Assembly: GCF_000023445.1 (NCBI RefSeq)
Contig: NC_012881.1
Span: forward strand, 1,989,501 to 2,053,500
DNA length: 64,000 nucleotides
Source of the DNA: Maridesulfovibrio salexigens DSM 2638
GTDB taxonomy: Bacteria; Desulfobacterota; Desulfovibrionia; Desulfovibrionales; Desulfovibrionaceae
Reading direction: 5' to 3'
A model generated the notes under the pieces. The model had not been told where the DNA came from and did no database searches. It saw nothing but the letters and a program-made list of their open reading frames with translations. Shown here piece by piece: positions 1-64,000 of the stretch (position 1 is the stretch's first letter; the number at the start of each line of letters is the position of its first letter). Both the position numbers and the translations under genes were made by a program.

Positions 1-563
1 CAGTTGATTATCATCCCGATGAAAACTGGTTTAAGCTTCTTTTCATGCGCTTTCCGTGGATCAGTGGCGTATTGACCGTTGATGACGAGGCCAGCATTCT
101 TGTTAAGTTGCCTGAGGCTGAGATCAAACCGTTTAAGCCCGGTCCGCTCATTGAGTACGAAGGTGATTGGAATGAGATCAACCTGAAGTCTTTTGTCAGC
201 TATTCCGAGTTTGGTCCTGAAATGTATCTGGCAACACCTTTCTTTAAGGATGCTGAATTTAAAGGACTTGTAGTAGTTCATTTTGATCCCCGGATTCTTT
301 TAAATTTTTGTCCGGACCCGACTAAGTTGATAATTATGCAGCCTGATGGCGGCGGTGTCTGGACCGGAGCAGAGGATCTGGACAAAGAAGCTCTTCTCAA
401 AATAGATTGGGATGAACTACTTGATCATCAGGTCAGGGGTGTGGTTTCGGTAGCCGGGGTAAGATATGTCTGGCTGGCGCGCTATGTAGGCGACACCCAG
501 ATAGTCTATCTGACTAAAGCCGTATCTAAAGAAGATGAGGATGATGGCATACTCTTTTTCTAA
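1..563 (+). CDS. C-terminal part of a Cache/PAS-like sensory protein (5' end outside window)
   Basis: The reading frame is open from base 3, well upstream of the first ATG at 45, so this is the 3' part of a gene that begins before the window. About 187 residues are visible. The text around GDWNEINLKSF, MYLATPFF and FKGLVVVHFDP alternates short strands and ends in a core resembling the ligand-binding Cache/PAS fold, as in double-Cache proteins. No transmembrane segment, kinase or output domain lies in the visible part, and the protein ends shortly after YLTKAVSKEDEDDG. The gene precedes fbp by 87 bases. Function is unknown. The Cache assignment is inference from strand pattern only. Confidence 0.45.
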   Translation, partial: VDYHPDENWFKLLFMRFPWISGVLTVDDEASILVKLPEAEIKPFKPGPLIEYEGDWNEINLKSFVSYSEFGPEMYLATPFFKDAEFKGLVVVHFDPRILLNFCPDPTKLIIMQPDGGGVWTGAEDLDKEALLKIDWDELLDHQVRGVVSVAGVRYVWLARYVGDTQIVYLTKAVSKEDEDDGILFF

Positions 564-650
564 AATTTATAGGTCTTATCTGAAAAATCTGGTATTAAAG
601 CTTAATTCTTTCTGAAAATCGCGCAGCAGGGACATTCCGAAGGAGGATAA

Positions 651-1667
651 ATGACCCAGCAGATTACTGTTACTGAACACCTGTTACTGCACCAGAAACA
701 AATTCCCGGAGCTACCGGGCAGTTTACTCATCTTTTTAACGAACTTGTCCTTTCGGCGAAAATTATTTCCAGGGAAGTAAACAAAGCCGGACTTGTAGAT
801 GTTCTGGGTTTTACGGGTGAAGTCAATGTTCAGGGTGAGGAAGTAAAAAAGCTTGATGAATACGCTAACCGGATCCTGATTCATCGTATGGCTCGTTCCG
901 GTGTACTCTGTGCTATGGCCTCGGAAGAGAATGCGGATATTATTGAAATCCCGCACGGCCTTCCGCAGGGAAACTATATTATTATTTTTGATCCCTTGGA
1001 TGGTTCCTCAAATATTGATGTTAACGTCAATATCGGAACGATATTTTCTATTTTCCGACGTAAGAGTAAGCTCGGCACCCCTGTTCAGTCCACTGATGTT
1101 CTTCAGGCGGGCTGTGAGCAGGTTGCGGCTGGCTATATTCTTTACGGCTCTTCTACCATGCTGGTTTTTACTACCGGGGATGGCGTTCACGGTTTTACTA
1201 TGGACCCCGGAGTTGGAGAATTTCTCCTCTCACACCCGAATATGAAGATTCCTGATACCGGTAATATCTATTCCGTTAACGAAGGTTACTGGCCGTATTG
1301 GTCCGAAGCCACCAAAAAGGTCGTCGGGCATTTTAAATCCAGAGATAATATTCATGGAAAACCCTACAGCCTGCGTTATATCGGTTCCCTTGTAGCTGAT
1401 TTTCATCGTAACTTGATTTACGGTGGTGTTTTTATGTATCCGGCCGATGATCGTGATCCCAAAAAGCCGCGCGGCAAGCTGCGTCTGCTCTGTGAGGCTT
1501 CTCCCATGGCAATGCTTATTGAGCAGGCCGGAGGGCGGGCCACTGACGGTACTCAGCGTATCCTTGATATTATTCCTGATGATCTGCATCAGCGTGTGCC
1601 TTTGTTTATCGGTTCAAGGCACGAAGTTGAGACCATCAGCAATATTTATAAGGAGAACGAGGGCTAA
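651..1667 (+). CDS. fbp: Fructose-1,6-bisphosphatase class I
   Basis: Hydrolyses fructose 1,6-bisphosphate to fructose 6-phosphate in gluconeogenesis, in the cytoplasm. The 338-residue length is normal for class I enzymes. The metal-binding signature [11 protein letters not shown] sits at about residues 112-122. The C-terminal substrate/metal motif [15 protein letters not shown] is followed by [10 protein letters not shown], both typical of the family. The start is supported by a strong Shine-Dalgarno sequence (gaaggagg) a few bases upstream. The stop codon overlaps the start of tsaD by one base (TAATG), so the two genes are probably translationally coupled. Confidence 0.96.
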
Positions 1668-2737
1668 TGCTCTGTCTTGGTATTGAAAGTTCCTGTGATG
1701 AAACAGGTCTTGCCCTTGTCCGGGATGGAAAGTTGGTTGCTGAGAAGCTTGCATCACAAGTTGATGTGCATGCTGTCTTCGGAGGTGTGGTACCGGAAAT
1801 TGCATCCCGTGAACATCTGCGTGTTCTGCCTGTGCTACTTCGCGAATTGTTGAAGGAGCAAAGGCTGACTATTGATGACATTGATGTTGTTTCCGTTGCC
1901 AGAGGTCCGGGATTGCAGGGCTGTCTGCTGATGGGCTTAAGTTTTGCCAAAGGTCTGGTGCTTTCCTGTGGAGCAAAATTAGTAGGTGTAAACCACCTTT
2001 GGGCGCATTTGACCGCTGCCGGACTTGAGCAGGACTTACAGTTTCCTTCTTTAGGATTGCTTGTTTCCGGCGGGCATACCCATATTTATCTGATTGAAAG
2101 TCCACTGCAATTTACTCTGCTTGGCAGAACATTAGATGATGCTGCCGGGGAAGCTTTTGATAAGACGGCAAAGTCTCTGAATCTTCCGTATCCCGGCGGT
2201 AAGCTGGTTGATGACTTGGGGCGTCAGGGCGTTGTTAATAAAAAGCTTTTTCCTGTTCCTTATATTAATAATGACAATCTTGATTTCAGCTTCAGCGGTT
2301 TAAAAACAGCTGTGGCGAACTACGTTAATCAGAATTCCAATTTACGTCTTGATACTATGGGGATTCCTGAAGAAGGCGTTGAAGAACCTGCTATTTCAGA
2401 AGAACGTAAAAATATGCTGGCTTCCTTTAATTATACTGTGGGCCGGACTCTTGAGGTCAAGGTTGAGAGAGCGTTAAAGCGTAATAGGGGAGTTAAGTCC
2501 CTTATCGTGGCAGGCGGGGTTGCTGCAAATTCAGTTGTGCGTTCTGTTATGACTGATGTTGCTGCGAAATTTTCAATACCGCTTGTTCTGCCTTCCATGC
2601 ATCTTTGTACTGATAATGGTGCTATGATCGCTTATGCCGGTTATCTTATGGCTAGTGCCGGATGCAGGCATGACCTTGATCTTGACGCAATTCCCCGGGG
2701 CAGGGTGATCCCTTCGGATTGGATTTGTGAGGGGTAA
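1667..2737 (+). CDS. tsaD: tRNA N6-adenosine threonylcarbamoyltransferase TsaD
   Basis: TsaD transfers the threonylcarbamoyl group to A37 of ANN-decoding tRNAs, working with TsaB, TsaE and TsaC. The 356-residue protein starts with the conserved LGIESSCDETG and carries the metal-binding HLWAH (HxxxH), the VSGGHTH block, the LDDAAGEAFDK motif and the C-terminal CTDNGAMIAYAG. These are diagnostic of the Kae1/TsaD family in the ASKHA fold. It overlaps the fbp stop by one base, so it is very likely cotranscribed with fbp. Confidence 0.97.
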   Translation: MLCLGIESSCDETGLALVRDGKLVAEKLASQVDVHAVFGGVVPEIASREHLRVLPVLLRELLKEQRLTIDDIDVVSVARGPGLQGCLLMGLSFAKGLVLSCGAKLVGVNHLWAHLTAAGLEQDLQFPSLGLLVSGGHTHIYLIESPLQFTLLGRTLDDAAGEAFDKTAKSLNLPYPGGKLVDDLGRQGVVNKKLFPVPYINNDNLDFSFSGLKTAVANYVNQNSNLRLDTMGIPEEGVEEPAISEERKNMLASFNYTVGRTLEVKVERALKRNRGVKSLIVAGGVAANSVVRSVMTDVAAKFSIPLVLPSMHLCTDNGAMIAYAGYLMASAGCRHDLDLDAIPRGRVIPSDWICEG

Positions 2738-2820
2738 TTTCGTCAAGCTGGTGTTGCCTTTGCCCGTAAGGGTAGGTAGTATCTATTTTAATAGTTGCTA
2801 AACCGTTGTGTCTGTTCATC

Positions 2821-2849
2821 TTGACACATGGAGCAACGGGAATTAAATT
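2821..2849 (+). promoter_or_regulatory. Sigma-70 type promoter for trxA-trxB-bamD
   Basis: A perfect -35 hexamer TTGACA (2821-2826) is separated by 17 bases from TAAATT (2844-2849), which matches four of six -10 positions. Transcription would start near 2856 and give a leader of about 100 nt before trxA. That leader contains a small hairpin (tccaccc / gggtgga, about 2871-2886). The promoter is read from sequence only. Confidence 0.55.
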
Positions 2850-2952
2850 TTAAAAATTGAACTCCACCCACAGGGTGGACTCCGGACGAAGACAATTTGA
2901 TGTGTCATGTTACATGGCACAGCTACCTGAATACTGTAACAAGGAGAAAAAC

Positions 2953-3273
2953 ATGGCTTTGCAGGTTACCGATTCCAATTTTCAAGAAGAAGTTCTCAAT
3001 AGTGATAAGCCTGTTCTGGTTGACTTCTGGGCTCCGTGGTGCGGACCCTGTCGTGCAATGGGCCCTGTGATTGACGAGCTTGCTGAAGAATTCTCCGGCC
3101 AGATTAAGATCTGCAAGATGAATGTAGATGATAACCCCGCATCTCCCGGAAAGTATGGCATCCGTGCTATCCCGACCCTCATCCTCTTCAAGGATGGCGA
3201 AGTTGTAGACCAGACCACTGGTGCAGTTTCCAAGAGCAGCATTAAGGAAATGATCAGCAGTAAGGCTCTGTAA
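2953..3273 (+). CDS. trxA: Thioredoxin
   Basis: Small cytoplasmic disulfide reductant. From the ATG at 2953 the protein is 106 residues, the usual thioredoxin length, with the active site WCGPC at residues 29-33 and the cis-proline region IRAIPTLILFKDG. An in-frame ATG at 2857 would add 32 residues of unrelated sequence. The 2953 start is preferred because aaggag lies seven bases upstream and the resulting N-terminus matches the family. The trxB start codon follows the stop by three bases, so the protein and its reductase are made from one transcript. Confidence 0.96.
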   Translation: MALQVTDSNFQEEVLNSDKPVLVDFWAPWCGPCRAMGPVIDELAEEFSGQIKICKMNVDDNPASPGKYGIRAIPTLILFKDGEVVDQTTGAVSKSSIKEMISSKAL

Positions 3274-3276
3274 ATA

Positions 3277-4197
3277 ATGAAGTCTTATGACGCCGTTGTA
3301 ATTGGGGGCGGCCCTGCCGGAATGGCGGCCGCCCTTTATCTCGCGAGGGCAGGAGTTAATTTTCTTGCCGTCGAAAAGCTGTCCCATGGCGGACAGATGC
3401 TCTTGACCGATGAGCTGGAAAATTTCCCCGGATTTCCCGATGGAATCAAGGGGTACGAGCTGGCCGACAGAATGGACAGACACGTTAAACATTACAAGTT
3501 TGACCATGTCTACGATGAAGTGCTGCAGATCATTCCCGGTGAGGAGTTCCACGAGGTTGTAATTGCAAACGGTGATCATATTAAAACCCAGGTGGTCATA
3601 ATCACATCTGGTGTTACTTTCAGGAAATTAAAGGTTCCTAACGAAGAAAAACTGCTTGGGCGCGGTGTGTCTTACTGTGCTCTTTGTGACGGTCACTTTT
3701 ACCGGGATAAGGTTGTGGCTGTTATCGGCGGTGGTAATTCTGCGCTTGAGGAGTCCATTTACCTTTCCAGGCTTGTAAAGAAGCTTTACCTTGTGCATCG
3801 CAGGGATGAATTCAGGGCGGACAGGGTGTATCAGGATAAATGTCTTGCTAACCCGGTGATTGAGCCTGTCCTTAATTCTGTTGTTTCGAAGATTGTCGGT
3901 GATACCGAAGTTTCCGGTGTTGAACTTAAGAATATGGCTACCGGAGAGTATTCCGTACTTGATGTGGACGGAGTTTTTATTTTTGTCGGTTTTGATGCCG
4001 TGTGCAGCTTTTTCCCAAAAGAGCTGGCACTTGATAAGTATGGATTTATAAAAACAACCTGCGAAATGGAATCAAGTATTCCCGGAATATACGCTGCAGG
4101 TGACATCCGCTCTAAGAAATGCAGGCAGGTTGTCACTGCCGTAGGTGACGGCGCTACTGCCGCCACTGCAGCGTATGCGTATCTGGAACATAAATAA
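3277..4197 (+). CDS. trxB: Thioredoxin reductase (NADPH, flavoprotein)
   Basis: FAD enzyme that passes electrons from NADPH to thioredoxin. The N-terminal FAD motif is GGGPAGM (residues 10-16). The redox pair is C134 and C137 in the motif CALC, where most family members have CATC. The NADPH-binding GGGNSALEE follows, and the FAD-closing block YAAGD(I)R is near the end. At 306 residues it is the size of low-molecular-weight TrxR. It begins three bases after trxA and its stop overlaps the start of bamD. Confidence 0.95.
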   Translation: MKSYDAVVIGGGPAGMAAALYLARAGVNFLAVEKLSHGGQMLLTDELENFPGFPDGIKGYELADRMDRHVKHYKFDHVYDEVLQIIPGEEFHEVVIANGDHIKTQVVIITSGVTFRKLKVPNEEKLLGRGVSYCALCDGHFYRDKVVAVIGGGNSALEESIYLSRLVKKLYLVHRRDEFRADRVYQDKCLANPVIEPVLNSVVSKIVGDTEVSGVELKNMATGEYSVLDVDGVFIFVGFDAVCSFFPKELALDKYGFIKTTCEMESSIPGIYAAGDIRSKKCRQVVTAVGDGATAATAAYAYLEHK

Positions 4198-4928
4198 TGC
4201 GAAATAAATTTCTTTCTATTTTTCTAGCTTCTTTTCTATTTATCAGCCTCTCCGGCTGTGGTGTTATTGACTACTATTTCCTTCCCAAGCCTGAAGATAC
4301 AGCGCAGGAGCTTTTCGAAGCCGGTGTGCAGGCTATGAAGGATAAAGAATATTTTGATGCTACAGAGTACTTTTCCAAGCTGAAAGACCGTTATCCTTTC
4401 AGCCCTTATACTGTTAAAGCAGAGATCAGCCTCGGTGATGCGTATTTTCTTGATAAGAAATATTTTGATGCATCTGAAGCATATAAGGAATTTGCAGCCC
4501 TGCACCCGGGAAACGATGAAATTCCCTATGTACTTTATCAAATTGGCTTAAGTAACTTTAATCTCTTCAGTTCAATTGATAGGCCTCAGAGTAATATTAC
4601 GGAAGCCCTTGAATATTTTTACAGGGTTGAGGAAGCTTATCCTGAAACCCAGTATGCAAAATCAGCCAAGGAATATATCGTAAAATGCCGCCGCGCATTG
4701 GCAGACCATGAACTTTATATCGCGGACTTTTTCTGGCGTTCTTCAAAGTTCGGTTCTGCATGGAAGCGTTATGCATATGTGGTCAGGAACTTTAAGGATC
4801 TGCCGGAAGTTCGTAAGTATGCCATGAAGCAAGCTGAAATGTCTTACTACGAATACCAGAAAACTCTATCTCAAGAAGAGCGTGAGCGTCTTCAGGGAAG
4901 CTGGAAAGAGTTGGTCGATTGGCTCTAA
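4197..4928 (+). CDS. bamD: Outer membrane assembly lipoprotein BamD/YfiO
   Basis: Predicted lipoprotein of the BAM complex, which inserts beta-barrel proteins into the outer membrane. The signal peptide ends in the lipobox LSGC (cysteine near residue 21). Mature sequence consists of TPR-like helical repeats, starting with the motif AQELFEAGVQAMKDKEYFDA and followed by the proline-containing DRYPFSPY typical of BamD. The length of 243 residues fits the family. The start codon overlaps the trxB stop (TAATG), and a strong terminator follows the gene, closing a trxA-trxB-bamD operon. Confidence 0.9.
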   Translation: MRNKFLSIFLASFLFISLSGCGVIDYYFLPKPEDTAQELFEAGVQAMKDKEYFDATEYFSKLKDRYPFSPYTVKAEISLGDAYFLDKKYFDASEAYKEFAALHPGNDEIPYVLYQIGLSNFNLFSSIDRPQSNITEALEYFYRVEEAYPETQYAKSAKEYIVKCRRALADHELYIADFFWRSSKFGSAWKRYAYVVRNFKDLPEVRKYAMKQAEMSYYEYQKTLSQEERERLQGSWKELVDWL

Positions 4929-4950
4929 TTTTTATCACATGTTAAAAGTA

Positions 4951-4984
4951 AAGCCCGGTAGACATAGGTCTGCCGGGCTTTTAT
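4951..4984 (+). terminator. Rho-independent terminator after bamD
   Basis: A 13-bp stem (4951-4963 pairing with 4968-4980, one G-U wobble) encloses a 4-base loop and runs into a short T tract. It lies 22 bases after the bamD stop. Confidence 0.85.
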
Positions 4985-5011
4985 ATAGTGAAGTCGGTTT
5001 TGGAGGCAAAT

Positions 5012-5812
5012 ATGATTGAATTTCCACTTTGGCTACAGGATTACCAGATTGACGATGCGATTTTCGGCGAAGCTTACGAAGCTACTTTGCCACCCCAGCG
5101 TGCCTGGTTGAAAAAGACCATAGCGCAAGTCTATGCAGTTAATTCTCCGGAAGCCCCAAGCAGTACATGGAATGTAAATACTTGGCGCGGCGGTTTTGAA
5201 ACGGAAGTTTCCACTGCTCCGCTGGAATGGACTGTGCTGTTGCTGGATGACAAATCTGTTTCTCCGGTGAGGATTCTGGCTGCGTTGGTTCCGGCTCTCG
5301 CTGCCGGGGTTAAGAATATCTTGGCTGTATATTGCGGAGAGGCTGGAATTTCACAGGCAGTTCTTGCCGGGTTTGAACTTGCGGGGCAGGAAGATGTAGT
5401 CCATCTGCCTCAGGATAAGGTTGAAGAACTGCTCAATCTTCTCATGCAAAGCGGGGTTGATGGCGCCATCCTTGATCTGCGTGCGAAACTGGCACTTCTC
5501 CCGTCCGGGCCTTGCGTACGTTACTGGCGTGCACCGGAAATTTCCAGTATATCAGTTTGTAAGGAAGATGATTCCCCTGATATGGATGTTATGACTTTTG
5601 TTCATCCTGATGTTGAATTTGTTGAAGTGGATGAGGATTCCCTTGAAGATATCCGTACTGATGCCGCTGTCGTACCTGCTGAAATTGTCGGAGATGCGCT
5701 GACGAGTTTTAATATTGTGCTGGCGCACGGACAGGAAGGTTGCTGGCTCTGGAACGGCTTCAACAGTTCTTTTTTCAAGCGTGAATCTGTCGCTCTAGCT
5801 GTAGCTGAATAA
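5012..5812 (+). CDS. HisD/ALDH-like protein of unknown function
   Basis: A 266-residue cytoplasmic protein I cannot name with certainty. The central part (PLEWTVLLLDD, ILAALVPALAAGVKNILAVY, ISQAVLAGFELAG) resembles the nucleotide-binding half of histidinol dehydrogenase and other ALDH-superfamily enzymes. It is far shorter than HisD (about 430 residues) and I see no clear zinc or catalytic residues. An upstream in-frame GTG at 4988 is possible. The ATG at 5012 is chosen because ggagg lies five bases before it. The EF-G paralogue follows 25 bases later, so the two may be cotranscribed. Confidence 0.45.
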   Translation: MIEFPLWLQDYQIDDAIFGEAYEATLPPQRAWLKKTIAQVYAVNSPEAPSSTWNVNTWRGGFETEVSTAPLEWTVLLLDDKSVSPVRILAALVPALAAGVKNILAVYCGEAGISQAVLAGFELAGQEDVVHLPQDKVEELLNLLMQSGVDGAILDLRAKLALLPSGPCVRYWRAPEISSISVCKEDDSPDMDVMTFVHPDVEFVEVDEDSLEDIRTDAAVVPAEIVGDALTSFNIVLAHGQEGCWLWNGFNSSFFKRESVALAVAE

Positions 5813-5837
5813 GTTCTTTTTACCTGGAAGGTGACCT

Positions 5838-7886
5838 GTGAATGCAAAACCTGATTTCTCTGCGAAATGTATTGGAAAAATTCGCAATATTGGAATTATT
5901 GCTCATATTGACGCCGGTAAGACCACTGTTACCGAACGGATGCTCTATTTTTCAGGAAGAATTCACAGATTGGGAGAGGTTCATGAAGGAACCGCGACCA
6001 TGGATTATATGCCGGAAGAACAAGAGCGCGGGATTACTATCACATCGGCTGTAACCACATGCTACTGGGGTGATAAAACCGTCAATATTATCGATACTCC
6101 GGGGCATGTTGATTTTACCATTGAGGTGGAGCGTTCATTGCGTGTTCTGGATGGCGCGGTCGGTGTTTTTTGTGCTGTCGGCGGAGTAGAGCCTCAGTCT
6201 GAAACTGTCTGGCGTCAGAGTGAATCTTATGGTGTCCCCAAGCTTGTGTTTATAAATAAAATGGATCGTTTGGGTGCAGATTTTGAAGCTGTGCTCGAAT
6301 CCATGGCTGACAAACTTTCCATCAAAAGTCTTCCGGTGCAGATTCCAGACGGTTCCGGGGATGAGTTCTCCGCTGTTTATGATCTTATCCGCATGAAAAA
6401 GTTGATCTTTGATCAGGATAGCAATGGTGAAGAATTTGAAGTTCTTGATTTGAATGATCAGGATGAAGAATTTGTTTCACCGTGGCGGGAGCGGATGTGC
6501 GAGATTCTTTCCGAAGTCGATGACGAGTTCATGGAAAGGTATCTGGAGGACGACATTGATCCAGAATACATTGACGAAGTCATTCGTAAGGCGACCCTTG
6601 AGCTTAAGCTGGTTCCAGTTTTTTCCGGTTCGGCATTGAAGAACGTAGGTGTACAGCCATTGATGGACGGGGTTGGAAAATACCTGCCCAGTCCTTTGGA
6701 AGCACCGAAAGTGACCGGAATAAATCCACAGACCGGTGCGGGGCAGGAAGTTGAGCCGTCTGCAAACGGCCCGTTTCAGGCCCTTGCGTTTAAGGTTATC
6801 ATGGATTCAGGGCGCAAAATGGTGCTTATGCGTATTTATTCCGGTAAGATAGAAGCCGGGGATACGGTACGAAATTTCACGCAGGGCAAAGACGAACGTG
6901 TTGCCCGTCTTTTCAAGATTCATGCAGGCCGCAAAGAACGTCTCGATGTTGCTGGAATCGGTGATATAGTAGGGGCTGCCGGACTAAAAGATACCCGTAC
7001 CGGAGATACTCTTTCCACCTCAGAAACCCCGCTTGTGCTGGAACAGATCGAAATGTACAAGCCTGTTATTTCTATGGCAATAGAGCCGCGCAATGTGGAT
7101 GAATCCGAAAAGCTGGAAGAAGTTCTGGATAAATATTTACAGGAAGACCCGACTCTTGCTTTGAGAACTGATGAGGATACCGGGCAGATTATTCTTTCAG
7201 GCATGGGGGAACTTCACCTTGAGGTAGTTCTTGATCGTATGCGCAGGGAATACAAGCTTGAGCCCAGATCGGGCAAGCCGCAGGTTGTTTATCAGGAAGT
7301 TCCCGGTGGTAATGCGGAAGCTGAGGAAGAGTTTGATAAGCTTCTTGGCGAGGACAAGCATTACGGCTACGTGCGACTCTCCGTGGAGCCTCAGGAAAGA
7401 GGGGCTGGACGGGATGTGATATTTGAGATTGATACGAGTGAATGGTCTTCAGACTGGATGGACGCTGTTGCCGAAGGGGTGGATGACGGCTTGCAGAGCG
7501 GTGTCATCAAAGGATTTCCGGTTCAGGATGTAAAAGTGCGTATTCTTGAACTGCGTAAACGGGACGGGGAATCAAGCGTTCCGGGGTATCATATGGCGGC
7601 TGGCAAGGCTTTAAAGGCAGCATTGGCGGCATCTTCACCGAAGCTGATGGAACCGATTATGGATGTAGAGATATCAGTTCCTGATGAATTTGTCGGTGAT
7701 GTTATCGGCTTGCTTGGAGCTAAGGGCGCGCGTATCGAGAATATGCTTGACCGTAACAGTCAGAAGATTGTTCAAGCATTATCTCCGTTGCGGAATATGT
7801 TCGGTTTTTCAACCGACTTAAGATCGGCTACCCAGGGAAGGGCCGGTTTTGCCATGAAGTTCCACAGCTTTGACGTATTGGATTAA
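5838..7886 (+). CDS. Elongation factor G paralogue (EF-G2-like translational GTPase)
   Basis: Translational GTPase of 682 residues with all EF-G domains. The P-loop HIDAGKTT lies in the first 30 residues, with switch I ERGITITSA, G3 DTPGHVDF and G4 NKMD. Domain IV holds YQEVPGG and a region rich in acidic residues. The gene starts with GTG and is not next to rpsL, rpsG or tuf, unlike the str-operon fusA. The residues around the P-loop (GKTTVTERML) differ from the canonical form. It is therefore more likely a second EF-G, of the type acting in ribosome recycling or stress, than the main translocase. That paralogue role is inference. Confidence 0.85.
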   Translation: MNAKPDFSAKCIGKIRNIGIIAHIDAGKTTVTERMLYFSGRIHRLGEVHEGTATMDYMPEEQERGITITSAVTTCYWGDKTVNIIDTPGHVDFTIEVERSLRVLDGAVGVFCAVGGVEPQSETVWRQSESYGVPKLVFINKMDRLGADFEAVLESMADKLSIKSLPVQIPDGSGDEFSAVYDLIRMKKLIFDQDSNGEEFEVLDLNDQDEEFVSPWRERMCEILSEVDDEFMERYLEDDIDPEYIDEVIRKATLELKLVPVFSGSALKNVGVQPLMDGVGKYLPSPLEAPKVTGINPQTGAGQEVEPSANGPFQALAFKVIMDSGRKMVLMRIYSGKIEAGDTVRNFTQGKDERVARLFKIHAGRKERLDVAGIGDIVGAAGLKDTRTGDTLSTSETPLVLEQIEMYKPVISMAIEPRNVDESEKLEEVLDKYLQEDPTLALRTDEDTGQIILSGMGELHLEVVLDRMRREYKLEPRSGKPQVVYQEVPGGNAEAEEEFDKLLGEDKHYGYVRLSVEPQERGAGRDVIFEIDTSEWSSDWMDAVAEGVDDGLQSGVIKGFPVQDVKVRILELRKRDGESSVPGYHMAAGKALKAALAASSPKLMEPIMDVEISVPDEFVGDVIGLLGAKGARIENMLDRNSQKIVQALSPLRNMFGFSTDLRSATQGRAGFAMKFHSFDVLD

Positions 7887-7905
7887 ATTCAGCAAAGGGA
7901 AGTTG

Positions 7906-8409
7906 ATGCAGAGGAATTTTAATAGATGGGAGAAGTTAAAAAGGCTTCTTAAGTTATATTATTTAAAGCTGATGCGTATCAATGCATCACCGCATAACAT
8001 CGCTATGGGGGTCGCATGTGGTGTTTTCGGGGGCTGTTTTCCGGTTATCCCGGGGCTTCCTCTGCAAACGGTCATTGCTGTTGTAATGGCTTTTTTTACC
8101 CGCAGCAGCAAGATTGCCGCTGCTATCGCTACATGGATATCCAATCCGTTTAACTGGCTGCTTTTTTATTACGTGCAGTTTAAGATCGGCACATTTCTGC
8201 TGCCGATCGAAGTGCAGTTTGACCCGGCCAAGTGGCAGGTTTCAGATTTTATGGAAATCGGCTGGCAGGGGGTAACCATCCTTGTGTTCGGTGGATTTGT
8301 TCTTGGTGTTCCTTTGGCGATAATCGCCTATTTTATTGCTCTGTACTTTATCCGGCGTTATCGCAGGCGTAAAACTTTGCGGATGCTTGCTCGTAGAAAT
8401 AAATTATAG
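7906..8409 (+). CDS. DUF2062 family membrane protein
   Basis: A 167-residue integral membrane protein with the DUF2062 signature SPHNIAMGVACGVFGGCFPV followed by GLPLQTVIA and ISNPFNWLLFYY. About three hydrophobic segments are visible, then a very basic C-terminal tail (RRYRRRKTLRMLARR) that should face the cytoplasm. The biochemical function of the family is not established. The start at 7906 has aaggga just upstream. A longer reading from 7870 would overlap fusA and lacks a ribosome-binding site. Confidence 0.8.
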   Translation: MQRNFNRWEKLKRLLKLYYLKLMRINASPHNIAMGVACGVFGGCFPVIPGLPLQTVIAVVMAFFTRSSKIAAAIATWISNPFNWLLFYYVQFKIGTFLLPIEVQFDPAKWQVSDFMEIGWQGVTILVFGGFVLGVPLAIIAYFIALYFIRRYRRRKTLRMLARRNKL

Positions 8410-8476
8410 AGTTGCTTATCCTAAAGTCTTACATAAATAAAAGTTGCTTTTTTTTGTGAGATTTCATGATAATTAT

Positions 8477-8508
8477 AAAAGGTCCTTTGTTTACGAAGGG
8501 CCTTTTTT
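8477..8508 (+). terminator. Rho-independent terminator after the DUF2062 gene
   Basis: An 11-bp stem with G-U pairs (aaaggtccttt with gaagggccttt) and a short loop is followed by a run of T residues. Confidence 0.8.
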
Positions 8509-8612
8509 GCATTTTTTACGTCTTTCATAATTATACTGCTTGATTGAAACTAATTAAATGTTTAAAAATAGAAGTGTTTATCAGCCTATTCAAATGACTT
8601 GGAGAATTTTTT

Positions 8613-10787
8613 ATGTCTGACGATATGACAACTCAAGTATTCAAGGAAGAAGCGTACGAACTACTGGGCGAGCTTGAAACCTCTTTGCTTGAGCTTGAAG
8701 ATGTTCCTGATGATATGGATATAATAAACCGTGTTTTCAGGGCATTGCATACGATTAAAGGTTCCGGGTCTATGTTTGGCTTTGAAGCCATTGCTGAATT
8801 CACCCATGAAGTAGAGACCGTATTCGATAAGGTCAGGAATGGGGAACTCGAGATATCTAAAAATCTGTTGAGCCTTTCTCTTGCAGCGCGTGATCATATT
8901 TATTCTATGCTTGAATCTTCGACCGGAGAAGGTGACAGCAGTGTTGGGAACGGCATCCTTGAAGGTTTGAAAGATGTGGCCGCGGACGGATTAGAAGCTG
9001 AGCAGGAAAAAGAGGAAGAAGCTTCTATTGAACCTCCTGAAGAAATAGAAGCCGTTGAAGTTGAAGCTGTGGTTATTGCTGAATCCTCAGCAGATGAGTC
9101 TTTGAAAAGCCTATATCAAATTGCCATCAAGGTTGCCGCGGGCAATGATGTTGACGAAGAAGATCTTGATCCTCTTCTGGATGAACTCGGAAAGATTGGC
9201 TTAGTGCAGTCTAAAGTCTTGCACAGGGATGACGAAGTCTGGTGGGATGTCATTTTTGAGAGTGATGCGGACTCCATGTCTATTGAGGAGATTTTCTTTT
9301 TTACGGACATCCCCGTCACTGTGAATGTTCGTGAAGTCGCACGTGAGGATGTCGAGGATGTTCTTGATCTGACACATGATGACGATGAAGATATTCCTGA
9401 TGCACCTGAACAGACCAAAAAGATTGGTGAAATCCTTGTGGAAAGGGGCGTTGTGGCCTCTGAAGCCATTGAAGAGGTTTTAGCCGATCAGAAGCCTTTG
9501 GGCGAGTTGCTTACTGAAAAGGGCGTAGTCAGCAAGCAGAAAGTGGAAAGTGCTCTTGCAGAACAGACTGCGACAAAAGAATTTAAATCAGCAGCGAAGA
9601 AATCACGAAAGAAGGTGGATACGGCTTCTTCGATTAGAGTCTCAGCTGAAAAGTTGGACTATCTTGTGGACCTTGTGGGCGAGCTGGTAATTGTTCAGGC
9701 TCAGATCAGTCAGGTCGTCAGTTCCAAGGCCGATCCTTCCCTGACAGCTCTTTCCGAGGAGTTGGAGCGTCTTTCCGATGAACTCAGAGATAGCACCCTC
9801 GGAATCAGAATGCTTCCCATCGGGACAACTTTCAGCAAGTTCAGACGTCTTGTCCGTGACCTTTCAGAAGATCTTGGCAAAGAGATTGATCTCAATACAA
9901 ATGGTGCGGAAACAGAATTGGACAAGACCGTTATTGAACGTCTTGGAGATCCTCTTGTTCATCTCTTGCGTAACTCTATTGATCACGGCATTGAAGGTCC
10001 TGAAAAGCGGACAGCAACAGGTAAACCCCGGCGGGGAACCATTACACTCTCTGCTGAGCATTCCGGTGGCGATGTCATGATCCTTATCGAGGATGATGGC
10101 AAGGGCATGTCCCGTGAAGTCATTAGGTCTAAGGCGATTGAAAAGGGACTTATTACTGCAGATCAGGATCTTAGCGATAAAGAAGTTTTTAATCTTATTT
10201 TTGAACCGGGATTTTCCACTGCCCAGAGTGTCACCAATGTTTCCGGGCGCGGGGTGGGAATGGACGTTGTAAAGCGTGCCATTGATTCCCTGCGAGGCAG
10301 CATTGATATCACAAGTAAAGAGGGCAAAGGGACAATCATAACCATCAGGTTGCCGCTTACTCTTGCAATTATTGATGGTTTACAGGTTCGCGTTAGCGAT
10401 GATTATTTTGTAATTCCTCTCTCTTTGGTTGAAGAGTGTGTCGAACTCACCCGCAAGGATGTGGAAGAGGCTAATGGCCAGCAATTCGTGAATCTGCGTG
10501 GCGAGATTGTTCCGTATATCAGGATTCGTGAATGGTTTGAGGTTGAGGGAGAATCTCCGCCAATTGAACAGATTGTCATTACCGGACTTGACGGCAGTCG
10601 GATCGGCGTTGTTGTGGATACTGTCATCGGTGAGCACCAGACTGTTATTAAGAGTCTGGGGCGTGTGTACCGTGATGTGGAAGGTATTTCCGGCGCAACG
10701 ATCAAAGGAGATGGAACTCTCGCATTAATTCTTGATATTCCGAAATTATTCAGGACTGTTCTTACAGAAATCAAGGCGGCTGGCTGA
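8613..10787 (+). CDS. cheA: Chemotaxis histidine kinase CheA
   Basis: Central kinase of chemotaxis. The N-terminal HPt domain carries the phosphorylated histidine H46 in ALHTIKGSGSMFGF. A long acidic linker (about residues 115-300) follows. A short segment at about 270-325 contains two copies of a GE(I/L)L-E-GVV-type repeat (IGEILVERGVV, LGELLTEKGVV). Then come the dimerisation helices with LDYLVDLVGELV, the ATPase core (HLLRNSIDHGIE, DDGKGM, GRGVGMDVV) and a C-terminal CheW-like domain. The 724-residue length fits. The stop overlaps the start of cheR, so cheA-cheR-cheB form an operon. No cheY or cheW is in it. Confidence 0.95.
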   Translation: MSDDMTTQVFKEEAYELLGELETSLLELEDVPDDMDIINRVFRALHTIKGSGSMFGFEAIAEFTHEVETVFDKVRNGELEISKNLLSLSLAARDHIYSMLESSTGEGDSSVGNGILEGLKDVAADGLEAEQEKEEEASIEPPEEIEAVEVEAVVIAESSADESLKSLYQIAIKVAAGNDVDEEDLDPLLDELGKIGLVQSKVLHRDDEVWWDVIFESDADSMSIEEIFFFTDIPVTVNVREVAREDVEDVLDLTHDDDEDIPDAPEQTKKIGEILVERGVVASEAIEEVLADQKPLGELLTEKGVVSKQKVESALAEQTATKEFKSAAKKSRKKVDTASSIRVSAEKLDYLVDLVGELVIVQAQISQVVSSKADPSLTALSEELERLSDELRDSTLGIRMLPIGTTFSKFRRLVRDLSEDLGKEIDLNTNGAETELDKTVIERLGDPLVHLLRNSIDHGIEGPEKRTATGKPRRGTITLSAEHSGGDVMILIEDDGKGMSREVIRSKAIEKGLITADQDLSDKEVFNLIFEPGFSTAQSVTNVSGRGVGMDVVKRAIDSLRGSIDITSKEGKGTIITIRLPLTLAIIDGLQVRVSDDYFVIPLSLVEECVELTRKDVEEANGQQFVNLRGEIVPYIRIREWFEVEGESPPIEQIVITGLDGSRIGVVVDTVIGEHQTVIKSLGRVYRDVEGISGATIKGDGTLALILDIPKLFRTVLTEIKAAG

Positions 10788-11674
10788 TGGTTTTTAAGAA
10801 TGGCAAAAAGGACAAAAAAAAGTCCAAGAGCCGGGAGCAAGTTCCGGTTTCGCTTATGCCTAAGATGACTGACTCTGATTTTGGCAAATTCAGTAAATTG
10901 ATCAAGGAGGAGTTCGGGATCAAGATGCCGCCCTCCAAGAAGACAATGCTGGAAGCCCGTCTTCAGAAAAGGTTACGTGCTCTTGGTTTCAGTTGTCATT
11001 CACAGTATTGCGATTTTCTGTTCAGTCCCGGAGGATTTGAGAGGGAATTGGCATCACTTATTGATGTAGTTACAACTAATACCACTGATTTTTTTCGGGA
11101 GCCTAAGCATTTTGAATTATTGCTGAGCACTGTGTTGCCTGACCTGTGTCAGCGTAACAGCAGGCCGCTGAAAGTCTGGTCTGCTGGCTGTTCCAGCGGA
11201 GAGGAACCTTATACCTTATGTATGGTCCTCAATGAGTTTGCAGAAAAGAACCCTAGTTTCAAATACTCTTTAATGGCTACGGATATTTCCACTGATATCT
11301 TACGCAAGGCTATTAACGCCGTTTATCCCATGAGCAAGGTGGACGTGGTTCCAATGGCCTTGAAGAAAAAGTACCTGCTCAAAAGCAAAGACCGGGCTAA
11401 ACCGTTGGTCCGTGTGGTTCCGGCCTTGCGTAATAAAGTGGATTTCCGACGGCTTAATTTCATGGAGCCTTTTCCATTTAAGGACCAAAAAGATATAATT
11501 TTCTGTCGCAACGTAGTCATATATTTTGACAGGGCTACACAATACACATTGTTTAAGAAGTTTTGTTCTACTTTATCTAAAGGCGGATACTTGTTTATCG
11601 GGCATTCTGAAAGTATTTCAGGGATGGAACTTCCAGTAAGGCAGATTGCTCCCACTGTTTATCAAAAGGTTTAG
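10787..11674 (+). CDS. cheR: Chemotaxis protein methyltransferase CheR
   Basis: SAM-dependent methyltransferase that methylates glutamates on chemoreceptors. The SAM motif [15 protein letters not shown] and the later [13 protein letters not shown] are conserved CheR signatures, and [14 protein letters not shown] is the typical N-domain/linker motif. The first 20 residues are an unusually lysine-rich extension ([13 protein letters not shown]) not found in standard CheR. The start overlaps the cheA stop and cheB begins two bases after its stop. Confidence 0.95.
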
Positions 11675-11676
11675 TT

Positions 11677-12747
11677 ATGAAAAAAACTAAGGTGTTGATC
11701 GTTGATGATTCTGCTCTGGTTCGTCAGACGTTGCAGCAGCTTTTCGCTACTGATTCCAGTATAGAGATAGTCGGTAGTGCCGGTGACCCTTTTGCTGCTG
11801 CAGAAATAATGAAAAGGGTTGTCCCTGATGTAATCACCCTTGATATTGAAATGCCTAAAATGGACGGACTTACTTTTCTCCGTAAGTTAATGACCCAGCA
11901 TCCTGTGCCTGTTGTTATTTGTTCTACCCTTACAGAACAGGGCTCGGATGCCTATATGAAAGCTCTTGAATACGGGGCGGTGGATGTGATTACTAAGCCG
12001 AAGATAGGTACCAAGAAGTTTTTTGAGGAATCCAGCATTAGGGTTTGTGATGTGGTTAAAGCTGCAGCAATGACCAGACCCAGCAAGCTTTCCGCTCGTC
12101 CAATGACAGTTCAGCCCAAGCTTACAGCTGATGCGGTCCTGCCTAAATCCCGGCCTCGGACAACAACTTTGCAGACTACTGAGAAAGTCGTACTTGTTGG
12201 AGCCTCCACCGGAGGAACTGAGGCAATTCAAGGCTTTCTGCAAAGCATGCCTCTTGATTGTCCGGGGATTGCAATTGTGCAGCATATGCCGGAAAAATTT
12301 ACGGCTGCCTTTGCTTCGAGGCTGGATACAATTTGCCGCATTACGGTGAAGGAAGCCAGAGATGGTGACAGTATCTTGAGAGGGCAGGCTTTGATCGCTC
12401 CGGGCAATAAGCATATGCTGCTCAAGCGTTCAGGCGCACGTTACTATGTTGAAATTAAAGACGGTCCTCTGGTCAGCCGGCACAGACCTTCAGTAGATGT
12501 CTTATTTCGTTCAGGGGCATCAAGTGCCGGGAAGAATGCTGTAGGAGTAATTATGACCGGGATGGGCGATGACGGGGCAAAGGGCATGAAAGAAATGCAC
12601 GATGCCGGAACATACTGCATAGCACAGGATGAGGCCTCCTGCGTTGTCTTCGGTATGCCGCAGGAAGCCATCAAGTTGGGCGGAGTTGATAAGATTATAC
12701 CGCTCAAGAATATTCCCGGAGCGGTGGTTAATTTCTGTAACCGTTAG
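11677..12747 (+). CDS. cheB: Chemotaxis response regulator / protein-glutamate methylesterase CheB
   Basis: Demethylates and deamidates chemoreceptors and is activated by phosphorylation from CheA. The receiver domain occupies residues 1-120 with phospho-acceptor D56 in [12 protein letters not shown] linker of about 45 residues leads to the esterase domain with the catalytic serine in [10 protein letters not shown], the histidine in IVQHMP and the aspartate in [11 protein letters not shown]. At 356 residues it is normal for the family. It is the last gene of the cheA-cheR-cheB operon and converges on the minus-strand DUF190 gene. Confidence 0.96.
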
Positions 12748-12753
12748 CGGGAG

Positions 12754-13101
12754 TTATTGCTTTTCGCCTTTATTGTGTTTGTGAACGACAATGTTTACCT
12801 CTTCGGCGGTGACCAGTCCTTCAGTCATGTTCTCATTAAGAAATTCTGTGAATTTTTCAATTTTTTCGGGCCTGTCAATAATCTCAATGATTAGGGGCAG
12901 GTCTTCGGAAAGTCTGAGTATGGAAGTTGTGCGGACCTGACTGTTTGCACCATAGCCCATTACCCCACGGTACACCGATGCTCCGGCAAGACCTTGATTG
13001 CGAGCTTCTTCTACTATTACTTCGTAAAGAGGGCGGTGTTTTATTCTATTTTCCTCTCCAGTGAAGATTTTGAGTCTTATAGCTTTTTCCGGTAGGGTCA
13101 T
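12754..13101 (-). CDS. DUF190 family protein
   Basis: A 115-residue protein with the DUF190 pattern: LKIFTGEENRIKHRPLYE, the ARNQGLAGASVYRGVMGYG block and DLPLIIEIIDRPEKI. The fold is thought to be ferredoxin/PII-like and is often encoded beside crcB, as here. The gene starts 33 bases after the crcB stop on the same strand, so the two are probably cotranscribed. A role tied to fluoride or ion export is inferred from this neighbourhood only. Confidence 0.88.
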   Translation of the reverse strand: MTLPEKAIRLKIFTGEENRIKHRPLYEVIVEEARNQGLAGASVYRGVMGYGANSQVRTTSILRLSEDLPLIIEIIDRPEKIEKFTEFLNENMTEGLVTAEEVNIVVHKHNKGEKQ

Positions 13102-13134
13102 GGCGAATTCTCCGTATTAAATGGTTGCTTGGAA

Positions 13135-13515
13135 TCAGGAAACAATCAATCTGCCCAGTGCCAGTCCGCCTACAATGCAGGCAAATCCCAGTATACTCTG
13201 GCCTCCGATATTCAGGGCGGTCATGGCCCATTGGCCTGATTTGATCAGGTTGGTTGATTCAAACATATAGGTTGAAAATGTGGTGAATGCTCCCATGAAT
13301 CCAGTCAGGATGAGGAGCCGCATTTCCGGGGGTAAGCCGAGGCGTTCTTCAAAGAGTCCGGTTACCAGTCCGAAAAACAGACAGCCAATCATATTCACCG
13401 AAAATGTTCCTATGGGGAAGGATGTGGCAAACATCCGTTGTGTTACACCGGAAACAAGATAACGGCACAGGCTTCCGGCTGCTCCGCCTGCCGCTATGTA
13501 TAAATATTTATGCAT
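13135..13515 (-). CDS. crcB: Fluoride channel FluC/CrcB
   Basis: Small membrane channel that exports fluoride as a dual-topology dimer. The 126 residues form four hydrophobic segments with the family motifs GGAAGSLCRY, the pore asparagine in GTFSVNMIG and GFMGAFTTFSTYMFE, which includes the pore phenylalanines and the central Na+-site region. The gene is divergent from the CYTH gene and precedes DUF190. The 69-base upstream region shows no recognisable fluoride riboswitch. Confidence 0.94.
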   Translation of the reverse strand: MHKYLYIAAGGAAGSLCRYLVSGVTQRMFATSFPIGTFSVNMIGCLFFGLVTGLFEERLGLPPEMRLLILTGFMGAFTTFSTYMFESTNLIKSGQWAMTALNIGGQSILGFACIVGGLALGRLIVS

Positions 13516-13584
13516 TTAAGAATCCTTCAGTGGCGTTCATTTATTAATATTTAGTAGCATTTCAAGTTAAGAGAGAAAAGGAAA

Positions 13585-14160
13585 ATGGCCTTAGAAACCG
13601 AATTGAAATATCTTAATGCCGATCACGACAAAGCTCGGATGATTATGAAAGAGCAGGGTGCTAAAATGCTTACCCGTCATTATGAACGTAATGTTGTGCT
13701 CGATGATCCGGGCCGTACGCTCTATAAAAGGTCGGCTTTGCTGCGGGTACGTCAGGCGGAAAAGGTGACTATGACTGTTAAGCGTATTCCTGCTGGTCCG
13801 GTTTCCGGAAAGGCAAAAGTTTATATAGAGCATGAAACTGAAGTCTCAAATTTTGATGAGACCGTGGCGGCATTACAGGTTTTGGGATATTCTCCTGTTT
13901 TCAGCTATGAAAAGATACGCGAGGAATGGGAGTTTGCTGGGTGTCATATTTGCCTTGACCAGCTTCCTTTTGGCCCGTTTATTGAAATTGAAGGATCAGA
14001 GGACGGAATTTTGTCCTGTGCAGATAAGTTGGGATTGAGTCCTGATGCTGCCTGCACGAAAACATATCATGAGTTAAACCGGGACCATAGGATGGATTGC
14101 GGTTTGGAACCTGATGAAAATTTTGTCTTTACTTCTGAAGAAGTTCAAGAGTTACTTTAA
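13585..14160 (+). CDS. CYTH domain protein (class IV adenylate cyclase-like)
   Basis: A 191-residue protein of the CYTH superfamily (CyaB-type adenylate cyclase / thiamine-triphosphatase). The N-terminal ExExK motif is ETELK (residues 4-8). Basic and acidic strand residues that line the triphosphate tunnel follow: LRVRQAE, MTVKRIP, EHETEVS, FIEIEG. The substrate (ATP, thiamine triphosphate or inorganic triphosphate) cannot be told from sequence. It is transcribed divergently from crcB and ends about 125 bases before clpS. Confidence 0.82.
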   Translation: MALETELKYLNADHDKARMIMKEQGAKMLTRHYERNVVLDDPGRTLYKRSALLRVRQAEKVTMTVKRIPAGPVSGKAKVYIEHETEVSNFDETVAALQVLGYSPVFSYEKIREEWEFAGCHICLDQLPFGPFIEIEGSEDGILSCADKLGLSPDAACTKTYHELNRDHRMDCGLEPDENFVFTSEEVQELL

Positions 14161-14285
14161 GGTTTTGATTTATAGTGTTTTAAGTTTTTTATAGCACAAA
14201 AATAAATAAATCTTCCTCGACAGGTGGGGAAATTGTTCTTATTGTTAACTATAGTAGAACATAAAAATATTTAAAGTTTAAAAAA

Positions 14286-14594
14286 ATGGCTGAATATAAA
14301 GAAAATTTTGAGTCAGATGTACTGCTGGAGGACGAGCTTAAGGAACCGCGGAAGTTCCGGGTGCTCCTGCACAACGATGATTACACTTCCATGGAATTCG
14401 TTGTGGCCGTGCTCATGCAGGTTTTCAGGAAAACAGAAGAGGAATCCACGAAAATAATGCTCCAGGTCCACAATGACGGAGTCGGGGTATGTGGAGTTTA
14501 CACGGCAGAAGTTGCTGAAACTCGCGTTGAAATGGTCAAGCAGCTTGCACAGCAGGCAGGCTATCCGCTGAAATGCACAATCGAAGAGGTCTAG
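14286..14594 (+). CDS. clpS: ATP-dependent Clp protease adaptor ClpS
   Basis: Adaptor that delivers N-end-rule substrates to ClpA. It has the family core FRVLLHNDDYTSMEFVV, where NDD and the following residues shape the N-degron pocket, then VHNDGVGVCGVYTAEVAE. At 102 residues it is a normal size. It lies one base before clpA and should be cotranscribed with it. The 125-base upstream region is AT-rich, with no clear promoter pair that I would call. Confidence 0.95.
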   Translation: MAEYKENFESDVLLEDELKEPRKFRVLLHNDDYTSMEFVVAVLMQVFRKTEEESTKIMLQVHNDGVGVCGVYTAEVAETRVEMVKQLAQQAGYPLKCTIEEV

Positions 14595-14595
14595 T

Positions 14596-16905
14596 ATGCT
14601 CAGTAAGGCATTGGAACAGGCACTGACTTCTGCGGTTAACGAAGTCAGGCTTAGAAATCACGAATTCCTCACTCTTGAACATCTGTTGTATGCGATAATT
14701 CAGGAGGAGATGGGTGCAGACATTCTCGCCGGGTGCGGGGCAGAGCTCTCCAAGCTTCGCAGTCAGCTCGAACGTTTTTTCGATGAAAACCTCGAACCTT
14801 TGCCCACTGGTGTGGATACCGAAGTTATCCAGACTTTGGGGGTAAGACGTGTCCTGCAGCGTGCCATCTGGCAGAAGAAGGCCGCAGGTAAGGATGTTGT
14901 GGAAGTGGGCGATGTTGTCGCCGCCATGTTTGAGGAAGAAGACTCTTATGCAGTTTACTTCTTGAAGACTCACGACATTTCACGTCTTGATATCCTTGAA
15001 TATATTTCCCATTCAATGACTGAAAACGATTGGAGTGAGGGGCTTGATATCAGTCCCAATCCGCAGCAGGGTGGAAGTGGTGCTTCTCCCGAAGGCAAGC
15101 CTTCCGGAGGCAAGGATGACAAAAAGTCCCCGCTGGAAGAGTTCACCACCAATCTCACTCAGCGTGCCCGGGACGGTAAGATTGATCCGCTCATTGGACG
15201 CGATAGCGAAGTAGAGCGGACCTTGCAGGTGCTTTCCCGCAGGCGCAAGAACAACCCCATCTTCGTGGGTGATCCCGGTGTAGGTAAGACGGCCATGGCT
15301 GAAGGTCTGGCTCTTGCCATTGCCAAGGATAATGTCCCGCTGTCTTTTTCTGACACAGATGTGTATGCACTTGATATGGGTGCTTTGCTGGCTGGAACCA
15401 AGTATCGCGGTGATTTTGAATCCCGTCTTAAGGGTGTGCTGGCTCAGCTTAAGCATAAGGAAGGGGCTATCCTCTTCGTGGATGAAATCCACACCATCGT
15501 AGGAGCCGGGGCTGTTAGCGGGGGTTCTATGGATGCTTCGAACATCCTCAAGCCGTTTCTCGCTTCCGGTGAAATTCGTTGTATCGGTGCCACCACCTAC
15601 GAAGAGTACAAGAACCATTTTGAAAAGGACCGTGCGCTTTCCCGCAGGTTCCAGAAGATCGATATCAGTGAACCTTCTGTTGAAGAGACAATAGAAATTC
15701 TCAAGGGCCTCAAGCCTTATTACGAAGAGCACCACAATGTGCTTTATGCGCCTTCAGCTATCAAGGCTGCTGCCGAGCTTTCCGGCAGGCATATCAATGA
15801 ACGTTTTCTGCCGGACAAGGCAATTGACGTAATTGACGAAGCCGGGGCTTATTACAATCTCAGCCAGCGTAAGCGCAAGGACAACCGCATTGTGGTTTCC
15901 GATGTGGAAAAGGTCATTTCCAAGATGGCCCGCATTCCGACAAGGCGTATTACCATGTCCGACCGTTCCCGCTTGCAGGAACTGGACATCAATCTCAAGT
16001 CTGTTGTTTTTGGACAGGACGAGGCCGTAGACCTGATTACCAAGGCTATTCTGCGCTCCCGTGCAGGTATGAAGCAGGTCGGCAGACCTACCGGCTCCTT
16101 CCTGCTTACCGGACCTACCGGGGTTGGTAAGACGGAATTGGCTCGTCAGCTTGCTTCTACTATGGGTGTTCACTTCATGCGTTTTGATATGAGTGAATAC
16201 ATGGAGAAGCATGCGGTGGCTCGTCTGATTGGTGCTCCTCCGGGCTACGTGGGATTTGATCAGGGCGGTCTGCTCACCGAAGGCGTGCGTAAGAACCCGC
16301 ATTGCGTGATTCTTTTTGATGAAATTGAAAAGGCTCACCCTGATGTGTTCAACATACTCCTGCAGGTAATGGACTACGCAACCCTGACCGACAACAATGG
16401 TCGCAAGGCTGATTTCAGGCATGTTGTCCTGCTCATGACCTCCAATGCCGGAGCGCGTGAAATGGCCAAGGGCGGAATCGGCTTCGGTGCCAGTGTTAAG
16501 GGCGGCGAAGACAAGGGCCGTGGACTCAAGGCGGTTGAAAAGATCTTCAGCCCTGAATTTCGTAACAGGCTTGATGGAATCGTTCCGTTCAACTCCCTGC
16601 AGATTGACGTTATGGAGCTCATCGTTGAGAAGTTCATCAAGGAACTCAACGGACAGTTGCTCGATAACAGAGTCTCTATCGAGCTGGACAAGAAGTCCCG
16701 CCGCTGGCTGGCTGAAAAGGGCCATGATCCGGCCTACGGTGCAAGACCCATGGCCCGTTTGATCCAGACTTCCATCAAGGATGAAATCGCTGATGAAATC
16801 CTTTTCGGCAAGCTGGTGAAGGGTGGAACTGTTGCAGTCTCCACTAAGGGTAAGGGCGAAGACGAAAAGCTCAGCTTTAAGTTTAAGACATCTGTTAAGA
16901 AGTAA
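14596..16905 (+). CDS. clpA: ATP-dependent Clp protease ATP-binding subunit ClpA
   Basis: AAA+ unfoldase partner of ClpP. The N-domain (about 1-145) is followed by an acidic, glycine-rich linker and two AAA+ modules. D1 has Walker A GDPGVGKTAMAEG and Walker B ILFVDEIHTI. D2 has GPTGVGKTELARQ and VILFDEIEKAHPDV. The ClpA-type D2 end NRLDGIVPF and the lack of the ClpB coiled-coil insertion identify ClpA. The 769-residue length agrees. It follows clpS directly and a strong terminator ends the unit. Confidence 0.96.
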   Translation: MLSKALEQALTSAVNEVRLRNHEFLTLEHLLYAIIQEEMGADILAGCGAELSKLRSQLERFFDENLEPLPTGVDTEVIQTLGVRRVLQRAIWQKKAAGKDVVEVGDVVAAMFEEEDSYAVYFLKTHDISRLDILEYISHSMTENDWSEGLDISPNPQQGGSGASPEGKPSGGKDDKKSPLEEFTTNLTQRARDGKIDPLIGRDSEVERTLQVLSRRRKNNPIFVGDPGVGKTAMAEGLALAIAKDNVPLSFSDTDVYALDMGALLAGTKYRGDFESRLKGVLAQLKHKEGAILFVDEIHTIVGAGAVSGGSMDASNILKPFLASGEIRCIGATTYEEYKNHFEKDRALSRRFQKIDISEPSVEETIEILKGLKPYYEEHHNVLYAPSAIKAAAELSGRHINERFLPDKAIDVIDEAGAYYNLSQRKRKDNRIVVSDVEKVISKMARIPTRRITMSDRSRLQELDINLKSVVFGQDEAVDLITKAILRSRAGMKQVGRPTGSFLLTGPTGVGKTELARQLASTMGVHFMRFDMSEYMEKHAVARLIGAPPGYVGFDQGGLLTEGVRKNPHCVILFDEIEKAHPDVFNILLQVMDYATLTDNNGRKADFRHVVLLMTSNAGAREMAKGGIGFGASVKGGEDKGRGLKAVEKIFSPEFRNRLDGIVPFNSLQIDVMELIVEKFIKELNGQLLDNRVSIELDKKSRRWLAEKGHDPAYGARPMARLIQTSIKDEIADEILFGKLVKGGTVAVSTKGKGEDEKLSFKFKTSVKK

Positions 16906-16937
16906 GGCTGTTAAGCTGAATTAATAATTTGAATTCT

Positions 16938-16970
16938 AAGGGGAAGTTCTTATCAGAACTTCCCCTTTTT
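16938..16970 (+). terminator. Rho-independent terminator after clpA
   Basis: A perfect 13-bp stem (16938-16950 with 16955-16967) with loop TATC is followed by five T residues. Confidence 0.92.
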
Positions 16971-17076
16971 GTTGTTTGGATTATAAAATTCATAAGCAAT
17001 ATTATAGCTAAAACTCTATTGCCAAATCATAATAATCAGTTATTATTTAAGATAGGCGGAAAACCAAAGGATTATT

Positions 17077-17799
17077 ATGGTTGTTTACAGATTGATAGAA
17101 GACCCCATTTTTCCTCATCCCGATGAAGCGGAGCCGGATGGCCTGCTCGCGGTGGGAGGTGATTTGAGCCCGGAAAGGCTGCTCTCTGCTTATGCTTCGG
17201 GAATTTTTCCGTGGTATGATGAGCGTTCGCCTATTCTGTGGTGGTCGCTTGATCCTCGCTTGATATTGAATTTTGATAAGCTGCATGTTTCCCGTCGTGT
17301 AAAGCGCAAGGTTAGAAAACGGGAATATACAGTTACCTTTGACCGCGCTTTTGAAAGTGTTATCGCCAACTGTGCCCGCAAATTTCGTCCGGGGCAGGCC
17401 GGAACATGGATTCTGCCCGAAATGATCGAAGCTTATGTGAAGCTGCATAAGCTCGGTTTTGTGCATAGTGTGGAAGTATGGAACCGGGAAGGCAATCTTG
17501 CCGGTGGGCTTTATGGTGTTTCCCTCGGTAAGGTTTTTTCCGGTGAATCCATGTTTTTTCTTGAGCCTGATGCATCCAAGGTCGGTTTTTCCTACCTCGT
17601 GCAATGGCTGAAGAATCGCGAATTCCATTTTGTGGATTGCCAGCAACCGACAGATCATCTTAAATCCTTAGGAGCTGAAGAAGTCAGCAGGGAGCTTTTT
17701 TTGGATATGCTTGATGAGGCTCTGGAACACCCGGCCCTGAGGGGAACGTGGGAGTTCATGGAAGGGGAGTATGAGATGATAACGGAAGTTTTAAGCTAG
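17077..17799 (+). CDS. aat: Leucyl/phenylalanyl-tRNA-protein transferase
   Basis: Adds Leu or Phe from tRNA to proteins with N-terminal Arg or Lys, creating N-degrons recognised by ClpS. Family motifs are FPHPDEAEPDGLLAVGGDLS, GIFPWYDE and WWSLDPR, followed by TWILPEMIEAY and GESMFF. The 240-residue length is typical. The position just downstream of clpS-clpA groups the modifying enzyme with the machine that degrades its products. The gene has its own transcript, since a terminator separates them. It converges on fosX with adjoining stop codons. Confidence 0.95.
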   Translation: MVVYRLIEDPIFPHPDEAEPDGLLAVGGDLSPERLLSAYASGIFPWYDERSPILWWSLDPRLILNFDKLHVSRRVKRKVRKREYTVTFDRAFESVIANCARKFRPGQAGTWILPEMIEAYVKLHKLGFVHSVEVWNREGNLAGGLYGVSLGKVFSGESMFFLEPDASKVGFSYLVQWLKNREFHFVDCQQPTDHLKSLGAEEVSRELFLDMLDEALEHPALRGTWEFMEGEYEMITEVLS

Positions 17800-18213
17800 T
17801 TAGTTCTTTGCGTTGTTCTTGTAGCTGGACAGGCGCATATCTAAAGTTCCTGTGTGTAACTCAAAAAGATTGTTGTCGAAGTCATAGAAATAAAGTGACC
17901 CACCTTCTCCTTCAATCCGAGGGCGCGGTGACAGGACTTCAACTCCGATAGATTTTAACTTTTCTTCAAAAGATAGCAGATCTTCTTCATCGACTTTGAA
18001 GGCTATATGTCTGTAGGAACGTTCAGTTGGTTCGCCTTTCATTGTAGCTAACCAGATTCCACCTAATAAGAAAAACTTCTCTTGTGATATGGAGAAGTTT
18101 TTGTGTTTGCTGTCGTATATTTCTTGTGCTCCCAACCCCTCACACAATAGTTTGGATGTGCGTTCCAGGTCGGTAACTATGAGGGTTATATGGCTTAATC
18201 CTTGGACTTTCAT
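17800..18213 (-). CDS. fosX: Fosfomycin epoxide hydrolase, FosX type (VOC superfamily)
   Basis: A 137-residue vicinal-oxygen-chelate enzyme. It matches the FosX family closely: GLSHITLIVTDLERT, ISQEKFFLLGGIW, YRHIAFKV, and EGEGGSLYFYDFDNNLFELH. Predicted Mn2+ ligands are H8, H69 and E118. E45 in SQEKFF corresponds to the general base that makes FosX a water-using hydrolase; FosA and FosB lack it. The product should open the fosfomycin epoxide with water. The gene is alone on the minus strand, converging on aat. Confidence 0.85.
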   Translation of the reverse strand: MKVQGLSHITLIVTDLERTSKLLCEGLGAQEIYDSKHKNFSISQEKFFLLGGIWLATMKGEPTERSYRHIAFKVDEEDLLSFEEKLKSIGVEVLSPRPRIEGEGGSLYFYDFDNNLFELHTGTLDMRLSSYKNNAKN

Positions 18214-18240
18214 ATTAACGGCAGCCTATGTTTTCATAAT

Positions 18241-18277
18241 GGTTGCCTAAGTTCTCTTTGAGAATCTTAGGCAACCA
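18241..18277. other. Strong hairpin between two minus-strand genes
   Basis: ggttgcctaag pairs with cttaggcaacc, and the stem is extended by a bulged ttctc/gagaa segment. Neither side has a T tract. It lies just downstream of the 165-residue gene on the minus strand and could be an imperfect terminator or an RNA-stability hairpin. Confidence 0.55.
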
Positions 18278-18284
18278 AGAAATA

Positions 18285-18782
18285 TTAATTATCATCACCT
18301 TCACGGGTTTCAACCAGCGGGCGGTGTGCGCCGAGGTTGTAGAGGCCGCGCAGTGCGAATGGCAGGTCGAAGTGGGGTACTTTTTCAAATTTGATCAGCC
18401 CGATATCTTTGCCTTCGGTGATGGAAGAAAGCGGCGGCAGACCTGTGGGGACAGGAAATTCCATGGGTGTGGAGAATATGGATTCAAGTCTTGATGAGTA
18501 GTGCTCCTTGAGATATTCAACAACCTGATCGCGCTCTTCCATAGTGAAGGATTCGAGGACTATCTTGCGATCCTTCTTTGCGTCAGGAATCGCATCGAGA
18601 GTGGCAGGGCTTCCGAAAAGATTATCCCATTTAATTTTGCCTTCATCAGCCTCATCCCATTCGGGACGGAAAAGATGTACTTCAACATCGCGGCGGCCTT
18701 TGAAGCTCTTGATGACCATAGATACTGCGTATCCGCGCGGACTGGGTATCTCACCGTTTTCTATTTGGATTATAGGAATCAT
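18285..18782 (-). CDS. Hypothetical protein
   Basis: A 165-residue soluble protein with no signal peptide, membrane segment or motif I recognise. It begins MIPIIQIENGEIP and is rich in charged residues, with a helical stretch TMEERDQVVEYLKEHY. It is encoded divergently from uvrB, with about 100 bases between them that must hold both promoters. Function unknown. Confidence 0.7.
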   Translation of the reverse strand: MIPIIQIENGEIPSPRGYAVSMVIKSFKGRRDVEVHLFRPEWDEADEGKIKWDNLFGSPATLDAIPDAKKDRKIVLESFTMEERDQVVEYLKEHYSSRLESIFSTPMEFPVPTGLPPLSSITEGKDIGLIKFEKVPHFDLPFALRGLYNLGAHRPLVETREGDDN

Positions 18783-18881
18783 TGCTACCTCGCAAAATGA
18801 ATGTTTTAATGAGCTTGTCAGCTTGTTACTTTCTTCTCATAACTATTTTAATTTAACAGCACAAGTCGGGAACCTATCATA

Positions 18882-20888
18882 ATGGCGAACAATTTTGAGC
18901 TTGTAAGTGACTACACCCTCAAGGGCGACCAGCCTGAAGCGGTGAAGCAATTGGTCGAAAATATTAAGCACGGCGTACAGGATCAGATTCTGCTTGGCGC
19001 TACCGGTACGGGTAAAACTTTTGCTATGGCCAATGTTATTAAGGAGCTTAATCGCCCAACATTGGTTATGGCGCCCAACAAGACTCTTGCGGCCCAGCTT
19101 TTTAATGAATTCAAAGCGTTGTTTCCGAATAATGCTGTTGAATATTTTGTCAGTTATTACGATTACTACCAGCCGGAAGCATACCTGCCGCATTCCGATA
19201 CTTATATTGAGAAAGATTCATCCATCAACGATGATATTGATAAGCTCCGTCACTCCGCCACCCATGCTTTGCTGACCCGGCGAGATGTACTTATCGTGGC
19301 CTCTGTCTCCTGTATCTACGGTCTTGGTTCCCCTGAATTCTACGCCAAGATGATCATTCCGGTTGAAGAGGGGCAGGAACTTTCCATGGAAAAGCTCATG
19401 GATAAGCTGGTTGAAGTACAATATGAGCGCAACGACTACGACTTTCACCGTGGTACCTTTCGAGTGCGCGGGGATGTAATTGAGATCATTCCGGCTTATG
19501 CCCGTGAGCAGGCTTTGCGCATTGAATTTTTCGGTGACGAGATTGATTCCATACTTGAAACAGATCCGTTGACCGGGGAAGTTACCGGACGCAGACGCAA
19601 GACTGTTATCTATCCGGCCAGTCACTTTGTTTCGGATCAGGATAACCTTGAACGCGCACGTGAAGATATCCGCAATGAACTTGCTGAGACTCTGACTCTC
19701 TATAAGAAAGAGAACAAGCTGATCGAAGCGCAGCGCATTGAGCAGCGCACTATGTATGATCTGGAGATGATTGAGGAGATCGGGTATTGTAACGGAATCG
19801 AGAACTACTCCCGTCACTTGGACGGTCGTAAGGAAGGCGAGGCTCCGGCAACTCTGATCCATTATTTTCCGGATGATTTTTTGCTTTTCATGGACGAATC
19901 CCATATCGCAGTGCCGCAGGTGGGCGCCATGTACAATGGTGACCGCTCGCGTAAAACCACATTGGTAAATTTTGGTTTCAGGCTTCCTTCAGCTCTTGAT
20001 AACAGGCCGTTATGCTTCGATGAATTTCTCGACAAAATCGGGCAGACCGTCTATGTTTCCGCGACTCCCGGTCCGTGGGAAATGGAGCGGGCGCAGGGGC
20101 TTGTGGTTGAGCAGATTATCCGACCCACCGGATTGCTTGATCCTGAGATTGAAGTCCGTCCTGTTAAGGGGCAAATGGATGACCTGCTTGCAGAGTGTAA
20201 AGAACGCGAGAAGCGTGGCGAGCGGGTGTTGATCACTACCCTGACCAAACGTATGGCTGAAGACCTGACTGAGTATTTCAATCAGATGGGCGTGGAAGCC
20301 AAATATCTGCATTCAGACATCGACACAATGGAACGTATGGCTATTATTCAGTCCTTGCGCGCCGGAGAGTTCGTGGCTCTTGTCGGTATTAACCTGCTGC
20401 GAGAAGGACTTGATATCCCGGAAGTTTCCCTTGTTGCCATCTTGGATGCGGATAAGGAAGGTTTCCTGCGTTCGACTCGATCTTTGATTCAGACCTTTGG
20501 TCGTGCGGCTCGTAATGCTGAAGGGCGGGTTATTCTTTATGCAGATAATGTGACTAAATCCATGCGTACTGCCATAGACGAAACTTACCGCCGCCGTGCC
20601 AAGCAGATGGAGTACAATGAGGCTCATGGTATAGTGCCTCAGACCATCGCTAAATCACTGGATAATATGTTGGGAACATTGTACTCTGATAATTGGTCGG
20701 GTAGTGAAGTTAAGATTGCGGCAGAAGATGTTGCAGAGTATGGACTTGATCCCGCAAAAATGGAAAAAGAAGTTCGCAAGCTTGAGAAGGATATGCGCAA
20801 GTATGCGGCAGAGCTCGAATTTGAAAAGGCCGCCGAGCTGCGAGACCGCATTCAGGTTTTGCGAGAGAAGATTCTTAGTCTCGGATAA
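18882..20888 (+). CDS. uvrB: Excinuclease ABC subunit B
   Basis: DNA-damage-verifying helicase-like subunit of nucleotide excision repair. The 668 residues show Walker [15 protein letters not shown] and the beta-hairpin region [10 protein letters not shown] with its aromatic cluster. The helicase motif [10 protein letters not shown], the [10 protein letters not shown] block and QTFGRAARN follow, and the C-terminal UVR motif [14 protein letters not shown] binds UvrC. Length and motif order are as expected. Confidence 0.97.
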
Positions 20889-20923
20889 TATTATCGGTTA
20901 ACAATCAATCTGGACTGTCAGGA

Positions 20924-21961
20924 ATGAAATCCAAATCCCTATTTGTAAAGCTGCTCCGCTTAAGGCGTGATTTCGGAATGTTCTGGGGGCTTATCTCCGG
21001 TTTCATTTATATGACGCTTGTTTTTATTGGCGGAATTGTCGGCTATATGTGGATTGAGGGATGGAATTTACTGAACAGCTTTTATATGGTTGTCATCACT
21101 CTTTCCACTGTGGGATTCATGGAAGTATTGCCTTTGTCCGATCAGGGCAGGTTTTTTACCTCCATTCTTATACTCGGTGGTGTGGGTGGTTTTGCATATT
21201 TGATCGGTGCTTTTTCACAATTGTTGGTGGAAGGGCGGTTGCAGGCAATTCTAGGGAGACGCAGGATGCAGAAGACAATCGGAAAACTCAAGAATCATAT
21301 CATTGTCTGCGGTTATGGTCGTATCGGGGCCATTGTGACCAAAGAGGTCATGGATGAAGGTCTTGAAATTGTTGTAATCGAAAGCAATCCAGAGCTGATT
21401 GCTCAGATGGAAGCTGCCGGGATCGCTTGTATTGAGGGTGATGCCACCAGTGACGAAACTCTTAAGCTGGCCGGATTGCAGAATGCCAAGACCCTGATTG
21501 CCGCACTTTCTGATGAAGCCGCCAACGTTTATGTGACCCTTATCGCCCGCCAGTCCAATGTTAAGGTGAATATTATTGCCCGTGGTAATGATACTGCCAG
21601 CATCTCCCGGCTCGAATTTGCCGGAGCCGACAGAGTGGTCCTGCCGCACACTATCGGTGGAATCCGTATGGCCCAGTCAGTGCTTAGACCTACGGTGACA
21701 AACTTTCTCGATATCGCCATGCGTGGTAAAATCGACTTGCAGATGGAAGAACTTTTCGTTACCGATTCTTCCGAGCTTGTAGGGCTGGATCTGATTGAAT
21801 CCAAGATTCGCCCCCGGTTCAACCTGATCATTATTGCCATCCGTAAAGGTAATGGCGAAATGGTCTTCAATCCCGGTCCCAAAGAAGTCATCGAAGCAGG
21901 TGATACTCTGCTTACCGTCGGTAAACTTTCCGACCTTTCTGCTATTAGCAAGATTCTTTAA
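20924..21961 (+). CDS. Potassium channel with RCK (TrkA-N/TrkA-C) domains
   Basis: A 345-residue channel subunit of MthK type. Two N-terminal hydrophobic helices (about 20-42 and 75-100) flank a pore loop with the filter TLSTVGFME, where canonical K+ channels have TVGYGD. A cytoplasmic RCK_N domain follows with the NAD-binding glycine motif VCGYGRIGAIV, then RCK_C to the end (LVGLDLIESKIRP, VIEAGDTLLTVG). The replaced Tyr and Asp in the filter may change conductance or selectivity. The channel assignment is secure but ion selectivity is inference. Confidence 0.88.
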   Translation: MKSKSLFVKLLRLRRDFGMFWGLISGFIYMTLVFIGGIVGYMWIEGWNLLNSFYMVVITLSTVGFMEVLPLSDQGRFFTSILILGGVGGFAYLIGAFSQLLVEGRLQAILGRRRMQKTIGKLKNHIIVCGYGRIGAIVTKEVMDEGLEIVVIESNPELIAQMEAAGIACIEGDATSDETLKLAGLQNAKTLIAALSDEAANVYVTLIARQSNVKVNIIARGNDTASISRLEFAGADRVVLPHTIGGIRMAQSVLRPTVTNFLDIAMRGKIDLQMEELFVTDSSELVGLDLIESKIRPRFNLIIIAIRKGNGEMVFNPGPKEVIEAGDTLLTVGKLSDLSAISKIL

Positions 21962-21963
21962 GA

Positions 21964-22140
21964 ATGCCTCCGGCGGCTCTCCGAGGGGCAGCGTTGCTCT
22001 CTGTATCCGTAAGGCTCGAGCAGGAAGCTCTCGCCTTACGGCTATAGGTAAGAAGCTTTTTGGGAAAAGTTTCTCTGGACTCTTCAAAAACTTGAGTAGG
22101 GCTTCGCTGTTGTGTTCGCAAAATTCCTTTTTAAAATATA
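21964..22140 (+). repeat. Intergenic repeat element, copy 1 (left of ligA)
   Basis: This gene-free region starts with atgcctccggcggc (21964-21977), contains an imperfect hairpin built on ccgtaaggc / gccttacgg, and continues with ttcaaaaactt and tagggcttcgctg. The same ordered motifs occur in reverse orientation at 24000-24090, so it is one of two diverged copies of a dispersed element. Confidence 0.6.
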
Positions 22141-22149
22141 AAGTTTATA

Positions 22150-23994
22150 GTGAAGAATAAAAACAAAGAAATTAAAGATTTAGTTGCGCTTCTAGAGAAG
22201 CATAACGAAGCATATCGCCGTGGTATGCCTACTATTAGCGATGCTCGTTATGATGAGCTAACTGAGCAGCTTCGTGACCTTGATCCTGAAAACCCTTTCC
22301 TGACAAATGTAGAGCCTGAGAATTTCAGCGAAAAGGTTGAGGTGCGTCATCCCCGGCCTATGCTATCTACCGAGAAAGCCTACACAACTGAAGAGCTTGA
22401 GCGATTTGTTTCCCGTGTTGAGAAGGAAGCAAAAGCAATGGGTATCAAGGAAGTTACTTACCGGATTACTCCCAAGCTTGATGGCCTTGCCGCCCGTGAT
22501 GACGGGAAGGTTTTTGCTACTCGCGGTAACGGTGAGGTTGGCTATGAAATCTCCAGCGCTTTTACCAAGGGAGTGGTTGCTGTAGGCGGACGCGGGCAGG
22601 GCGTTGGCGAGATTGTTTGCAGTCTTGAATATTTCGATGAGCATTTGGCAAATTCTTTTGAACACCCGCGCAATATGGTTGTTGGGATTATTACCTCGGA
22701 TAAGGTAAATGAAGCTTCCAAGCAGGCTTTGCAGGATGAGGCCGTTCGCTTTGTGCCTTACAGCACTTTGCCTAAGAAGGTTGTTAACGGCGAAGAACTG
22801 GTCAGCCGTGTCTGGGAAATTACTGACGAACTTTGGGAAGCTGCTGATTATCCGCTGGACGGTATGGTTGCGGAAGTTACTGATACTGCTTTGCAGGAAC
22901 GTCTTGGCGCGACAGCCCATCATTACCGCTGGCAGATAGCTATCAAGAAGAAGGGCGAGTCTGCAGTAACTGAGGTTGAAGGTATCCGCTGGCAGGTAGG
23001 ACGCATGGGTGCGGTTACTCCGGTCATGGAAGTTAAGCCTGTCTCTGTTTCCGGTGCGACCATCCGTAACGTCACTGCTCATAATGCCGGAATGCTACGT
23101 GATCAGTCCATCGGCATTGGCGCGACTATTCGTATCATTCGCAGCGGTGAGGTTATTCCCAAGCTGGAGGAAGTTATCAAGCCCGCACAGGAAGTGGAAT
23201 TGCCTGCTGAATGTCCTTCGTGCGGTGCAGAACTTTTCTGGCAGAATGACTTTCTGAAATGTCCCGATTTCAGCTGTCCGGCTCGTGTGGAGCAGCGTTT
23301 GGAATACTGGTTCAAGACTCTCGGCAATGCAGATTGGTTCGGTAAGAAAACCATCGCCAAGCTGGTTAAGGCTGGGCATAATTCCCTTGAATCAGTTTAC
23401 ACCATGGCCGAAGATGATTTTCAGAAGCTTGGTTTTGGTCCAGTGCAGTCCACCAATCTGGCGGAAGCACTTTATATAAGCAAGACCAAGGAAACCGATG
23501 ACTGGCGTTTTCTGGCTGCTTTCGGGATTCCCGATCTCGGCAAGGCGGATAGCCGTAAGCTTTTGGGTTATTTCAAGCTTGAAGACGTTGTGAACGTTAA
23601 ACAGGAACAGCTCATCGAGTTGCACGGTTTTGGCGATATCACCAGTCATTCAGTTACAGAGGGGATCGCTGCGATTAAAGAAACTATCCTGCATATGCTG
23701 GAATTTGATTTCAACCTGCGTAGAACCCCGCTGGTTTCCGAAACTGAATCTATGGAAAGCCCCATCACAGGTAAAGGGATCGTTTTTACCGGAAAAATGG
23801 AGCAGGGCAGCCGTGAAGACATGCAGGCCATGGCAAGACGGCTTGGCGCAAAAGTTCAGACTTCTGTAACCGGCAAGACAGACTTTCTCGTCTGTGGTAG
23901 CAAAGTTGGAGCCAAGAAGATCGAATCCGCTAAAGCCAAGGGCGTTGAGATCATGAAAGAGTCAGAGTTTATGGATATAGTAAACGCGAGCTAA
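22150..23994 (+). CDS. NAD+-dependent DNA ligase, shortened LigA-type (possible paralogue)
   Basis: Seals nicks using NAD+. The domain order is as in LigA. N-terminal Ia region with NEAYRRGMPTISDARYDEL, then the adenylation domain with the nucleophile K109 in TPKLDGLAAR. An OB fold follows, then a four-cysteine zinc finger (CPSCG, later CPDFSCPA), HhH repeats and a C-terminal BRCT domain with GIVFTGKMEQGSRE. At 614 residues it is about 50 shorter than usual, and motif III reads ATRGNGEVGYE rather than the common RGDG-TGEDVT form. This suggests a second, divergent ligase. Start is GTG at 22150 without a clear ribosome-binding site. Confidence 0.85.
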   Translation: MKNKNKEIKDLVALLEKHNEAYRRGMPTISDARYDELTEQLRDLDPENPFLTNVEPENFSEKVEVRHPRPMLSTEKAYTTEELERFVSRVEKEAKAMGIKEVTYRITPKLDGLAARDDGKVFATRGNGEVGYEISSAFTKGVVAVGGRGQGVGEIVCSLEYFDEHLANSFEHPRNMVVGIITSDKVNEASKQALQDEAVRFVPYSTLPKKVVNGEELVSRVWEITDELWEAADYPLDGMVAEVTDTALQERLGATAHHYRWQIAIKKKGESAVTEVEGIRWQVGRMGAVTPVMEVKPVSVSGATIRNVTAHNAGMLRDQSIGIGATIRIIRSGEVIPKLEEVIKPAQEVELPAECPSCGAELFWQNDFLKCPDFSCPARVEQRLEYWFKTLGNADWFGKKTIAKLVKAGHNSLESVYTMAEDDFQKLGFGPVQSTNLAEALYISKTKETDDWRFLAAFGIPDLGKADSRKLLGYFKLEDVVNVKQEQLIELHGFGDITSHSVTEGIAAIKETILHMLEFDFNLRRTPLVSETESMESPITGKGIVFTGKMEQGSREDMQAMARRLGAKVQTSVTGKTDFLVCGSKVGAKKIESAKAKGVEIMKESEFMDIVNAS

Positions 23995-23999
23995 AGCAA

Positions 24000-24090
24000 A
24001 ATTTATAAAAAGCCAGTGGCAAAGCCCTATTAAAAGTTTTTGGGATTCTTAAACCCTTTTTTCAAAAAGGGTTTAAGCCGCCGGAGGCAT
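24000..24090 (-). repeat. Intergenic repeat element, copy 2 (right of ligA, inverted)
   Basis: Read on the minus strand this begins atgcctccggcggc (24090-24077) and has a hairpin aaacccttttttgaaaaagg-type stem. It then shows caaaaactttt and tagggctttgcca, matching the motif order of the copy left of ligA. The hairpin (aaacccttttt / aaaaagggttt on the plus strand) may also terminate ligA transcription. Confidence 0.6.
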
Positions 24091-24143
24091 AATCTTTTCA
24101 ATAAAGCGCGAAGCGCATCAAATTAAATTTCAAGGAGCCTAAT

Positions 24144-24926
24144 ATGACTGATGTAGTAATTATTGGAGCGAAGGGTCGCATGGGCGACACACTGGTTCGC
24201 TGCGTACAGCAGAGTGATGATCTGAAACTTGCAGCAGTCATGGAACGTTCCGGCTGCGAAGAGGGGCTTGATTCTCTGGGCTGTGTTTGCGGCACTGATG
24301 CTCAGGAAGTGCTGACCAAGGTCCCCGGTGCTGTAGTTGTTGACTTCACTTCCCCTGCTGCGACTTTGAAACTGCTCGAGATTGCATCTGTTACCGGCAA
24401 CCCGGTTGTTATCGGTACTACCGGCATGACTAATGAAGAGCTTGCACAGGTGGAAGAATTCGCTAAGAAAGTTCCGGTATTCCTCGCTCCGAACATGAGT
24501 GTCGGCGTGAACGTGCTGCTCAAGGTTCTGCCCGAACTGGTGCGCATGCTTGGTGATGCTTATGATATGGAAATGACCGAAATTCATCATAACAAGAAAG
24601 TGGACTCCCCAAGCGGAACCGCACTTAAGCTGGCTCAGTGCATGGCTGAAGCACGCGGCCTTGTTTATGATGAAGTTAAAAAGCATTCCCGTGACGGTAT
24701 TATCGGTGCCAGAACCAAAGATGAGCTTGGCGTAATGGCAGTTCGCGGCGGTGACGTTGTGGGTGACCATACTGCATATTTTCTCGGACCCGGTGAACGC
24801 ATCGAAGTTACACACCGTGCGCACTCCCGTGAAACTTTCGCTCAGGGCGCGCTCCGTGCCGCACGTTGGCTCTCCGAGCAAAAGCCCGGTAAGCTCTATG
24901 ATATGGCTGATGTGCTGGATGTCTAG
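24144..24926 (+). CDS. dapB: 4-hydroxy-tetrahydrodipicolinate reductase
   Basis: Second step of the lysine/diaminopimelate branch, NAD(P)H-dependent. The 260-residue protein has the Rossmann motif [13 protein letters not shown], then VIGTTGM, the [10 protein letters not shown] motif and the signature [17 protein letters not shown] with catalytic histidine and lysine. The start has caaggag nine bases upstream. A terminator follows the gene, so it is transcribed alone. Confidence 0.96.
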
Positions 24927-24954
24927 CAGACTAGATCGCTGATTAGTTAATTTT

Positions 24955-24987
24955 AAAAGGCTGTACCATTCCGGTGCAGCCTTTTTA
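24955..24987 (+). terminator. Rho-independent terminator after dapB
   Basis: Stem aaaaggctgtacc / ggtgcagcctttt (one wobble) with loop attcc and a T5 tail. Confidence 0.9.
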
Positions 24988-25083
24988 ATTTTTACGAGCA
25001 AAGTCTGATGTTTTTACAGCTGCCTATTCTTAGTATAAAGTTGGCTTAGTCTAACAATATTAAATTTGATCATCAGGCTGAAT

Positions 25084-26190
25084 ATGTCTTTTTATGTCAG
25101 AGCTACAATTACTTATTTTCTTTTTTATCTGTATATCCGGCTTTGGATTTGCAGGTTGCTGGTTGACAACCCCAAAATCAAACGTGGGGTGCTTACTGCT
25201 ACTGATTTGATGACTCTTGTCATGCCGATCACGGTCTTTTTCCCGGAGCATTTACCATATTTGCTTAAGATTTTCATGCAGGGCGCCGGCTATAGCTGGG
25301 CAGCGATCATCGCCTGTATGGTTCCGGTAGGGCTATGCTTTGAGCCGATCCGCTGGGGCATCAAGCTTCTCGGCAACGGTATAAAAGTGCCGAGGCTGAA
25401 GGTGTTCGGAGCGCTTTGTCTCATCTCTATTGTGATGACTGTTGGTGGGTATATTAATGCCACTTCGCCGACGGTTAAGGAAGTTGCATTTGATCTTTCT
25501 AATGGTAGCAAAGAGGCCAAAGAATACCGTGTGGTGATGTTTTCAGACTTGCATGCCGGAAAGCTGATGACCCGAGACCGTGTTGCTGCGGTTGTAAATA
25601 TGGTCAATTTAATGAAACCGGATATAGTGCTTATGGTCGGTGATGTCTTGGATGACCACGACAGTGAATTGACCGGAGCGGTTGAAGAGCTTGCTCTGAT
25701 CAAAGCTCCTCTGGGTAAGTTTGCAGTGCTGGGCAACCACGAATTTTATCTCGGCAACAATTGGTCCCGGAGTATTCTGGAAAAGCAGGGAATAAAAGTG
25801 CTGGGCGATAGCTCCACTGTGGTGGATGATCGTTTCTTATTGGTCGGGCGCAATGATTTTGCAAACATTCGTGGTGGGGGACTTGTCCGTGCTGTACTAA
25901 GGAATGTGATTCCTAAGGGAAATCAGCTGCCGATCATTCTTATGGATCATACACCGCATGAACTTGAAGAGGCTGAACAGAATAATGTGTCCTTGCAGGT
26001 TTCAGGGCACACCCATAACGGGCAGTTGTTTCCTTTTAATCTGGTTGTGAAGCGTATTTATGAAGAAGAGTACGGAATTTATCAGAGAGGGGACACTCGT
26101 TATTATATCAGTTGCGGTGTCGGAATATGGGGGCCGCCGTTACGCACTACAGCCAGACCGGAAGTGGTACTGATGAAGATTCGGATTTAG
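25084..26190 (+). CDS. Membrane-anchored metallophosphoesterase (YkuE/calcineurin type)
   Basis: A 368-residue protein with about four hydrophobic N-terminal segments (residues 1-125) followed by a calcineurin-like phosphoesterase domain. Metal-binding motifs are in order: FSDLHAG, GDVLDD, GNHEF, and SGHTHNGQLFP. This combination is seen in YkuE/YaeI-type phosphohydrolases; the substrate is unknown, with UDP-diacylglucosamine-like or other phospholipid substrates possible. The ATG at 25084 is preferred over an upstream in-frame TTG at 25066. A terminator follows. Confidence 0.85.
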   Translation: MSFYVRATITYFLFYLYIRLWICRLLVDNPKIKRGVLTATDLMTLVMPITVFFPEHLPYLLKIFMQGAGYSWAAIIACMVPVGLCFEPIRWGIKLLGNGIKVPRLKVFGALCLISIVMTVGGYINATSPTVKEVAFDLSNGSKEAKEYRVVMFSDLHAGKLMTRDRVAAVVNMVNLMKPDIVLMVGDVLDDHDSELTGAVEELALIKAPLGKFAVLGNHEFYLGNNWSRSILEKQGIKVLGDSSTVVDDRFLLVGRNDFANIRGGGLVRAVLRNVIPKGNQLPIILMDHTPHELEEAEQNNVSLQVSGHTHNGQLFPFNLVVKRIYEEEYGIYQRGDTRYYISCGVGIWGPPLRTTARPEVVLMKIRI

Positions 26191-26200
26191 ATGGTTTATG

Positions 26201-26234
26201 TCCGGGGAGATTGTTAAATCTCCCCGGATTTTTA
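26201..26234 (+). terminator. Rho-independent terminator after the metallophosphoesterase gene
   Basis: A perfect 12-bp stem (26201-26212 with 26217-26228), loop gtta, then TTTTT. It sits between convergent genes. Confidence 0.9.
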
Positions 26235-26235
26235 A

Positions 26236-26940
26236 TTATCTGGGGAATGAACCGTTATTGATATCAATGCAGGTTCCGTTGATGTATTCTGGGCAGTCAG
26301 TTGCCAGCCAGTGCATGGCGGAAGCTACTTCTTCCGGTTTGCCGAAGCGTCCGGTGTAGACCGCGGCTTTGATTGCGTCACGGCGGGCTTGGGGAATTGT
26401 GTGCAGCATGTCGGTTTCAATGGGACCGGGAGCAACTGCATTTACCACGATTCCGTGAGGGCCGAGAATTTTTGCAAAGCTTTTGGTCATGTTGATGACT
26501 CCGGCTTTGGTAATTCCATACCATACATCGGGGTGCCCGATCTGTCCGGCGATCGATGCGTTGTTGACAATACGACCGTACTTTTTGTCTTTCATTGATT
26601 CGGAAACGGCGGTAATCAGGGCCACCGGAGCCTCAATGTTAATCTTGAGGACTTGATCTACGCTTTCAGCGGTATATTCGTCATACGGTGTTGCGTACAT
26701 AACTCCGGCATTGTTGATAAGCACATCGATTGCAGGCAGTCCGGCAATGAATTCAGGGATTCCTGCTACATTTTGAAAATCGAATTTTTCGGTTCTTACC
26801 TGCGGATGCTGGTTGTACTTGAAGTTTGAGAAATCACGGGCCGCGACGATTACGTTGGCTCCGTCTGCGATGAACATCTCGGTAAGCTCAAGGCCGATCC
26901 CCTTGTTTCCGCCGGTAATTAAGACAGTTTTATTTTCCAT
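26236..26940 (-). CDS. Short-chain dehydrogenase/reductase (SDR)
   Basis: Classical SDR of 234 residues. Cofactor motif TGGNKGIG (residues 9-16), NNAG, the catalytic serine in NNASIAG, and YGITK (YxxxK) are all present, followed by VNAVAPGPIETDM. The substrate cannot be inferred, though the C-terminus INGTCIDINNG resembles FabG-like members. Monocistronic on the minus strand; divergent from the GAF-domain kinase gene. Confidence 0.88.
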   Translation of the reverse strand: MENKTVLITGGNKGIGLELTEMFIADGANVIVAARDFSNFKYNQHPQVRTEKFDFQNVAGIPEFIAGLPAIDVLINNAGVMYATPYDEYTAESVDQVLKINIEAPVALITAVSESMKDKKYGRIVNNASIAGQIGHPDVWYGITKAGVINMTKSFAKILGPHGIVVNAVAPGPIETDMLHTIPQARRDAIKAAVYTGRFGKPEEVASAMHWLATDCPEYINGTCIDINNGSFPR

Positions 26941-27128
26941 TATGAGTTCCTTTATTAGTTTTTGAAGTGATACTTTAAGTTTGGGTGAACTAGTAAAGCC
27001 TAAAGGAATTCGGAAATCAAGGGTTCATCTATTTGTCTGATTCTTTCATCATTTGACTCTGCTATCAGATAAATTAAGAATTGAATTTCAGGGCCGGTCC
27101 GGAAAGCGGAATTGGCCGGAGATTAACT

Positions 27129-29198
27129 ATGAAGAATGATAAATTAAAAGAAATCGGTGAATACCTGCTGAAAGATATTGATTTTGCAGTAACAAGATTT
27201 GCCGAAATGATGATAGAGCACCAGCCGCGCTGGTATGCTGGTCTAGGGTTGGAAGAGTGCAAAAGGATCGCTTCTTACGGCGTGAGCATGAGTCTTGAAT
27301 GTTTCATCCGTGGTGACTTGGAGCCTATGGGTAATTATTTCAATAGTTGCGCTGAAATCAAGCTTGACCGCGGTGTTGGCATTCGTGATGTGGTCGAAGG
27401 TACTTTGCTTGGCAAACAGGCTTTTATTGCTGTGGGTATGAAGTTTTATACCGAGCAGGCTGATCTGCTTGAGTTCCTTGCAGAGCTTGAGGATTATTAT
27501 GTTCAGGTCCTTACTCTGACTGCGGATCGGTATTCAGGGATGCTTCTTTCCCGTTTGAATGCCGAACATGTGCGTAATAAACTTTTGCTGGAAGCATCCC
27601 GAACTGTAACCAGTGCCCTTGATCCTGATGAAGTTTTGAGCCGGTTGGCAGAGGTTTTGGCCGGAACTGTGGGTGAAGGCTGTTGTACTATTTTTCTGGT
27701 CAATCCTGAGACAGGCGGACTCGCTCCCTGCGCCGGATTTGGGTACGGCTCCAAGGAGTGTCAGAGTGCTTTGCAGGGCTTAAGGTTATGTCCTTCCGGC
27801 AGTACTCTCAGCAGTGTGGACGGTAAAAGCTACGGTTTTTGTTCTTCCAATAAAGCCAGCTCAACTTTTGCAGATATTCTCCCTGAGGCGGTTCGTTCCG
27901 GAAGTGCCTCTCTATTTCATATCACCAACAGTGACCGCATGGTCGGCGTTGCGCTTGTTTCCTCTGAAAAGCCCGGATTTACGTTTGATGCCGCCACTAC
28001 TGAATTGATCGGCGGTATTCTGAATACTGTTGCGGTTGCCATTGAAAGTGCCGCTGCCGCGCGCCAGACAAAGCGCCAGCTTATGGAAAGTGAAAGCCTA
28101 CGCCGGGTTGCCAATGTGCTCTTGCAGAGTCCTGAAGGCAAGAATGGCAGTGTTCTCAGCCTGATCGCTGATGAAGCCAGAACTATTGTCAATGGAATGG
28201 GAAGCGTGTTGATGCTGCTTGAGGGCGATTCTCTGCATTGCGTTTGCGGTTCAGGTGCCCCTAGATGTCCTATGGAATTTTATCCTGTGGAATCCACCTA
28301 TTACGGCAGCGCTTTTCAAACCGGGGAAACTATCATTGTTCGCGATGCCCAGAGTGAAATTCCGGAAGCTGAGCGTAGTGAAGAACTTCGTACGCTGATA
28401 GTTGTGCCTTTGCTGGAAGGAGATAAGAAGCTTGGTTTGCTGATGGTCTCCAACAAGAGCGGCGGGTTTGACCATGCTGATAAGCGCATTATGGAAATGT
28501 TTGCGGCACAGGCGGTTCTGGCATTACGCAACAGTCGTATGTTCGAGCAAAGTGAAAAGCTGGTAGTACAGGGTGAACGTCAGCGTTTGGCCCGTGAACT
28601 GCACGATTCTGTGACTCAGGCTCTCTATGCGATTACCTTTTGTTCCGATGCTGCCGTACGTTCCTTTGAATCAGGCAAGAGTGGTGCGGCTATTGAGCAA
28701 CTCAAGGCTTTGCAAGGCATGGCTCAGCAGGGCATGCGGGATATGCGCTCTCTTATTTTTGACCTTCATCCTCCGGAGCTGGAAAGCGAAGGTCTGGTGG
28801 GGGCGATTCAGGCGCGCTTGAATTCCGTTGAAATACGCTCCGGTCTTGGGGCAGATCTATTTGTGGAAGGCGATGAAAGGCGTTTGCCCCTGCGTGTAGA
28901 GGAAGAACTCTTCCGTATTGCTATCGAGGCTTTGAATAATTCCACCAAGCATTCAAAGGCCGAATCTGTTACTGTGAAGGTCGATTTTGCTGAAGGTAAG
29001 ACCGTTGTTCAGATAATTGATGATGGTCAGGGATTTGATATTGCAACATTGCCTACGGGCGGTATGGGGCTGCGCGGGATTCGTGAACGGGTTGAGCGTA
29101 TTAATGCCCATCTTGATATAAACAGTGAATCCGGAAAGGGCACTGTGCTGACTGTAAAAGTTTTTGACGTTGAAGGGACTGGAGGCGGAGATGAGTGA
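27129..29198 (+). CDS. Cytoplasmic GAF-domain histidine kinase, NarX/LiaS type
   Basis: A 689-residue kinase without membrane segments. An N-terminal helical domain (about 1-150), similar to RsbR/RsbU-type N domains, is followed by two GAF domains (about 155-310 and 330-480). Then comes a HisKA_3 box ERQRLARELHDSVTQALY (histidine near 492) and an HATPase domain with EALNNSTKHSKA and GMGLRGIRERV. The second GAF domain carries cysteines in LHCVCGSGAPRCP that could bind metal or a redox ligand. The start at 27129 has ggag upstream; an in-frame TTG at 27081 lacks one. It overlaps its response regulator gene by eight bases. Confidence 0.88.
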   Translation: MKNDKLKEIGEYLLKDIDFAVTRFAEMMIEHQPRWYAGLGLEECKRIASYGVSMSLECFIRGDLEPMGNYFNSCAEIKLDRGVGIRDVVEGTLLGKQAFIAVGMKFYTEQADLLEFLAELEDYYVQVLTLTADRYSGMLLSRLNAEHVRNKLLLEASRTVTSALDPDEVLSRLAEVLAGTVGEGCCTIFLVNPETGGLAPCAGFGYGSKECQSALQGLRLCPSGSTLSSVDGKSYGFCSSNKASSTFADILPEAVRSGSASLFHITNSDRMVGVALVSSEKPGFTFDAATTELIGGILNTVAVAIESAAAARQTKRQLMESESLRRVANVLLQSPEGKNGSVLSLIADEARTIVNGMGSVLMLLEGDSLHCVCGSGAPRCPMEFYPVESTYYGSAFQTGETIIVRDAQSEIPEAERSEELRTLIVVPLLEGDKKLGLLMVSNKSGGFDHADKRIMEMFAAQAVLALRNSRMFEQSEKLVVQGERQRLARELHDSVTQALYAITFCSDAAVRSFESGKSGAAIEQLKALQGMAQQGMRDMRSLIFDLHPPELESEGLVGAIQARLNSVEIRSGLGADLFVEGDERRLPLRVEEELFRIAIEALNNSTKHSKAESVTVKVDFAEGKTVVQIIDDGQGFDIATLPTGGMGLRGIRERVERINAHLDINSESGKGTVLTVKVFDVEGTGGGDE

Positions 29199-29844
29199 TG
29201 TAATTAAGGTTTTGCTGGTTGATGACCACGATATAGTACGTATAGGTGTGCGTAGTTTTCTGGGTAGTTTTGATGATATCAAGGTTGTCGGTGAGGCCGC
29301 CAACGGTCAGGAAGCCGTGGAAATGACCGCTGAACTTTCTCCTGATATTATTCTTATGGATATGCTTATGCCGGTTATGGACGGTATTCAGGCTATTCGC
29401 GAGATACGGGATCGTAAGCTTCCGGGTCGGATAATAGCCCTGACCAGCTTTGCCACCGACGATAAGCTTTTTCCGGCTATTAAGGCGGGAGCTATGGGCT
29501 ATCTGCTCAAGGATTCCACCCCGGATGAACTGTTGGAAGCTATCCGCCGTGTGCACCGGGGAGAACCTTCACTTGCTCCTGATATTGCTCGTAAGGTGCT
29601 TTCCGAGCTATCCCAGCCGGGCGAGGATTCTGAAACTCCCACTCCTGATCCGCTTACGCCGCGTGAGCTTGATACTCTCAAGCTGGTAGCCAAAGGTAAG
29701 AGCAATAAGGCCATTGCTGAGGAAATGTTTGTCAGTGAGGCTACTGTTCGTACTCACATGACCAGCATTCTTTCCAAGCTGCATCTGGCAAATCGTGTGG
29801 AAGCCACACTGTATGCTCTACGCGAAGGTATTGCTTCTCTTTAA
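29191..29844 (+). CDS. NarL/LuxR-family response regulator
   Basis: A 217-residue transcription factor. The receiver has phospho-acceptor D57 in ILMDMLMPVMDG, and the C-terminal LuxR-type HTH begins LTPRELDTLKLVAKGKSNK. It overlaps the end of the preceding kinase gene by eight bases, with ggaggcgg as ribosome-binding site, so it is almost certainly that kinase's partner. The receiver carries the usual switch threonine and lysine (ALTSFAT, LLKDSTP). Target genes are not evident from the neighbourhood. Confidence 0.93.
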   Translation: MSDVIKVLLVDDHDIVRIGVRSFLGSFDDIKVVGEAANGQEAVEMTAELSPDIILMDMLMPVMDGIQAIREIRDRKLPGRIIALTSFATDDKLFPAIKAGAMGYLLKDSTPDELLEAIRRVHRGEPSLAPDIARKVLSELSQPGEDSETPTPDPLTPRELDTLKLVAKGKSNKAIAEEMFVSEATVRTHMTSILSKLHLANRVEATLYALREGIASL

Positions 29845-29858
29845 GGTTGGAATTTATG

Positions 29859-29887
29859 ATCCGGTACGGAGTTAATTCGTGCCGGAT
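29859..29887. terminator. Shared hairpin between convergent genes
   Basis: atccggtacg pairs with cgtgccggat (one wobble) across a 9-base loop. It overlaps the end of the minus-strand binding-protein gene and probably ends both transcripts; no long T tract is present. Confidence 0.55.
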
Positions 29888-30684
29888 TGTTCGTCTTGCC
29901 GTACCATTTGCATGTATTTCTTTATGATACTGTCTATTCTTCCATTCCTTGTCATAGTCTGAATAGCTTTCTCGAATTCAGGCAGTATTTCGACATATTT
30001 ACTTTTTTTGCTGATGAGTAGGTGGAAAGGTATGCAGTCGACCGTGCCGTTTGTCTGTACTATTTTCTGCGAAAGATTCTTTTTTTTGATTTCAATCCAT
30101 GCTGAAACAGGCCACTCAATTACAATGTCACCTCTTTTATATGCCAGCATCGGCCAAACATTATCAGGTCTTGAGGCTTCATACGTTTTAATTCCAAGGG
30201 ATTGAATATTGTTCTTGTTCCATCCATTCCCGACATAAGTGATTATTGAAAGACCTGTTCTTTCTATGTCTTCCGGTGTTTTTACCTGATCAATGGATGC
30301 TTCTTGAGGATTATTCTTGTATGTGAATAGCTGGAGATGTTTATGATAAAATGGTGTGGGGTGGGTTAAAGTATATTCTGATCTCTCATCAGTGCGGACA
30401 GTCATAATTGCATCGGCTTTTCCTGTTCTTACGTAGTTCTGGCATCTCGCCCAAGGATATGATTCCCACTTAATCTCTACGTTAATACTGTTCATAGCTT
30501 CTGATACTATTTCATAAAAAATACCGGACCTAGTTCCGTCTTTTTCAGTCCTGAAGAGTGGCCAGTAATCACTGTATGTTATGATTATTGGATCATTTTC
30601 TGCGTAACACTGTGGGGTGGATGTTATAGAAATAACACAGATTAGAATTGAAATTATAAATATGTTATTAAGATAGATCCTCAT
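29872..30684 (-). CDS. Periplasmic amino-acid-type solute-binding protein (SBP_bac_3)
   Basis: A secreted protein of about 270 residues with a signal peptide (hydrophobic IFIISILICVISI, cleavage after QCYA). The mature part has the family 3 pattern: ITYSDYWPLF near the start, RSGIFYEIVSEAM, and GKADAIMTVRTDERSEY, a common phrase in orphan binding proteins of Desulfovibrio-like bacteria. No ABC permease or ATPase genes are adjacent, so it may serve a distant transporter or a sensor. The ATG at 30684 is preferred over the one at 30696 because ggag lies just before it. Confidence 0.82.
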   Translation of the reverse strand: MRIYLNNIFIISILICVISITSTPQCYAENDPIIITYSDYWPLFRTEKDGTRSGIFYEIVSEAMNSINVEIKWESYPWARCQNYVRTGKADAIMTVRTDERSEYTLTHPTPFYHKHLQLFTYKNNPQEASIDQVKTPEDIERTGLSIITYVGNGWNKNNIQSLGIKTYEASRPDNVWPMLAYKRGDIVIEWPVSAWIEIKKKNLSQKIVQTNGTVDCIPFHLLISKKSKYVEILPEFEKAIQTMTRNGRIDSIIKKYMQMVRQDEQSGTN

Positions 30685-30817
30685 TTGTTTCTCCATTGCA
30701 TAGAAACAATAACAATAATGACAGTAATAGCAACTATTAATATTTTAAAATTCAACTTGCATTAATTTTATGTGGTCCGGTTGAACAATTTAAAAATATT
30801 CAAGTTTTACGATCTCT

Positions 30818-30831
30818 ACGACAAATGTCGT
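30818..30831. promoter_or_regulatory. Palindrome upstream of the redox operon (possible operator)
   Basis: ACGACA and TGTCGT form a 6-bp inverted repeat around AA. It lies 145 bases before the first gene of the operon and about 60 bases upstream of a TATAAA box (30890-30895). A repressor or activator site is possible, but only the symmetry supports this. Confidence 0.35.
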
Positions 30832-30975
30832 GGAAAATGAAGTTGTACGTTCATCATTCCAGTGGATGTGTATTGTTGAGTCTTTTGTCTATAAAATTGG
30901 AAATGGATGAGAGTGAACCTGAAAGCTCGTCCAGACAAAATAAGAATTAACTACATCAGATAAAAAAGGAATGTT

Positions 30976-31302
30976 ATGTTCTGCAGGGATAATTTTATTA
31001 TTACCGCACGTTTACAAGCTCAGCCCGGGAAAGAGGCAGAGCTGAAACAAGTCCTTCAGGAAGGGGTACGAGCATGCTTCGGTCAGGAAGGTTTGCTTAT
31101 ATACAACTTGCATCAGGATAAGGATGATCCTTCCGTATTTTTACTTTATGGTCATTTTACTTCCGAAGCATCGTATCGCATGCATATGGATAGCGAACCT
31201 ATTCGAAAGGCTTATGATCAAGTTGTCGGCTTTATTGAAGATGGTCCAGAAATTAAGTTCTGGAATATACTTGAAAAAGTAGGCCGTAGCTGTGGTTTCT
31301 GA
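30976..31302 (+). CDS. Antibiotic biosynthesis monooxygenase (ABM) domain protein
   Basis: A 108-residue dimeric ferredoxin-like fold protein of the ABM/YgiN type. It shows FIITARLQAQPGKEAELKQV and the LIYNLHQDKDDPSVFLLY core, then HMDSEPIRKAYDQV. Family members are quinone-type or cofactor-free monooxygenases, or simply stress-linked proteins; the substrate here is unknown. It is the first gene of a four-gene unit with two flavin-reductase-like proteins and a ferredoxin-nitroreductase, which suggests a redox-detoxification role. Confidence 0.82.
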   Translation: MFCRDNFIITARLQAQPGKEAELKQVLQEGVRACFGQEGLLIYNLHQDKDDPSVFLLYGHFTSEASYRMHMDSEPIRKAYDQVVGFIEDGPEIKFWNILEKVGRSCGF

Positions 31303-31340
31303 TAGAAAGTGCACTAATTTTTAAATGAGAGGATGATCAA

Positions 31341-31913
31341 ATGAAACAATCACTCAAGCCTAATACAATTGCTATGCCTACACCGGTTTGGTGCGTAGGC
31401 AGCTACGATAAAGATGATAAGCCAAATGTGATGACTATTGCCTGGGGTGGCATTTGCTGTTCTTCTCCACCCATGCTGACTATCTCCCTGCGCAAAGCTA
31501 CTTACACCTACGGGTCAATTATGGAGCGCGGCGCATATACTGTATCCATTCCTTCAATCGAGCACGCTGCTGAAGCAGATTATTTTGGAATGGCCAGCGG
31601 GAGGGATGCTGATAAATTCGCTGTTTCAGGTCTGACTCCGGTTCGTTCCGAAGTTGTGGACGCTCCTTATGTCGATGAGTTTCCTTTCATCTTTGAATGC
31701 AAGGTTGTTGAAACAGTTGAGTTGGGTCTTCACACCCAGTTCGTTGGCGAAATTGTAGGTATCAAAGCTGACGATATAGTTCTTAATGAGAAGGGAAAAC
31801 CCATGATCAGCAAGGTTAATCCTTTCATTTTTGATCCAAATAGTCGTGATTATCTGGCCATTGGAGAAGTCATTGGCCGGGGATTTAATATCGGTAAAAA
31901 ATTTATGGAATAA
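31341..31913 (+). CDS. Flavoredoxin / flavin reductase-like protein
   Basis: FMN-binding split-barrel protein of 190 residues. The sequence PTPVWCVGSYDKDDKPNVMTIAWGG, followed by SLRKATYTYGSI and GAYTVSIPS, matches the flavoredoxin group known from Desulfovibrio. Flavoredoxins bind FMN and relay electrons. It starts 38 bases after the ABM gene with agagga upstream, and its paralogue follows 15 bases later. Confidence 0.88.
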   Translation: MKQSLKPNTIAMPTPVWCVGSYDKDDKPNVMTIAWGGICCSSPPMLTISLRKATYTYGSIMERGAYTVSIPSIEHAAEADYFGMASGRDADKFAVSGLTPVRSEVVDAPYVDEFPFIFECKVVETVELGLHTQFVGEIVGIKADDIVLNEKGKPMISKVNPFIFDPNSRDYLAIGEVIGRGFNIGKKFME

Positions 31914-31928
31914 TTGGTGAGATAAAAA

Positions 31929-32420
31929 ATGGGAATTGCTCATACACTTTTTGGCGGCCATGTGGATGGTCGCCCTGATTACCTTCCTCTGGTCGCAAAA
32001 CCGCGCATTAACAGCAAGCTATCGCTTGTCGCAATAGAAATTGACAAAGGCAGTGAATTGCATGCCCGGATTATGGAAGAGGCAGAATTCAGCCTGAATA
32101 TATTTTCCGGTAAGGTTCTGGATTGTCTGGGGCTTGAAACTTCGTTGTCTGATAAGAACAAGTGCTGTGACGGGCGTTGTGTCAGTTTCTACGGGGAATC
32201 TGGTGCTGCTCCTATGTTGGAGGTTGCTCCTCTTGCGCTTGAATGCAGGATTTATGAAACGGTTGATCTGAATAAATCTTCCTTTGTCATGGCTGAGATA
32301 ACAAGCAGTTGGAGCAAGGGTGTTTGTTTGAAAGAGAAATGTCCTCTGCCTACTGTTGAAGCTCAGTCGATTCTATTGTCTGACATGAAAGGGCGGATGG
32401 ATATTGTTCCGGTTGTCTAA
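31929..32420 (+). CDS. Divergent flavin reductase-like split-barrel protein
   Basis: A 163-residue protein weakly similar to the flavoredoxin encoded just upstream: EAEFSLNIFSGKVLDCLGLET parallels the GAYTVSIPS strand, and LALECRIYETVDL parallels FECKVVETVEL. It has a cysteine pair in NKCCDGRC that the upstream paralogue lacks. It probably keeps the FMN-barrel fold, but cofactor binding is uncertain. The cysteine cluster may be redox-active. It is cotranscribed with its neighbours. Confidence 0.62.
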   Translation: MGIAHTLFGGHVDGRPDYLPLVAKPRINSKLSLVAIEIDKGSELHARIMEEAEFSLNIFSGKVLDCLGLETSLSDKNKCCDGRCVSFYGESGAAPMLEVAPLALECRIYETVDLNKSSFVMAEITSSWSKGVCLKEKCPLPTVEAQSILLSDMKGRMDIVPVV

Positions 32421-32451
32421 ATATAACCAGTAAAAAATATGCGGAGTAAGT

Positions 32452-33276
32452 ATGTTGAATTTCACCGTAAATGAAGAGCTTTGCATTAAATGCGGTCTTT
32501 GCGCACAGGATTGTTTTCCCGGAATCATTGAGCTGGATGAATATCCTAAGATCACAGATGAACAAAAATGCTTTAAGTGTCAGCACTGTATGGCTGTCTG
32601 TCCCACTGGGGCAATCTCGATTTTCGGCATTAAACCTGAAGCTTGCACTCCGCTTAAGGGCAATCTTGCTGATGAAGATGCGTTGGCATCCTTGATCAAA
32701 GGTCGCCGTTCAGTTCGTGCATATAAGCCGGAGCCGTTGGAGCCTGAAAGGATTCAGAAGCTGCTTGATGTCGCATGGCATGCCCCGACAGGCGTAAACT
32801 CCCGCTGCGTACATATTACCCTCATGGATGATCCTGATTCGGTAAAAAGATTCCGCGAGGAAATATATGATCGGCTTGAAGATGCCCTCGAAAAGGGTGT
32901 TTCAGAAATCCCGTATGTAGCCAATCTGTTTAAGATGGTCTGTCTGCAGATGAAGGAAAACAATGTTGATGTGCTTTTTCGCGATGCACCGCATTTTATC
33001 GTTGTCTCTGCCCCGGAAAGTGCTCCCAGCCGAGCCGCAGATATGACGATTTTTCTTTCATATTTTGAACTAATGGCCCAATCCATGAAGATCGGAACAC
33101 TCTGGAACGGTTTACTCAAGCGAGTCATTGAGTCTATTCTTCCGGATATGAAAGAACGGCTAGGTATTCCTGAGGATCACGAACTCGGATACGCAATGCT
33201 ATTCGGTAACCCTGCTGTTAAGTATCAGCGCACTGCTGAGCGTGGTGAGGCCCGGGTAAGAAGGGTTGAGTGGTAG
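32452..33276 (+). CDS. Nitroreductase fused to a 2[4Fe-4S] ferredoxin domain
   Basis: A 274-residue oxidoreductase. The ferredoxin domain has eight cysteines in two sets (C11, C14, C17, C21 and C40, C43, C46, C50). The nitroreductase domain starts at IKGRRSVRAYKPEPLE and contains the flavin-binding APTGVNSR and the late GYAMLFGNPAVKY. Such fusions let reduced ferredoxin clusters feed an FMN site. It is the last gene of the redox operon, closed by a terminator. Confidence 0.92.
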   Translation: MLNFTVNEELCIKCGLCAQDCFPGIIELDEYPKITDEQKCFKCQHCMAVCPTGAISIFGIKPEACTPLKGNLADEDALASLIKGRRSVRAYKPEPLEPERIQKLLDVAWHAPTGVNSRCVHITLMDDPDSVKRFREEIYDRLEDALEKGVSEIPYVANLFKMVCLQMKENNVDVLFRDAPHFIVVSAPESAPSRAADMTIFLSYFELMAQSMKIGTLWNGLLKRVIESILPDMKERLGIPEDHELGYAMLFGNPAVKYQRTAERGEARVRRVEW

Positions 33277-33302
33277 TCGTTTTTACTAAATGGTTTTTAA
33301 TG

Positions 33303-33337
33303 GCCCGGTATTTCGAAATGGAATACCGGGCTTTTTT
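33303..33337 (+). terminator. Rho-independent terminator of the redox operon
   Basis: Stem gcccggtattt / gaataccgggc with a 7-base loop and TTTTTT tail, just after the nitroreductase stop. Confidence 0.9.
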
Positions 33338-33372
33338 ATTGCCCTGCGCTGCCAGACGCGTACTATGGAGTA

Positions 33373-34101
33373 ATGAAAGAATCCTGCAAATACTTACAGG
33401 CCGCGCGTTATTTGGGTATGGCCATTCTGACCATTCTGCTGCTTCAATCCTGTATGGTCGTTGTGCATGAATTTACGCATAGCACTATGGCTTATCTGTT
33501 GGGTGAAATGAAAAGCCCGCTTGGGATTGTTTGGGGAAATCCGATAATGATGACCGGTTGGGACGAAGGAGTTAATTATTCGCGGATCTTCGCTGAAGGA
33601 AATGATTGGCATGCTGCAGCCATTGGGTTCAGCCCGTTGGTAATGCATTCCATTGTAACGTGTGTTTGTCTTTTTCTGCTCAATGCAAAGGAGTTGCGAA
33701 ACAGGTGGGCGTATCATTGGGTTTATTGGCTTGCCGTAGTGAATTTGATGGAATTGGTTGCCTACATCTACATGCGAGCCTTTGCTGATCATGGAGACGT
33801 GGGGCGTTTTAACCAAGGTATGCACCTTTCTGCTTGGTGGGTTTTCCTGCTGGGAGGATCATTCGTAACTTGGATGCTCTGGCACTTGTTTCGTTATTCC
33901 CTGCCGCGATTACAGGATTTCTTTGCTGCTAATAATTCCGTATGCGCTTGGTCTATGTTGTGCCTGATTTCGTTCACCATATTTCTATGGGGAAGTGGCA
34001 TACGGGTTATGGCCTATGTGGATGGAGTGCAGAGTCTGTTCGGGGTGGCAGGCATTTTGATCTTTTTCGCAACATTAATAGTTTTTCGAGTGCGACTATA
34101 A
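33373..34101 (+). CDS. Integral membrane protein with HEFTH motif
   Basis: A 242-residue protein with five or six hydrophobic segments. The first ends in VVVHEFTHSTMAYLLG. H32, E33 and H36 form an HExxH zinc motif as in membrane metalloproteases such as M50, placed at the edge of a membrane helix. I do not see the M50 second motif (NxxPxxxLDG), although MLWHLF and DHGDVGRFNQGMH could supply other ligands. Function unknown; the motif may be a coincidence. It lies between two terminator-like hairpins and is probably transcribed alone. Confidence 0.65.
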   Translation: MKESCKYLQAARYLGMAILTILLLQSCMVVVHEFTHSTMAYLLGEMKSPLGIVWGNPIMMTGWDEGVNYSRIFAEGNDWHAAAIGFSPLVMHSIVTCVCLFLLNAKELRNRWAYHWVYWLAVVNLMELVAYIYMRAFADHGDVGRFNQGMHLSAWWVFLLGGSFVTWMLWHLFRYSLPRLQDFFAANNSVCAWSMLCLISFTIFLWGSGIRVMAYVDGVQSLFGVAGILIFFATLIVFRVRL

Positions 34102-34156
34102 ATGAAAATACCCGTCTTTCAATTTGAAGGGTGGTTTTTTTTATTCTGCCTTATAA

Positions 34157-34261
34157 ATAAGGCTAATTGATCAGGACCCTGTCAAGCTGGGCGATGACCG
34201 CATTTCACTCAAAGATAAAGATAAGCTTGAAAGCGTGCAAATGCGATTTATTCAAGTTTAA
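34157..34261 (+). pseudogene. Possible coding remnant
   Basis: After a stop codon (34154-34156) an uninterrupted frame reads IRLIDQDPVKLGDD, then RISLKDKDKLESVQMRFIQV and a stop, without any start codon or ribosome-binding site. Composition looks protein-like and highly charged, which suggests the end of a lost gene. No family recognised. Confidence 0.25.
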
Positions 34262-34287
34262 CTTTAACTTTTTTACGGAGTGTTTTT

Positions 34288-34704
34288 ATGCGGAAAGTAG
34301 AATTGATACGTGTGGAATCAACAGATGAATCTACTCTTGGGGCGCTGCTGGTCGACGGTAAATCCATATGTTGGACTTTGGAGGAGCCTTGGCGTGACAA
34401 TCAGCAGAATATTTCGTGCATACCTGTCGGTCGATATCCTATCAAGCTTGAGTATTCACCTTCTAGGCGGTGTGAATTGTGGACGGTTAAAGATGTTCCG
34501 GGTCGGTCTTATGTCCGAATCCATAAGGGCAATACTGTTGATGATACTGAAGGTTGTCCAATCACGGGGACTAAACCGGGGTATTTGGAAGGAAAACGGG
34601 CAGTGCTTGGCAGCCGGGAAGCCTTTAAGGTGTTTATGGATGCTATGGGCGGAAGCAGTGAAGGAGTTATTGAAATTTCATATTCATCGGCGAAGAAATC
34701 CTAG
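34288..34704 (+). CDS. DUF5675 family protein
   Basis: A 138-residue protein. The pattern TLGALLVDGKSICWTLEEPWRDN, then CIPVGRYPIKLEYS, VPGRSYVRIHKGNTVDDTEGC, fits DUF5675, a family common in phage and accessory regions and in Bacteroidetes and Proteobacteria. Biochemical role unknown. A good ribosome-binding site (acggag) precedes the start. No other phage genes are close. Confidence 0.75.
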   Translation: MRKVELIRVESTDESTLGALLVDGKSICWTLEEPWRDNQQNISCIPVGRYPIKLEYSPSRRCELWTVKDVPGRSYVRIHKGNTVDDTEGCPITGTKPGYLEGKRAVLGSREAFKVFMDAMGGSSEGVIEISYSSAKKS

Positions 34705-34779
34705 GCAATTACGCAGCATAATTTTCCTTGATTTACAACATGATAAGTTAGAAGATAGTTCGCAAATACAGGGGGAGTT

Positions 34780-35673
34780 ATGAATAAAATTAAGTGGGGA
34801 CAGGAAGAAAAGAAACAATGGCTGGAACAGGCAGTCATTGAAAAGAATTACAGGCAGGATGTCTTGGACAGAATTTTCGCACTGCCTGATACATATCGTG
34901 TAGAGCAATACGGTCAGCTCTCATATGATCCTGAACGTTATCCGTTATACGCACTCCTTTCCAAGGATTGGGTTGAGGGTAAACGCACAGCCTTAATTAC
35001 TGCCGGTGTTCATGGCTATGAAGTCGGCGGGATTTACGCAGCTCTTGAGTTTTTGGAAACAACAGCTTCGGAGTATGCGGATAAGTTCAACCTTGTGGTT
35101 GTCCCGTGCGTAAGTCCTTGGGGATATGAGACGAATAACCGTTGGAACCCGTATACTGTTGATCCTAACAGGTCCTTCTGCGGTGAAAATAAAGCGGAAG
35201 AATCCACTTTTTTGAAACAGTTTGCGGCTACTATTCCCGGTGATATTGCCGTTCATATTGACCTGCACGAAACTACAGACCGGGACAAAACTGTGTTCCG
35301 TCCTGCACTGGCAGCAAGGGACGGAGTGGAATGTGCCCGTGAAGATATTCCGCAGGGTTTCTATCTTGTTGCGGATGAGGATAGGCCGGAACTTCCATTT
35401 CAGGAAGCTGTTGTCCGTTCTGTAGAAGCGGTTACTCCCATTGCCGAAAAGGATGACGAAGGGAATATTCTTGGTGAGCCTGCTGTTGCTCATGGAGTTA
35501 TTTATTACCCCATGCGTGAGTTAGGATTGAGCGGAACACTTACTAATGCACGCTTTCATACCACGACTGAAATATATCCTGACGGCGACTGGATGACTCC
35601 GGAGTCAAGTGTTGAAGGGCAGATTGCTGCTATTCGTGGCGGTTTGGATTATGTTGTTAATTCTCAGGAATAA
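34780..35673 (+). CDS. M14-like zinc carboxypeptidase / amidohydrolase
   Basis: A 297-residue cytoplasmic enzyme of the M14/succinylglutamate-desuccinylase superfamily. Zinc ligands are predicted in GVHGYEVGG (HxxE) and later HIDLHETTD. Substrate-arginine context is VDPNRSFCG, and the catalytic glutamate is in TTEIYPDGD. No signal peptide, so the substrate is cytoplasmic and could be a peptide or N-acyl amino acid. Start preceded by gggggag. It is followed by a terminator shared with the minus-strand binding-protein gene. Confidence 0.8.
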   Translation: MNKIKWGQEEKKQWLEQAVIEKNYRQDVLDRIFALPDTYRVEQYGQLSYDPERYPLYALLSKDWVEGKRTALITAGVHGYEVGGIYAALEFLETTASEYADKFNLVVVPCVSPWGYETNNRWNPYTVDPNRSFCGENKAEESTFLKQFAATIPGDIAVHIDLHETTDRDKTVFRPALAARDGVECAREDIPQGFYLVADEDRPELPFQEAVVRSVEAVTPIAEKDDEGNILGEPAVAHGVIYYPMRELGLSGTLTNARFHTTTEIYPDGDWMTPESSVEGQIAAIRGGLDYVVNSQE

Positions 35674-35702
35674 CCGTCTTAACGGTCTATTTTGAAATAA
35701 AA

Positions 35703-35737
35703 AATCCCCTTGTCATGTTGGTTCTGACAAGGGGATT
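35703..35737. terminator. Bidirectional terminator between convergent genes
   Basis: Perfect 13-bp stem (35703-35715 with 35725-35737) with a 9-base loop. On the minus strand it runs into TTTTATTTC, giving a good intrinsic terminator for the binding-protein gene. Confidence 0.85.
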
Positions 35738-35742
35738 AATTG

Positions 35743-36763
35743 TTATTGATTACGTTCTTTCAGCCCCAGTACTTCATGAATTTTAGGGTCTGAGACATTA
35801 TCTTTGGTTATCAGGTATACATCCGTTATTGCTTCAGCAGGAATCTTGTGCCCTCTGGCTGCCATTGCCGCTTGGTTAACCGCAATTCTTCCTATTTCAT
35901 ATGGGTCCTGTGCTACACCTGCGGTGATTTTTCCATCGCTTATCCCCTGAATCATGTCCGGGTCCGGGTTGAATGCAATAAACTTAAGTCCTTTAAGCTT
36001 GTTTAATTCTTCGAGTGTCTTAAGCAATATTTCGCTACTGCTTTCATTAAAGCCGACAACGGCATTGATCTTCTTTTTCTTGTTCGGATTGTCGTTGCCA
36101 TACATGGCTACGCGAATTTTGGACGAACCTCTTTTGTGCTCTTCTCCCACATAGATAGCTTTGCCGATTTTAAGTTTTGATTCCGAATCCTCAAGTTGAG
36201 CCTTAAATCCTTCAATCCTGCTATTTACAGGGGAGTTGCCTTTGACAAACATACCCAGAACAATCGTTCCGGAATCCTTCATTTCTTTTTGCAGAAATTC
36301 CGCAGCGAGCTTCCCACCCTTGAAGTTGTCGGAGTGTACGTATCCTGTTTCAGCATTTCCATGCACTTTCGAAACCATTTGAATGACGGGAATTCCTTTA
36401 TGCATGGCTTTTTTTATGAATTTTTTCATCCTCAAGCTATGTACCGGAGAGATTGCAATCGCATCCATTTTGTGTTCGATGCACCAGTCAATTTCAAGTT
36501 TTTGTTCTTTAAAGTCTCCAAGTCCTGAAGGGCTAAGCCAGTAGAGTTTGATATTGCCATCATCGGTCGCAGCTTTGACCGCACCTTTTTTTAATAGTTG
36601 CCAGAAGTCCAGGTCGCCTCGTTCCGGTATTACTGCGATTTTAGTTTTTTGCGATTCGGATGTATCCGCAGCACTAACGGGGTACGCAAAGAGCAGGGCG
36701 GAAAAAAAGAAAAATCAATAAAGTGGTTATTTGAGGTAGTTGCATTCTGGTGCGTGATATCAT
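35743..36763 (-). CDS. Periplasmic sugar-type solute-binding protein with frameshifted signal peptide
   Basis: The body (about 325 residues from 36714 down) is a Peripla_BP_4-type binding protein: TKIAVIPERGDLDFWQLLKKG, AIAISPVHS, GYVHSDNFKGGKLAAEFL, AVVGFNESS and GVAQDPYEIG. The frame opens with FFFFSALLFAYPVSAADTS, plainly the end of a signal peptide, but has no start codon before a TGA at 36717-36715. A well-placed ATG with aaggag (36774-36769) begins at 36763 in the neighbouring frame as MISRTRMQLPQITTLLIFLF. Removing one base from the A7/T7 run at 36702-36708 joins the two. An internal ATG at 36468 would lose the signal and the first lobe. No transporter genes adjoin. Confidence 0.75.
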
Positions 36764-36862
36764 CTGATCTCCTTGGAATATGGGTGAGAGGTCATTTGCT
36801 GGCTAGTGTAACCTTGGCGAATTCTTCATTCAAGGGCGAATCTCCTATTTGGTGTAAGGTGA

Positions 36863-37135
36863 TTATCTTTTAACCCACCCCCTAATTCTCATACATTTGT
36901 CAAATTCTTTTGTTCTGCTGTAATTAGCGGAAAATTGAGCACTGTTGGTTGTTATTGTCTTTGATCTATCCTCATTATCAATTTGTAGTTTCTCTGTTGT
37001 GCGTTTTTCACATTCTTTTCTATCCTTTTTGAATTCCACTTTAGCAACAGCCTGATCGGGATAGTTGGCATTGTGCCATGATGAACATCCAGTTAGAGCA
37101 ATTAAGAATACTGAAAGGGTGGCAAATATTTTCAT
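36863..37135 (-). CDS. Small lipoprotein
   Basis: A 90-residue protein with a short signal peptide ending in the lipobox LTGC (cysteine about residue 17). The mature part is very charged (KKDRKECEKRTTEKLQ) and has two further cysteines that could form a disulfide (CEKRT and DKCMRIRGW). The closing CMRIRGW pattern is common in small enterobacterial-type lipoproteins of unknown role. It lies 31 bases after the DUF4136-like lipoprotein gene on the same strand. Confidence 0.75.
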   Translation of the reverse strand: MKIFATLSVFLIALTGCSSWHNANYPDQAVAKVEFKKDRKECEKRTTEKLQIDNEDRSKTITTNSAQFSANYSRTKEFDKCMRIRGWVKR

Positions 37136-37166
37136 ATTGAATCTCTTCTAGGAATCGTTTGGTCGG

Positions 37167-37796
37167 TTAGTTTTTGGTAGGTACAAAGCGTTTTCTTAGA
37201 AAGTTACTGATGCCCTGATTTACACCCTGACTACATTTAGCAAAGGGACAGCCTAACTCGTAAGGGACCTCGATAGGGTCCGGAGATCCAGAGTATATAA
37301 CAGTCTCCTTTTGTCCCTTGTTTTTTTCGACAAGCAATTCCACAACCAGATAACAGGTGTTCGGAGCACTTTTAGCCCGTTCAATTTGTGGTGACCATGT
37401 ATTCACAAGCACAGGATATCTACGGAATGAAGGTCCATAAGGCAGAGAGTCGCTAAATCCTACTTGTTGTTGTGCTCCATGAGCGGCTACTTTTGGGGAT
37501 ATAGAACCCACTCGAGCTTCTATAAGGTAATCAACTTCACCGTTGGGCTGATATTTATAACCCATTTCGGCTAATGTCTGAATCATGTTTTGCGCAATAG
37601 GAAGTGAACCGGTTTCAACCCGTTCCGGGCTGCCGCTTTTGTTTAATTGGAAGAGAACTACACGCACGTTAAACGAACCGAGGCTCGGGTTGAATGCAGA
37701 CAAGGGTGTAGGAGGGATAGCTGTGCGTGTGGAGCAACCTCCAAGAGAGAACATTGAAAGAATTACAACAAAAATCAAAAGCAACTTATTACGCAT
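37167..37796 (-). CDS. Lipoprotein, DUF4136-like
   Basis: A 209-residue predicted lipoprotein. Starting from the ATG at 37796, with ggagt upstream, gives a clean signal peptide MRNKLLLIFVVILSMFSLGGC with lipobox LGGC. An earlier in-frame start at 37880 would overlap the upstream transporter gene and spoil the signal. The mature sequence has ALAEMGY-type phrases (TLAEMGYKYQPNGEVDYLIE) seen in DUF4136 proteins, and four late cysteines. Role unknown; probably an outer-membrane periplasmic-face protein. Confidence 0.7.
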   Translation of the reverse strand: MRNKLLLIFVVILSMFSLGGCSTRTAIPPTPLSAFNPSLGSFNVRVVLFQLNKSGSPERVETGSLPIAQNMIQTLAEMGYKYQPNGEVDYLIEARVGSISPKVAAHGAQQQVGFSDSLPYGPSFRRYPVLVNTWSPQIERAKSAPNTCYLVVELLVEKNKGQKETVIYSGSPDPIEVPYELGCPFAKCSQGVNQGISNFLRKRFVPTKN

Positions 37797-37837
37797 AATC
37801 ACTCCATGATATGTTTGGCTTTGATGGGTAATGTTTT

Positions 37838-39670
37838 CTAGAGATAAATCATCGGCAGAACAATCGATAATGTTATCCATATGATTAATACCAGCGGGGT
37901 TCCTACCTTTAAGAAATCCGAAAATGAATATTCCCCGGCGTTCATTACCAATAAGTTGGTTTTATAGGCCATGGGAGTGGCAAAACTCATATTGGCCCCG
38001 AACAGGACAGCCAGAACAAACGGTTCAGGCTGAAGGTTTAATTGATGAGCAATGGACAGGGCTATAGGGGTGCCGATTACAGCTGTTGCATTGTTGGAGA
38101 TGATGTTGGTGAAAACTGCCATCAGCAGCATGAGCCCACTAATGATGACCGCTGCCGGAGCATCACCGTTCAAAGCAACATATAATCGACCGAGAAAATC
38201 CGCACCGCCGGTTATGAGCATGGCTTTACCCAGAGCCAAACTGGTTACAACGATCAGAACTACTTGTACGTTCAATGCTCGTGTAGCATCCCTCCAGGTA
38301 ATGCATCCGGTCAGGATCATGATCAGTGCTCCGCATGGTGCACTGATGGCTATAGGAAGAATGCCGAAAGCGGCAGTCAGGATTATTCCCAGCATTATGA
38401 TCATTGCAAGGTTAGCTTTCTGGGAATACGGAAGATCCATTGTGGAATCCAGAACCAGAACCTTTGTGTTTTTTTTGAGTTCCGAAATTTTTTGTCTTGG
38501 CCCCTGAATAAGCAGGATATCGCCGATTTTTAGTTTTAAATCACTTATCTTATCTAAAAAGCGTTTAAGTTTTTTTCCTGACCGGTGAATAGCCAGCGGC
38601 GTCATACCGGTTCTCTCTGCAAAATTATACTTCTTTAAAGTTGTGCCATTCAGCGGTGAGCCTTGATAGATTACTATTTCAGCTATTTGCTGGTCAGCCG
38701 CCTCAAAAGGATGTTCGGCGTCATAAGGCACTACTGATCCAACTGGATACAACGTACCTTGCAGTATTTTCTCAAATTCAATCAACTGTTCCGGTGTGTC
38801 ATTAATAACCAGATGGTCTCCGGCCTGAAGGATGGCCCCGGGATGCAGGTATATCGGCTTGCCTTCACCTCGTTCAATAGTGGAAACCTGCATTGCGTTG
38901 TCAGTCAGTTCAAATGCTTTTGAAAGAGGGCTTCCTTCCAATACGCTGCCCTCGGTAACTTCCAAGTGGGCGGTGAATATTCGCGGTGAACTGTCTGTCA
39001 GGGTGATATCAATTTTCGGGATGATGCGCGGGGCGATTTGCCAGAGGTACAAAATCCCGATGCTTCCGGCGATGACTGCCGGCAATACGAAATCGAACAT
39101 TTCTATGCGTTTGAACCCCATCTCGGCTGCAACAGATACAACAAGCAGGTTGGTTGAGGTGCCGATGGTTGTAGCTGTTCCGCCAAGAAGGGTGGAAAAG
39201 CCCATAGGCATTAGTACGGATGAAGCCGGAGAACCGGTTTTTAAGGATACACTTATAAGGACCGGAAGCAGCAGAACTACCACGGGAACATTGTTGATAA
39301 AGGCGCTGATGAATGCTCCCAGCAGCAGGGTCAGTAAAAATGAAATAGAAGGGCTTTTCTTCCATGCCCGGGCCAGTAGGCGGCCCATCGGGTCTAGTGA
39401 CCCTGTGCGCAGAATCCCCTGTCCGGCAATCATGAGCGCACATACCGCAATTAAGGCTTCATTGCCGAAACCATAGAAGAAATTGACGGCAGGGAAGATT
39501 TCCCCGTCGTAGTCGTAGGGAAAGATTTCAAATCCAACAGTTAGGATCAGGAATATAAGCAGACTTGATGTCTCGAGCGGAATTCTTTTGTTACTGAACA
39601 ACAGTAACGCAATAGCTGTTAAGGCCAGAACAGCCAGAGCATGAAGATTCGGAAGTGGAGGTATGGTCAT
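37838..39670 (-). CDS. SLC13/DASS family transporter with two RCK_C domains
   Basis: A 610-residue transporter of the ArsB/NhaD-DASS superfamily. About five N-terminal membrane segments include the INNVPVVVLLLPVL and TTIGTSTNLLVV motifs, the latter typical of the first hairpin/SNT motif. Two cytoplasmic RCK_C (TrkA-C) domains follow at about 220-300 and 310-400. The C-terminal half repeats the fold with NIISNNATAVIG and the late membrane spans. RCK_C insertions occur in sulfate and anion SLC13 carriers of marine bacteria. The anion is unknown. Confidence 0.88.
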   Translation of the reverse strand: MTIPPLPNLHALAVLALTAIALLLFSNKRIPLETSSLLIFLILTVGFEIFPYDYDGEIFPAVNFFYGFGNEALIAVCALMIAGQGILRTGSLDPMGRLLARAWKKSPSISFLLTLLLGAFISAFINNVPVVVLLLPVLISVSLKTGSPASSVLMPMGFSTLLGGTATTIGTSTNLLVVSVAAEMGFKRIEMFDFVLPAVIAGSIGILYLWQIAPRIIPKIDITLTDSSPRIFTAHLEVTEGSVLEGSPLSKAFELTDNAMQVSTIERGEGKPIYLHPGAILQAGDHLVINDTPEQLIEFEKILQGTLYPVGSVVPYDAEHPFEAADQQIAEIVIYQGSPLNGTTLKKYNFAERTGMTPLAIHRSGKKLKRFLDKISDLKLKIGDILLIQGPRQKISELKKNTKVLVLDSTMDLPYSQKANLAMIIMLGIILTAAFGILPIAISAPCGALIMILTGCITWRDATRALNVQVVLIVVTSLALGKAMLITGGADFLGRLYVALNGDAPAAVIISGLMLLMAVFTNIISNNATAVIGTPIALSIAHQLNLQPEPFVLAVLFGANMSFATPMAYKTNLLVMNAGEYSFSDFLKVGTPLVLIIWITLSIVLPMIYL

Positions 39671-39891
39671 GGGAATTCTCCAGTAGCAGGATGAATGTGG
39701 TTCACATGTTTAAAGCATACTAATGGAAAATTGGTGAGGTGGATAGGGGTGTGTGGATGTGTTTGTAAGTAGGAAATTAAAAAAATAAGACCTATTAGAT
39801 TAGAAGACCGTTTTTGGGGCTGTGATGACTTAGGCGGGGCTGACACATTGTTATGCCAGCCCCGGAGAGTAGGGAAGAGCTGGAAAGCTTC

Positions 39892-40500
39892 TTAGAGGGG
39901 ATTGATAGAAGGCGAAGGAAAGGGGTTTCCTTGGTGGGCCAGCTCTCCACGTTCAGCAAACTCGTGTCTTACTTGTTCAAGGTCGATAACCTTGGGTTCT
40001 ACCAGAGTAAATCCTTGAGCTTCGCACCAGTCATTGCGGTCTGCGAATTCTCCATTATACCTTGCATCGTCGAGGATGAAATAGTCGTCTTCGCCCATAA
40101 TACGATCCCATTGATGGAGCATGAATTCAAAATTTTCAGGGTTGAATTCTGTCACATTGTCCCATTCCCACGAAAACTTGCATATTTCGTTGTCATAGCC
40201 GAGCACCGCAAGATACTTCGCGTTGCTGTCAAGAAAGATGCGCCGTCTGATCTGCACTGGATTTTTGGTGATAATGCCGTAGTCAAACTCAACCGGTTTG
40301 TCATCGAGAGTTATGCGTAAGGAACAGTCTGAATCAATCTTCATGCCCCAAGTAGTGGTTTTGCCTTTGCGCCACCAGTTCATGATTTTCATGGAATATA
40401 CTTTCTGACCATATTCATTGATGGTCTTTGCCGTTTTTTCAGAAACAGGATGCAGGGCTAAATCGCACGAGCGTCCATGAGCGGAAATCTTTAGTTTCAT
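39892..40500 (-). CDS. Hypothetical protein with a candidate sigma-54 promoter
   Basis: A 202-residue soluble protein of no recognised family. The N-terminal half has alternating strands (MKLKISAHGRSCDLALH, CSLRITLDDKPVEFDYGI). The C-terminal half is rich in aspartate and aromatic residues (RIMGEDDYFILDDARYNGEF). The start has aggagg six to seven bases upstream. A candidate -24/-12 element lies about 55 bases upstream, and the same motif is found near three other genes around the AAA+ regulator. This suggests the gene belongs to the same regulon. Confidence 0.65.
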   Translation of the reverse strand: MKLKISAHGRSCDLALHPVSEKTAKTINEYGQKVYSMKIMNWWRKGKTTTWGMKIDSDCSLRITLDDKPVEFDYGIITKNPVQIRRRIFLDSNAKYLAVLGYDNEICKFSWEWDNVTEFNPENFEFMLHQWDRIMGEDDYFILDDARYNGEFADRNDWCEAQGFTLVEPKVIDLEQVRHEFAERGELAHQGNPFPSPSINPL

Positions 40501-40552
40501 CGTATTGTCCTCCTGAAAGTTAGCTTTGCGCTTATTTTTTTGAGGACTTATT

Positions 40553-40570
40553 TTGCATAGCCTATGCCAT
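40553..40570 (-). promoter_or_regulatory. Candidate sigma-54 promoter (202-residue gene)
   Basis: On the minus strand the sequence reads ATGGCATAGGCTATGCAA, with GG and GC separated by exactly 10 bases. It contains GGCAT-N6-TGC, shared with three other sites nearby. The same segment is a gcatag/ctatgc palindrome, so part of the match could reflect a repressor site instead. Confidence 0.5.
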
Positions 40571-40672
40571 AATTTGTGGAGCGATTAAATTTGTTTTTGG
40601 GGCAGGAATTCAGATACTTATCTGTTTTGCTAGTTGTTCGTGATCTGGCAAAAGCGTCCTTTTGCGCAATTG

Positions 40673-40708
40673 CGTATTGCATGGGAAGGGCTTTTCCCAT
40701 GCAATACG
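40673..40708. other. Perfect 15-bp hairpin with an adjacent 7-bp hairpin
   Basis: cgtattgcatgggaa (40673-40687) pairs perfectly with 40694-40708 across a 6-base loop. A smaller hairpin (gcaaaag / cttttgc, about 40648-40666) lies beside it. No T tract follows on either strand. The hairpin is just past the stop of the AAA+ regulator on the minus strand and may stop or protect that transcript. Confidence 0.6.
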
Positions 40709-40726
40709 GCTGGCTCCATTCAAAAT

Positions 40727-43243
40727 CTACTCGTCTACTATGTAGCGGGTTGAAGGTCCGCGGCCTGTCTTGCGGAGTTTTCCGGCTTTAACCAGAATTT
40801 GTAAGTCGTAAATGGCGGTACGGGACGGAAGTCTTCCCCCCACAATCTTTTGATATTCATTGCGGGAGACGGAATCCATTGTGCGAATTACTTTCCATGC
40901 CTTGAGCTGGCGGTCATTAAGTGAAGTGCTCTGTAATTGATCTGAATCCATATTTTCTTCGAGCGTATCTTCATCAGGGGAAATCGTTTCCTCGGAGGCA
41001 AAGCTCTGTTTTACACTCTCGGGGTGCTCGTCTTCTGCATAAGAGCAGCTTTCACCTTCAAGTTTGATCTCGTCAGCCTGAATGAGCTTGTTGTTAGCCA
41101 TGACGACAGCTCTGGTGATGCTGTTGACCAGTTCTCGTACGTTTCCCGGCCATTGATAACTTTTAAGCTTGGCAACTGCTCCACGGCTGAGGGCAATATC
41201 TTTCTTGTCGGTGAGGTTCTCGGCCTGCTTCATATAGTACAGGCTTAGCAAGGGAATGCTTTCCGGATGTTCGCGCAGCGCAGGAGTCTGGATCATGAGA
41301 ACTTTAAGCCGATAGTACAGGTCTTCCCTGAAAAGTTTTTCTTTAATGAGGGTAGTCAGATCCGCGTTGGTGGCGACGATGATTCTGATATCAAAGGATA
41401 TTTCCTTATCGCTGCCCAGTGGCTTGAGTCTGCGTGATGCAATCGCCCGTAGCAGGGATTGCTGAACTTTCAGTGAAGCTGACTGAATTTCATCCAGGAA
41501 CAACGTGCCGCCATGAGCTTCAATGAAAGCTCCGTTACGGTCGGTCTTTGCATCTGAAAATGCTCCTTTGACATGCCCAAAAAGTGCATCAAGAAGAAGG
41601 TTTTCATCCAAAGCCCCGCAGTTAACTGAGATAAAAGGCTTTTCGCGGCGAGCACTGTTGTTGTGGACAGCTTCAGCCACCAACTGTTTCCCTGTTCCTG
41701 TTTCGCCGTAAATAAGAACATCAACGTCTACCTCAGCGGCTTTGAGGATTTCATTCTTAAGGTTATTGATCTGTTTTCCGTAGCCTATAATTTCCGGAAT
41801 GACAGTGACATCAAGATTTGCAAGGGCTTGAGTCTCCTTTTTCATATCGGCTTTTTCCTGACTGTTGATGGCTACAAGCTTTTCGTCTTTCGCTTTCATC
41901 AAAATATACTGGCTGTTAACGTGTCGTATGATTCTGTTAAAAGCCTTTTGCAGCACCTGTAGATCATTATCTTTGTAGGGCAAATCGACTTCTTTAAGCT
42001 GATCCAGTGAAGTCTGCTCCGACATTACCGCAGCAAATTCCCGTATCGGTCTGGTCAGTGACCTGCCGAAGAAAAGAACCACCAGTATTGTTGCAGCGAC
42101 TGCGATACCGGAAACGACAAGCAGAATGCTCATGAAATCATAGCCCGCAACTTTCGGCAGAACACTACGGTCGGTATAGATAATGGCTCCGTAAACTTCA
42201 GATTCTCCGCCGGGAGTTTTCTTGAAGCATACCGGGGCATATGCAAGTGTGGGTATTGTCGAGGAATACTGACCGGATTCGTGAAATAAAAATTCCAGTC
42301 CTTTTTCTTTCTTCTGTATTTTTCCGATTCTTTCCCAGTAGTCCGCGTGAATCTCGCTTGGGCGGAAGGCTACGTTGTGTTCTGCCTTGCCCAGAGTCCC
42401 CTGATAGCCCTGTCGTGCGAGGAATGATGTCAGTTCAGAGCTGTCGTCTTCCTTAGGTATTGACTGGAAAAGTATCCAGCCTTGCGGGTCAACAAAATAA
42501 CTGAATCGTAATTCATCGCTTCGCTGAAATGACCATAGCGGAGATCTTTTCGAGTCATACAATGTTAGGAAATTTCGTAGTTTTTCAGCTTTGACGGAGA
42601 GAAACATTATTCCGTCAGGGTGTCCCTTACTATCTAAGGTTTTTATGTAAAAGCGGACAACCTTCTCTTTGATCAGCATATTTCCGTTTTTATTGTTTTG
42701 TACCGGATAGGTAATTTCGCGGATGTATGAAGGTTGAACCTCTCTGTCTTTTAATGTGGATATTTTTTCAAGCTCCAGCAGCGGATTGGGGCTGACCCTG
42801 CCAAGCGCCGCATCATCCAGCTTTGTCACTACACCGCTTTTGTTGATCTGTATTTGAGGTTTTCCAGTGGAGGCCGGAATATACGCCAATTCATAATACG
42901 GAATTCCCCCAGCCATAATCATATTTTGAAACTGTATGCTGATGTCTTCGTTTTTCTGCTTGCTGAGAGCGAAATAGCGGAGATCTGTTGCGCAATTATT
43001 CATGAACATTTCTATGTCGTGGACAATTGCAAGGTTCTGCATGGCCACTGTTCTTCCAAGAGCTATCCTTATGTAATCCTTAGAGACTTTGTAAGATGCT
43101 GCCCCCACGATAAGAATGATGATCAGAATTGTCGGCAACAGCGACAGCAGAAGCTTACCGCGCAGACCGGTTCTGTTCCAAAGTCTCTTGGGAGAAAACA
43201 TACTGCTGTTGTTGTGTTCGGTGGGCTGAGTATTTTCGGACAT
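40727..43243 (-). CDS. Membrane-bound AAA+ regulator of sigma-54-activator type
   Basis: An 838-residue one-component regulator. TM1 (about 30-50), a 320-residue periplasmic Cache-like sensor, TM2 (about 370-392) and a HAMP-like linker precede a sigma-54-activator AAA+ core. That core has Walker A GETGTGKQ (513-520), Walker B LFLDEI (581-586) and the FREDLYYRL arginine-finger region. Loop L1, normally GAFTGA, reads GAFSDA (560-565). The C-terminus lacks a FIS helix-turn-helix; it has an acidic linker then a winged-helix-like segment from SLNDRQLKAWKVIRTMD to TRYIV. It sits among four candidate sigma-54 promoters. Activation of those promoters is inference, as the altered loop may change or abolish sigma-54 contact. 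Confidence 0.85.
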   Translation of the reverse strand: MSENTQPTEHNNSSMFSPKRLWNRTGLRGKLLLSLLPTILIIILIVGAASYKVSKDYIRIALGRTVAMQNLAIVHDIEMFMNNCATDLRYFALSKQKNEDISIQFQNMIMAGGIPYYELAYIPASTGKPQIQINKSGVVTKLDDAALGRVSPNPLLELEKISTLKDREVQPSYIREITYPVQNNKNGNMLIKEKVVRFYIKTLDSKGHPDGIMFLSVKAEKLRNFLTLYDSKRSPLWSFQRSDELRFSYFVDPQGWILFQSIPKEDDSSELTSFLARQGYQGTLGKAEHNVAFRPSEIHADYWERIGKIQKKEKGLEFLFHESGQYSSTIPTLAYAPVCFKKTPGGESEVYGAIIYTDRSVLPKVAGYDFMSILLVVSGIAVAATILVVLFFGRSLTRPIREFAAVMSEQTSLDQLKEVDLPYKDNDLQVLQKAFNRIIRHVNSQYILMKAKDEKLVAINSQEKADMKKETQALANLDVTVIPEIIGYGKQINNLKNEILKAAEVDVDVLIYGETGTGKQLVAEAVHNNSARREKPFISVNCGALDENLLLDALFGHVKGAFSDAKTDRNGAFIEAHGGTLFLDEIQSASLKVQQSLLRAIASRRLKPLGSDKEISFDIRIIVATNADLTTLIKEKLFREDLYYRLKVLMIQTPALREHPESIPLLSLYYMKQAENLTDKKDIALSRGAVAKLKSYQWPGNVRELVNSITRAVVMANNKLIQADEIKLEGESCSYAEDEHPESVKQSFASEETISPDEDTLEENMDSDQLQSTSLNDRQLKAWKVIRTMDSVSRNEYQKIVGGRLPSRTAIYDLQILVKAGKLRKTGRGPSTRYIVDE

Positions 43244-43332
43244 GGCATTTATTCCATATTGGTATTTTTATTTAGAATTTAAGCGTCACTGTTATTAGCG
43301 TTAGAGTCGCACCCAGTGCTTGTCAAGGCAAT

Positions 43333-43350
43333 TCGGCATGGTGATTGCTT
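43333..43350 (+). promoter_or_regulatory. Candidate sigma-54 promoter (histidine kinase gene)
   Basis: TCGGCATGGTGATTGCTT has GG (43335-43336) and GC (43347-43348) exactly 10 bases apart and is close to the -24/-12 consensus. Transcription would begin near 43360, leaving a leader of about 90 nt before the kinase start. Confidence 0.6.
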
Positions 43351-43452
43351 TTCCTTTGCTTGTAGTTACATGCGGAATTTATACCAGAACTGTGTTTTGT
43401 TTAATAATTTGAAATAATTGAACTAAATCTAGCAAAGAAGGTGGGTGGGCAC

Positions 43453-45126
43453 GTGGAGAGAACGCGCAAGTATCATGGAATAAGAAGGGTGCTATTGTTA
43501 TCGATGATCGTTGTTCCTTTTGTCCCTTTAATTGTGGCAGCAACCATCGGTTACTATTCTCATGTAAAGTCGATGGAGCAGTTGGCTATGTCCGCAGTCA
43601 GGTTGGCAGCCGTAGACCATGCTGAAATGGTGTCCTTTTTTCTGAACGAACGTAGGGCCGACCTGATGGAATCATTAGACCTGCTGGGAGGCGAGATCAA
43701 GGATACTGCTAAAGTCAGGGAGATACTTGGAGAGTTGCGCAGCTTAAGGCGGGATATGTATTCAGATCTGGGATTAATTGACCCTGAAGGCAATCAAGTA
43801 GCTTATGTCGGCGAATATCCTCTTGAAAATAAGAATTACCTTGATTCGAGGTGGTATAAAGAGACGGTCGGCAAAGGATACAACATCAGTGATATTTATC
43901 TCGGATTAAGGGGAGTTCCGCATTTGAATGTGTCTGTATCGAAGCTGATTGATAATAAAGAGTGGGTGTTACGGGCTACATTGCGACCTGCTGCGTTAAG
44001 AAGGATAGTGGAAAAGGTTAATATTGGCGTGTCCGGGGAAGCATACATAATCAACAGCGCTAATAGATTACAGACTTCCCGGCGTAGTGGGGGAGATATT
44101 TTCGATCGGGACAGCTATCTTTACCCGGATCAGAAAGACGGGGTTATAACTTTCGACGGTTCAGAGAATGATGAAGCATACATCTTTGCCACGACCTGTC
44201 TTAATAACGGAAAATGGCGGCTAGTAGTTCGTCAAAAGCATTCCGATGCTTTCCGCTCCAGCAGTAGTGCCTTGTATCTTATTCTTGCCATATTGATTTG
44301 TGGTGGATCGGTTCTGGTCTTGCTGGCAGTTGTTGCCAGTAACAAGGTTTATGACATGCTAACCAGACAGGCAGATACAGTCTGTGCCCTTGAAGCCCAG
44401 TTCCTGCGTGCGGCTAAGCTTGCTGAACTAGGGGAGATGTCAGCAGGCTTCGCCCATGAAATCAACAATCCATTGCAGATAATGAAAAGTGATCTGACTC
44501 TGCTTGAAATGTTGTTGCATGAGGAGATTGAAAGAATCGGCGAAGGTAAAAACGGTGCTGAAATCGCAGATATTAATAAGCAATTGAAGTTGCAGATTGA
44601 TCGTTGCGCAGGGATTACGCGCCAAATTTTAAATTTTGGGCGTCAGAATAAACCGGAATTCAAAAAGATTAATGTGGTGGATTATCTCCCGCAGGTCGCC
44701 AAGATGGTGGAGAAAAAAGCTGAACTGGAAGGAATCCGGTTTATCATGGATGTGGATAGTCGGACGCCTTCTGTCCTTGCGGATCAGGGGCTTCTTCAGC
44801 AGGTCATGGTTAATTTGTTGAACAATGCGATTCATGCTGTTGTGGATGAACATGGTTCCGAGAACGGCGAAATTGTGATCGCGGCTGGTCAGGATCAAAA
44901 TGGAAATGCTTTGATTAAAGTGTGCGATAATGGTGTGGGTATTCATGAAAAAGATATGGAGCGCATTTTCCTGCCTTTCTATTCCACGAAGAAAAATAGT
45001 GACGGGACCGGACTGGGCCTTGCCGTATGCCATACCGTAATAGATTCACTTGGTGGAACTATGAGGGTTAAGAGTGAACGGCACAAGGGTACTGAATTCA
45101 GCATTATCCTTCCTGCTGCCGGTTAG
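43453..45126 (+). CDS. Membrane sensor histidine kinase (dCache, NtrB-like core)
   Basis: A 557-residue kinase. TM1 near the N-terminus (LLLSMIVVPFVPLIVAATI), a periplasmic double-Cache domain (LGLIDPEGNQVAYVG, LDSRWYKETVGKGY, GEAYIINSANRLQTS), and TM2 (ALYLILAILICGG) are followed by a HisKA domain with H335 in AHEINNPLQ and an HATPase with N box, DNGVGI and GTGLGLAV. The start is taken as GTG 43453, with ggtggg upstream; GTG 43441 is the alternative. The sensor and core resemble the kinase at 55571, so they may sense related ligands. Divergent from the AAA+ regulator. Confidence 0.88.
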   Translation: MERTRKYHGIRRVLLLSMIVVPFVPLIVAATIGYYSHVKSMEQLAMSAVRLAAVDHAEMVSFFLNERRADLMESLDLLGGEIKDTAKVREILGELRSLRRDMYSDLGLIDPEGNQVAYVGEYPLENKNYLDSRWYKETVGKGYNISDIYLGLRGVPHLNVSVSKLIDNKEWVLRATLRPAALRRIVEKVNIGVSGEAYIINSANRLQTSRRSGGDIFDRDSYLYPDQKDGVITFDGSENDEAYIFATTCLNNGKWRLVVRQKHSDAFRSSSSALYLILAILICGGSVLVLLAVVASNKVYDMLTRQADTVCALEAQFLRAAKLAELGEMSAGFAHEINNPLQIMKSDLTLLEMLLHEEIERIGEGKNGAEIADINKQLKLQIDRCAGITRQILNFGRQNKPEFKKINVVDYLPQVAKMVEKKAELEGIRFIMDVDSRTPSVLADQGLLQQVMVNLLNNAIHAVVDEHGSENGEIVIAAGQDQNGNALIKVCDNGVGIHEKDMERIFLPFYSTKKNSDGTGLGLAVCHTVIDSLGGTMRVKSERHKGTEFSIILPAAG

Positions 45127-45142
45127 ATGTTAATGAATAGTT

Positions 45143-45187
45143 AAAGGCCGGAGCCTGCCATTTTAATATGTGCAGGATCCGGCCTTT
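45143..45187. terminator. Bidirectional terminator hairpin
   Basis: aaaggccggagcctgc pairs with gcaggatccggccttt (one mismatch) across a 13-base loop, between the convergent kinase and 1006-residue genes. Confidence 0.75.
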
Positions 45188-45205
45188 GTTATTGGATGAT
45201 GTTTC

Positions 45206-48200
45206 TTACGATGCTTTTGCTGGAGCAATGATTCTATCCAGCTCTAGGAGATAACCTTCATGTCGCCGCAGGTAAAAGGATAGTGGTTTCGAAAAGTTGT
45301 TGCCAATCAAGCCGTCAACTATAATGTGTGAGACTGATTTCTTTTCGTTGAGAATCTGTTGGGATGATCTGAATATTTCTTTTTCATCTTTTGACATGCC
45401 TCTGATTGCTTGTTGCAGTGCTTCTTTGGCCCTTGGCTGGTACATGCGCAGATAGAGCAGGTCCAAAGCGTTTGCCATTAATATGGAATCGTCATTGATA
45501 CCTCGGCTGCGGCAGAGCTTAATGAATTCGGCTGGACTTTCGAGTAGTGAAAGCAGGTCTTTGTTCGGGAATCTGACTTCCATTTCTGAGAAGAAATTCA
45601 GAACCTGACGTATTTTTTCTTCGTAATCCCATGAGCGGGCTATTATGTTTTCCTTGCGGTCTGCCATACCTTCAAGAAATCCAGCAGCAAAGTCCGAAGC
45701 CAGCTTTGATATGACTGCCGCCCATTGCTGAATGAGCATATCTATTTCCGGTACCCCGCAGATATAGAGAATTGCGGAAATGGTGTAACTGAAAACAATT
45801 GCAATGGGGATTGAAATTATGCTGCGAAAGAAATTGCCGAAGGCAGCCTCTTTAGGCAGTTCCCGCATGATATTGTGACCTGTTATGTATATGCCGTTGG
45901 TTATTGCCATGATCGTATAAAGCATGGTCGGGTCGGTGGTTACATTGATGTCGAACATTCTATCAAGTACCACGGATTTACATAACCAATCCAGCAGCGG
46001 CACAGAAAATCCTGTGAAGAGAAGGGAGTCGGCAATGCGGTTCCAGTTTATAAAGTCACTCCAGACCAGATAAGGGGATCGTTTGAGGCCGCCTCCACCA
46101 AGTATCGACTGAATGATGTTACGGAATCCGGTGATGGAAAACCAGATCAGGCCGCCCAGCCACGCCAGAACCCACCAGTCTTTAGTGAGGTAAAAAGTCA
46201 GAAAGGCCGGAATGAAGCCGATGATAATTTTAAATAAGTTCTTAAGCGTACTGTTGATATATTGCGGTTCGGTCTTGTTTACGGTATCCGGTTTTTGCCT
46301 GATCAATGAGAGCCCGTTTCCGGTATTTTGCGATAATCCTCCCAGAGGGCTGATGTTACCGCACTGTCCGTGTTCAATTTGATAGTTGGAAATTTCCCAT
46401 TTCTTTTCTTTGCGCTGTAATATTTCGCGCAATAGAAAGGCATCTTTTACGTGGCTTAGGAAATTGCTTGAAATCAGCGGAATGTTGCGCTGTGACATAT
46501 ATTTGATAACCAGAGACAAGTTTGCCGAAACAGGTAGACATTTTCTGTCTGGATTTTCTTTGATTTCCTTTCGCGCCCGTGGTGGCAGTGTATCGGCAAC
46601 AGCGAATCCCATACCGATGGCCCGCAATGAGCCCCCGGTTGAACCGCTTCCGATCCTTGTCCTGATTTTGCGATGCTTATAGCTGTTTTTCAGTTCCTCA
46701 ATATGCTGTTGAATATGAATGAGCTTTGCAAGCTGTTCATTCTGTTCGGGTTCTTTTCCTCTTTTTAATTTATCAACACAGCTGCGGACAATCTTTTTTA
46801 ATCCTATGGAGTTGCCTGTGTTCAGTGCCTGTTGCAACCTGTTGAACGGTACTCGGTTCGGGAAGTGTTCTTCTGTGATATTTTTGAGATTAATCAATTC
46901 AAAGTGCGTAATTCGTCCTTTGCATTCATATACAAGTTCCAGTGCATCTTCCAATTCCATATTTTCCAGAATCAGGGTTATTCTACTGGAAGGGCTTGCA
47001 CTGAGCAGCTTTCCCGTCAATCTGCTTGGCGAGAAAACTAAGGGGGCGGGGGCTTCCTTAGAAGCTGGCGGTCGATTAGGGTTCGGGAGTTCCGAATTGG
47101 CTTGCGGCGAAAGATAACGGACCGTGATCGTATCCGGATCAAGGAGATTGATGGAGTCCACCTGCTTGTCGATTCTGCTTTTTTCCTCAACGCTTGCAAC
47201 AAGGTATACAGCGGCAAGCTCCTTCACCCTCTGCTTGAAGTGGGGGAGTGAAATCTCATGAACATACTTTCCGAGATGGGTTAGGGTTGGTGCTATGGAT
47301 TTTAGGCTGTTCTGAAATTCCGTGTAATCAATTTCAGGAATTTTCACTCCGACTTCCCGTTCAATGGATTGCCGGTGCACAGAGTTAAATTTTGCAGTCA
47401 CACGGCGAATATATTCAGCATGTATTTTTTGCGATGTTTTCCCGAATTGCATGATCTCCTGCACCTTGGCGTTCTCGAAGAATTCAGCAATATCTTTTTG
47501 ATCTATAATATTTTTCGGGGTCCAAACAAATTTGACATACCGGTTGCGGACCACCGCTCTTAATTCAATTCCGAATTCTACTTTAATGTCCAGAATCTGC
47601 GCTGCGGAATACAGTTCTATTGCCACTTCCGGGGATAGGAAATCGTAATAAACAACCCTTAGCCTGCGAATGCCCTTTATCCATGCATCCATAACCAGAT
47701 GGGAAGCGGATTTTCTTCCTTTGCTATTCGCGTCGTGCACCCGATCATCAAATGTCAGCTGATTCCATTCCTCCGGCATTTCTAAAAGATGGTACTTTTT
47801 TAATTGCTCACGGATGAAGCTGCTTTTTCCGAAGGAAACACTTCTGAAATCATGTGCCAGCCTTAGTTGCTTCTGTTCATCGTTCCCGGATCTGATGATT
47901 TCCTTTGCGATTTGAATAAGAACCCGTGCTCTATTGTTGCGCAGGGTGGTCTTTGACGTGGCCATGACCTCATTTTTGAGTGCGGATAAAGCGTGCAGCC
48001 TTTCATTTACTTCATCAGATTCAAGAGAACCCAACAGGTTAAAAACAGCATAGGCAATTCGGATGCCGTAGGGGGCGGCCAGTTCTTTAATTCCATGCGG
48101 TTTTAAGTATGGGCTGAGCAGTGACCTGATGCGGGCTTGATCCTTTTTGCGGGAAAGAATGCTGTTGAAGAGTTCCACCAGCAAATAGTCGTTATGGTCG

Positions 48201-48226
48201 AAGTAGATGAAATTGTAACTAAGCAT
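45206..48226 (-). CDS. Large membrane protein of unknown function (1006 residues)
   Basis: A long soluble N-terminal region (about 660 residues) is followed by hydrophobic segments near 663-700, 740-790 and 805-825, then a helical C-terminus. Around residues 185-250 the text GIRRLRVVYYDFLSPEVAI, AAQILDIKVEFGIELRA and NRYVKFVWTPKNI resembles strands of a PHP/TIM-barrel-like domain. I cannot name the family. The start has aggag upstream and a candidate sigma-54 promoter 35-50 bases before it, divergent from the signalling operon. It is therefore probably coexpressed with the transporter and its regulators. Confidence 0.75.
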   Translation of the reverse strand: MLSYNFIYFDHNDYLLVELFNSILSRKKDQARIRSLLSPYLKPHGIKELAAPYGIRIAYAVFNLLGSLESDEVNERLHALSALKNEVMATSKTTLRNNRARVLIQIAKEIIRSGNDEQKQLRLAHDFRSVSFGKSSFIREQLKKYHLLEMPEEWNQLTFDDRVHDANSKGRKSASHLVMDAWIKGIRRLRVVYYDFLSPEVAIELYSAAQILDIKVEFGIELRAVVRNRYVKFVWTPKNIIDQKDIAEFFENAKVQEIMQFGKTSQKIHAEYIRRVTAKFNSVHRQSIEREVGVKIPEIDYTEFQNSLKSIAPTLTHLGKYVHEISLPHFKQRVKELAAVYLVASVEEKSRIDKQVDSINLLDPDTITVRYLSPQANSELPNPNRPPASKEAPAPLVFSPSRLTGKLLSASPSSRITLILENMELEDALELVYECKGRITHFELINLKNITEEHFPNRVPFNRLQQALNTGNSIGLKKIVRSCVDKLKRGKEPEQNEQLAKLIHIQQHIEELKNSYKHRKIRTRIGSGSTGGSLRAIGMGFAVADTLPPRARKEIKENPDRKCLPVSANLSLVIKYMSQRNIPLISSNFLSHVKDAFLLREILQRKEKKWEISNYQIEHGQCGNISPLGGLSQNTGNGLSLIRQKPDTVNKTEPQYINSTLKNLFKIIIGFIPAFLTFYLTKDWWVLAWLGGLIWFSITGFRNIIQSILGGGGLKRSPYLVWSDFINWNRIADSLLFTGFSVPLLDWLCKSVVLDRMFDINVTTDPTMLYTIMAITNGIYITGHNIMRELPKEAAFGNFFRSIISIPIAIVFSYTISAILYICGVPEIDMLIQQWAAVISKLASDFAAGFLEGMADRKENIIARSWDYEEKIRQVLNFFSEMEVRFPNKDLLSLLESPAEFIKLCRSRGINDDSILMANALDLLYLRMYQPRAKEALQQAIRGMSKDEKEIFRSSQQILNEKKSVSHIIVDGLIGNNFSKPLSFYLRRHEGYLLELDRIIAPAKAS

Positions 48227-48260
48227 ATCGTCTCCTGTTCATAATTTTGCGCATTAAATA

Positions 48261-48278
48261 CTGCATTTCCAATGCCAC
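48261..48278 (-). promoter_or_regulatory. Candidate sigma-54 promoter (1006-residue gene)
   Basis: Minus strand reads GTGGCATTGGAAATGCAG, with GG and GC 10 bases apart. Same GGCAT-N6-TGC core as the other three sites. A start near 48250 would leave a leader of about 24 nt. Confidence 0.6.
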
Positions 48279-48350
48279 CCACCATTCCATCTTTTCATCA
48301 CTGATTTTTGTTTTCTTTCTTGTCGTTTTTCGTTGCTAAAAAGAACCTGT

Positions 48351-48378
48351 GTTTTGCGTTTTGCGAGATGTTTTGCGC
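48351..48378 (+). promoter_or_regulatory. GTTTTGCG direct repeats, possible activator-binding sites
   Basis: Three copies of GTTTTGCG begin at 48351, 48358 and 48370, 33 to 62 bases upstream of the -24 element at 48413. The octamer TTTTGCGC occurs here (48371-48378), near the divergent promoter (48245-48252) and near the promoter of the 202-residue gene (40660-40667). A role as upstream activating sequence is inferred. Confidence 0.4.
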
Positions 48379-48410
48379 TAATTTAGTTTGATAAATTAGG
48401 TGATTATGAG

Positions 48411-48428
48411 TTGGCATGTCGTCTGCAT
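48411..48428 (+). promoter_or_regulatory. Candidate sigma-54 promoter of the receiver-transporter-phosphorelay operon
   Basis: TTGGCATGTCGTCTGCAT has GG (48413-48414) and GC (48425-48426) 10 bases apart, with the TTGGCA half well conserved. It stands about 65 bases before the first receiver gene. Confidence 0.65.
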
Positions 48429-48493
48429 TAATGAGGTCGGTTTCATTGGTTTGCTCTGTGCAACCGTAATCAATTTAAAAGGATGAACTCAAA

Positions 48494-48910
48494 ATGAGGA
48501 ACACAAGAATCATGCTTGTAGACGACGAGGAACGTCTGCTTTGCACTACCAAGAAGCTTTTCGAGAAATTGGGATTTGAAGTCTTGACCTGTACATCAGG
48601 AAAAGAAGCACTCGAATTGCTGGAGCAGACAGATGTTCACGTTGTCTTTCTTGACATCAAAATGCCGGGCATGGACGGCATCGAAACTTTGCAGCGAATC
48701 AAAAAAAAGTTCCCGTTTGTGGAAGTGGTTATCCTGACAGGGCACGCCTCAATGGAGGCGGCGGTAGAAGGCTTGAAATTAGGTGCATTCGATTTCTTGA
48801 TCAAACCGGTGAGTATGAAGGAGCTGCTTGAAAATGTAGAGGAGGCATCAGCAAAAATACACAGACAGAAACAACGATTTCTTTCGGCCCGGAAGGAAAA
48901 TCAGGAATAG
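48494..48910 (+). CDS. Stand-alone receiver-domain response regulator
   Basis: A 138-residue single receiver. Acidic pocket VDDEE (9-13), phospho-acceptor D54 in VFLDIKMPGMDG, switch threonine in ILTGHAS and lysine in LIKPVSM. After the receiver only about 15 basic residues remain, so there is no output domain. It is the first gene of the long operon running to 58971. As with other CheY-like single receivers it probably works as a phosphorelay intermediate or by protein contact. Confidence 0.9.
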   Translation: MRNTRIMLVDDEERLLCTTKKLFEKLGFEVLTCTSGKEALELLEQTDVHVVFLDIKMPGMDGIETLQRIKKKFPFVEVVILTGHASMEAAVEGLKLGAFDFLIKPVSMKELLENVEEASAKIHRQKQRFLSARKENQE

Positions 48911-48952
48911 GTTTTCCTTCCGGTTAAAGTTGAAATTAAAGGAGGTTACATA

Positions 48953-49852
48953 ATGGAAATTATCAAAGTCCTCATGGTTGATGATGAGGAACGTTTTCGC
49001 GAGACAACTGCAAAAATCCTTACCCGCAAGGGCTTCGAAACGATGCTTGCGGCTAGTGGAGAAGAGGCTCTGGATATGCTGTCCCATTCGCCGGATGTCA
49101 TCATTCTTGATGTCAGAATGGGAGGAATGAGCGGTCATGAAACCCTTGAAAGAATCAGGGAAAAGGATCCTGATATTCCCATCATTATGCTTACAGGCCA
49201 TGGCGATATTTCGGGGGCTAAAAAGGCCTATTCCGCAGGCGCTTATGACTATCTGGCAAAGCCCTGCGATATCGACCTGCTTGCAGCCAAAATCAATGAT
49301 GCATTTCACAGTGTGGCAAAAGTGAAGCTGCCGGAAAAATCGGTTGGAAGTGTGATGATTCCCCTTGATGAGTACACGGAGGTCGAAGCGGACAGCACCA
49401 TAAGCGAAGCAATTGCTGCTCTGCGGAAGTCTATGCAGGGGCTGGTTGCGACAAACAGACTCATGGAGTCCGGGCATCGCTCTGTAATCGCACGGAACGC
49501 GGACGGTAGTACTGCCGGTATCCTCAGTCCCCGCGATCTGCTTTATGCTGTTCTTCCTGAATACCTTTCAGCACCGAAGCCTTCCACTGCGGACAGTCTT
49601 CAATATTCGGCAATGTTTTGGGATGGCCAATTCACAACTCTTGCAGAGAAGCTTGCGGGCAGGACTGTTCGCTCTCTGCTGTCTGGAGAGTTCCTGACTA
49701 TTGAATCCTCAGCGAACCTTATGGATGCGACTAATGCCCTTATCACCTCAGGCAAGAGACGCATAATCGTTCAAGAGAACGGCATAGATGTTGGCATCGT
49801 CAGGGAGCAGGAACTCTTTTACGAAATAGCTCGAATTATTTCGTCCAGATAA
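48953..49852 (+). CDS. Receiver-CBS domain response regulator
   Basis: A 299-residue protein with an N-terminal receiver (D53 in ILDVRMGGMSG, GHGDI, AKPCDI) joined to a C-terminal CBS pair. The CBS parts are recognisable by SVGSVMIPLDEYTEVEADSTISEA, the HRSVIARNADGSTAGILSPRDLL strand, and a second unit TVRSLLSGEFLTIESSANLMDA ... GIVREQELF. CBS pairs bind adenine nucleotides or SAM, so the output may depend on energy state. It lies directly upstream of the transporter gene with aaaggagg as ribosome-binding site. Confidence 0.85.
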   Translation: MEIIKVLMVDDEERFRETTAKILTRKGFETMLAASGEEALDMLSHSPDVIILDVRMGGMSGHETLERIREKDPDIPIIMLTGHGDISGAKKAYSAGAYDYLAKPCDIDLLAAKINDAFHSVAKVKLPEKSVGSVMIPLDEYTEVEADSTISEAIAALRKSMQGLVATNRLMESGHRSVIARNADGSTAGILSPRDLLYAVLPEYLSAPKPSTADSLQYSAMFWDGQFTTLAEKLAGRTVRSLLSGEFLTIESSANLMDATNALITSGKRRIIVQENGIDVGIVREQELFYEIARIISSR

Positions 49853-49884
49853 TCACAGCAGATTTGCAATACAGGGGTAAACAT

Positions 49885-51735
49885 ATGTCAAACTCAAAGA
49901 AAAAAGCAACCGGATACGATAAGTTTGTCAACTGGAGGCTGCTGATTATTCCGGTGGTACTGTTTTTTATTATTCTGGCTTTGCCCACACCGCAGGGTAT
50001 GAAAAAAGTCGGGATGCAATATTCAGTAGGTCCGAAGGTTGTAACAAATTATATCAGCGAACAGCTTTTCGGTGCGGGAAGTGCTGCTGTGGAACAGTGG
50101 CAGGCGCTCACGGCGCGTATGATGGAACAGAACATGCGTATGGGCGCTTTAAGTAAGAAACGCTTCATGAGCCGTAACGAAAAGTGGGTCAAGAAATATA
50201 AGATTCCGGTTGATTCAGCCAACCTCGTTAAGGCCAGAGACTATGTGGATAAGAATATCTCTGATGAAGTCTTTTTGAATATTATGAAAAGTGCGTACAA
50301 CCTGCGCACAAAGAATTTGAATTATTCCGACCTTTCTCAAAACGATAAAAAGAACGCTGATGGCGGGGCATGGAAAATTAAAGTTGCCATTGCCATGGTC
50401 GTGTTTGTCGTCTTCTGCTTTATGACCGAGTGCATGCCCCTTCCGGGGGTGGCCTTCTGCATCGGGTTGATTCTGGTATTCTCAGGTGTTGTTACCCGAA
50501 GTCAGGTGGCCGGGTTGTACTGGAGTGATGCGGTTTGGTTTATCATGGGTTCGCTTATGTTCGCAGCAGCTTTCGTTAAAACGGGAGTGGACAAGCGCAT
50601 GTGCATGCTCATGTTCAAGAAGCTGGCTGTGCCTAATGTGCGCTGGATCACGCTCATCTTCTTCGTGGTCATCAGTCCGCTTGCGGCTTTCATTTCCGAC
50701 CACGCCCTTGCCGCAATGTTCCTGCCCATCGGTATGCTGCTTTATCAGAACAGCCTGACCGACGAAGTTCCTGAGGACAAGGAACTGGCTAAAATGCTCA
50801 TGATATCCATTGCCATGGCCTGTAACATCGGTGGTCCCGGTGCTCCTTCAGGCGGCGCCCGAAATGTAATCATGATGACATACCTTACTGATATGTTCGG
50901 TATGGACATCGGTTATGCACAGTGGATCATGTACTGCATGCCCTTCGTGATAGTTATGATTCCGCTTACCTGGATTGTCTGCAATATGCTTTTCAAGCCC
51001 CGGATTACTTCTTTGGCTCCGGCTATGCGTCATCTTGAAAGTGAAATCAATAAGATGGGCCGCTGGAACAGGGATCAGATCTGGGCCATGGTTATTTTCC
51101 TTGTCATGGTTTTCGGCTGGTTCACAGAAAAAGCTTTCTACAACATCGGCATCTACCCGATTCGCCTCGGTATCGGTGTAATCGCGGTTGCCGGTGCGGT
51201 GGCCTACCTGCTGGCCGGAGTTGTTAACTGGCGAGATTATCAGGAAAAAGTAGACTGGGGTGTTGTCTGGCTATACGCCGGTGCAATCATCTTCGGTAGA
51301 ACTCTTGACCAGACCGGTGCGGCATATTGGCTGGCTCAATCCTGCATCGATATGCTGGCTCCGCTGGGTATGAGTGAAGGTCTTCCCCTTATGCTGACCT
51401 CCAACGGCCTGACCGCGGTACTGACTAACCTGATGGCTGACGGACCTGCCGCGGCCGCAGTCGGTCCGATTACCCTGAATATGGCCAGTATCGTGCATCC
51501 CGGCACAACCTTCCTTCCCTTTATGGCTATGTCTACCGCAGTGGCATCATCATTTGCATACTGCCTGATCATTGGAACTCCCCCCAACGCAATCGTCTAC
51601 GCTTCCGGTTATCTGGAGCCGAAGGACTACCTGCGTGTGGGTATTCCCATGTGGTTTGTTGCGAACATTCTCATCATCCTGCTCACAGCGGTTTACTGGA
51701 GCGGAATAGGTTTCGGCAGCCTGCCGTCCTTCTAA
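49885..51735 (+). CDS. SLC13/DASS family sodium-anion symporter
   Basis: A 616-residue carrier. TM1 (LLIIPVVLFFIILAL) is followed by an unusual soluble insert of about 120 residues (residues 40-160, basic, helical). Then come the standard SLC13 spans with MPLPGVAF, SDHALAAMFLPIGMLL, the SNT-like CNIGGPGAPSGGARN and a C-terminal half ending in SSFAYCLIIGTPPNAIVYASGY. That last motif is typical of dicarboxylate/sulfate carriers. The start ATG at 49885 is chosen for aggggt upstream; an in-frame TTG lies at 49864. It is embedded in the receiver and kinase operon, so its substrate may be the sensed ligand. Confidence 0.88.
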   Translation: MSNSKKKATGYDKFVNWRLLIIPVVLFFIILALPTPQGMKKVGMQYSVGPKVVTNYISEQLFGAGSAAVEQWQALTARMMEQNMRMGALSKKRFMSRNEKWVKKYKIPVDSANLVKARDYVDKNISDEVFLNIMKSAYNLRTKNLNYSDLSQNDKKNADGGAWKIKVAIAMVVFVVFCFMTECMPLPGVAFCIGLILVFSGVVTRSQVAGLYWSDAVWFIMGSLMFAAAFVKTGVDKRMCMLMFKKLAVPNVRWITLIFFVVISPLAAFISDHALAAMFLPIGMLLYQNSLTDEVPEDKELAKMLMISIAMACNIGGPGAPSGGARNVIMMTYLTDMFGMDIGYAQWIMYCMPFVIVMIPLTWIVCNMLFKPRITSLAPAMRHLESEINKMGRWNRDQIWAMVIFLVMVFGWFTEKAFYNIGIYPIRLGIGVIAVAGAVAYLLAGVVNWRDYQEKVDWGVVWLYAGAIIFGRTLDQTGAAYWLAQSCIDMLAPLGMSEGLPLMLTSNGLTAVLTNLMADGPAAAAVGPITLNMASIVHPGTTFLPFMAMSTAVASSFAYCLIIGTPPNAIVYASGYLEPKDYLRVGIPMWFVANILIILLTAVYWSGIGFGSLPSF

Positions 51736-51746
51736 ACCGGAAAAAA

Positions 51747-51768
51747 GCGGCCGGCCCCGGTCGGCCGC
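51747..51768 (+). other. GC-rich hairpin after the transporter gene
   Basis: gcggccg pairs with cggccgc around an 8-base loop, between the transporter stop and the small membrane-protein start. No T tract, so it is likely an mRNA stabiliser or partial attenuator within the operon. Confidence 0.6.
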
Positions 51769-51786
51769 ACCTTAAGGGGGTAGACA

Positions 51787-51939
51787 ATGAAAACGGGAAA
51801 TAAGGTTGAAAAGAAATTTATTCATAAAAACGGAACCACATATTTTTCAAAAAGAACAGAACAGCAGATCCTTTTTGTGCTGACCTCAGCCATGCTTCTC
51901 TGGGGACTGGTTGAAGGGATCAGCAGTTATCTGAATTAG
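51787..51939 (+). CDS. Small single-pass membrane protein (50 residues)
   Basis: A 50-codon gene with an excellent ribosome-binding site (aaggggg six bases before ATG). The basic N-terminus MKTGNKVEKKFIHKNG is followed by one hydrophobic segment (ILFVLTSAMLLWGLVEGI) and the end SSYLN. The stop is nine bases before the next start codon, so it is cotranscribed and probably translationally linked. Its place straight after the transporter suggests a small auxiliary subunit. No family recognised. Confidence 0.78.
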   Translation: MKTGNKVEKKFIHKNGTTYFSKRTEQQILFVLTSAMLLWGLVEGISSYLN

Positions 51940-51948
51940 GAGTATGTC

Positions 51949-52500
51949 ATGACTAATACACAGGCACCGTCGGTGAAAATGGGAGTGCGGGAATATCTGG
52001 AATCTCTAATCTTCATTATACGTTCTCCGGCTTCATTTTTTGAGAGCGCTAACGATGAAACAGGCAGCAGGCGCGCGCTTCTTTTCCTGATGATTTCAGG
52101 CCTGTTCTACTGTTCGGTCAGTATGACCTATTTTTTTGAAAATTCACTGATAATGGGCGTGGTTATGATGATCAACGCTGTGTTTATGCCTGCTCTGGGC
52201 GCATGTTTCTCATTTTGCATTATGCGGATGATGACTCCGTCTATGGCTTCTTACTCCTGTGTTTTTAATGTTTATGCCTACTCCAGCGGAGCGGTGATGG
52301 TCATTTCATGGATACCGGGATTGGCTGTTGTAATGGAGCCGGTCCGGGCCATCCTTGTGGGGGTGGGGCTCTATAAAACCGGAAAACTGGGCAGGTTCCA
52401 ATCTTTCATAACTGTGGTGCTGACAGCTGTTCTGCTTTTGTTGTTTTTCTGGACTGTTGCGCCGCTTGTTATAGCCATTCGTGATTTTCAAGTAAATTAG
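51949..52500 (+). CDS. Yip1-like integral membrane protein
   Basis: A 183-residue protein with five hydrophobic segments. The N-terminal cytoplasmic part includes the phrase IIRSPASFFESANDETGSRRALLFL, which resembles the start of Yip1/YIF1-domain proteins (a short amphipathic region before the first span). The rest is membrane: SGLFYCSVSMTYFF, VVMMINAVFMPALGACFSF, SSGAVMVISWIPGL, FITVVLTAVLLLLFFWT. The function of bacterial Yip1 proteins is unknown. Cotranscribed with the transporter and the small membrane protein. Confidence 0.72.
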   Translation: MTNTQAPSVKMGVREYLESLIFIIRSPASFFESANDETGSRRALLFLMISGLFYCSVSMTYFFENSLIMGVVMMINAVFMPALGACFSFCIMRMMTPSMASYSCVFNVYAYSSGAVMVISWIPGLAVVMEPVRAILVGVGLYKTGKLGRFQSFITVVLTAVLLLLFFWTVAPLVIAIRDFQVN

Positions 52501-52549
52501 TCCATCATATTTTGTGACCGCATAATGCTGATCACCACCCCCCTCATCA

Positions 52550-52578
52550 GCAGGCCGGGAAACTCCCGCCCGGCCTGC
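52550..52578 (+). other. GC-rich hairpin inside the operon
   Basis: gcaggccggg pairs with cccggcctgc around a 9-base loop, 26 bases before the next receiver gene. It has no T tract and may partly separate transporter expression from the signalling genes downstream. Confidence 0.65.
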
Positions 52579-52604
52579 GTCTGGGTGGATCAAGGAGAAA
52601 GAGA

Positions 52605-52988
52605 ATGAAAAGTATCCATGTTCTTCTAGTCGATGATGAAAATGATTTCCTTATTGCTTATAAGCGCCGTCTTATTCGCCGCAATGTTGAAGTCAGTGTT
52701 GCCTCAAGCGGTTTAGCAGCCTTGCGGATGGTCGAGGATGCCGATTTTGACGCAATTGTGCTGGATATCCTGATGCCAGAAATGAACGGGATTGAAACAT
52801 TGAAGCGTTTAAGGGCGGTGAAGCCTGAAATACCGGTAATTATTCTGACCGGACACGCAAATATGGAAGCTCTTTCACAAGTCTCGGGAGGAGGGGCTTT
52901 TGACTACCTGCTTAAGCCGGTCAGTACCGAAGAATTGTACTTCAAGATTATGGATGCTGTTCGAGAAGCCAGAATCAGAATTCGTTGA
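52605..52988 (+). CDS. Stand-alone receiver-domain response regulator
   Basis: A 127-residue single receiver with VDDEND (9-14), phospho-acceptor D54 in IVLDILMPEMNG, switch residues in ILTGHAN and the lysine in LLKPVSTEE. No output domain. It sits 15 bases before the PEP-synthase-like gene, which suggests its phosphorylation controls, or is linked with, that protein. Ribosome-binding site aaggaga. Confidence 0.9.
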   Translation: MKSIHVLLVDDENDFLIAYKRRLIRRNVEVSVASSGLAALRMVEDADFDAIVLDILMPEMNGIETLKRLRAVKPEIPVIILTGHANMEALSQVSGGGAFDYLLKPVSTEELYFKIMDAVREARIRIR

Positions 52989-53003
52989 TGCAGGAGGCAG
53001 GAT

Positions 53004-55574
53004 ATGCGTACTTTCATAAATGCAATTTCCCGTATATTGAGAAATCCTTCTGCTGATGATCGCAATTCCTCAGCACGTTTCCTTGAGCGATGTGAAAATT
53101 TCCGTCTGCTGCTTTCCGCCAATAACAGTGCCCTCAAAAGGATGGCGGAACTGACTGAAGCCTCCCGCAGTGTTAAGCCTGTAGGGATGACCTATATCCG
53201 GGCTGAAAATATCAGGATATCCGCTGATGTGCGCAATATGATTGAGCGGCTATGCCGTATTGCTCCCGGAAGGTACGAGGGACTGAAGGATGCTTTCAAC
53301 AGGATTCTGATGTTGATGAATAAAGAGCTTGCAGCTGATGTTGAGAGGGTTTCCGGGCCAAACATCATCAATCTCCACGAATTGAATTCCGGCCTGATAT
53401 CAGAGGCAGGATCAAAGATGGCTTTGCTGGGTGAGGTGGCATCTATCCCCGGTATTCGCGTTCCCGAAGGTTTTTCTATTACCGCTTCTGCCTTCAGAGT
53501 ATTGTTGTTGGAAACCGGTCTGGGTGAGGAATTAAAAAGGGTGGCCCAGATTTGCGGTGAAGAGAACTATGCAACTCTTAGGGTTTTGGAAAGAAACGTC
53601 CGCGAAGCCATCAGCCTTTGTCAATTTCCTCAGGATCTTGAAAATGAAATTTCCGAAGCAGTAGAGCAACTGGCTGCGGGGCGAAGAGTGTCTCATGCCG
53701 TGCGCAGCAGTGCTCTTTGTGAAGATAGTTTGGAAACAAGTTTTGCAGGACAATTCCATACAGAGCTGGGCGTTGCTGCTGATGAGATAGTGGAGGCGTA
53801 CCGCAATGTAATTGCCAGCATGTATACTGCCTCCGCTGTTACCTATCGCCTGAATCACGGAATACGTGATGATGAGATGGTTATGTGCGTTGGGTGTGTG
53901 GAAATGATTGATGCCGTGGCAGGCGGTGTCGCCTACAGTAGTGATCCTTCAGGTCTTCATGAAGGACAGATAGTTGTTTCAGCTGTGCATGGTCTCCCCA
54001 GCAGTATTGTCGACGGGGTTACCAGAAGTGATCTTTGGCGGTTGGACAAGGATTCTCTTGCAGTAATCTATGAGGAGATAGTTGATCAGGAGTGGGGCCG
54101 CTTTATGGCTTTTGACGGAAGTGTTGCCCGCCGAAGGCTGGAGCCGGATCAAGTGAATCAGCCTGCGATAGATCATGATGTGCTTGTCCGCATAGGCCAG
54201 ACAGTACTGGACCTCGAAGATCATTTTGATTGCCCTCAGGATATGGAATGGGCTTTGACAGGCGATGGGATACTGTATGTTTTGCAATGCCGTCCTTTGG
54301 GAATAATGGCGCAGCAGCATGTACAGGAAAGCGTTAATGACGATCATAAATTTCCAGTCATTGTGGATTCCTGCCAGCCCGCCAGCTCAGGAATCGCATC
54401 AGGAATTACCTACTACATCGAACATGCCCACGACATGATCGATTTCCCCTTCGGGGGAGTCCTCCTTACCAGAGTCGCCGGTCCCGAACTGGCGGCTCTG
54501 CTCCCGGATGCCTCCGCTGTGATAGCTGAATTCGGTAGTTGTACCGGACATCTGGCAAATGTGGCCCGTGAATATGATATTCCCGCTTTGATTGGTGTTC
54601 CCGATGCAGTTGAGAAGTTGAAGGGAGCAGGAGAGGTCATAGTTGACGCTGTGCAGGGCCGCATCCTTTCAGGAAGTCTTGGCAATAATGATAAGCCGCG
54701 CAAAGCCTTTAATACGGAGACTCCGGTACGCAAAGCTCTCTGTTCAGTACTCAAGCTGATTACCCCCCTGACTTTGACCGATCCCCGCAGCCCGGATTTT
54801 CTCCCGGAAAGATGTAAAACCCTGCACGACATAACCCGTTTCTGCCATGAAAAAGCCGTAGCAGAAATGTTTAAAAAGCGTGCCGGAATTGATGATTCCG
54901 CAAGGCAGATGGTGGACGGAGACAGGCTGCAATACTGGATTATTGATCTTGGGGGAGGAGTTTCAGATAACAACGCTTCCAATGATGATGGATACGTGCG
55001 TTTCGAGGATATCCGTTCCAATGCAATGAGGTCCTTGTGGTCCGGAATGACCGGTTTTCCATGGGAAGGGCCACCCGATGTATGTGCTGACGGATTTGCT
55101 TCGGTTCTTTTCGGGGCCACCTGCAATCCGGCTCTGGTTCCGGGAGTTCGCAATAGTATGGGGGAACGCAGCTATTTCATCGTGGGTCGGAATTATTGCA
55201 GCTTACAGTCCCGATTGGGTTTTCATTATTGCACCATTGAAGGCTTTGCCGCTGATGATGCTGAAATGAATTACGTTCTCTTTCAGTTTAAGGGCGGAGC
55301 TGCGGATATGGGCAGGAGGTCTTTGCGATTGCAGTTGGTGGCCGAAATACTGGCGGAGCATGGATTTCATACCTCTGTCCGTGATGATGTGCTGTTTGCC
55401 CGTATGGAAGGTATCTCTTTGGAAATGGCCGAGCGAGGATTAGTTGTCGCCGGATACCTGCTTGTGCAGACCAGGCAGCTGGACATGATCATGAAGGACG
55501 GTGCTGCCGTTGAGAACTACAGGAATAAATTCCGCAGGGAAATTGAAGTCCTGCTCTCCGGGGGTGGAAAATGA
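53004..55574 (+). CDS. PEP-synthase-like phosphotransferase lacking the PEP-binding barrel
   Basis: An 856-residue protein with an N-terminal helical domain (1-125) and a PPDK/PEP-synthase ATP-grasp domain (about 130-435). That domain shows VRSSALCEDSLETSFAGQF (R234 onwards) and PQDMEWALTGDGILYVLQCRP. A swivelling phosphohistidine domain follows with H516 in CTGHLANVAREYDIPAL. The last 300 residues do not show the TIM barrel that binds PEP/pyruvate. This layout, ATP-grasp plus swivel histidine plus an unfamiliar acceptor domain, recalls rifampin phosphotransferase. I infer ATP-driven phosphoryl transfer to an unknown substrate or protein, in a pathway of receivers and kinases. It overlaps the next gene by four bases. 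Confidence 0.8.
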   Translation: MRTFINAISRILRNPSADDRNSSARFLERCENFRLLLSANNSALKRMAELTEASRSVKPVGMTYIRAENIRISADVRNMIERLCRIAPGRYEGLKDAFNRILMLMNKELAADVERVSGPNIINLHELNSGLISEAGSKMALLGEVASIPGIRVPEGFSITASAFRVLLLETGLGEELKRVAQICGEENYATLRVLERNVREAISLCQFPQDLENEISEAVEQLAAGRRVSHAVRSSALCEDSLETSFAGQFHTELGVAADEIVEAYRNVIASMYTASAVTYRLNHGIRDDEMVMCVGCVEMIDAVAGGVAYSSDPSGLHEGQIVVSAVHGLPSSIVDGVTRSDLWRLDKDSLAVIYEEIVDQEWGRFMAFDGSVARRRLEPDQVNQPAIDHDVLVRIGQTVLDLEDHFDCPQDMEWALTGDGILYVLQCRPLGIMAQQHVQESVNDDHKFPVIVDSCQPASSGIASGITYYIEHAHDMIDFPFGGVLLTRVAGPELAALLPDASAVIAEFGSCTGHLANVAREYDIPALIGVPDAVEKLKGAGEVIVDAVQGRILSGSLGNNDKPRKAFNTETPVRKALCSVLKLITPLTLTDPRSPDFLPERCKTLHDITRFCHEKAVAEMFKKRAGIDDSARQMVDGDRLQYWIIDLGGGVSDNNASNDDGYVRFEDIRSNAMRSLWSGMTGFPWEGPPDVCADGFASVLFGATCNPALVPGVRNSMGERSYFIVGRNYCSLQSRLGFHYCTIEGFAADDAEMNYVLFQFKGGAADMGRRSLRLQLVAEILAEHGFHTSVRDDVLFARMEGISLEMAERGLVVAGYLLVQTRQLDMIMKDGAAVENYRNKFRREIEVLLSGGGK

Positions 55575-57253
55575 AGGCTTTCCACTATCTTCAGCTAAAA
55601 TGGAAATTGACTGCAACAGCTCTGTCTTTTTCGCTTATCCCCTTATTTCTGTTAGGTTTTGTCCTGCACGGTCAGTTCAGTGAATCTTATGAGGATAAGT
55701 TACGCAGCAATTTACGGCTGACTGTACTCAATAAGGCTGATGCCATTGATATGTTCCTGGAGGAACGTGTCGTTCAGTTACAGAACATCGCCAATACCAA
55801 CTTCTTTTCTGAAATTTCAAATCAGGAAAAGCTGAATAGTCTTTTTGATGCCATTTACAGCACATCGAATTCCTTCATCGATCTTGGCGTTTTCGATCAG
55901 CAGGGCAATCACGTTGCCTATTGCGGGCCTTACGATTTGAAGAACATCAACTATCAGGATCAGCGCTGGTTTAATCAGGCCATGCTTAAAGGGGTTTTCA
56001 TCAGTGATGTTTTCATGGGCTACAGGAATTTTCCGCATTTTGTAATAGCCGTTAAGCGCAGGGAACAGGGGCGGACATGGATACTGCGCGCTACCATTGA
56101 CTCAGATGTATTCAATTCATTGGTAAGTAATGTTCGGACAGGTCAACTAGGCGATGCTTATCTGATCAATTCCAACCTGTTGCTGCAAACATCATCCAGA
56201 CGCGGCGGAGATGTTCTTTCCAAAGCAATCCTTCCTGAGTTTTCCCCCGGCGGCAACGTAGAGATAATCAAATGGAATGATCACGGAACCCGAATGGTGG
56301 CCGGGATAATGCAATTAAACATGGTTGATTGGAGCCTCGTTGTTCTTGAGAATCCTGAGGAGGAGCTTTCTCCGGTCATTCGGGACCAGTCACTTGTATT
56401 TGTCCTGCTTTTTGTCTGCGCCCTGATGATTTCCATCGGGACATATTTCGTTATTACTTCCATTGTCCGCAAATTGATGACTGCGGATAAAGAAAAATCT
56501 CTTATGGATGCCACGGTCATGCAATCCTCCAAGATGGCTTCACTTGGAAAGATGGCAGCCGGAGTAGCGCATGAAGTCAATAATCCTCTTTCCATTATCA
56601 GGGAAAGTGCCGGATGGATCAGGGACATGATTTCCGATGGCGGTTTTGAAGGGGTTAAAGATCTTCCGAATCTGGAAGAGGCTCTTGGGGATATTGAACG
56701 CCATGTGGAACGGGCCCGTTCTGTAACACACAGAATGCTTGGTTTCGCGCGCAGTATGGAACCGGCGCAGGATGATGTCGATCTTAATCAACTGGTCCGG
56801 GAGACCGTTTCATTTCTCGATAATGAAATTTTATACCGGACTATCTGGGTCTCCTACGATCTCAGTCCGGACCTTCCTTCTATTTCTACTGATTTCAATC
56901 AGGTTCAGCAGGTTGTTTTGAACCTCATGGAGAATGCAATTGATGCCGTAGGAAATGACGGCTCAATCAAGCTTTCAACCCGTAGTAACGGTGATTTTGT
57001 CGAGCTTGAGATTGCTGATTCTGGTCCGGGAATCCCGCCGGAGCTTCTCAGTAAGGTCTTTGATCCTTTCTTTACCACCAAGTCAGCCGGGGAAGGCACC
57101 GGATTAGGACTTTCCATCATTTATACGATCCTCAAAAGAGTTGGAGGAAGCGTTAAGGCCAGAAATCTGCCTGAAGGCGGAGCTCAATTCATTGTGCGGT
57201 TGCCGCTGGTGAATAGGAATACCTACATACAGGAGGAAGTATGTCCAGAATAA
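55571..57253 (+). CDS. Membrane sensor histidine kinase (dCache)
   Basis: A 560-residue kinase: TM1 (TALSFSLIPLFLLGFVL), a periplasmic double-Cache domain (LGVFDQQGNHVAYCG, YQDQRWFNQAMLKGVF, GDAYLINSNLLLQTSS), TM2 (LVFVLLFVCALMISIGTYF), and a cytoplasmic HisKA/HATPase core with H334 in AHEVNNPLS and the G1/G2 boxes DSGPGIP and GTGLGLS. The Cache layout is very like that of the kinase at 43453, so both may detect the same class of ligand. It overlaps the upstream PEP-synthase-like gene by 4 bases and the downstream receiver by 13. Confidence 0.92.
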   Translation: MKAFHYLQLKWKLTATALSFSLIPLFLLGFVLHGQFSESYEDKLRSNLRLTVLNKADAIDMFLEERVVQLQNIANTNFFSEISNQEKLNSLFDAIYSTSNSFIDLGVFDQQGNHVAYCGPYDLKNINYQDQRWFNQAMLKGVFISDVFMGYRNFPHFVIAVKRREQGRTWILRATIDSDVFNSLVSNVRTGQLGDAYLINSNLLLQTSSRRGGDVLSKAILPEFSPGGNVEIIKWNDHGTRMVAGIMQLNMVDWSLVVLENPEEELSPVIRDQSLVFVLLFVCALMISIGTYFVITSIVRKLMTADKEKSLMDATVMQSSKMASLGKMAAGVAHEVNNPLSIIRESAGWIRDMISDGGFEGVKDLPNLEEALGDIERHVERARSVTHRMLGFARSMEPAQDDVDLNQLVRETVSFLDNEILYRTIWVSYDLSPDLPSISTDFNQVQQVVLNLMENAIDAVGNDGSIKLSTRSNGDFVELEIADSGPGIPPELLSKVFDPFFTTKSAGEGTGLGLSIIYTILKRVGGSVKARNLPEGGAQFIVRLPLVNRNTYIQEEVCPE

Positions 57254-57654
57254 AGCTGCTTGTGGTGGATGACGAGGCTGATTTCTTGAAACTGGTCAAA
57301 AGAAGACTTGAAAGAAGGAATTTTGATGTTGAAGTGGCTTCCGGTGGTGCTGAGGCTTTGCATTTTCTTTCCGCCAATCCTGTGGATGTAGTCATTCTTG
57401 ATGTGAGGATGCCCGGTATGAGCGGCATGGATGCTCTGAAGCATATGCGCCGCAAGCATAGTGAAGTGGAAGTGATCATGCTCACGGGCCATAGCTCGGT
57501 TGCTTCCGGATTGGAGGGAATAAGCCACGGGGCCTACGATTACATTCTTAAACCCTTTGAAATCGATGATCTTATCGAAAGGATTCGGAGCGCTCATGAG
57601 CATGCAGTACTTAGGCGTGAAGGCGGAGGCGGGAATGTCAGCTCTGGAAGTTAG
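57241..57654 (+). CDS. Stand-alone receiver-domain response regulator
   Basis: A 137-residue receiver with VDDEAD (9-14), D54 in VILDVRMPGMSG, MLTGHSS, and ILKPFEIDD, and a glycine-rich C-terminal tail with no output domain. The start lies inside the end of the kinase gene at 55571, so it is most likely that kinase's direct partner; the following kinase gene starts inside its 3' end. Confidence 0.92.
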   Translation: MSRIKLLVVDDEADFLKLVKRRLERRNFDVEVASGGAEALHFLSANPVDVVILDVRMPGMSGMDALKHMRRKHSEVEVIMLTGHSSVASGLEGISHGAYDYILKPFEIDDLIERIRSAHEHAVLRREGGGGNVSSGS

Positions 57655-58549
57655 AGATCTTAATCTGCTACGGCATGTTTTCTTAGGTCTTGCATTGATT
57701 GGCGTTGCAGGATCGTTGATCAATGCAGGGTACGGCACCTGCGTTGAGATTATAGCTGCTGTGGCAGGTTTTTCGTTGCTTGGGTTTATTTTGCAGGAAT
57801 TGCGGCGTGCGAGGCGTAAAAGTCTTGAGCTGGAAGGTCAGCTTGTTCAGCTCAAGCGTATGAATTCTTTTGACGAGATGTCTGCCGGGATAGCCCATGA
57901 AATTAACAATCCTCTGAATATAATCATGCAAGAGGCTGAAATTATAAGGGTTAACATTGAATTTTCAGAGAGTTGCCTGCTCACAGACGAGATTGATGAG
58001 AGTATTGGGGTCATCAGGGCGCAGGTAAGACGGTGTTCGGAAGTTACTCGTAAACTGCTGGATATGGGGCGAAAAAGACTGCCTGTAACCCAGCAGGTGG
58101 ACATCAATAAATTACTGAAGGGAATGCTCGCGCTGGTGGATGAAGAAGTGGGCGGTAAGAAAATAAAAGTTGTCCGGGACATTCCTTCCGGTGCGCTTTC
58201 AGTCAATACAGATCCTCCGCTGCTGCGGCAGGTTTTCTTGAATCTCCTTAAAAATGCAATTCAGGCTGTCGGCCATAGGGGGGAGATTGTCATTTCCAGC
58301 AGGCGGGAAGGCGGAAAGGTTGTTGTCCGTGTTGCGGATAACGGTGTCGGAATAGCTGAAGATAAACTTCCTCATATATTTACTCCCTTTTTCACGACCA
58401 AAAGTCCTGAAGAAGGGACAGGAATCGGTCTCGCCGTAAGTCTTCGTATTATCAATCAACTGGGAGGAACCATCGATGTAGAGTCTTCTGTCGGCAAGGG
58501 GACAGTCTTTTCGGTGGCGATTCCCGTAAATGGAGCAAGGTCGTCATGA
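57635..58549 (+). CDS. Histidine kinase with short membrane anchor, no periplasmic sensor
   Basis: A 304-residue kinase. Two close N-terminal hydrophobic helices (LRHVFLGLALIGVAGSLI and IIAAVAGFSLLGFIL) form an anchor with almost no periplasmic loop. HisKA follows, with H88 in AHEINNPLN, and a HATPase with NLLKNAIQAV, DNGVGI and GTGIGLAV. The ATG at 57635 has ggagg five bases upstream; an in-frame ATG at 57557 would lie further inside the receiver gene. With no sensor of its own it may be driven by a membrane partner or act as a relay kinase. It overlaps the receivers on both sides. Confidence 0.88.
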   Translation: MSALEVRDLNLLRHVFLGLALIGVAGSLINAGYGTCVEIIAAVAGFSLLGFILQELRRARRKSLELEGQLVQLKRMNSFDEMSAGIAHEINNPLNIIMQEAEIIRVNIEFSESCLLTDEIDESIGVIRAQVRRCSEVTRKLLDMGRKRLPVTQQVDINKLLKGMLALVDEEVGGKKIKVVRDIPSGALSVNTDPPLLRQVFLNLLKNAIQAVGHRGEIVISSRREGGKVVVRVADNGVGIAEDKLPHIFTPFFTTKSPEEGTGIGLAVSLRIINQLGGTIDVESSVGKGTVFSVAIPVNGARSS

Positions 58550-58971
58550 ACAGCAAAGGACGGATTCTGATTGTCGATGATGAGGATCGGTTCAGGGAAA
58601 GTCTGAAACGTATTCTTGAGAAGTTCGGATTTGATGCTGTGGCCGTTGCTGACGGAATGGCTGCCCTGCATGTGCTTGAAAGGGGGGAGGTGGATGTTGT
58701 CCTGTTGGACAGCAATATGCCTAACCTTCCGGGAGAGGATGTTTTCACGATTATTAAAAAACATGGAATCGCTGTGGAAATAATTCTCCTGACGGGTTTT
58801 CCGATCATTGAAAATGCTCTCAAGATGATGCGCAACGGCGTATTTGATTATCTGGCAAAGCCGGTGTCAATCGAGCAGCTTTTATCTGTGATCGGGTTGG
58901 CGGTGGAAAACAAGCGGATCAGGAATTGGGATACGGGTGCTGTAGATATTCTCAACAATAATGTTGACTGA
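58546..58971 (+). CDS. Stand-alone receiver-domain response regulator
   Basis: A 141-residue receiver: VDDED (10-14), D55 in VLLDSNMPNLPG, LLTGFPI in place of the usual TGH, and LAKPVSIEQ. There is no output domain. It is the last gene of the operon and overlaps the short-anchored kinase gene by four bases, so it is that kinase's likely partner. Confidence 0.9.
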   Translation: MNSKGRILIVDDEDRFRESLKRILEKFGFDAVAVADGMAALHVLERGEVDVVLLDSNMPNLPGEDVFTIIKKHGIAVEIILLTGFPIIENALKMMRNGVFDYLAKPVSIEQLLSVIGLAVENKRIRNWDTGAVDILNNNVD

Positions 58972-59023
58972 CGTTGTCCTTTTTCCCGGTTAAACAACGT
59001 AAAGTATGGCGCATGGAGTCATT

Positions 59024-60994
59024 ATGAGTATCAAAGCAAAATTAATGTTGGTGTTTATGACATCATTTTTGGGCCTTGTTGCTATTTTCGGCGTTAACTA
59101 TTGGGGTGACAGGGTCATTGAAAACAGCCGTAAGGTTGAGATGCTTGCAAATGAAGGGGTTGAATTGTTTCTGCAAGCGAGGAGGCAGGAGAAGAATTTC
59201 CTGTTGCGTATGGATTCTTCGTCTTTTGAAAAGGCCATTAAGCATGCGGATGATTCTGTAAAGAAAGTGAAAGAGGTTGAGGCCCTTTCATTTGAATTGA
59301 AAGAGCCCTGCGTCAAGGTTGTTAGCTTTATTGATGCCTATAAGAAATATCTGACTGAAGTGCATAATCACTATGTATCAAAAGGTCTTACCATGAATGA
59401 AGGGCTGCGTTGGAATTTCATTAATGCGGCAAGAAACATGGAGGAAGCTTTCAAGGAAGGCACAATCAATTCCGAATTGTTGATTCTTGTCCTTCAGATG
59501 CGCAGACAGGAGAAGAACTATATAATTCGCGGTGGTGAAACCCCGGTTAAGCGTGTTGATTCCATGATCTTGCGGATCAGGGATGAGGTGCGTGCTGCCT
59601 TTCCCGAAGAGCGTGCCAAGACTCTGCTGACTGCTCTGGATGATTACAGCGAAGCCTTTCATGAATACATTGCGCTGGAGAATTCCATAATCAAGCTTAA
59701 GGCCGAGCTCATTATGTCCGCTCGGGCTGTAGAACCTTTATATGATAAAATTCTGACGATCAGTTCCGAAAGATTGGAGCATGATTCTGCCGTAATCGGA
59801 TACACGGTTATAGCGATAGAAGTCGCTGTAGGAGTTGCGGTCCTGTTCATATTGCTCTGGGTCATGCTAACGGTTTCATCTTCGTTGAAAAGGCTAGGAG
59901 GGTACGCCAAGTCCGTGGCTGGCGGAGATCTAGACTGCGAGCCGGAAGGACGGTTTGCTGCCGAATTGCAGGAACTGCGTGATGTGCTGGTCGGTATGGT
60001 CGGGCAACTCAAGGCTGGAATTGATGAAGCCCGTGCTCTCGAACAGGATGCCGTAAATCAGGCCGCTCTTGCGGAGAAAGCCAGAGATGAGGCAGTTGAG
60101 CAGCAGAACTATACCTTATCGCTCATGGAGAAAATTACCGGAGCATCCGCCCGGGCCGAAGCAATTGTTCTCAGGCTGACCGAGGCTTCCGCTGATTTAA
60201 AAATCAGGACTCAAGCAATTGCAGACGGGGCTTTAGAGCAGCAGGGGCACATGAATGCTTCAGCAACTGCCGTAGAGCAAATGCATATTACCGCCAGAGA
60301 AGTTGCGGAAAACGCGGAGGGGGTTTCTTCCACCGCTAATGATGCCAGAAAAGAAGCCGGTGGCGGAATTGAAGTAGTATTTAAGGCCAGAGATGCCATG
60401 AGTATGGTTTCCGGGACGGTTTCAAGCCTAGAGACCGATATGGTCAGCCTCGGAACCGAGATCGAATCTATAGGTGAAGTTGTCGGCGTAATTAATGAGA
60501 TAGCCGATCAGACAAACCTGCTGGCCCTTAACGCCGCTATTGAAGCTGCCCGTGCCGGGGAAGCTGGAAAAGGATTTGCTGTAGTAGCTGACGAAGTTCG
60601 CAAGCTCGCCGAAAAGACTATGGTTGCTACTAAAGAAGTGGATAAATGCATTTCCAGCATTCAGGACCGGACTCACGAAAATATTGAGGGAGTCAAGAAA
60701 GCTCTCGCCTTTGCGTGTTCGGCTGATAGTGAGGTTAATAATTCCGTGGATGTATTCAAGCATATTCAGGGGTTGTCTGATCATGTGGCTGAAAAAATCG
60801 AAGGTATAGCACTCGCAGCCACCCAGCAGTCTGTAGCATCCAAAGATATTGAGAAAACGGTTTCACATATAGCTCAGCTGGCAGAAGGTTCAACTGACAG
60901 CGCACAGCAGTCAGCATGCTCAATTGCCGACCTAGCAATGATGGCAGAAGAGTTACAGGATGCCATTGTGCAGCTTAATTCCGGTAGTAATTAG
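59024..60994 (+). CDS. Methyl-accepting chemotaxis protein with HBM sensor
   Basis: A 656-residue chemoreceptor. TM1 ([18 protein letters not shown]) precedes a long all-helical periplasmic sensor with two repeated RRQEKNFLL / RRQEKNYII motifs, the signature of the helical bimodular (HBM) domain. TM2 and a HAMP domain follow. The signalling hairpin tip is [20 protein letters not shown] then [15 protein letters not shown], well conserved. HBM receptors such as McpS respond to organic acids, which would fit the dicarboxylate-type carrier upstream. The start at 59024 has ggag upstream; an in-frame ATG exists at 59006. Whether it is cotranscribed with the operon is uncertain (52-base gap). Confidence 0.92.
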
Positions 60995-61058
60995 GTATAT
61001 CCGTACTCAAATAGAATTATGGGTTAGTTTTACAAGAGTTGACGTATAGAAATTGAAG

Positions 61059-61096
61059 CAGCCCTTGCTATTCAATGGAATAGCAAGGGCTGTTTT
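61059..61096 (+). terminator. Rho-independent terminator after the chemoreceptor gene
   Basis: A perfect 14-bp stem (61059-61072 with 61079-61092), loop caatgg, then TTTT. Confidence 0.88.
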
Positions 61097-61199
61097 GGGT
61101 GGTTGTGGGGGATATCGAATTAATAGTGTATGGTCTCGAGATTTTTTTATATTAATATCTCTAGGGCTCACTCTTGGAGGGTGATCCCTTGGGGGAATG

Positions 61200-62294
61200 C
61201 TAATTAAAAATAGTTGCGTGTTGTCTTAAAGATTCCACAACATCTTTGCATTTTTGATTAACACTATCAAAGTCCATGTAAGGCACGTAGTATTGTTCCA
61301 GTTCGGAATGAGTGTTCTTTGCATACAGCAGACTTTCTATCGCATCACCAAGGATTTCTTCGTATCTTTGCTTGGCAGAGCTGATCTCGCTTTTTTCAGC
61401 TCTAGTTAATGTGTTCGCGCAATCAGCCAAATTGTATGTTGTCATAGGATTGTTTGCAGGCATCAGATCGGGCTGAACAGTAACCATTATTTCAGCCTCA
61501 GGAATATGAATGTGTTCAATAATTGTTGGGTCTATTGGCTTATGATAATATTCAACCACAAGGTTTTTTAACTGCGCTTTTTTTCCTATCTGCTTCATTA
61601 ATGTGCTTCGTCCTGACCCCGGTTCCCCTATAAGGCCGATTATTTGTGTGTTGTTGTGTACGATCGTGTCGGCTAAATGCTCTTCGCCAAATGGAGTAAT
61701 GGAAGACACAAAGCAATTACGTTCCGAACCAAATCGTTCCATTTTTTCCGCTGCTGGTAAAAAGGAGCATATGTCCTGTTCAATGATATTCATTTTGGAA
61801 GGATTGAGCGCTGAAGAACTTATTATTTCAGCATTTGCTAACAAAAGACGTGCTGCCTTAAGTTGGTTGTAAACCTTGTGAAATTGGCCTTCTGCCATTG
61901 AGTTGATTTCAATAATTTCTTTGCGGTGCTTGCGAATTCCCTCTACATCCCAGTAGTCTCCAAGATTTAGGATCTCATCAACAGCTCCGGGGTTGCGCGG
62001 GTCATATACGTGATGACCGGTTGCCGCTACAACAATGGATTTAATTTCAGGGATGGTAACAGCGTCATATGATTCTGGGTCAAGTGAGCAATGTTGATAT
62101 TCCAAATCGTATCCTTCTTTGGTGAAAGCGTCCCCTATCTGTTTGATAAAAGTCGATTTCCCGGTTCCCGGACCTCCTTTGACAATAACCATTTTTGCAT
62201 TGTCCATATCTGGTAAAAAATTAAAAAAAGAATGAAATCCTTCTGCTGAATTACAACCAAAAAAGCATCGCGAGGTGTGAGTTTTGTTTTCCAT
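61200..62294 (-). CDS. Tandem P-loop NTPase
   Basis: A 364-residue protein made of two related halves, each opening with a Walker A motif: GGPGTGKST (about 40-48) and GEPGSGRST (about 224-232). The text after each is also parallel (FIKQIGDAF / LMKQIGKKA; LEYQHCSLDP / VVEYYHKPIDP; IPEIKSIVV / HIPEAEIMV). This duplicated layout is seen in an uncharacterised ATPase family common in clostridia. Possible Walker B aspartates are not obvious. It follows the FAD oxidoreductase gene by 15 bases, so the two are cotranscribed. Function unknown. Confidence 0.78.
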   Translation of the reverse strand: MENKTHTSRCFFGCNSAEGFHSFFNFLPDMDNAKMVIVKGGPGTGKSTFIKQIGDAFTKEGYDLEYQHCSLDPESYDAVTIPEIKSIVVAATGHHVYDPRNPGAVDEILNLGDYWDVEGIRKHRKEIIEINSMAEGQFHKVYNQLKAARLLLANAEIISSSALNPSKMNIIEQDICSFLPAAEKMERFGSERNCFVSSITPFGEEHLADTIVHNNTQIIGLIGEPGSGRSTLMKQIGKKAQLKNLVVEYYHKPIDPTIIEHIHIPEAEIMVTVQPDLMPANNPMTTYNLADCANTLTRAEKSEISSAKQRYEEILGDAIESLLYAKNTHSELEQYYVPYMDFDSVNQKCKDVVESLRQHATIFN

Positions 62295-62309
62295 GATTTA
62301 CTCCTTTCG

Positions 62310-63599
62310 TTAGGCTGCTTCATTATTTGAAGAAGCGTCGAAAATGCCGGTTAACCCGAGGTCGTTAACCCTCGTGTTAATCTTTGATTTGTCCACTAGA
62401 TACAGTTCGCGCTTTTGCATTTGTTCAAAGTAAATACCTCCGGAAAAGGTATAACGTTGTTTTAATCCGTTCTCTTTATTCAAACCTTCTGATTCGGCAG
62501 CTATAATATCACCGCAGGCCAGTTCTCTTGGTAAGTGCATTTGTTCTTCGTCATTAATGAGGGCAGCAGCATTGTAGCCGGCTAATGTCCCTGTAACCAT
62601 GGCTTCAGTGTGTCCGACAAAGAAACCCGATTTTTCACCTCCGCAGAATAAATTGTTTGTCCCGGTAACTTTCATGAGATCGTTTCTGGGGGCTCGGCTC
62701 AAGAATCTCACAGAGTTGGCCATACTACTGCCGTGACTATAGAGAGCGTCTGTAAAGCCGGGGACCATACGTAGTTTGTCGATGGGGAAATATGGGGTCA
62801 TCATTTTGGCATGCCCACCTGTATCAAGTAAGACAATGTTTCTTGCAAAATCAGGAAGGGCATACTGACGGCATGATTTTTTGTTGAGCATGCTTTCATG
62901 AATCAACTGTTCCGGTAGGGGGGTTACAGATACTCCGCTCTGTTTTAGTTCTAACTGAATATCTTCGGAGAGAGATTCCTTACGAATTTCGCATGAGCCG
63001 CTTAAGGAACCTATTGCTCCATCTTGCCGCATGCCGACGATATCTTTAATCCCCATGCGATCTGTGAGACTGATTCTTGGACCAAATGAAGGACAACGAA
63101 GCATGCACATTGCGCATCCCGTTCCGTAGCGATGGCAATTGCCCATTGATCCCGCTGATCCTGTGCAATCTATAAAGACATCTCCTTTCACAAGCTTATT
63201 GTCGGCTAACTTCACTGCTTGCACATATCCGTCTGAGCACTGAATATCTGCGACCCGGGAAATGAAACGGAGATCAATACTCTTTTCAGTCAACAATCGA
63301 CGTACGGAAGATTCAACTTTCGAAGTCGAATATAGAGTTGCGTGTTCATGCCCAGGGAAATCTATATCCACATGCGTGGCTGCTCTGTCTGTGGCTTTGA
63401 TCAGTTCTCCGGCCCCAAGTTGCCGGAGTTCTTCTGCTGCTGTGTACCTGCCGTTATTTCGCATGATGCCGCCAGCCAGACCGCATCCCAGCAATAAGTC
63501 TGTGCGTTCAAGAAGAATTACCTGCGAGTTGTTTTTTCGTGCTGCCAATGCAGCAGCACAACCGGACCACCCACCGCCGATTACAATTATAGTGCTCAT
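62310..63599 (-). CDS. FAD-dependent oxidoreductase with cysteine-rich insert
   Basis: A 429-residue flavoprotein. The Rossmann motif VIGGGWSGCAAALAARK is at the N-terminus and the second FAD segment is TNNLFCGGEKSGFFVGHTEA near the C-terminus, as in GidA/TrmFO-like and FAD_oxidored families. The middle holds CHRYGTGCAMCMLRCPS, four close cysteines that could bind an Fe-S cluster or zinc. Its neighbours are an Fe-S flavoprotein upstream and a P-loop protein downstream on the same strand. It is likely a catabolic or electron-transfer enzyme, not a tRNA modifier, because MnmG is much longer. Confidence 0.78.
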   Translation of the reverse strand: MSTIIVIGGGWSGCAAALAARKNNSQVILLERTDLLLGCGLAGGIMRNNGRYTAAEELRQLGAGELIKATDRAATHVDIDFPGHEHATLYSTSKVESSVRRLLTEKSIDLRFISRVADIQCSDGYVQAVKLADNKLVKGDVFIDCTGSAGSMGNCHRYGTGCAMCMLRCPSFGPRISLTDRMGIKDIVGMRQDGAIGSLSGSCEIRKESLSEDIQLELKQSGVSVTPLPEQLIHESMLNKKSCRQYALPDFARNIVLLDTGGHAKMMTPYFPIDKLRMVPGFTDALYSHGSSMANSVRFLSRAPRNDLMKVTGTNNLFCGGEKSGFFVGHTEAMVTGTLAGYNAAALINDEEQMHLPRELACGDIIAAESEGLNKENGLKQRYTFSGGIYFEQMQKRELYLVDKSKINTRVNDLGLTGIFDASSNNEAA

Positions 63600-63624
63600 G
63601 GTTTACCCTTTATATTTTAGTAGA

Positions 63625-64000
63625 TTAGTCATGAGTAAGACAGGTCTTGCAGGCCCGTATTAAAGTTCCGTTTCGGTTTGTAATGCACGCACCGCATATT
63701 CCTTCTCCGCAGCACATTTTATGAGTGCTGGATGTCGCCATGCGAGGTTTTAAGCGTAGCTCTGACATAACTTGTTTCAAAAAGGTATGCTGCTCATCGC
63801 AGCCTCCGCTGAAGATAGAATATGGTCTTATCCTCCTAAATATATTTGAAATTTCCTGCTTGCCGTTCTGTGATTTCAGATTGACAAAAGTGGCAGAGGG
63901 AATCTCCTGAATGTAGGGAATTATGAAAGGGTAATCTTTTGCGCCATATACCAATGTTATTTTGTTGCCATTGCGTAGCAGGGTTCGTGCTATGTTAGGA
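63625..64000 (-). CDS. FNR/PyrK-like NAD(P)H-flavin Fe-S subunit (5' end outside window)
   Basis: The C-terminal 124 residues of a ferredoxin-reductase-like protein; the frame stays open to the window edge. Visible text includes ARTLLRNGNKITLVYGAKDY, typical of the NAD-binding lobe in FNR-type subunits. The end has four cysteines in MCCGEGICGACITNRNGTLIR and ACKTC, matching the [2Fe-2S] site of PyrK/dihydroorotate-dehydrogenase electron-transfer subunits. It is the upstream gene of the FAD oxidoreductase and P-loop genes, 25 bases before the former, and probably supplies electrons to it. Confidence 0.82.
   Translation of the reverse strand, partial: PNIARTLLRNGNKITLVYGAKDYPFIIPYIQEIPSATFVNLKSQNGKQEISNIFRRIRPYSIFSGGCDEQHTFLKQVMSELRLKPRMATSSTHKMCCGEGICGACITNRNGTLIRACKTCLTHD

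Follow-up and report, generated by a model that had tools for sequence, protein, structure and literature searches.

The window (the whole stretch of 64,000 nucleotides analysed here, from Maridesulfovibrio salexigens DSM 2638) carries an operon of eleven genes on its forward strand, at 48494..58971. The operon starts with a single receiver (receiver 1, 48494..48910; PF00072, E 4e-32, phosphorylation-site residues kept) and a receiver-CBS protein (48953..49852; PF00072 and PF00571), followed by a DASS carrier with an N-terminal extension of ~165 residues (49885..51735; PF00939, E 3e-48), most likely starting at ATG 49885. Downstream are a 50-residue single-helix membrane peptide (51787..51939), with relatives in the loci L039, L057, L123, L125, and L126, and a Yip1-like four-helix membrane protein (51949..52500). 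The PF04893 match of the latter (E 1.5e-5, score 25.4) is below the cut-off of 28.6, and its family occurs in 10 of 141 stretches, the window included. Receiver 3 (52605..52988; PF00072) lies directly 5' of the gene for a PEP-synthase-like protein with PPDK_N and PEP-utilizers domains (53004..55574), hereafter PPSL. The remaining genes encode a dCache sensor histidine kinase (kinase 1, 55571..57253; dCache_1, HisKA, and HATPase_c), receiver 4 (57241..57654; PF00072), a membrane-anchored histidine kinase (kinase 2, 57635..58549; HisKA and HATPase_c), most likely starting at ATG 57635 with GGAGG upstream, and receiver 5 (58546..58971; PF00072). The preliminary description counted ten genes, but the parts it listed sum to eleven; all these parts, i.e., four single receivers, the receiver-CBS protein, the DASS carrier, the peptide, the Yip1-like protein, PPSL, and two histidine kinases, are present.

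From 55571 onwards, the genes overlap by 4, 13, 20, and 4 bases, in agreement with the 4-20 bases described initially. The further claim of a single transcription unit is likely to be correct overall; however, the first half of the operon has intergenic gaps of 9-104 bases and a GC-rich hairpin between the carrier and peptide genes (51747..51768). Terminator-like sites between genes were not enriched, with 20 observed and 17.1 in shuffled sequences.

Several neighboring genes may be linked to the operon. A further dCache sensor histidine kinase (43441..45126, forward strand; dCache_1, HATPase, and HisKA) is a probable upstream member, encoded on a separate transcript here; a kinase of this type is found just 5' of receiver 1 in L036, L038, and L040, and also in L039, with a 52-aa ORF in between. 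The divergent gene on the reverse strand (45206..48226) encodes a 1006-aa protein without a Pfam match, and is conserved in the same position in L034, L035, L122, L123, L125, and L126. The next gene downstream, encoding a methyl-accepting chemotaxis protein (59006..60994, forward strand; MCPsignal), has the same position in L034 and L035, and its membership is uncertain.

All five receivers retain the acid pair, the threonine, and the lysine, and the acceptor aspartate is visible in the translations. Four of them consist of the receiver domain alone and thus have the features of phosphorylatable stand-alone receivers. The Pfam search yielded no DNA-binding domain in any of the five, as had been claimed initially.

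The carrier is assigned to the DASS family by matches to PF00939 and TIGR00785 above the curated cut-offs, and its solved relatives include VcINDY and PHO90. The SNT motifs of VcINDY, which we take to have a role in substrate and sodium binding, are replaced at the aligned positions by SDH and ADG. Given this departure, sulfate is not certain to be the substrate.

PPSL is built of an N-terminal helical bundle, an ATP-grasp domain, a swivelling phosphohistidine domain, and a C-terminal domain that replaces the PEP barrel (predicted model, pLDDT 88). Its only Pfam matches are PF01326 (ATP-binding) and PF00391 (mobile phosphohistidine), both expected of PpsA, and His516 is kept in 69 of 69 sequences; judging by sequence, the ATP-to-histidine half of PPSL is intact. 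The closest solved folds are PEP synthase and rifampin phosphotransferase, and the ATP-grasp and swivelling domains are common to PPSL and these two enzymes as well as pyruvate phosphate dikinase. Unlike all three, PPSL has an extra N-terminal helical bundle and no Pfam match to the PEP/pyruvate barrel. With the barrel missing and a score of 265 bits to TIGR01418 (pyruvate, water dikinase), well under the cut-off of 740, PPSL is not a normal PEP synthase. Its C-terminal domain, again unlike those of the three enzymes, had no Pfam match and no match in PDB at E<=0.001 (best E 0.055), but is conserved, with a cluster of C, H, D, R, H, and E residues. We also considered the N-terminal bundle as an HPt domain and rejected this, as the consensus RYH reads RCE in the window, and hence there is no conserved histidine at this position.

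To describe the distribution of PPSL, we used a C-terminal profile (A1), since a search with the full-length protein, with hits in at least 49 of 58 relatives, also picks up sequences that match only over the ATP half and are probably true PEP synthases. With this profile, PPSL was found in 107 of 297 sampled genomes of the host phylum. Of these 107 genomes, 102 have dsrA, and completeness is 62-80% for the remaining five. In a second phylum, dsrA is present in 49 of 55 genomes with PPSL, and in a further set in all seven (the genome of L154 shares its dsrA place with G194 and so was already counted). The operon is one of a family of gene clusters, largely uncharacterised, that is widespread among sulfate-respiring bacteria.

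The composition of these clusters is also conserved. Counted on stop-to-stop frames, a carrier (TSUP or DASS), a short receiver, and a kinase co-occur in 41 of 45 named PPSL loci and in 37 of 58 stretches from relatives (the carrier is absent from 20 and the short receiver from 14), but in none of 20 control regions. The order of all eleven genes is complete in L034 and L039, and nearly complete in L035, L036, L038, and L040. The preliminary description had staked its reading on conservation of the gene set, which is indeed kept in relatives. These genomes are rich in receivers and kinases, and a kinase occurs in 4 of the 20 control regions, so common signalling genes might have gathered around a carrier by chance; the conservation refutes this explanation, leaving it a negligible probability. 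Moreover, among the PPSL matches listed, 25 of 128 DASS genes in the 58 relatives have their start no more than 12.5 kb from that of a PPSL gene, compared with 2.5 expected. This count covers 128 of 129 DASS places, omitting a 147-residue fragment, and at least 149 PPSL places, omitting the second piece of one gene.

A receiver (PF00072) and a DASS carrier (PF00939) form one protein in four genomes (L223, L224, L225, and L249). A candidate fifth fusion, in G199, was rejected, as the receiver there is a separate adjoining ORF. The loci comprise 60 distinct DASS genes, including these four fusions; 38 of the 60 have a receiver (10), CBS (15), or receiver-CBS (13) gene directly upstream. SPX-DASS transporters are regulated via SPX by inositol pyrophosphates, in whose place a phosphorelay would stand here. 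Like the receiver-DASS fusions, these transporters, e.g., PHO90 (PDB 8r33), have an N-terminally fused cytosolic regulatory domain, while the fusions carry a receiver where SPX stands. We also compared the N-terminal extension of DASS with a TSUP-linked 229-aa membrane protein, and ruled out homology that would indicate a shared gating part (hhalign probabilities 0.9 and 1.9%).

The receivers could instead be intermediates of an ordinary transcriptional phosphorelay ending at remote DNA-binding regulators, with the carrier as a target gene or a co-sensor. A sigma54-type response regulator is encoded in at least 13 of 41 named loci, a lower bound, as the simple gene caller used overlooks some genes where contigs are GC-rich. 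In the same-genus relatives L036 and L040, the operon is followed by a regulator of this type. In D. vulgaris, the TSUP/universal-stress cluster DVU0539-DVU0545, implicated in the molybdate response, resembles the operon in combining a putative sulfate-exporter-family carrier with a kinase and a response regulator, and is reported to be driven by the DNA-binding DVU0539 (PMC10102598, PMC3333781). Unlike the operon, this cluster has a DNA-binding regulator, and its description names no PPSL gene (PMC10102598). On the other hand, no sigma54-type regulator was called in the other 28 of these 41 loci, and in the fusions the receiver is part of the carrier protein. Such a relay thus seems rather doubtful to us.

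The literature search, among the matches listed, produced no paper describing the module as such, but the genetics of a related cluster is available. This is the Desulfovibrio "nitrate cluster", DVU0251-DVU0245 and Dde_0597-Dde_0605 (Korte et al., 2014, PMC4001038). Like the window, it combines in a single block a PPSL-like protein, a single receiver, a sensor kinase, and a carrier; however, its carrier is a TSUP permease, not DASS, it has one receiver rather than five, and it encodes a periplasmic phosphonate-binding-like protein and a tyrosine phosphatase where the window has the receiver-CBS, Yip1-like, and 50-aa proteins. The gene order and Pfam domains of the nitrate cluster recur in L214, including the C-terminal signature of PPSL, although the L214 and window PPSL are only 30% identical. 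A TSUP gene also accompanies the paralogue of the window PPSL (G000:C1:2413027, L032). The preliminary description knew of no described system of this composition; a closely related one has been published, albeit with a TSUP permease and with no mechanism.

In the nitrate cluster, insertions in the permease, membrane protein, receiver, or PPSL gene each abolish inhibition by nitrate, and isolates mutated in DVU0246 (PPSL), DVU0247 (receiver), DVU0250, or DVU0251 (TSUP) grow equally with and without 100 mM nitrate, the pooled and isolate data for DVU0250 being in conflict (PMC4001038). The G20 mutants are mildly sick on thiosulfate (unpublished data cited in PMC4001038). Loss of PPSL phenocopies loss of the permease although this cluster encodes no DNA-binding regulator, which further argues against the transcriptional relay. 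Together with the receiver-DASS fusions and the receiver and CBS genes preceding DASS, these mutants support direct control of transport, as initially suggested in place of DNA output; the sigma54-type regulators speak against it, as do the stretches of relatives that lack a carrier or a short receiver and several results on the nitrate cluster. Besides the conflicting DVU0250 data, these are the D. vulgaris kinase DVU0248, annotated as a pseudogene, whose mutant isolate has little or no advantage on nitrate, the phosphatase mutant of D. vulgaris, which is not resistant, and the resistance that also arises when the transcription regulator Rex is lost (PMC4001038).

PPSL could also have a metabolic role and, as PEP synthase and rifampin phosphotransferase do with theirs, phosphorylate the substrate once imported or a product made from it, with the signalling genes only regulating supply. 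Its intact ATP-grasp domain and catalytic histidine, the nearest solved folds, and the conserved residue cluster in the C-terminal domain are all consistent with this. However, PPSL of one and the same family works with both DASS and TSUP carriers, which are unrelated. Moreover, loss of PPSL relieves inhibition by nitrate, while no nitrate metabolism was found (PMC4001038), which fits a role in entry better than one in metabolism. We consider a metabolic role unlikely.

The reading that we favor, with confidence only slightly above even, is that the operon represents the DASS type of a module by which sulfate/sulfite respirers control a carrier: receivers without DNA output, together with a phosphohistidine enzyme driven by ATP, would gate a carrier of sulfur oxyanions. 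The membrane kinases, two in the operon and one upstream, would sense an outside cue and phosphorylate the stand-alone receivers and the receiver-CBS protein. Binding of these to the carrier, or to the small membrane proteins that accompany it, would open or close the carrier, and the CBS domains would contribute an energy signal in the form of adenylates. PPSL would phosphorylate its own His516 from ATP, and its swivelling domain would deliver the phosphate to an acceptor presumably held by the C-terminal domain, this step being required for a working carrier. A sulfur oxyanion, be it sulfate, thiosulfate, or sulfite, is the probable substrate.

A bolder and quite improbable version casts PPSL as a protein phosphotransferase of a new kind, charging its own histidine from ATP and passing the phosphate to the aspartate of the stand-alone receivers or to the carrier, a function that would have replaced the lost PEP barrel. 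The opening of the carrier would then be set by two convergent phosphate inputs, the outside signal (the kinase) and the ATP state (PPSL and CBS), without gene regulation.

Marietou 2018 (PMC5840216) describes high-affinity sulfate uptake as being off at high sulfate, which saves energy. For the long-standing question of how sulfate respirers turn anion uptake on and off, the module offers a concrete target, tied to dsrA in two phyla and, in some species, with receiver and carrier joined in one protein. It also bears on nitrate, which is applied against oil-field souring, as a possible route of its entry and inhibition in these bacteria. If the carrier-control reading is true, a secondary carrier would be under direct control of a two-component receiver.

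The genome that carries the window (at 1989501-2053500) is a single contig of 4,289,847 bases, and the operon at 48494-58971 encodes, in order, a receiver, a receiver-CBS protein, a DASS carrier, a 50-residue peptide, a Yip1-like protein, a receiver, the PEP-synthase-like protein (PPSL, 53004-55574), a dCache kinase, a receiver, a kinase, and a receiver. All parts listed in the preliminary description are present according to ORFs and Pfam, but they form eleven genes rather than ten. Also confirmed were the gene overlaps (4, 13, 20, and 4 bases at the junctions from PPSL to the fifth receiver, within the 4-20 bases reported) and the lack of Pfam DNA-binding domains in the receivers. The phosphorylation site is kept in every operon receiver (the acid pair, T, and K, with the acceptor aspartate seen in the translations). 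The divergent neighbour (45206-48226, minus strand) encodes a 1006-residue protein with no Pfam matches, and is kept in six compared loci (L034, L035, L122, L123, L125, and L126). Right behind the carrier gene (51747-51768) lies a GC hairpin of seven pairs that resembles a terminator on the minus strand; it could act in transcript stabilisation or processing, but hairpin-type sites are not more frequent than in shuffles.

PPSL has two Pfam domains, ATP-grasp (134-444) and mobile histidine (484-552), and no others. Its solved sequence relatives, PEP synthases and rifampin phosphotransferase, align with the first two thirds of the protein, and a PEP synthase and rifampin phosphotransferase are also the top Foldseek matches of the full model (pLDDT 88, pTM 0.79), in which an N-terminal helical bundle is an extra part. 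K138, R234, E415, Q428, R430, and H516, which we take to be the PPDK catalytic residues, do not vary in 59 aligned members. The PEP barrel is missing, its place being occupied by a different C-terminal domain, where C604 is found in 69 of 69 members and H608, D609, R612, H615, and E616 are invariant in 59 of 59. This domain has no relative among PDB sequences, where one chance match reached E 0.5. A structural model of it (pLDDT 85) had no Foldseek match in PDB at E <= 0.001, the best being 0.055. In L222, a stretch of genome G097, the PPSL match lies inside an open frame of 1833 residues, possibly a fusion or a gene-calling artefact.

The gene set is conserved, as had been proposed for checking: PPSL, single receivers, and the DASS carrier recur in the same arrangement in relatives. 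It is complete in L034 and L039, complete but for one small gene that the gene caller missed in L035, L036, L038, and L040 (the same contig as L124), and recognisable with more genes missed by the caller in L122, L123, L125, and L126, three of which are labelled as or close to Pseudodesulfovibrio. A scan with a profile of window-like members confirmed at least 555 of at least 584 stretches, and the best 80 were taken as named loci, which are therefore biased toward the window type. Co-occurrence was counted on stop-to-stop frames, short receivers being receiver frames under 300 residues. Among 45 of these loci (at least 15 kb), a TSUP or DASS carrier was present in 43, a short receiver in 44, a kinase in 42, and the full set of three in 41; the respective numbers were 38, 44, 52, and 37 for 58 of 60 stretches chosen in relatives from the PPSL matches listed, where the carrier was missing in 20, and 1, 2, 4, and 0 for 20 fixed-position control regions. 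Of 128 DASS genes in 58 relatives, 25 had their start no more than 12.5 kb from that of a PPSL gene, where 2.5 would be expected (129 DASS places less a 147-residue fragment, and 149 PPSL places among the matches listed, the second piece of one gene being omitted). Clustering of ORFs from 141 stretches without prior labels (cluster names are ours, members Pfam-checked) placed PPSL first, in 133 stretches, ahead of two-component proteins in 117, TSUP carriers in 64, larger response regulators (receiver-CBS among them) in 63, a 229-residue membrane protein in 56, and DASS in 30. The 229-residue protein, which matches no Pfam family and has two membrane helices, goes with TSUP carriers in many loci (e.g., L032, 2733-3422). 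PPSL also occurs as a second type that forms a gene pair with a dual-specificity phosphatase (around 8128-9258 in L033, PPSL lying next to it; this is the one locus where the phosphatase was Pfam-checked), with similar pairs in L073, L075, L076, L080, L081, L084, L087, and L090; none of these stretches has a carrier.

In several clusters, the receiver is joined to the carrier. Single frames of 680, 680, and 701 residues (L223, L224, and L225) contain a receiver (12-130 or 33-154) followed by a complete DASS carrier, and L249 has a similar frame of 692 residues; both domains are Pfam-confirmed in all four. These fusions, found by screening the gathered ORFs for fused domains after long open frames had been noticed rather than by a full survey, come from four genomes in three families (G034 and G047 belong to one genus). 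Their clusters hold kinases, and that of L225 also PPSL. A fifth candidate, in G199, was rejected as not fused. Among 60 distinct DASS genes, 38 have a REC, CBS, or REC-CBS gene directly in front of them on the same strand, no more than 400 bases away, and four are fused, figures that count each close orthologue and describe the loci gathered for this module, not DASS genes generally. On the structural side, the strongest case for an action of the receivers on the carrier is that REC, CBS, and carrier are shuffled together, either within one operon or within one chain. This agrees with the non-transcriptional control suggested earlier. Two observations speak against a purely non-DNA output: a sigma54-type regulator is also present in 13 or more of the 41 named loci, and a TSUP cluster of D. 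vulgaris has a DNA-binding regulator (PMC10102598, PMC3333781).

Published genetic data exist for a homologous cluster, the poorly annotated DVU0251-DVU0245/Dde_0597-0605 (Korte et al. 2014, PMC4001038), which encodes a TauE permease, a conserved protein, a phosphonate-binding-like protein, a kinase, a receiver, a PEP-utilising protein, and a tyrosine phosphatase, and is a TSUP version, whereas the window operon is a DASS version. Single insertions in DVU0246, DVU0247, DVU0250, and DVU0251 of D. vulgaris allowed equal growth with and without 100 mM nitrate, while the DVU0245 insertion did not (PMC4001038). L214 has the same gene order with DUF169 in front, and its six scanned proteins are Pfam-confirmed; its PPSL, 30% identical to that of the window, has the signature CKSLHDLVRFVHE, which in the window PPSL reads CKTLHDITRFCHE. 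DVU0246 is equated with PPSL on the basis of its domains and the gene order. If that order is as in L214, inserting into PPSL can have no polar effect on the permease, and PPSL itself would be needed. The authors suggested that nitrate enters via a leaky thiosulfate transporter (PMC4001038). Several of their observations count against the mechanism that we propose below: the D. vulgaris kinase DVU0248 is an annotated pseudogene, and the isolate mutated in it gained little or nothing (2.34 was the pool score of the G20 homologue), DVU0250 had low pool fitness, and nitrate resistance also arose from loss of the transcription regulator Rex (PMC4001038). Other clusters with TSUP and PPSL, as well as universal-stress-like proteins and a large response regulator (L074, L077, L078, L079, and L082), resemble the molybdate-responsive cluster DVU0539-0545.

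The preliminary description knew of no system of this composition, and our literature search found no paper describing the module as such; the nearest, Korte et al. (PMC4001038), covers the genetics of one TSUP version and offers no mechanism. As far as the literature was searched, novelty lies in the DASS version, in the fusion of receiver and carrier, in the linkage to dsrA, and in a C-terminal domain that has no fold match.

PPSL is linked to dsrA, a gene of dissimilatory sulfite reductase. Profile A1, built from 40 sequences of the C-terminal domain and applied at E <= 1e-10, located PPSL, often in several copies, in 107 of 297 genomes sampled from the phylum of the window, and dsrA (TIGR02064) in 144: 102 had both, five only PPSL, and 42 only dsrA (odds ratio 72, the genomes being related and not independent). 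The five exceptions have completeness of 62-80%. In 198 genomes of a second phylum (that of L164, whose record is labelled Nitrospirae), 55 had PPSL (E <= 1e-20), 87 dsrA, and 49 both (odds ratio 23, six PPSL exceptions). Moreover, dsrA was present in seven of seven genomes chosen behind PPSL loci labelled Nitrospirae (two), Myxococcota, Thermoleophilia, and "bacterium" (three), although in the genome of L154 its place is the same as in G194, so that this genome is not a new case. Given these counts, the PPSL family goes with dissimilatory sulfite reductase.

In the mechanism we propose, the operon kinases would phosphorylate the receivers, which together with the CBS domains would gate the carrier, while PPSL would be required for transport and would pass phosphate from ATP via His516 to a putative acceptor. 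In the alignment, the window carrier reads SDH and ADG at the SNT signature motifs of DASS, and hence it may carry something other than the substrates known for DASS; the carried ion is probably a sulfur oxyanion.
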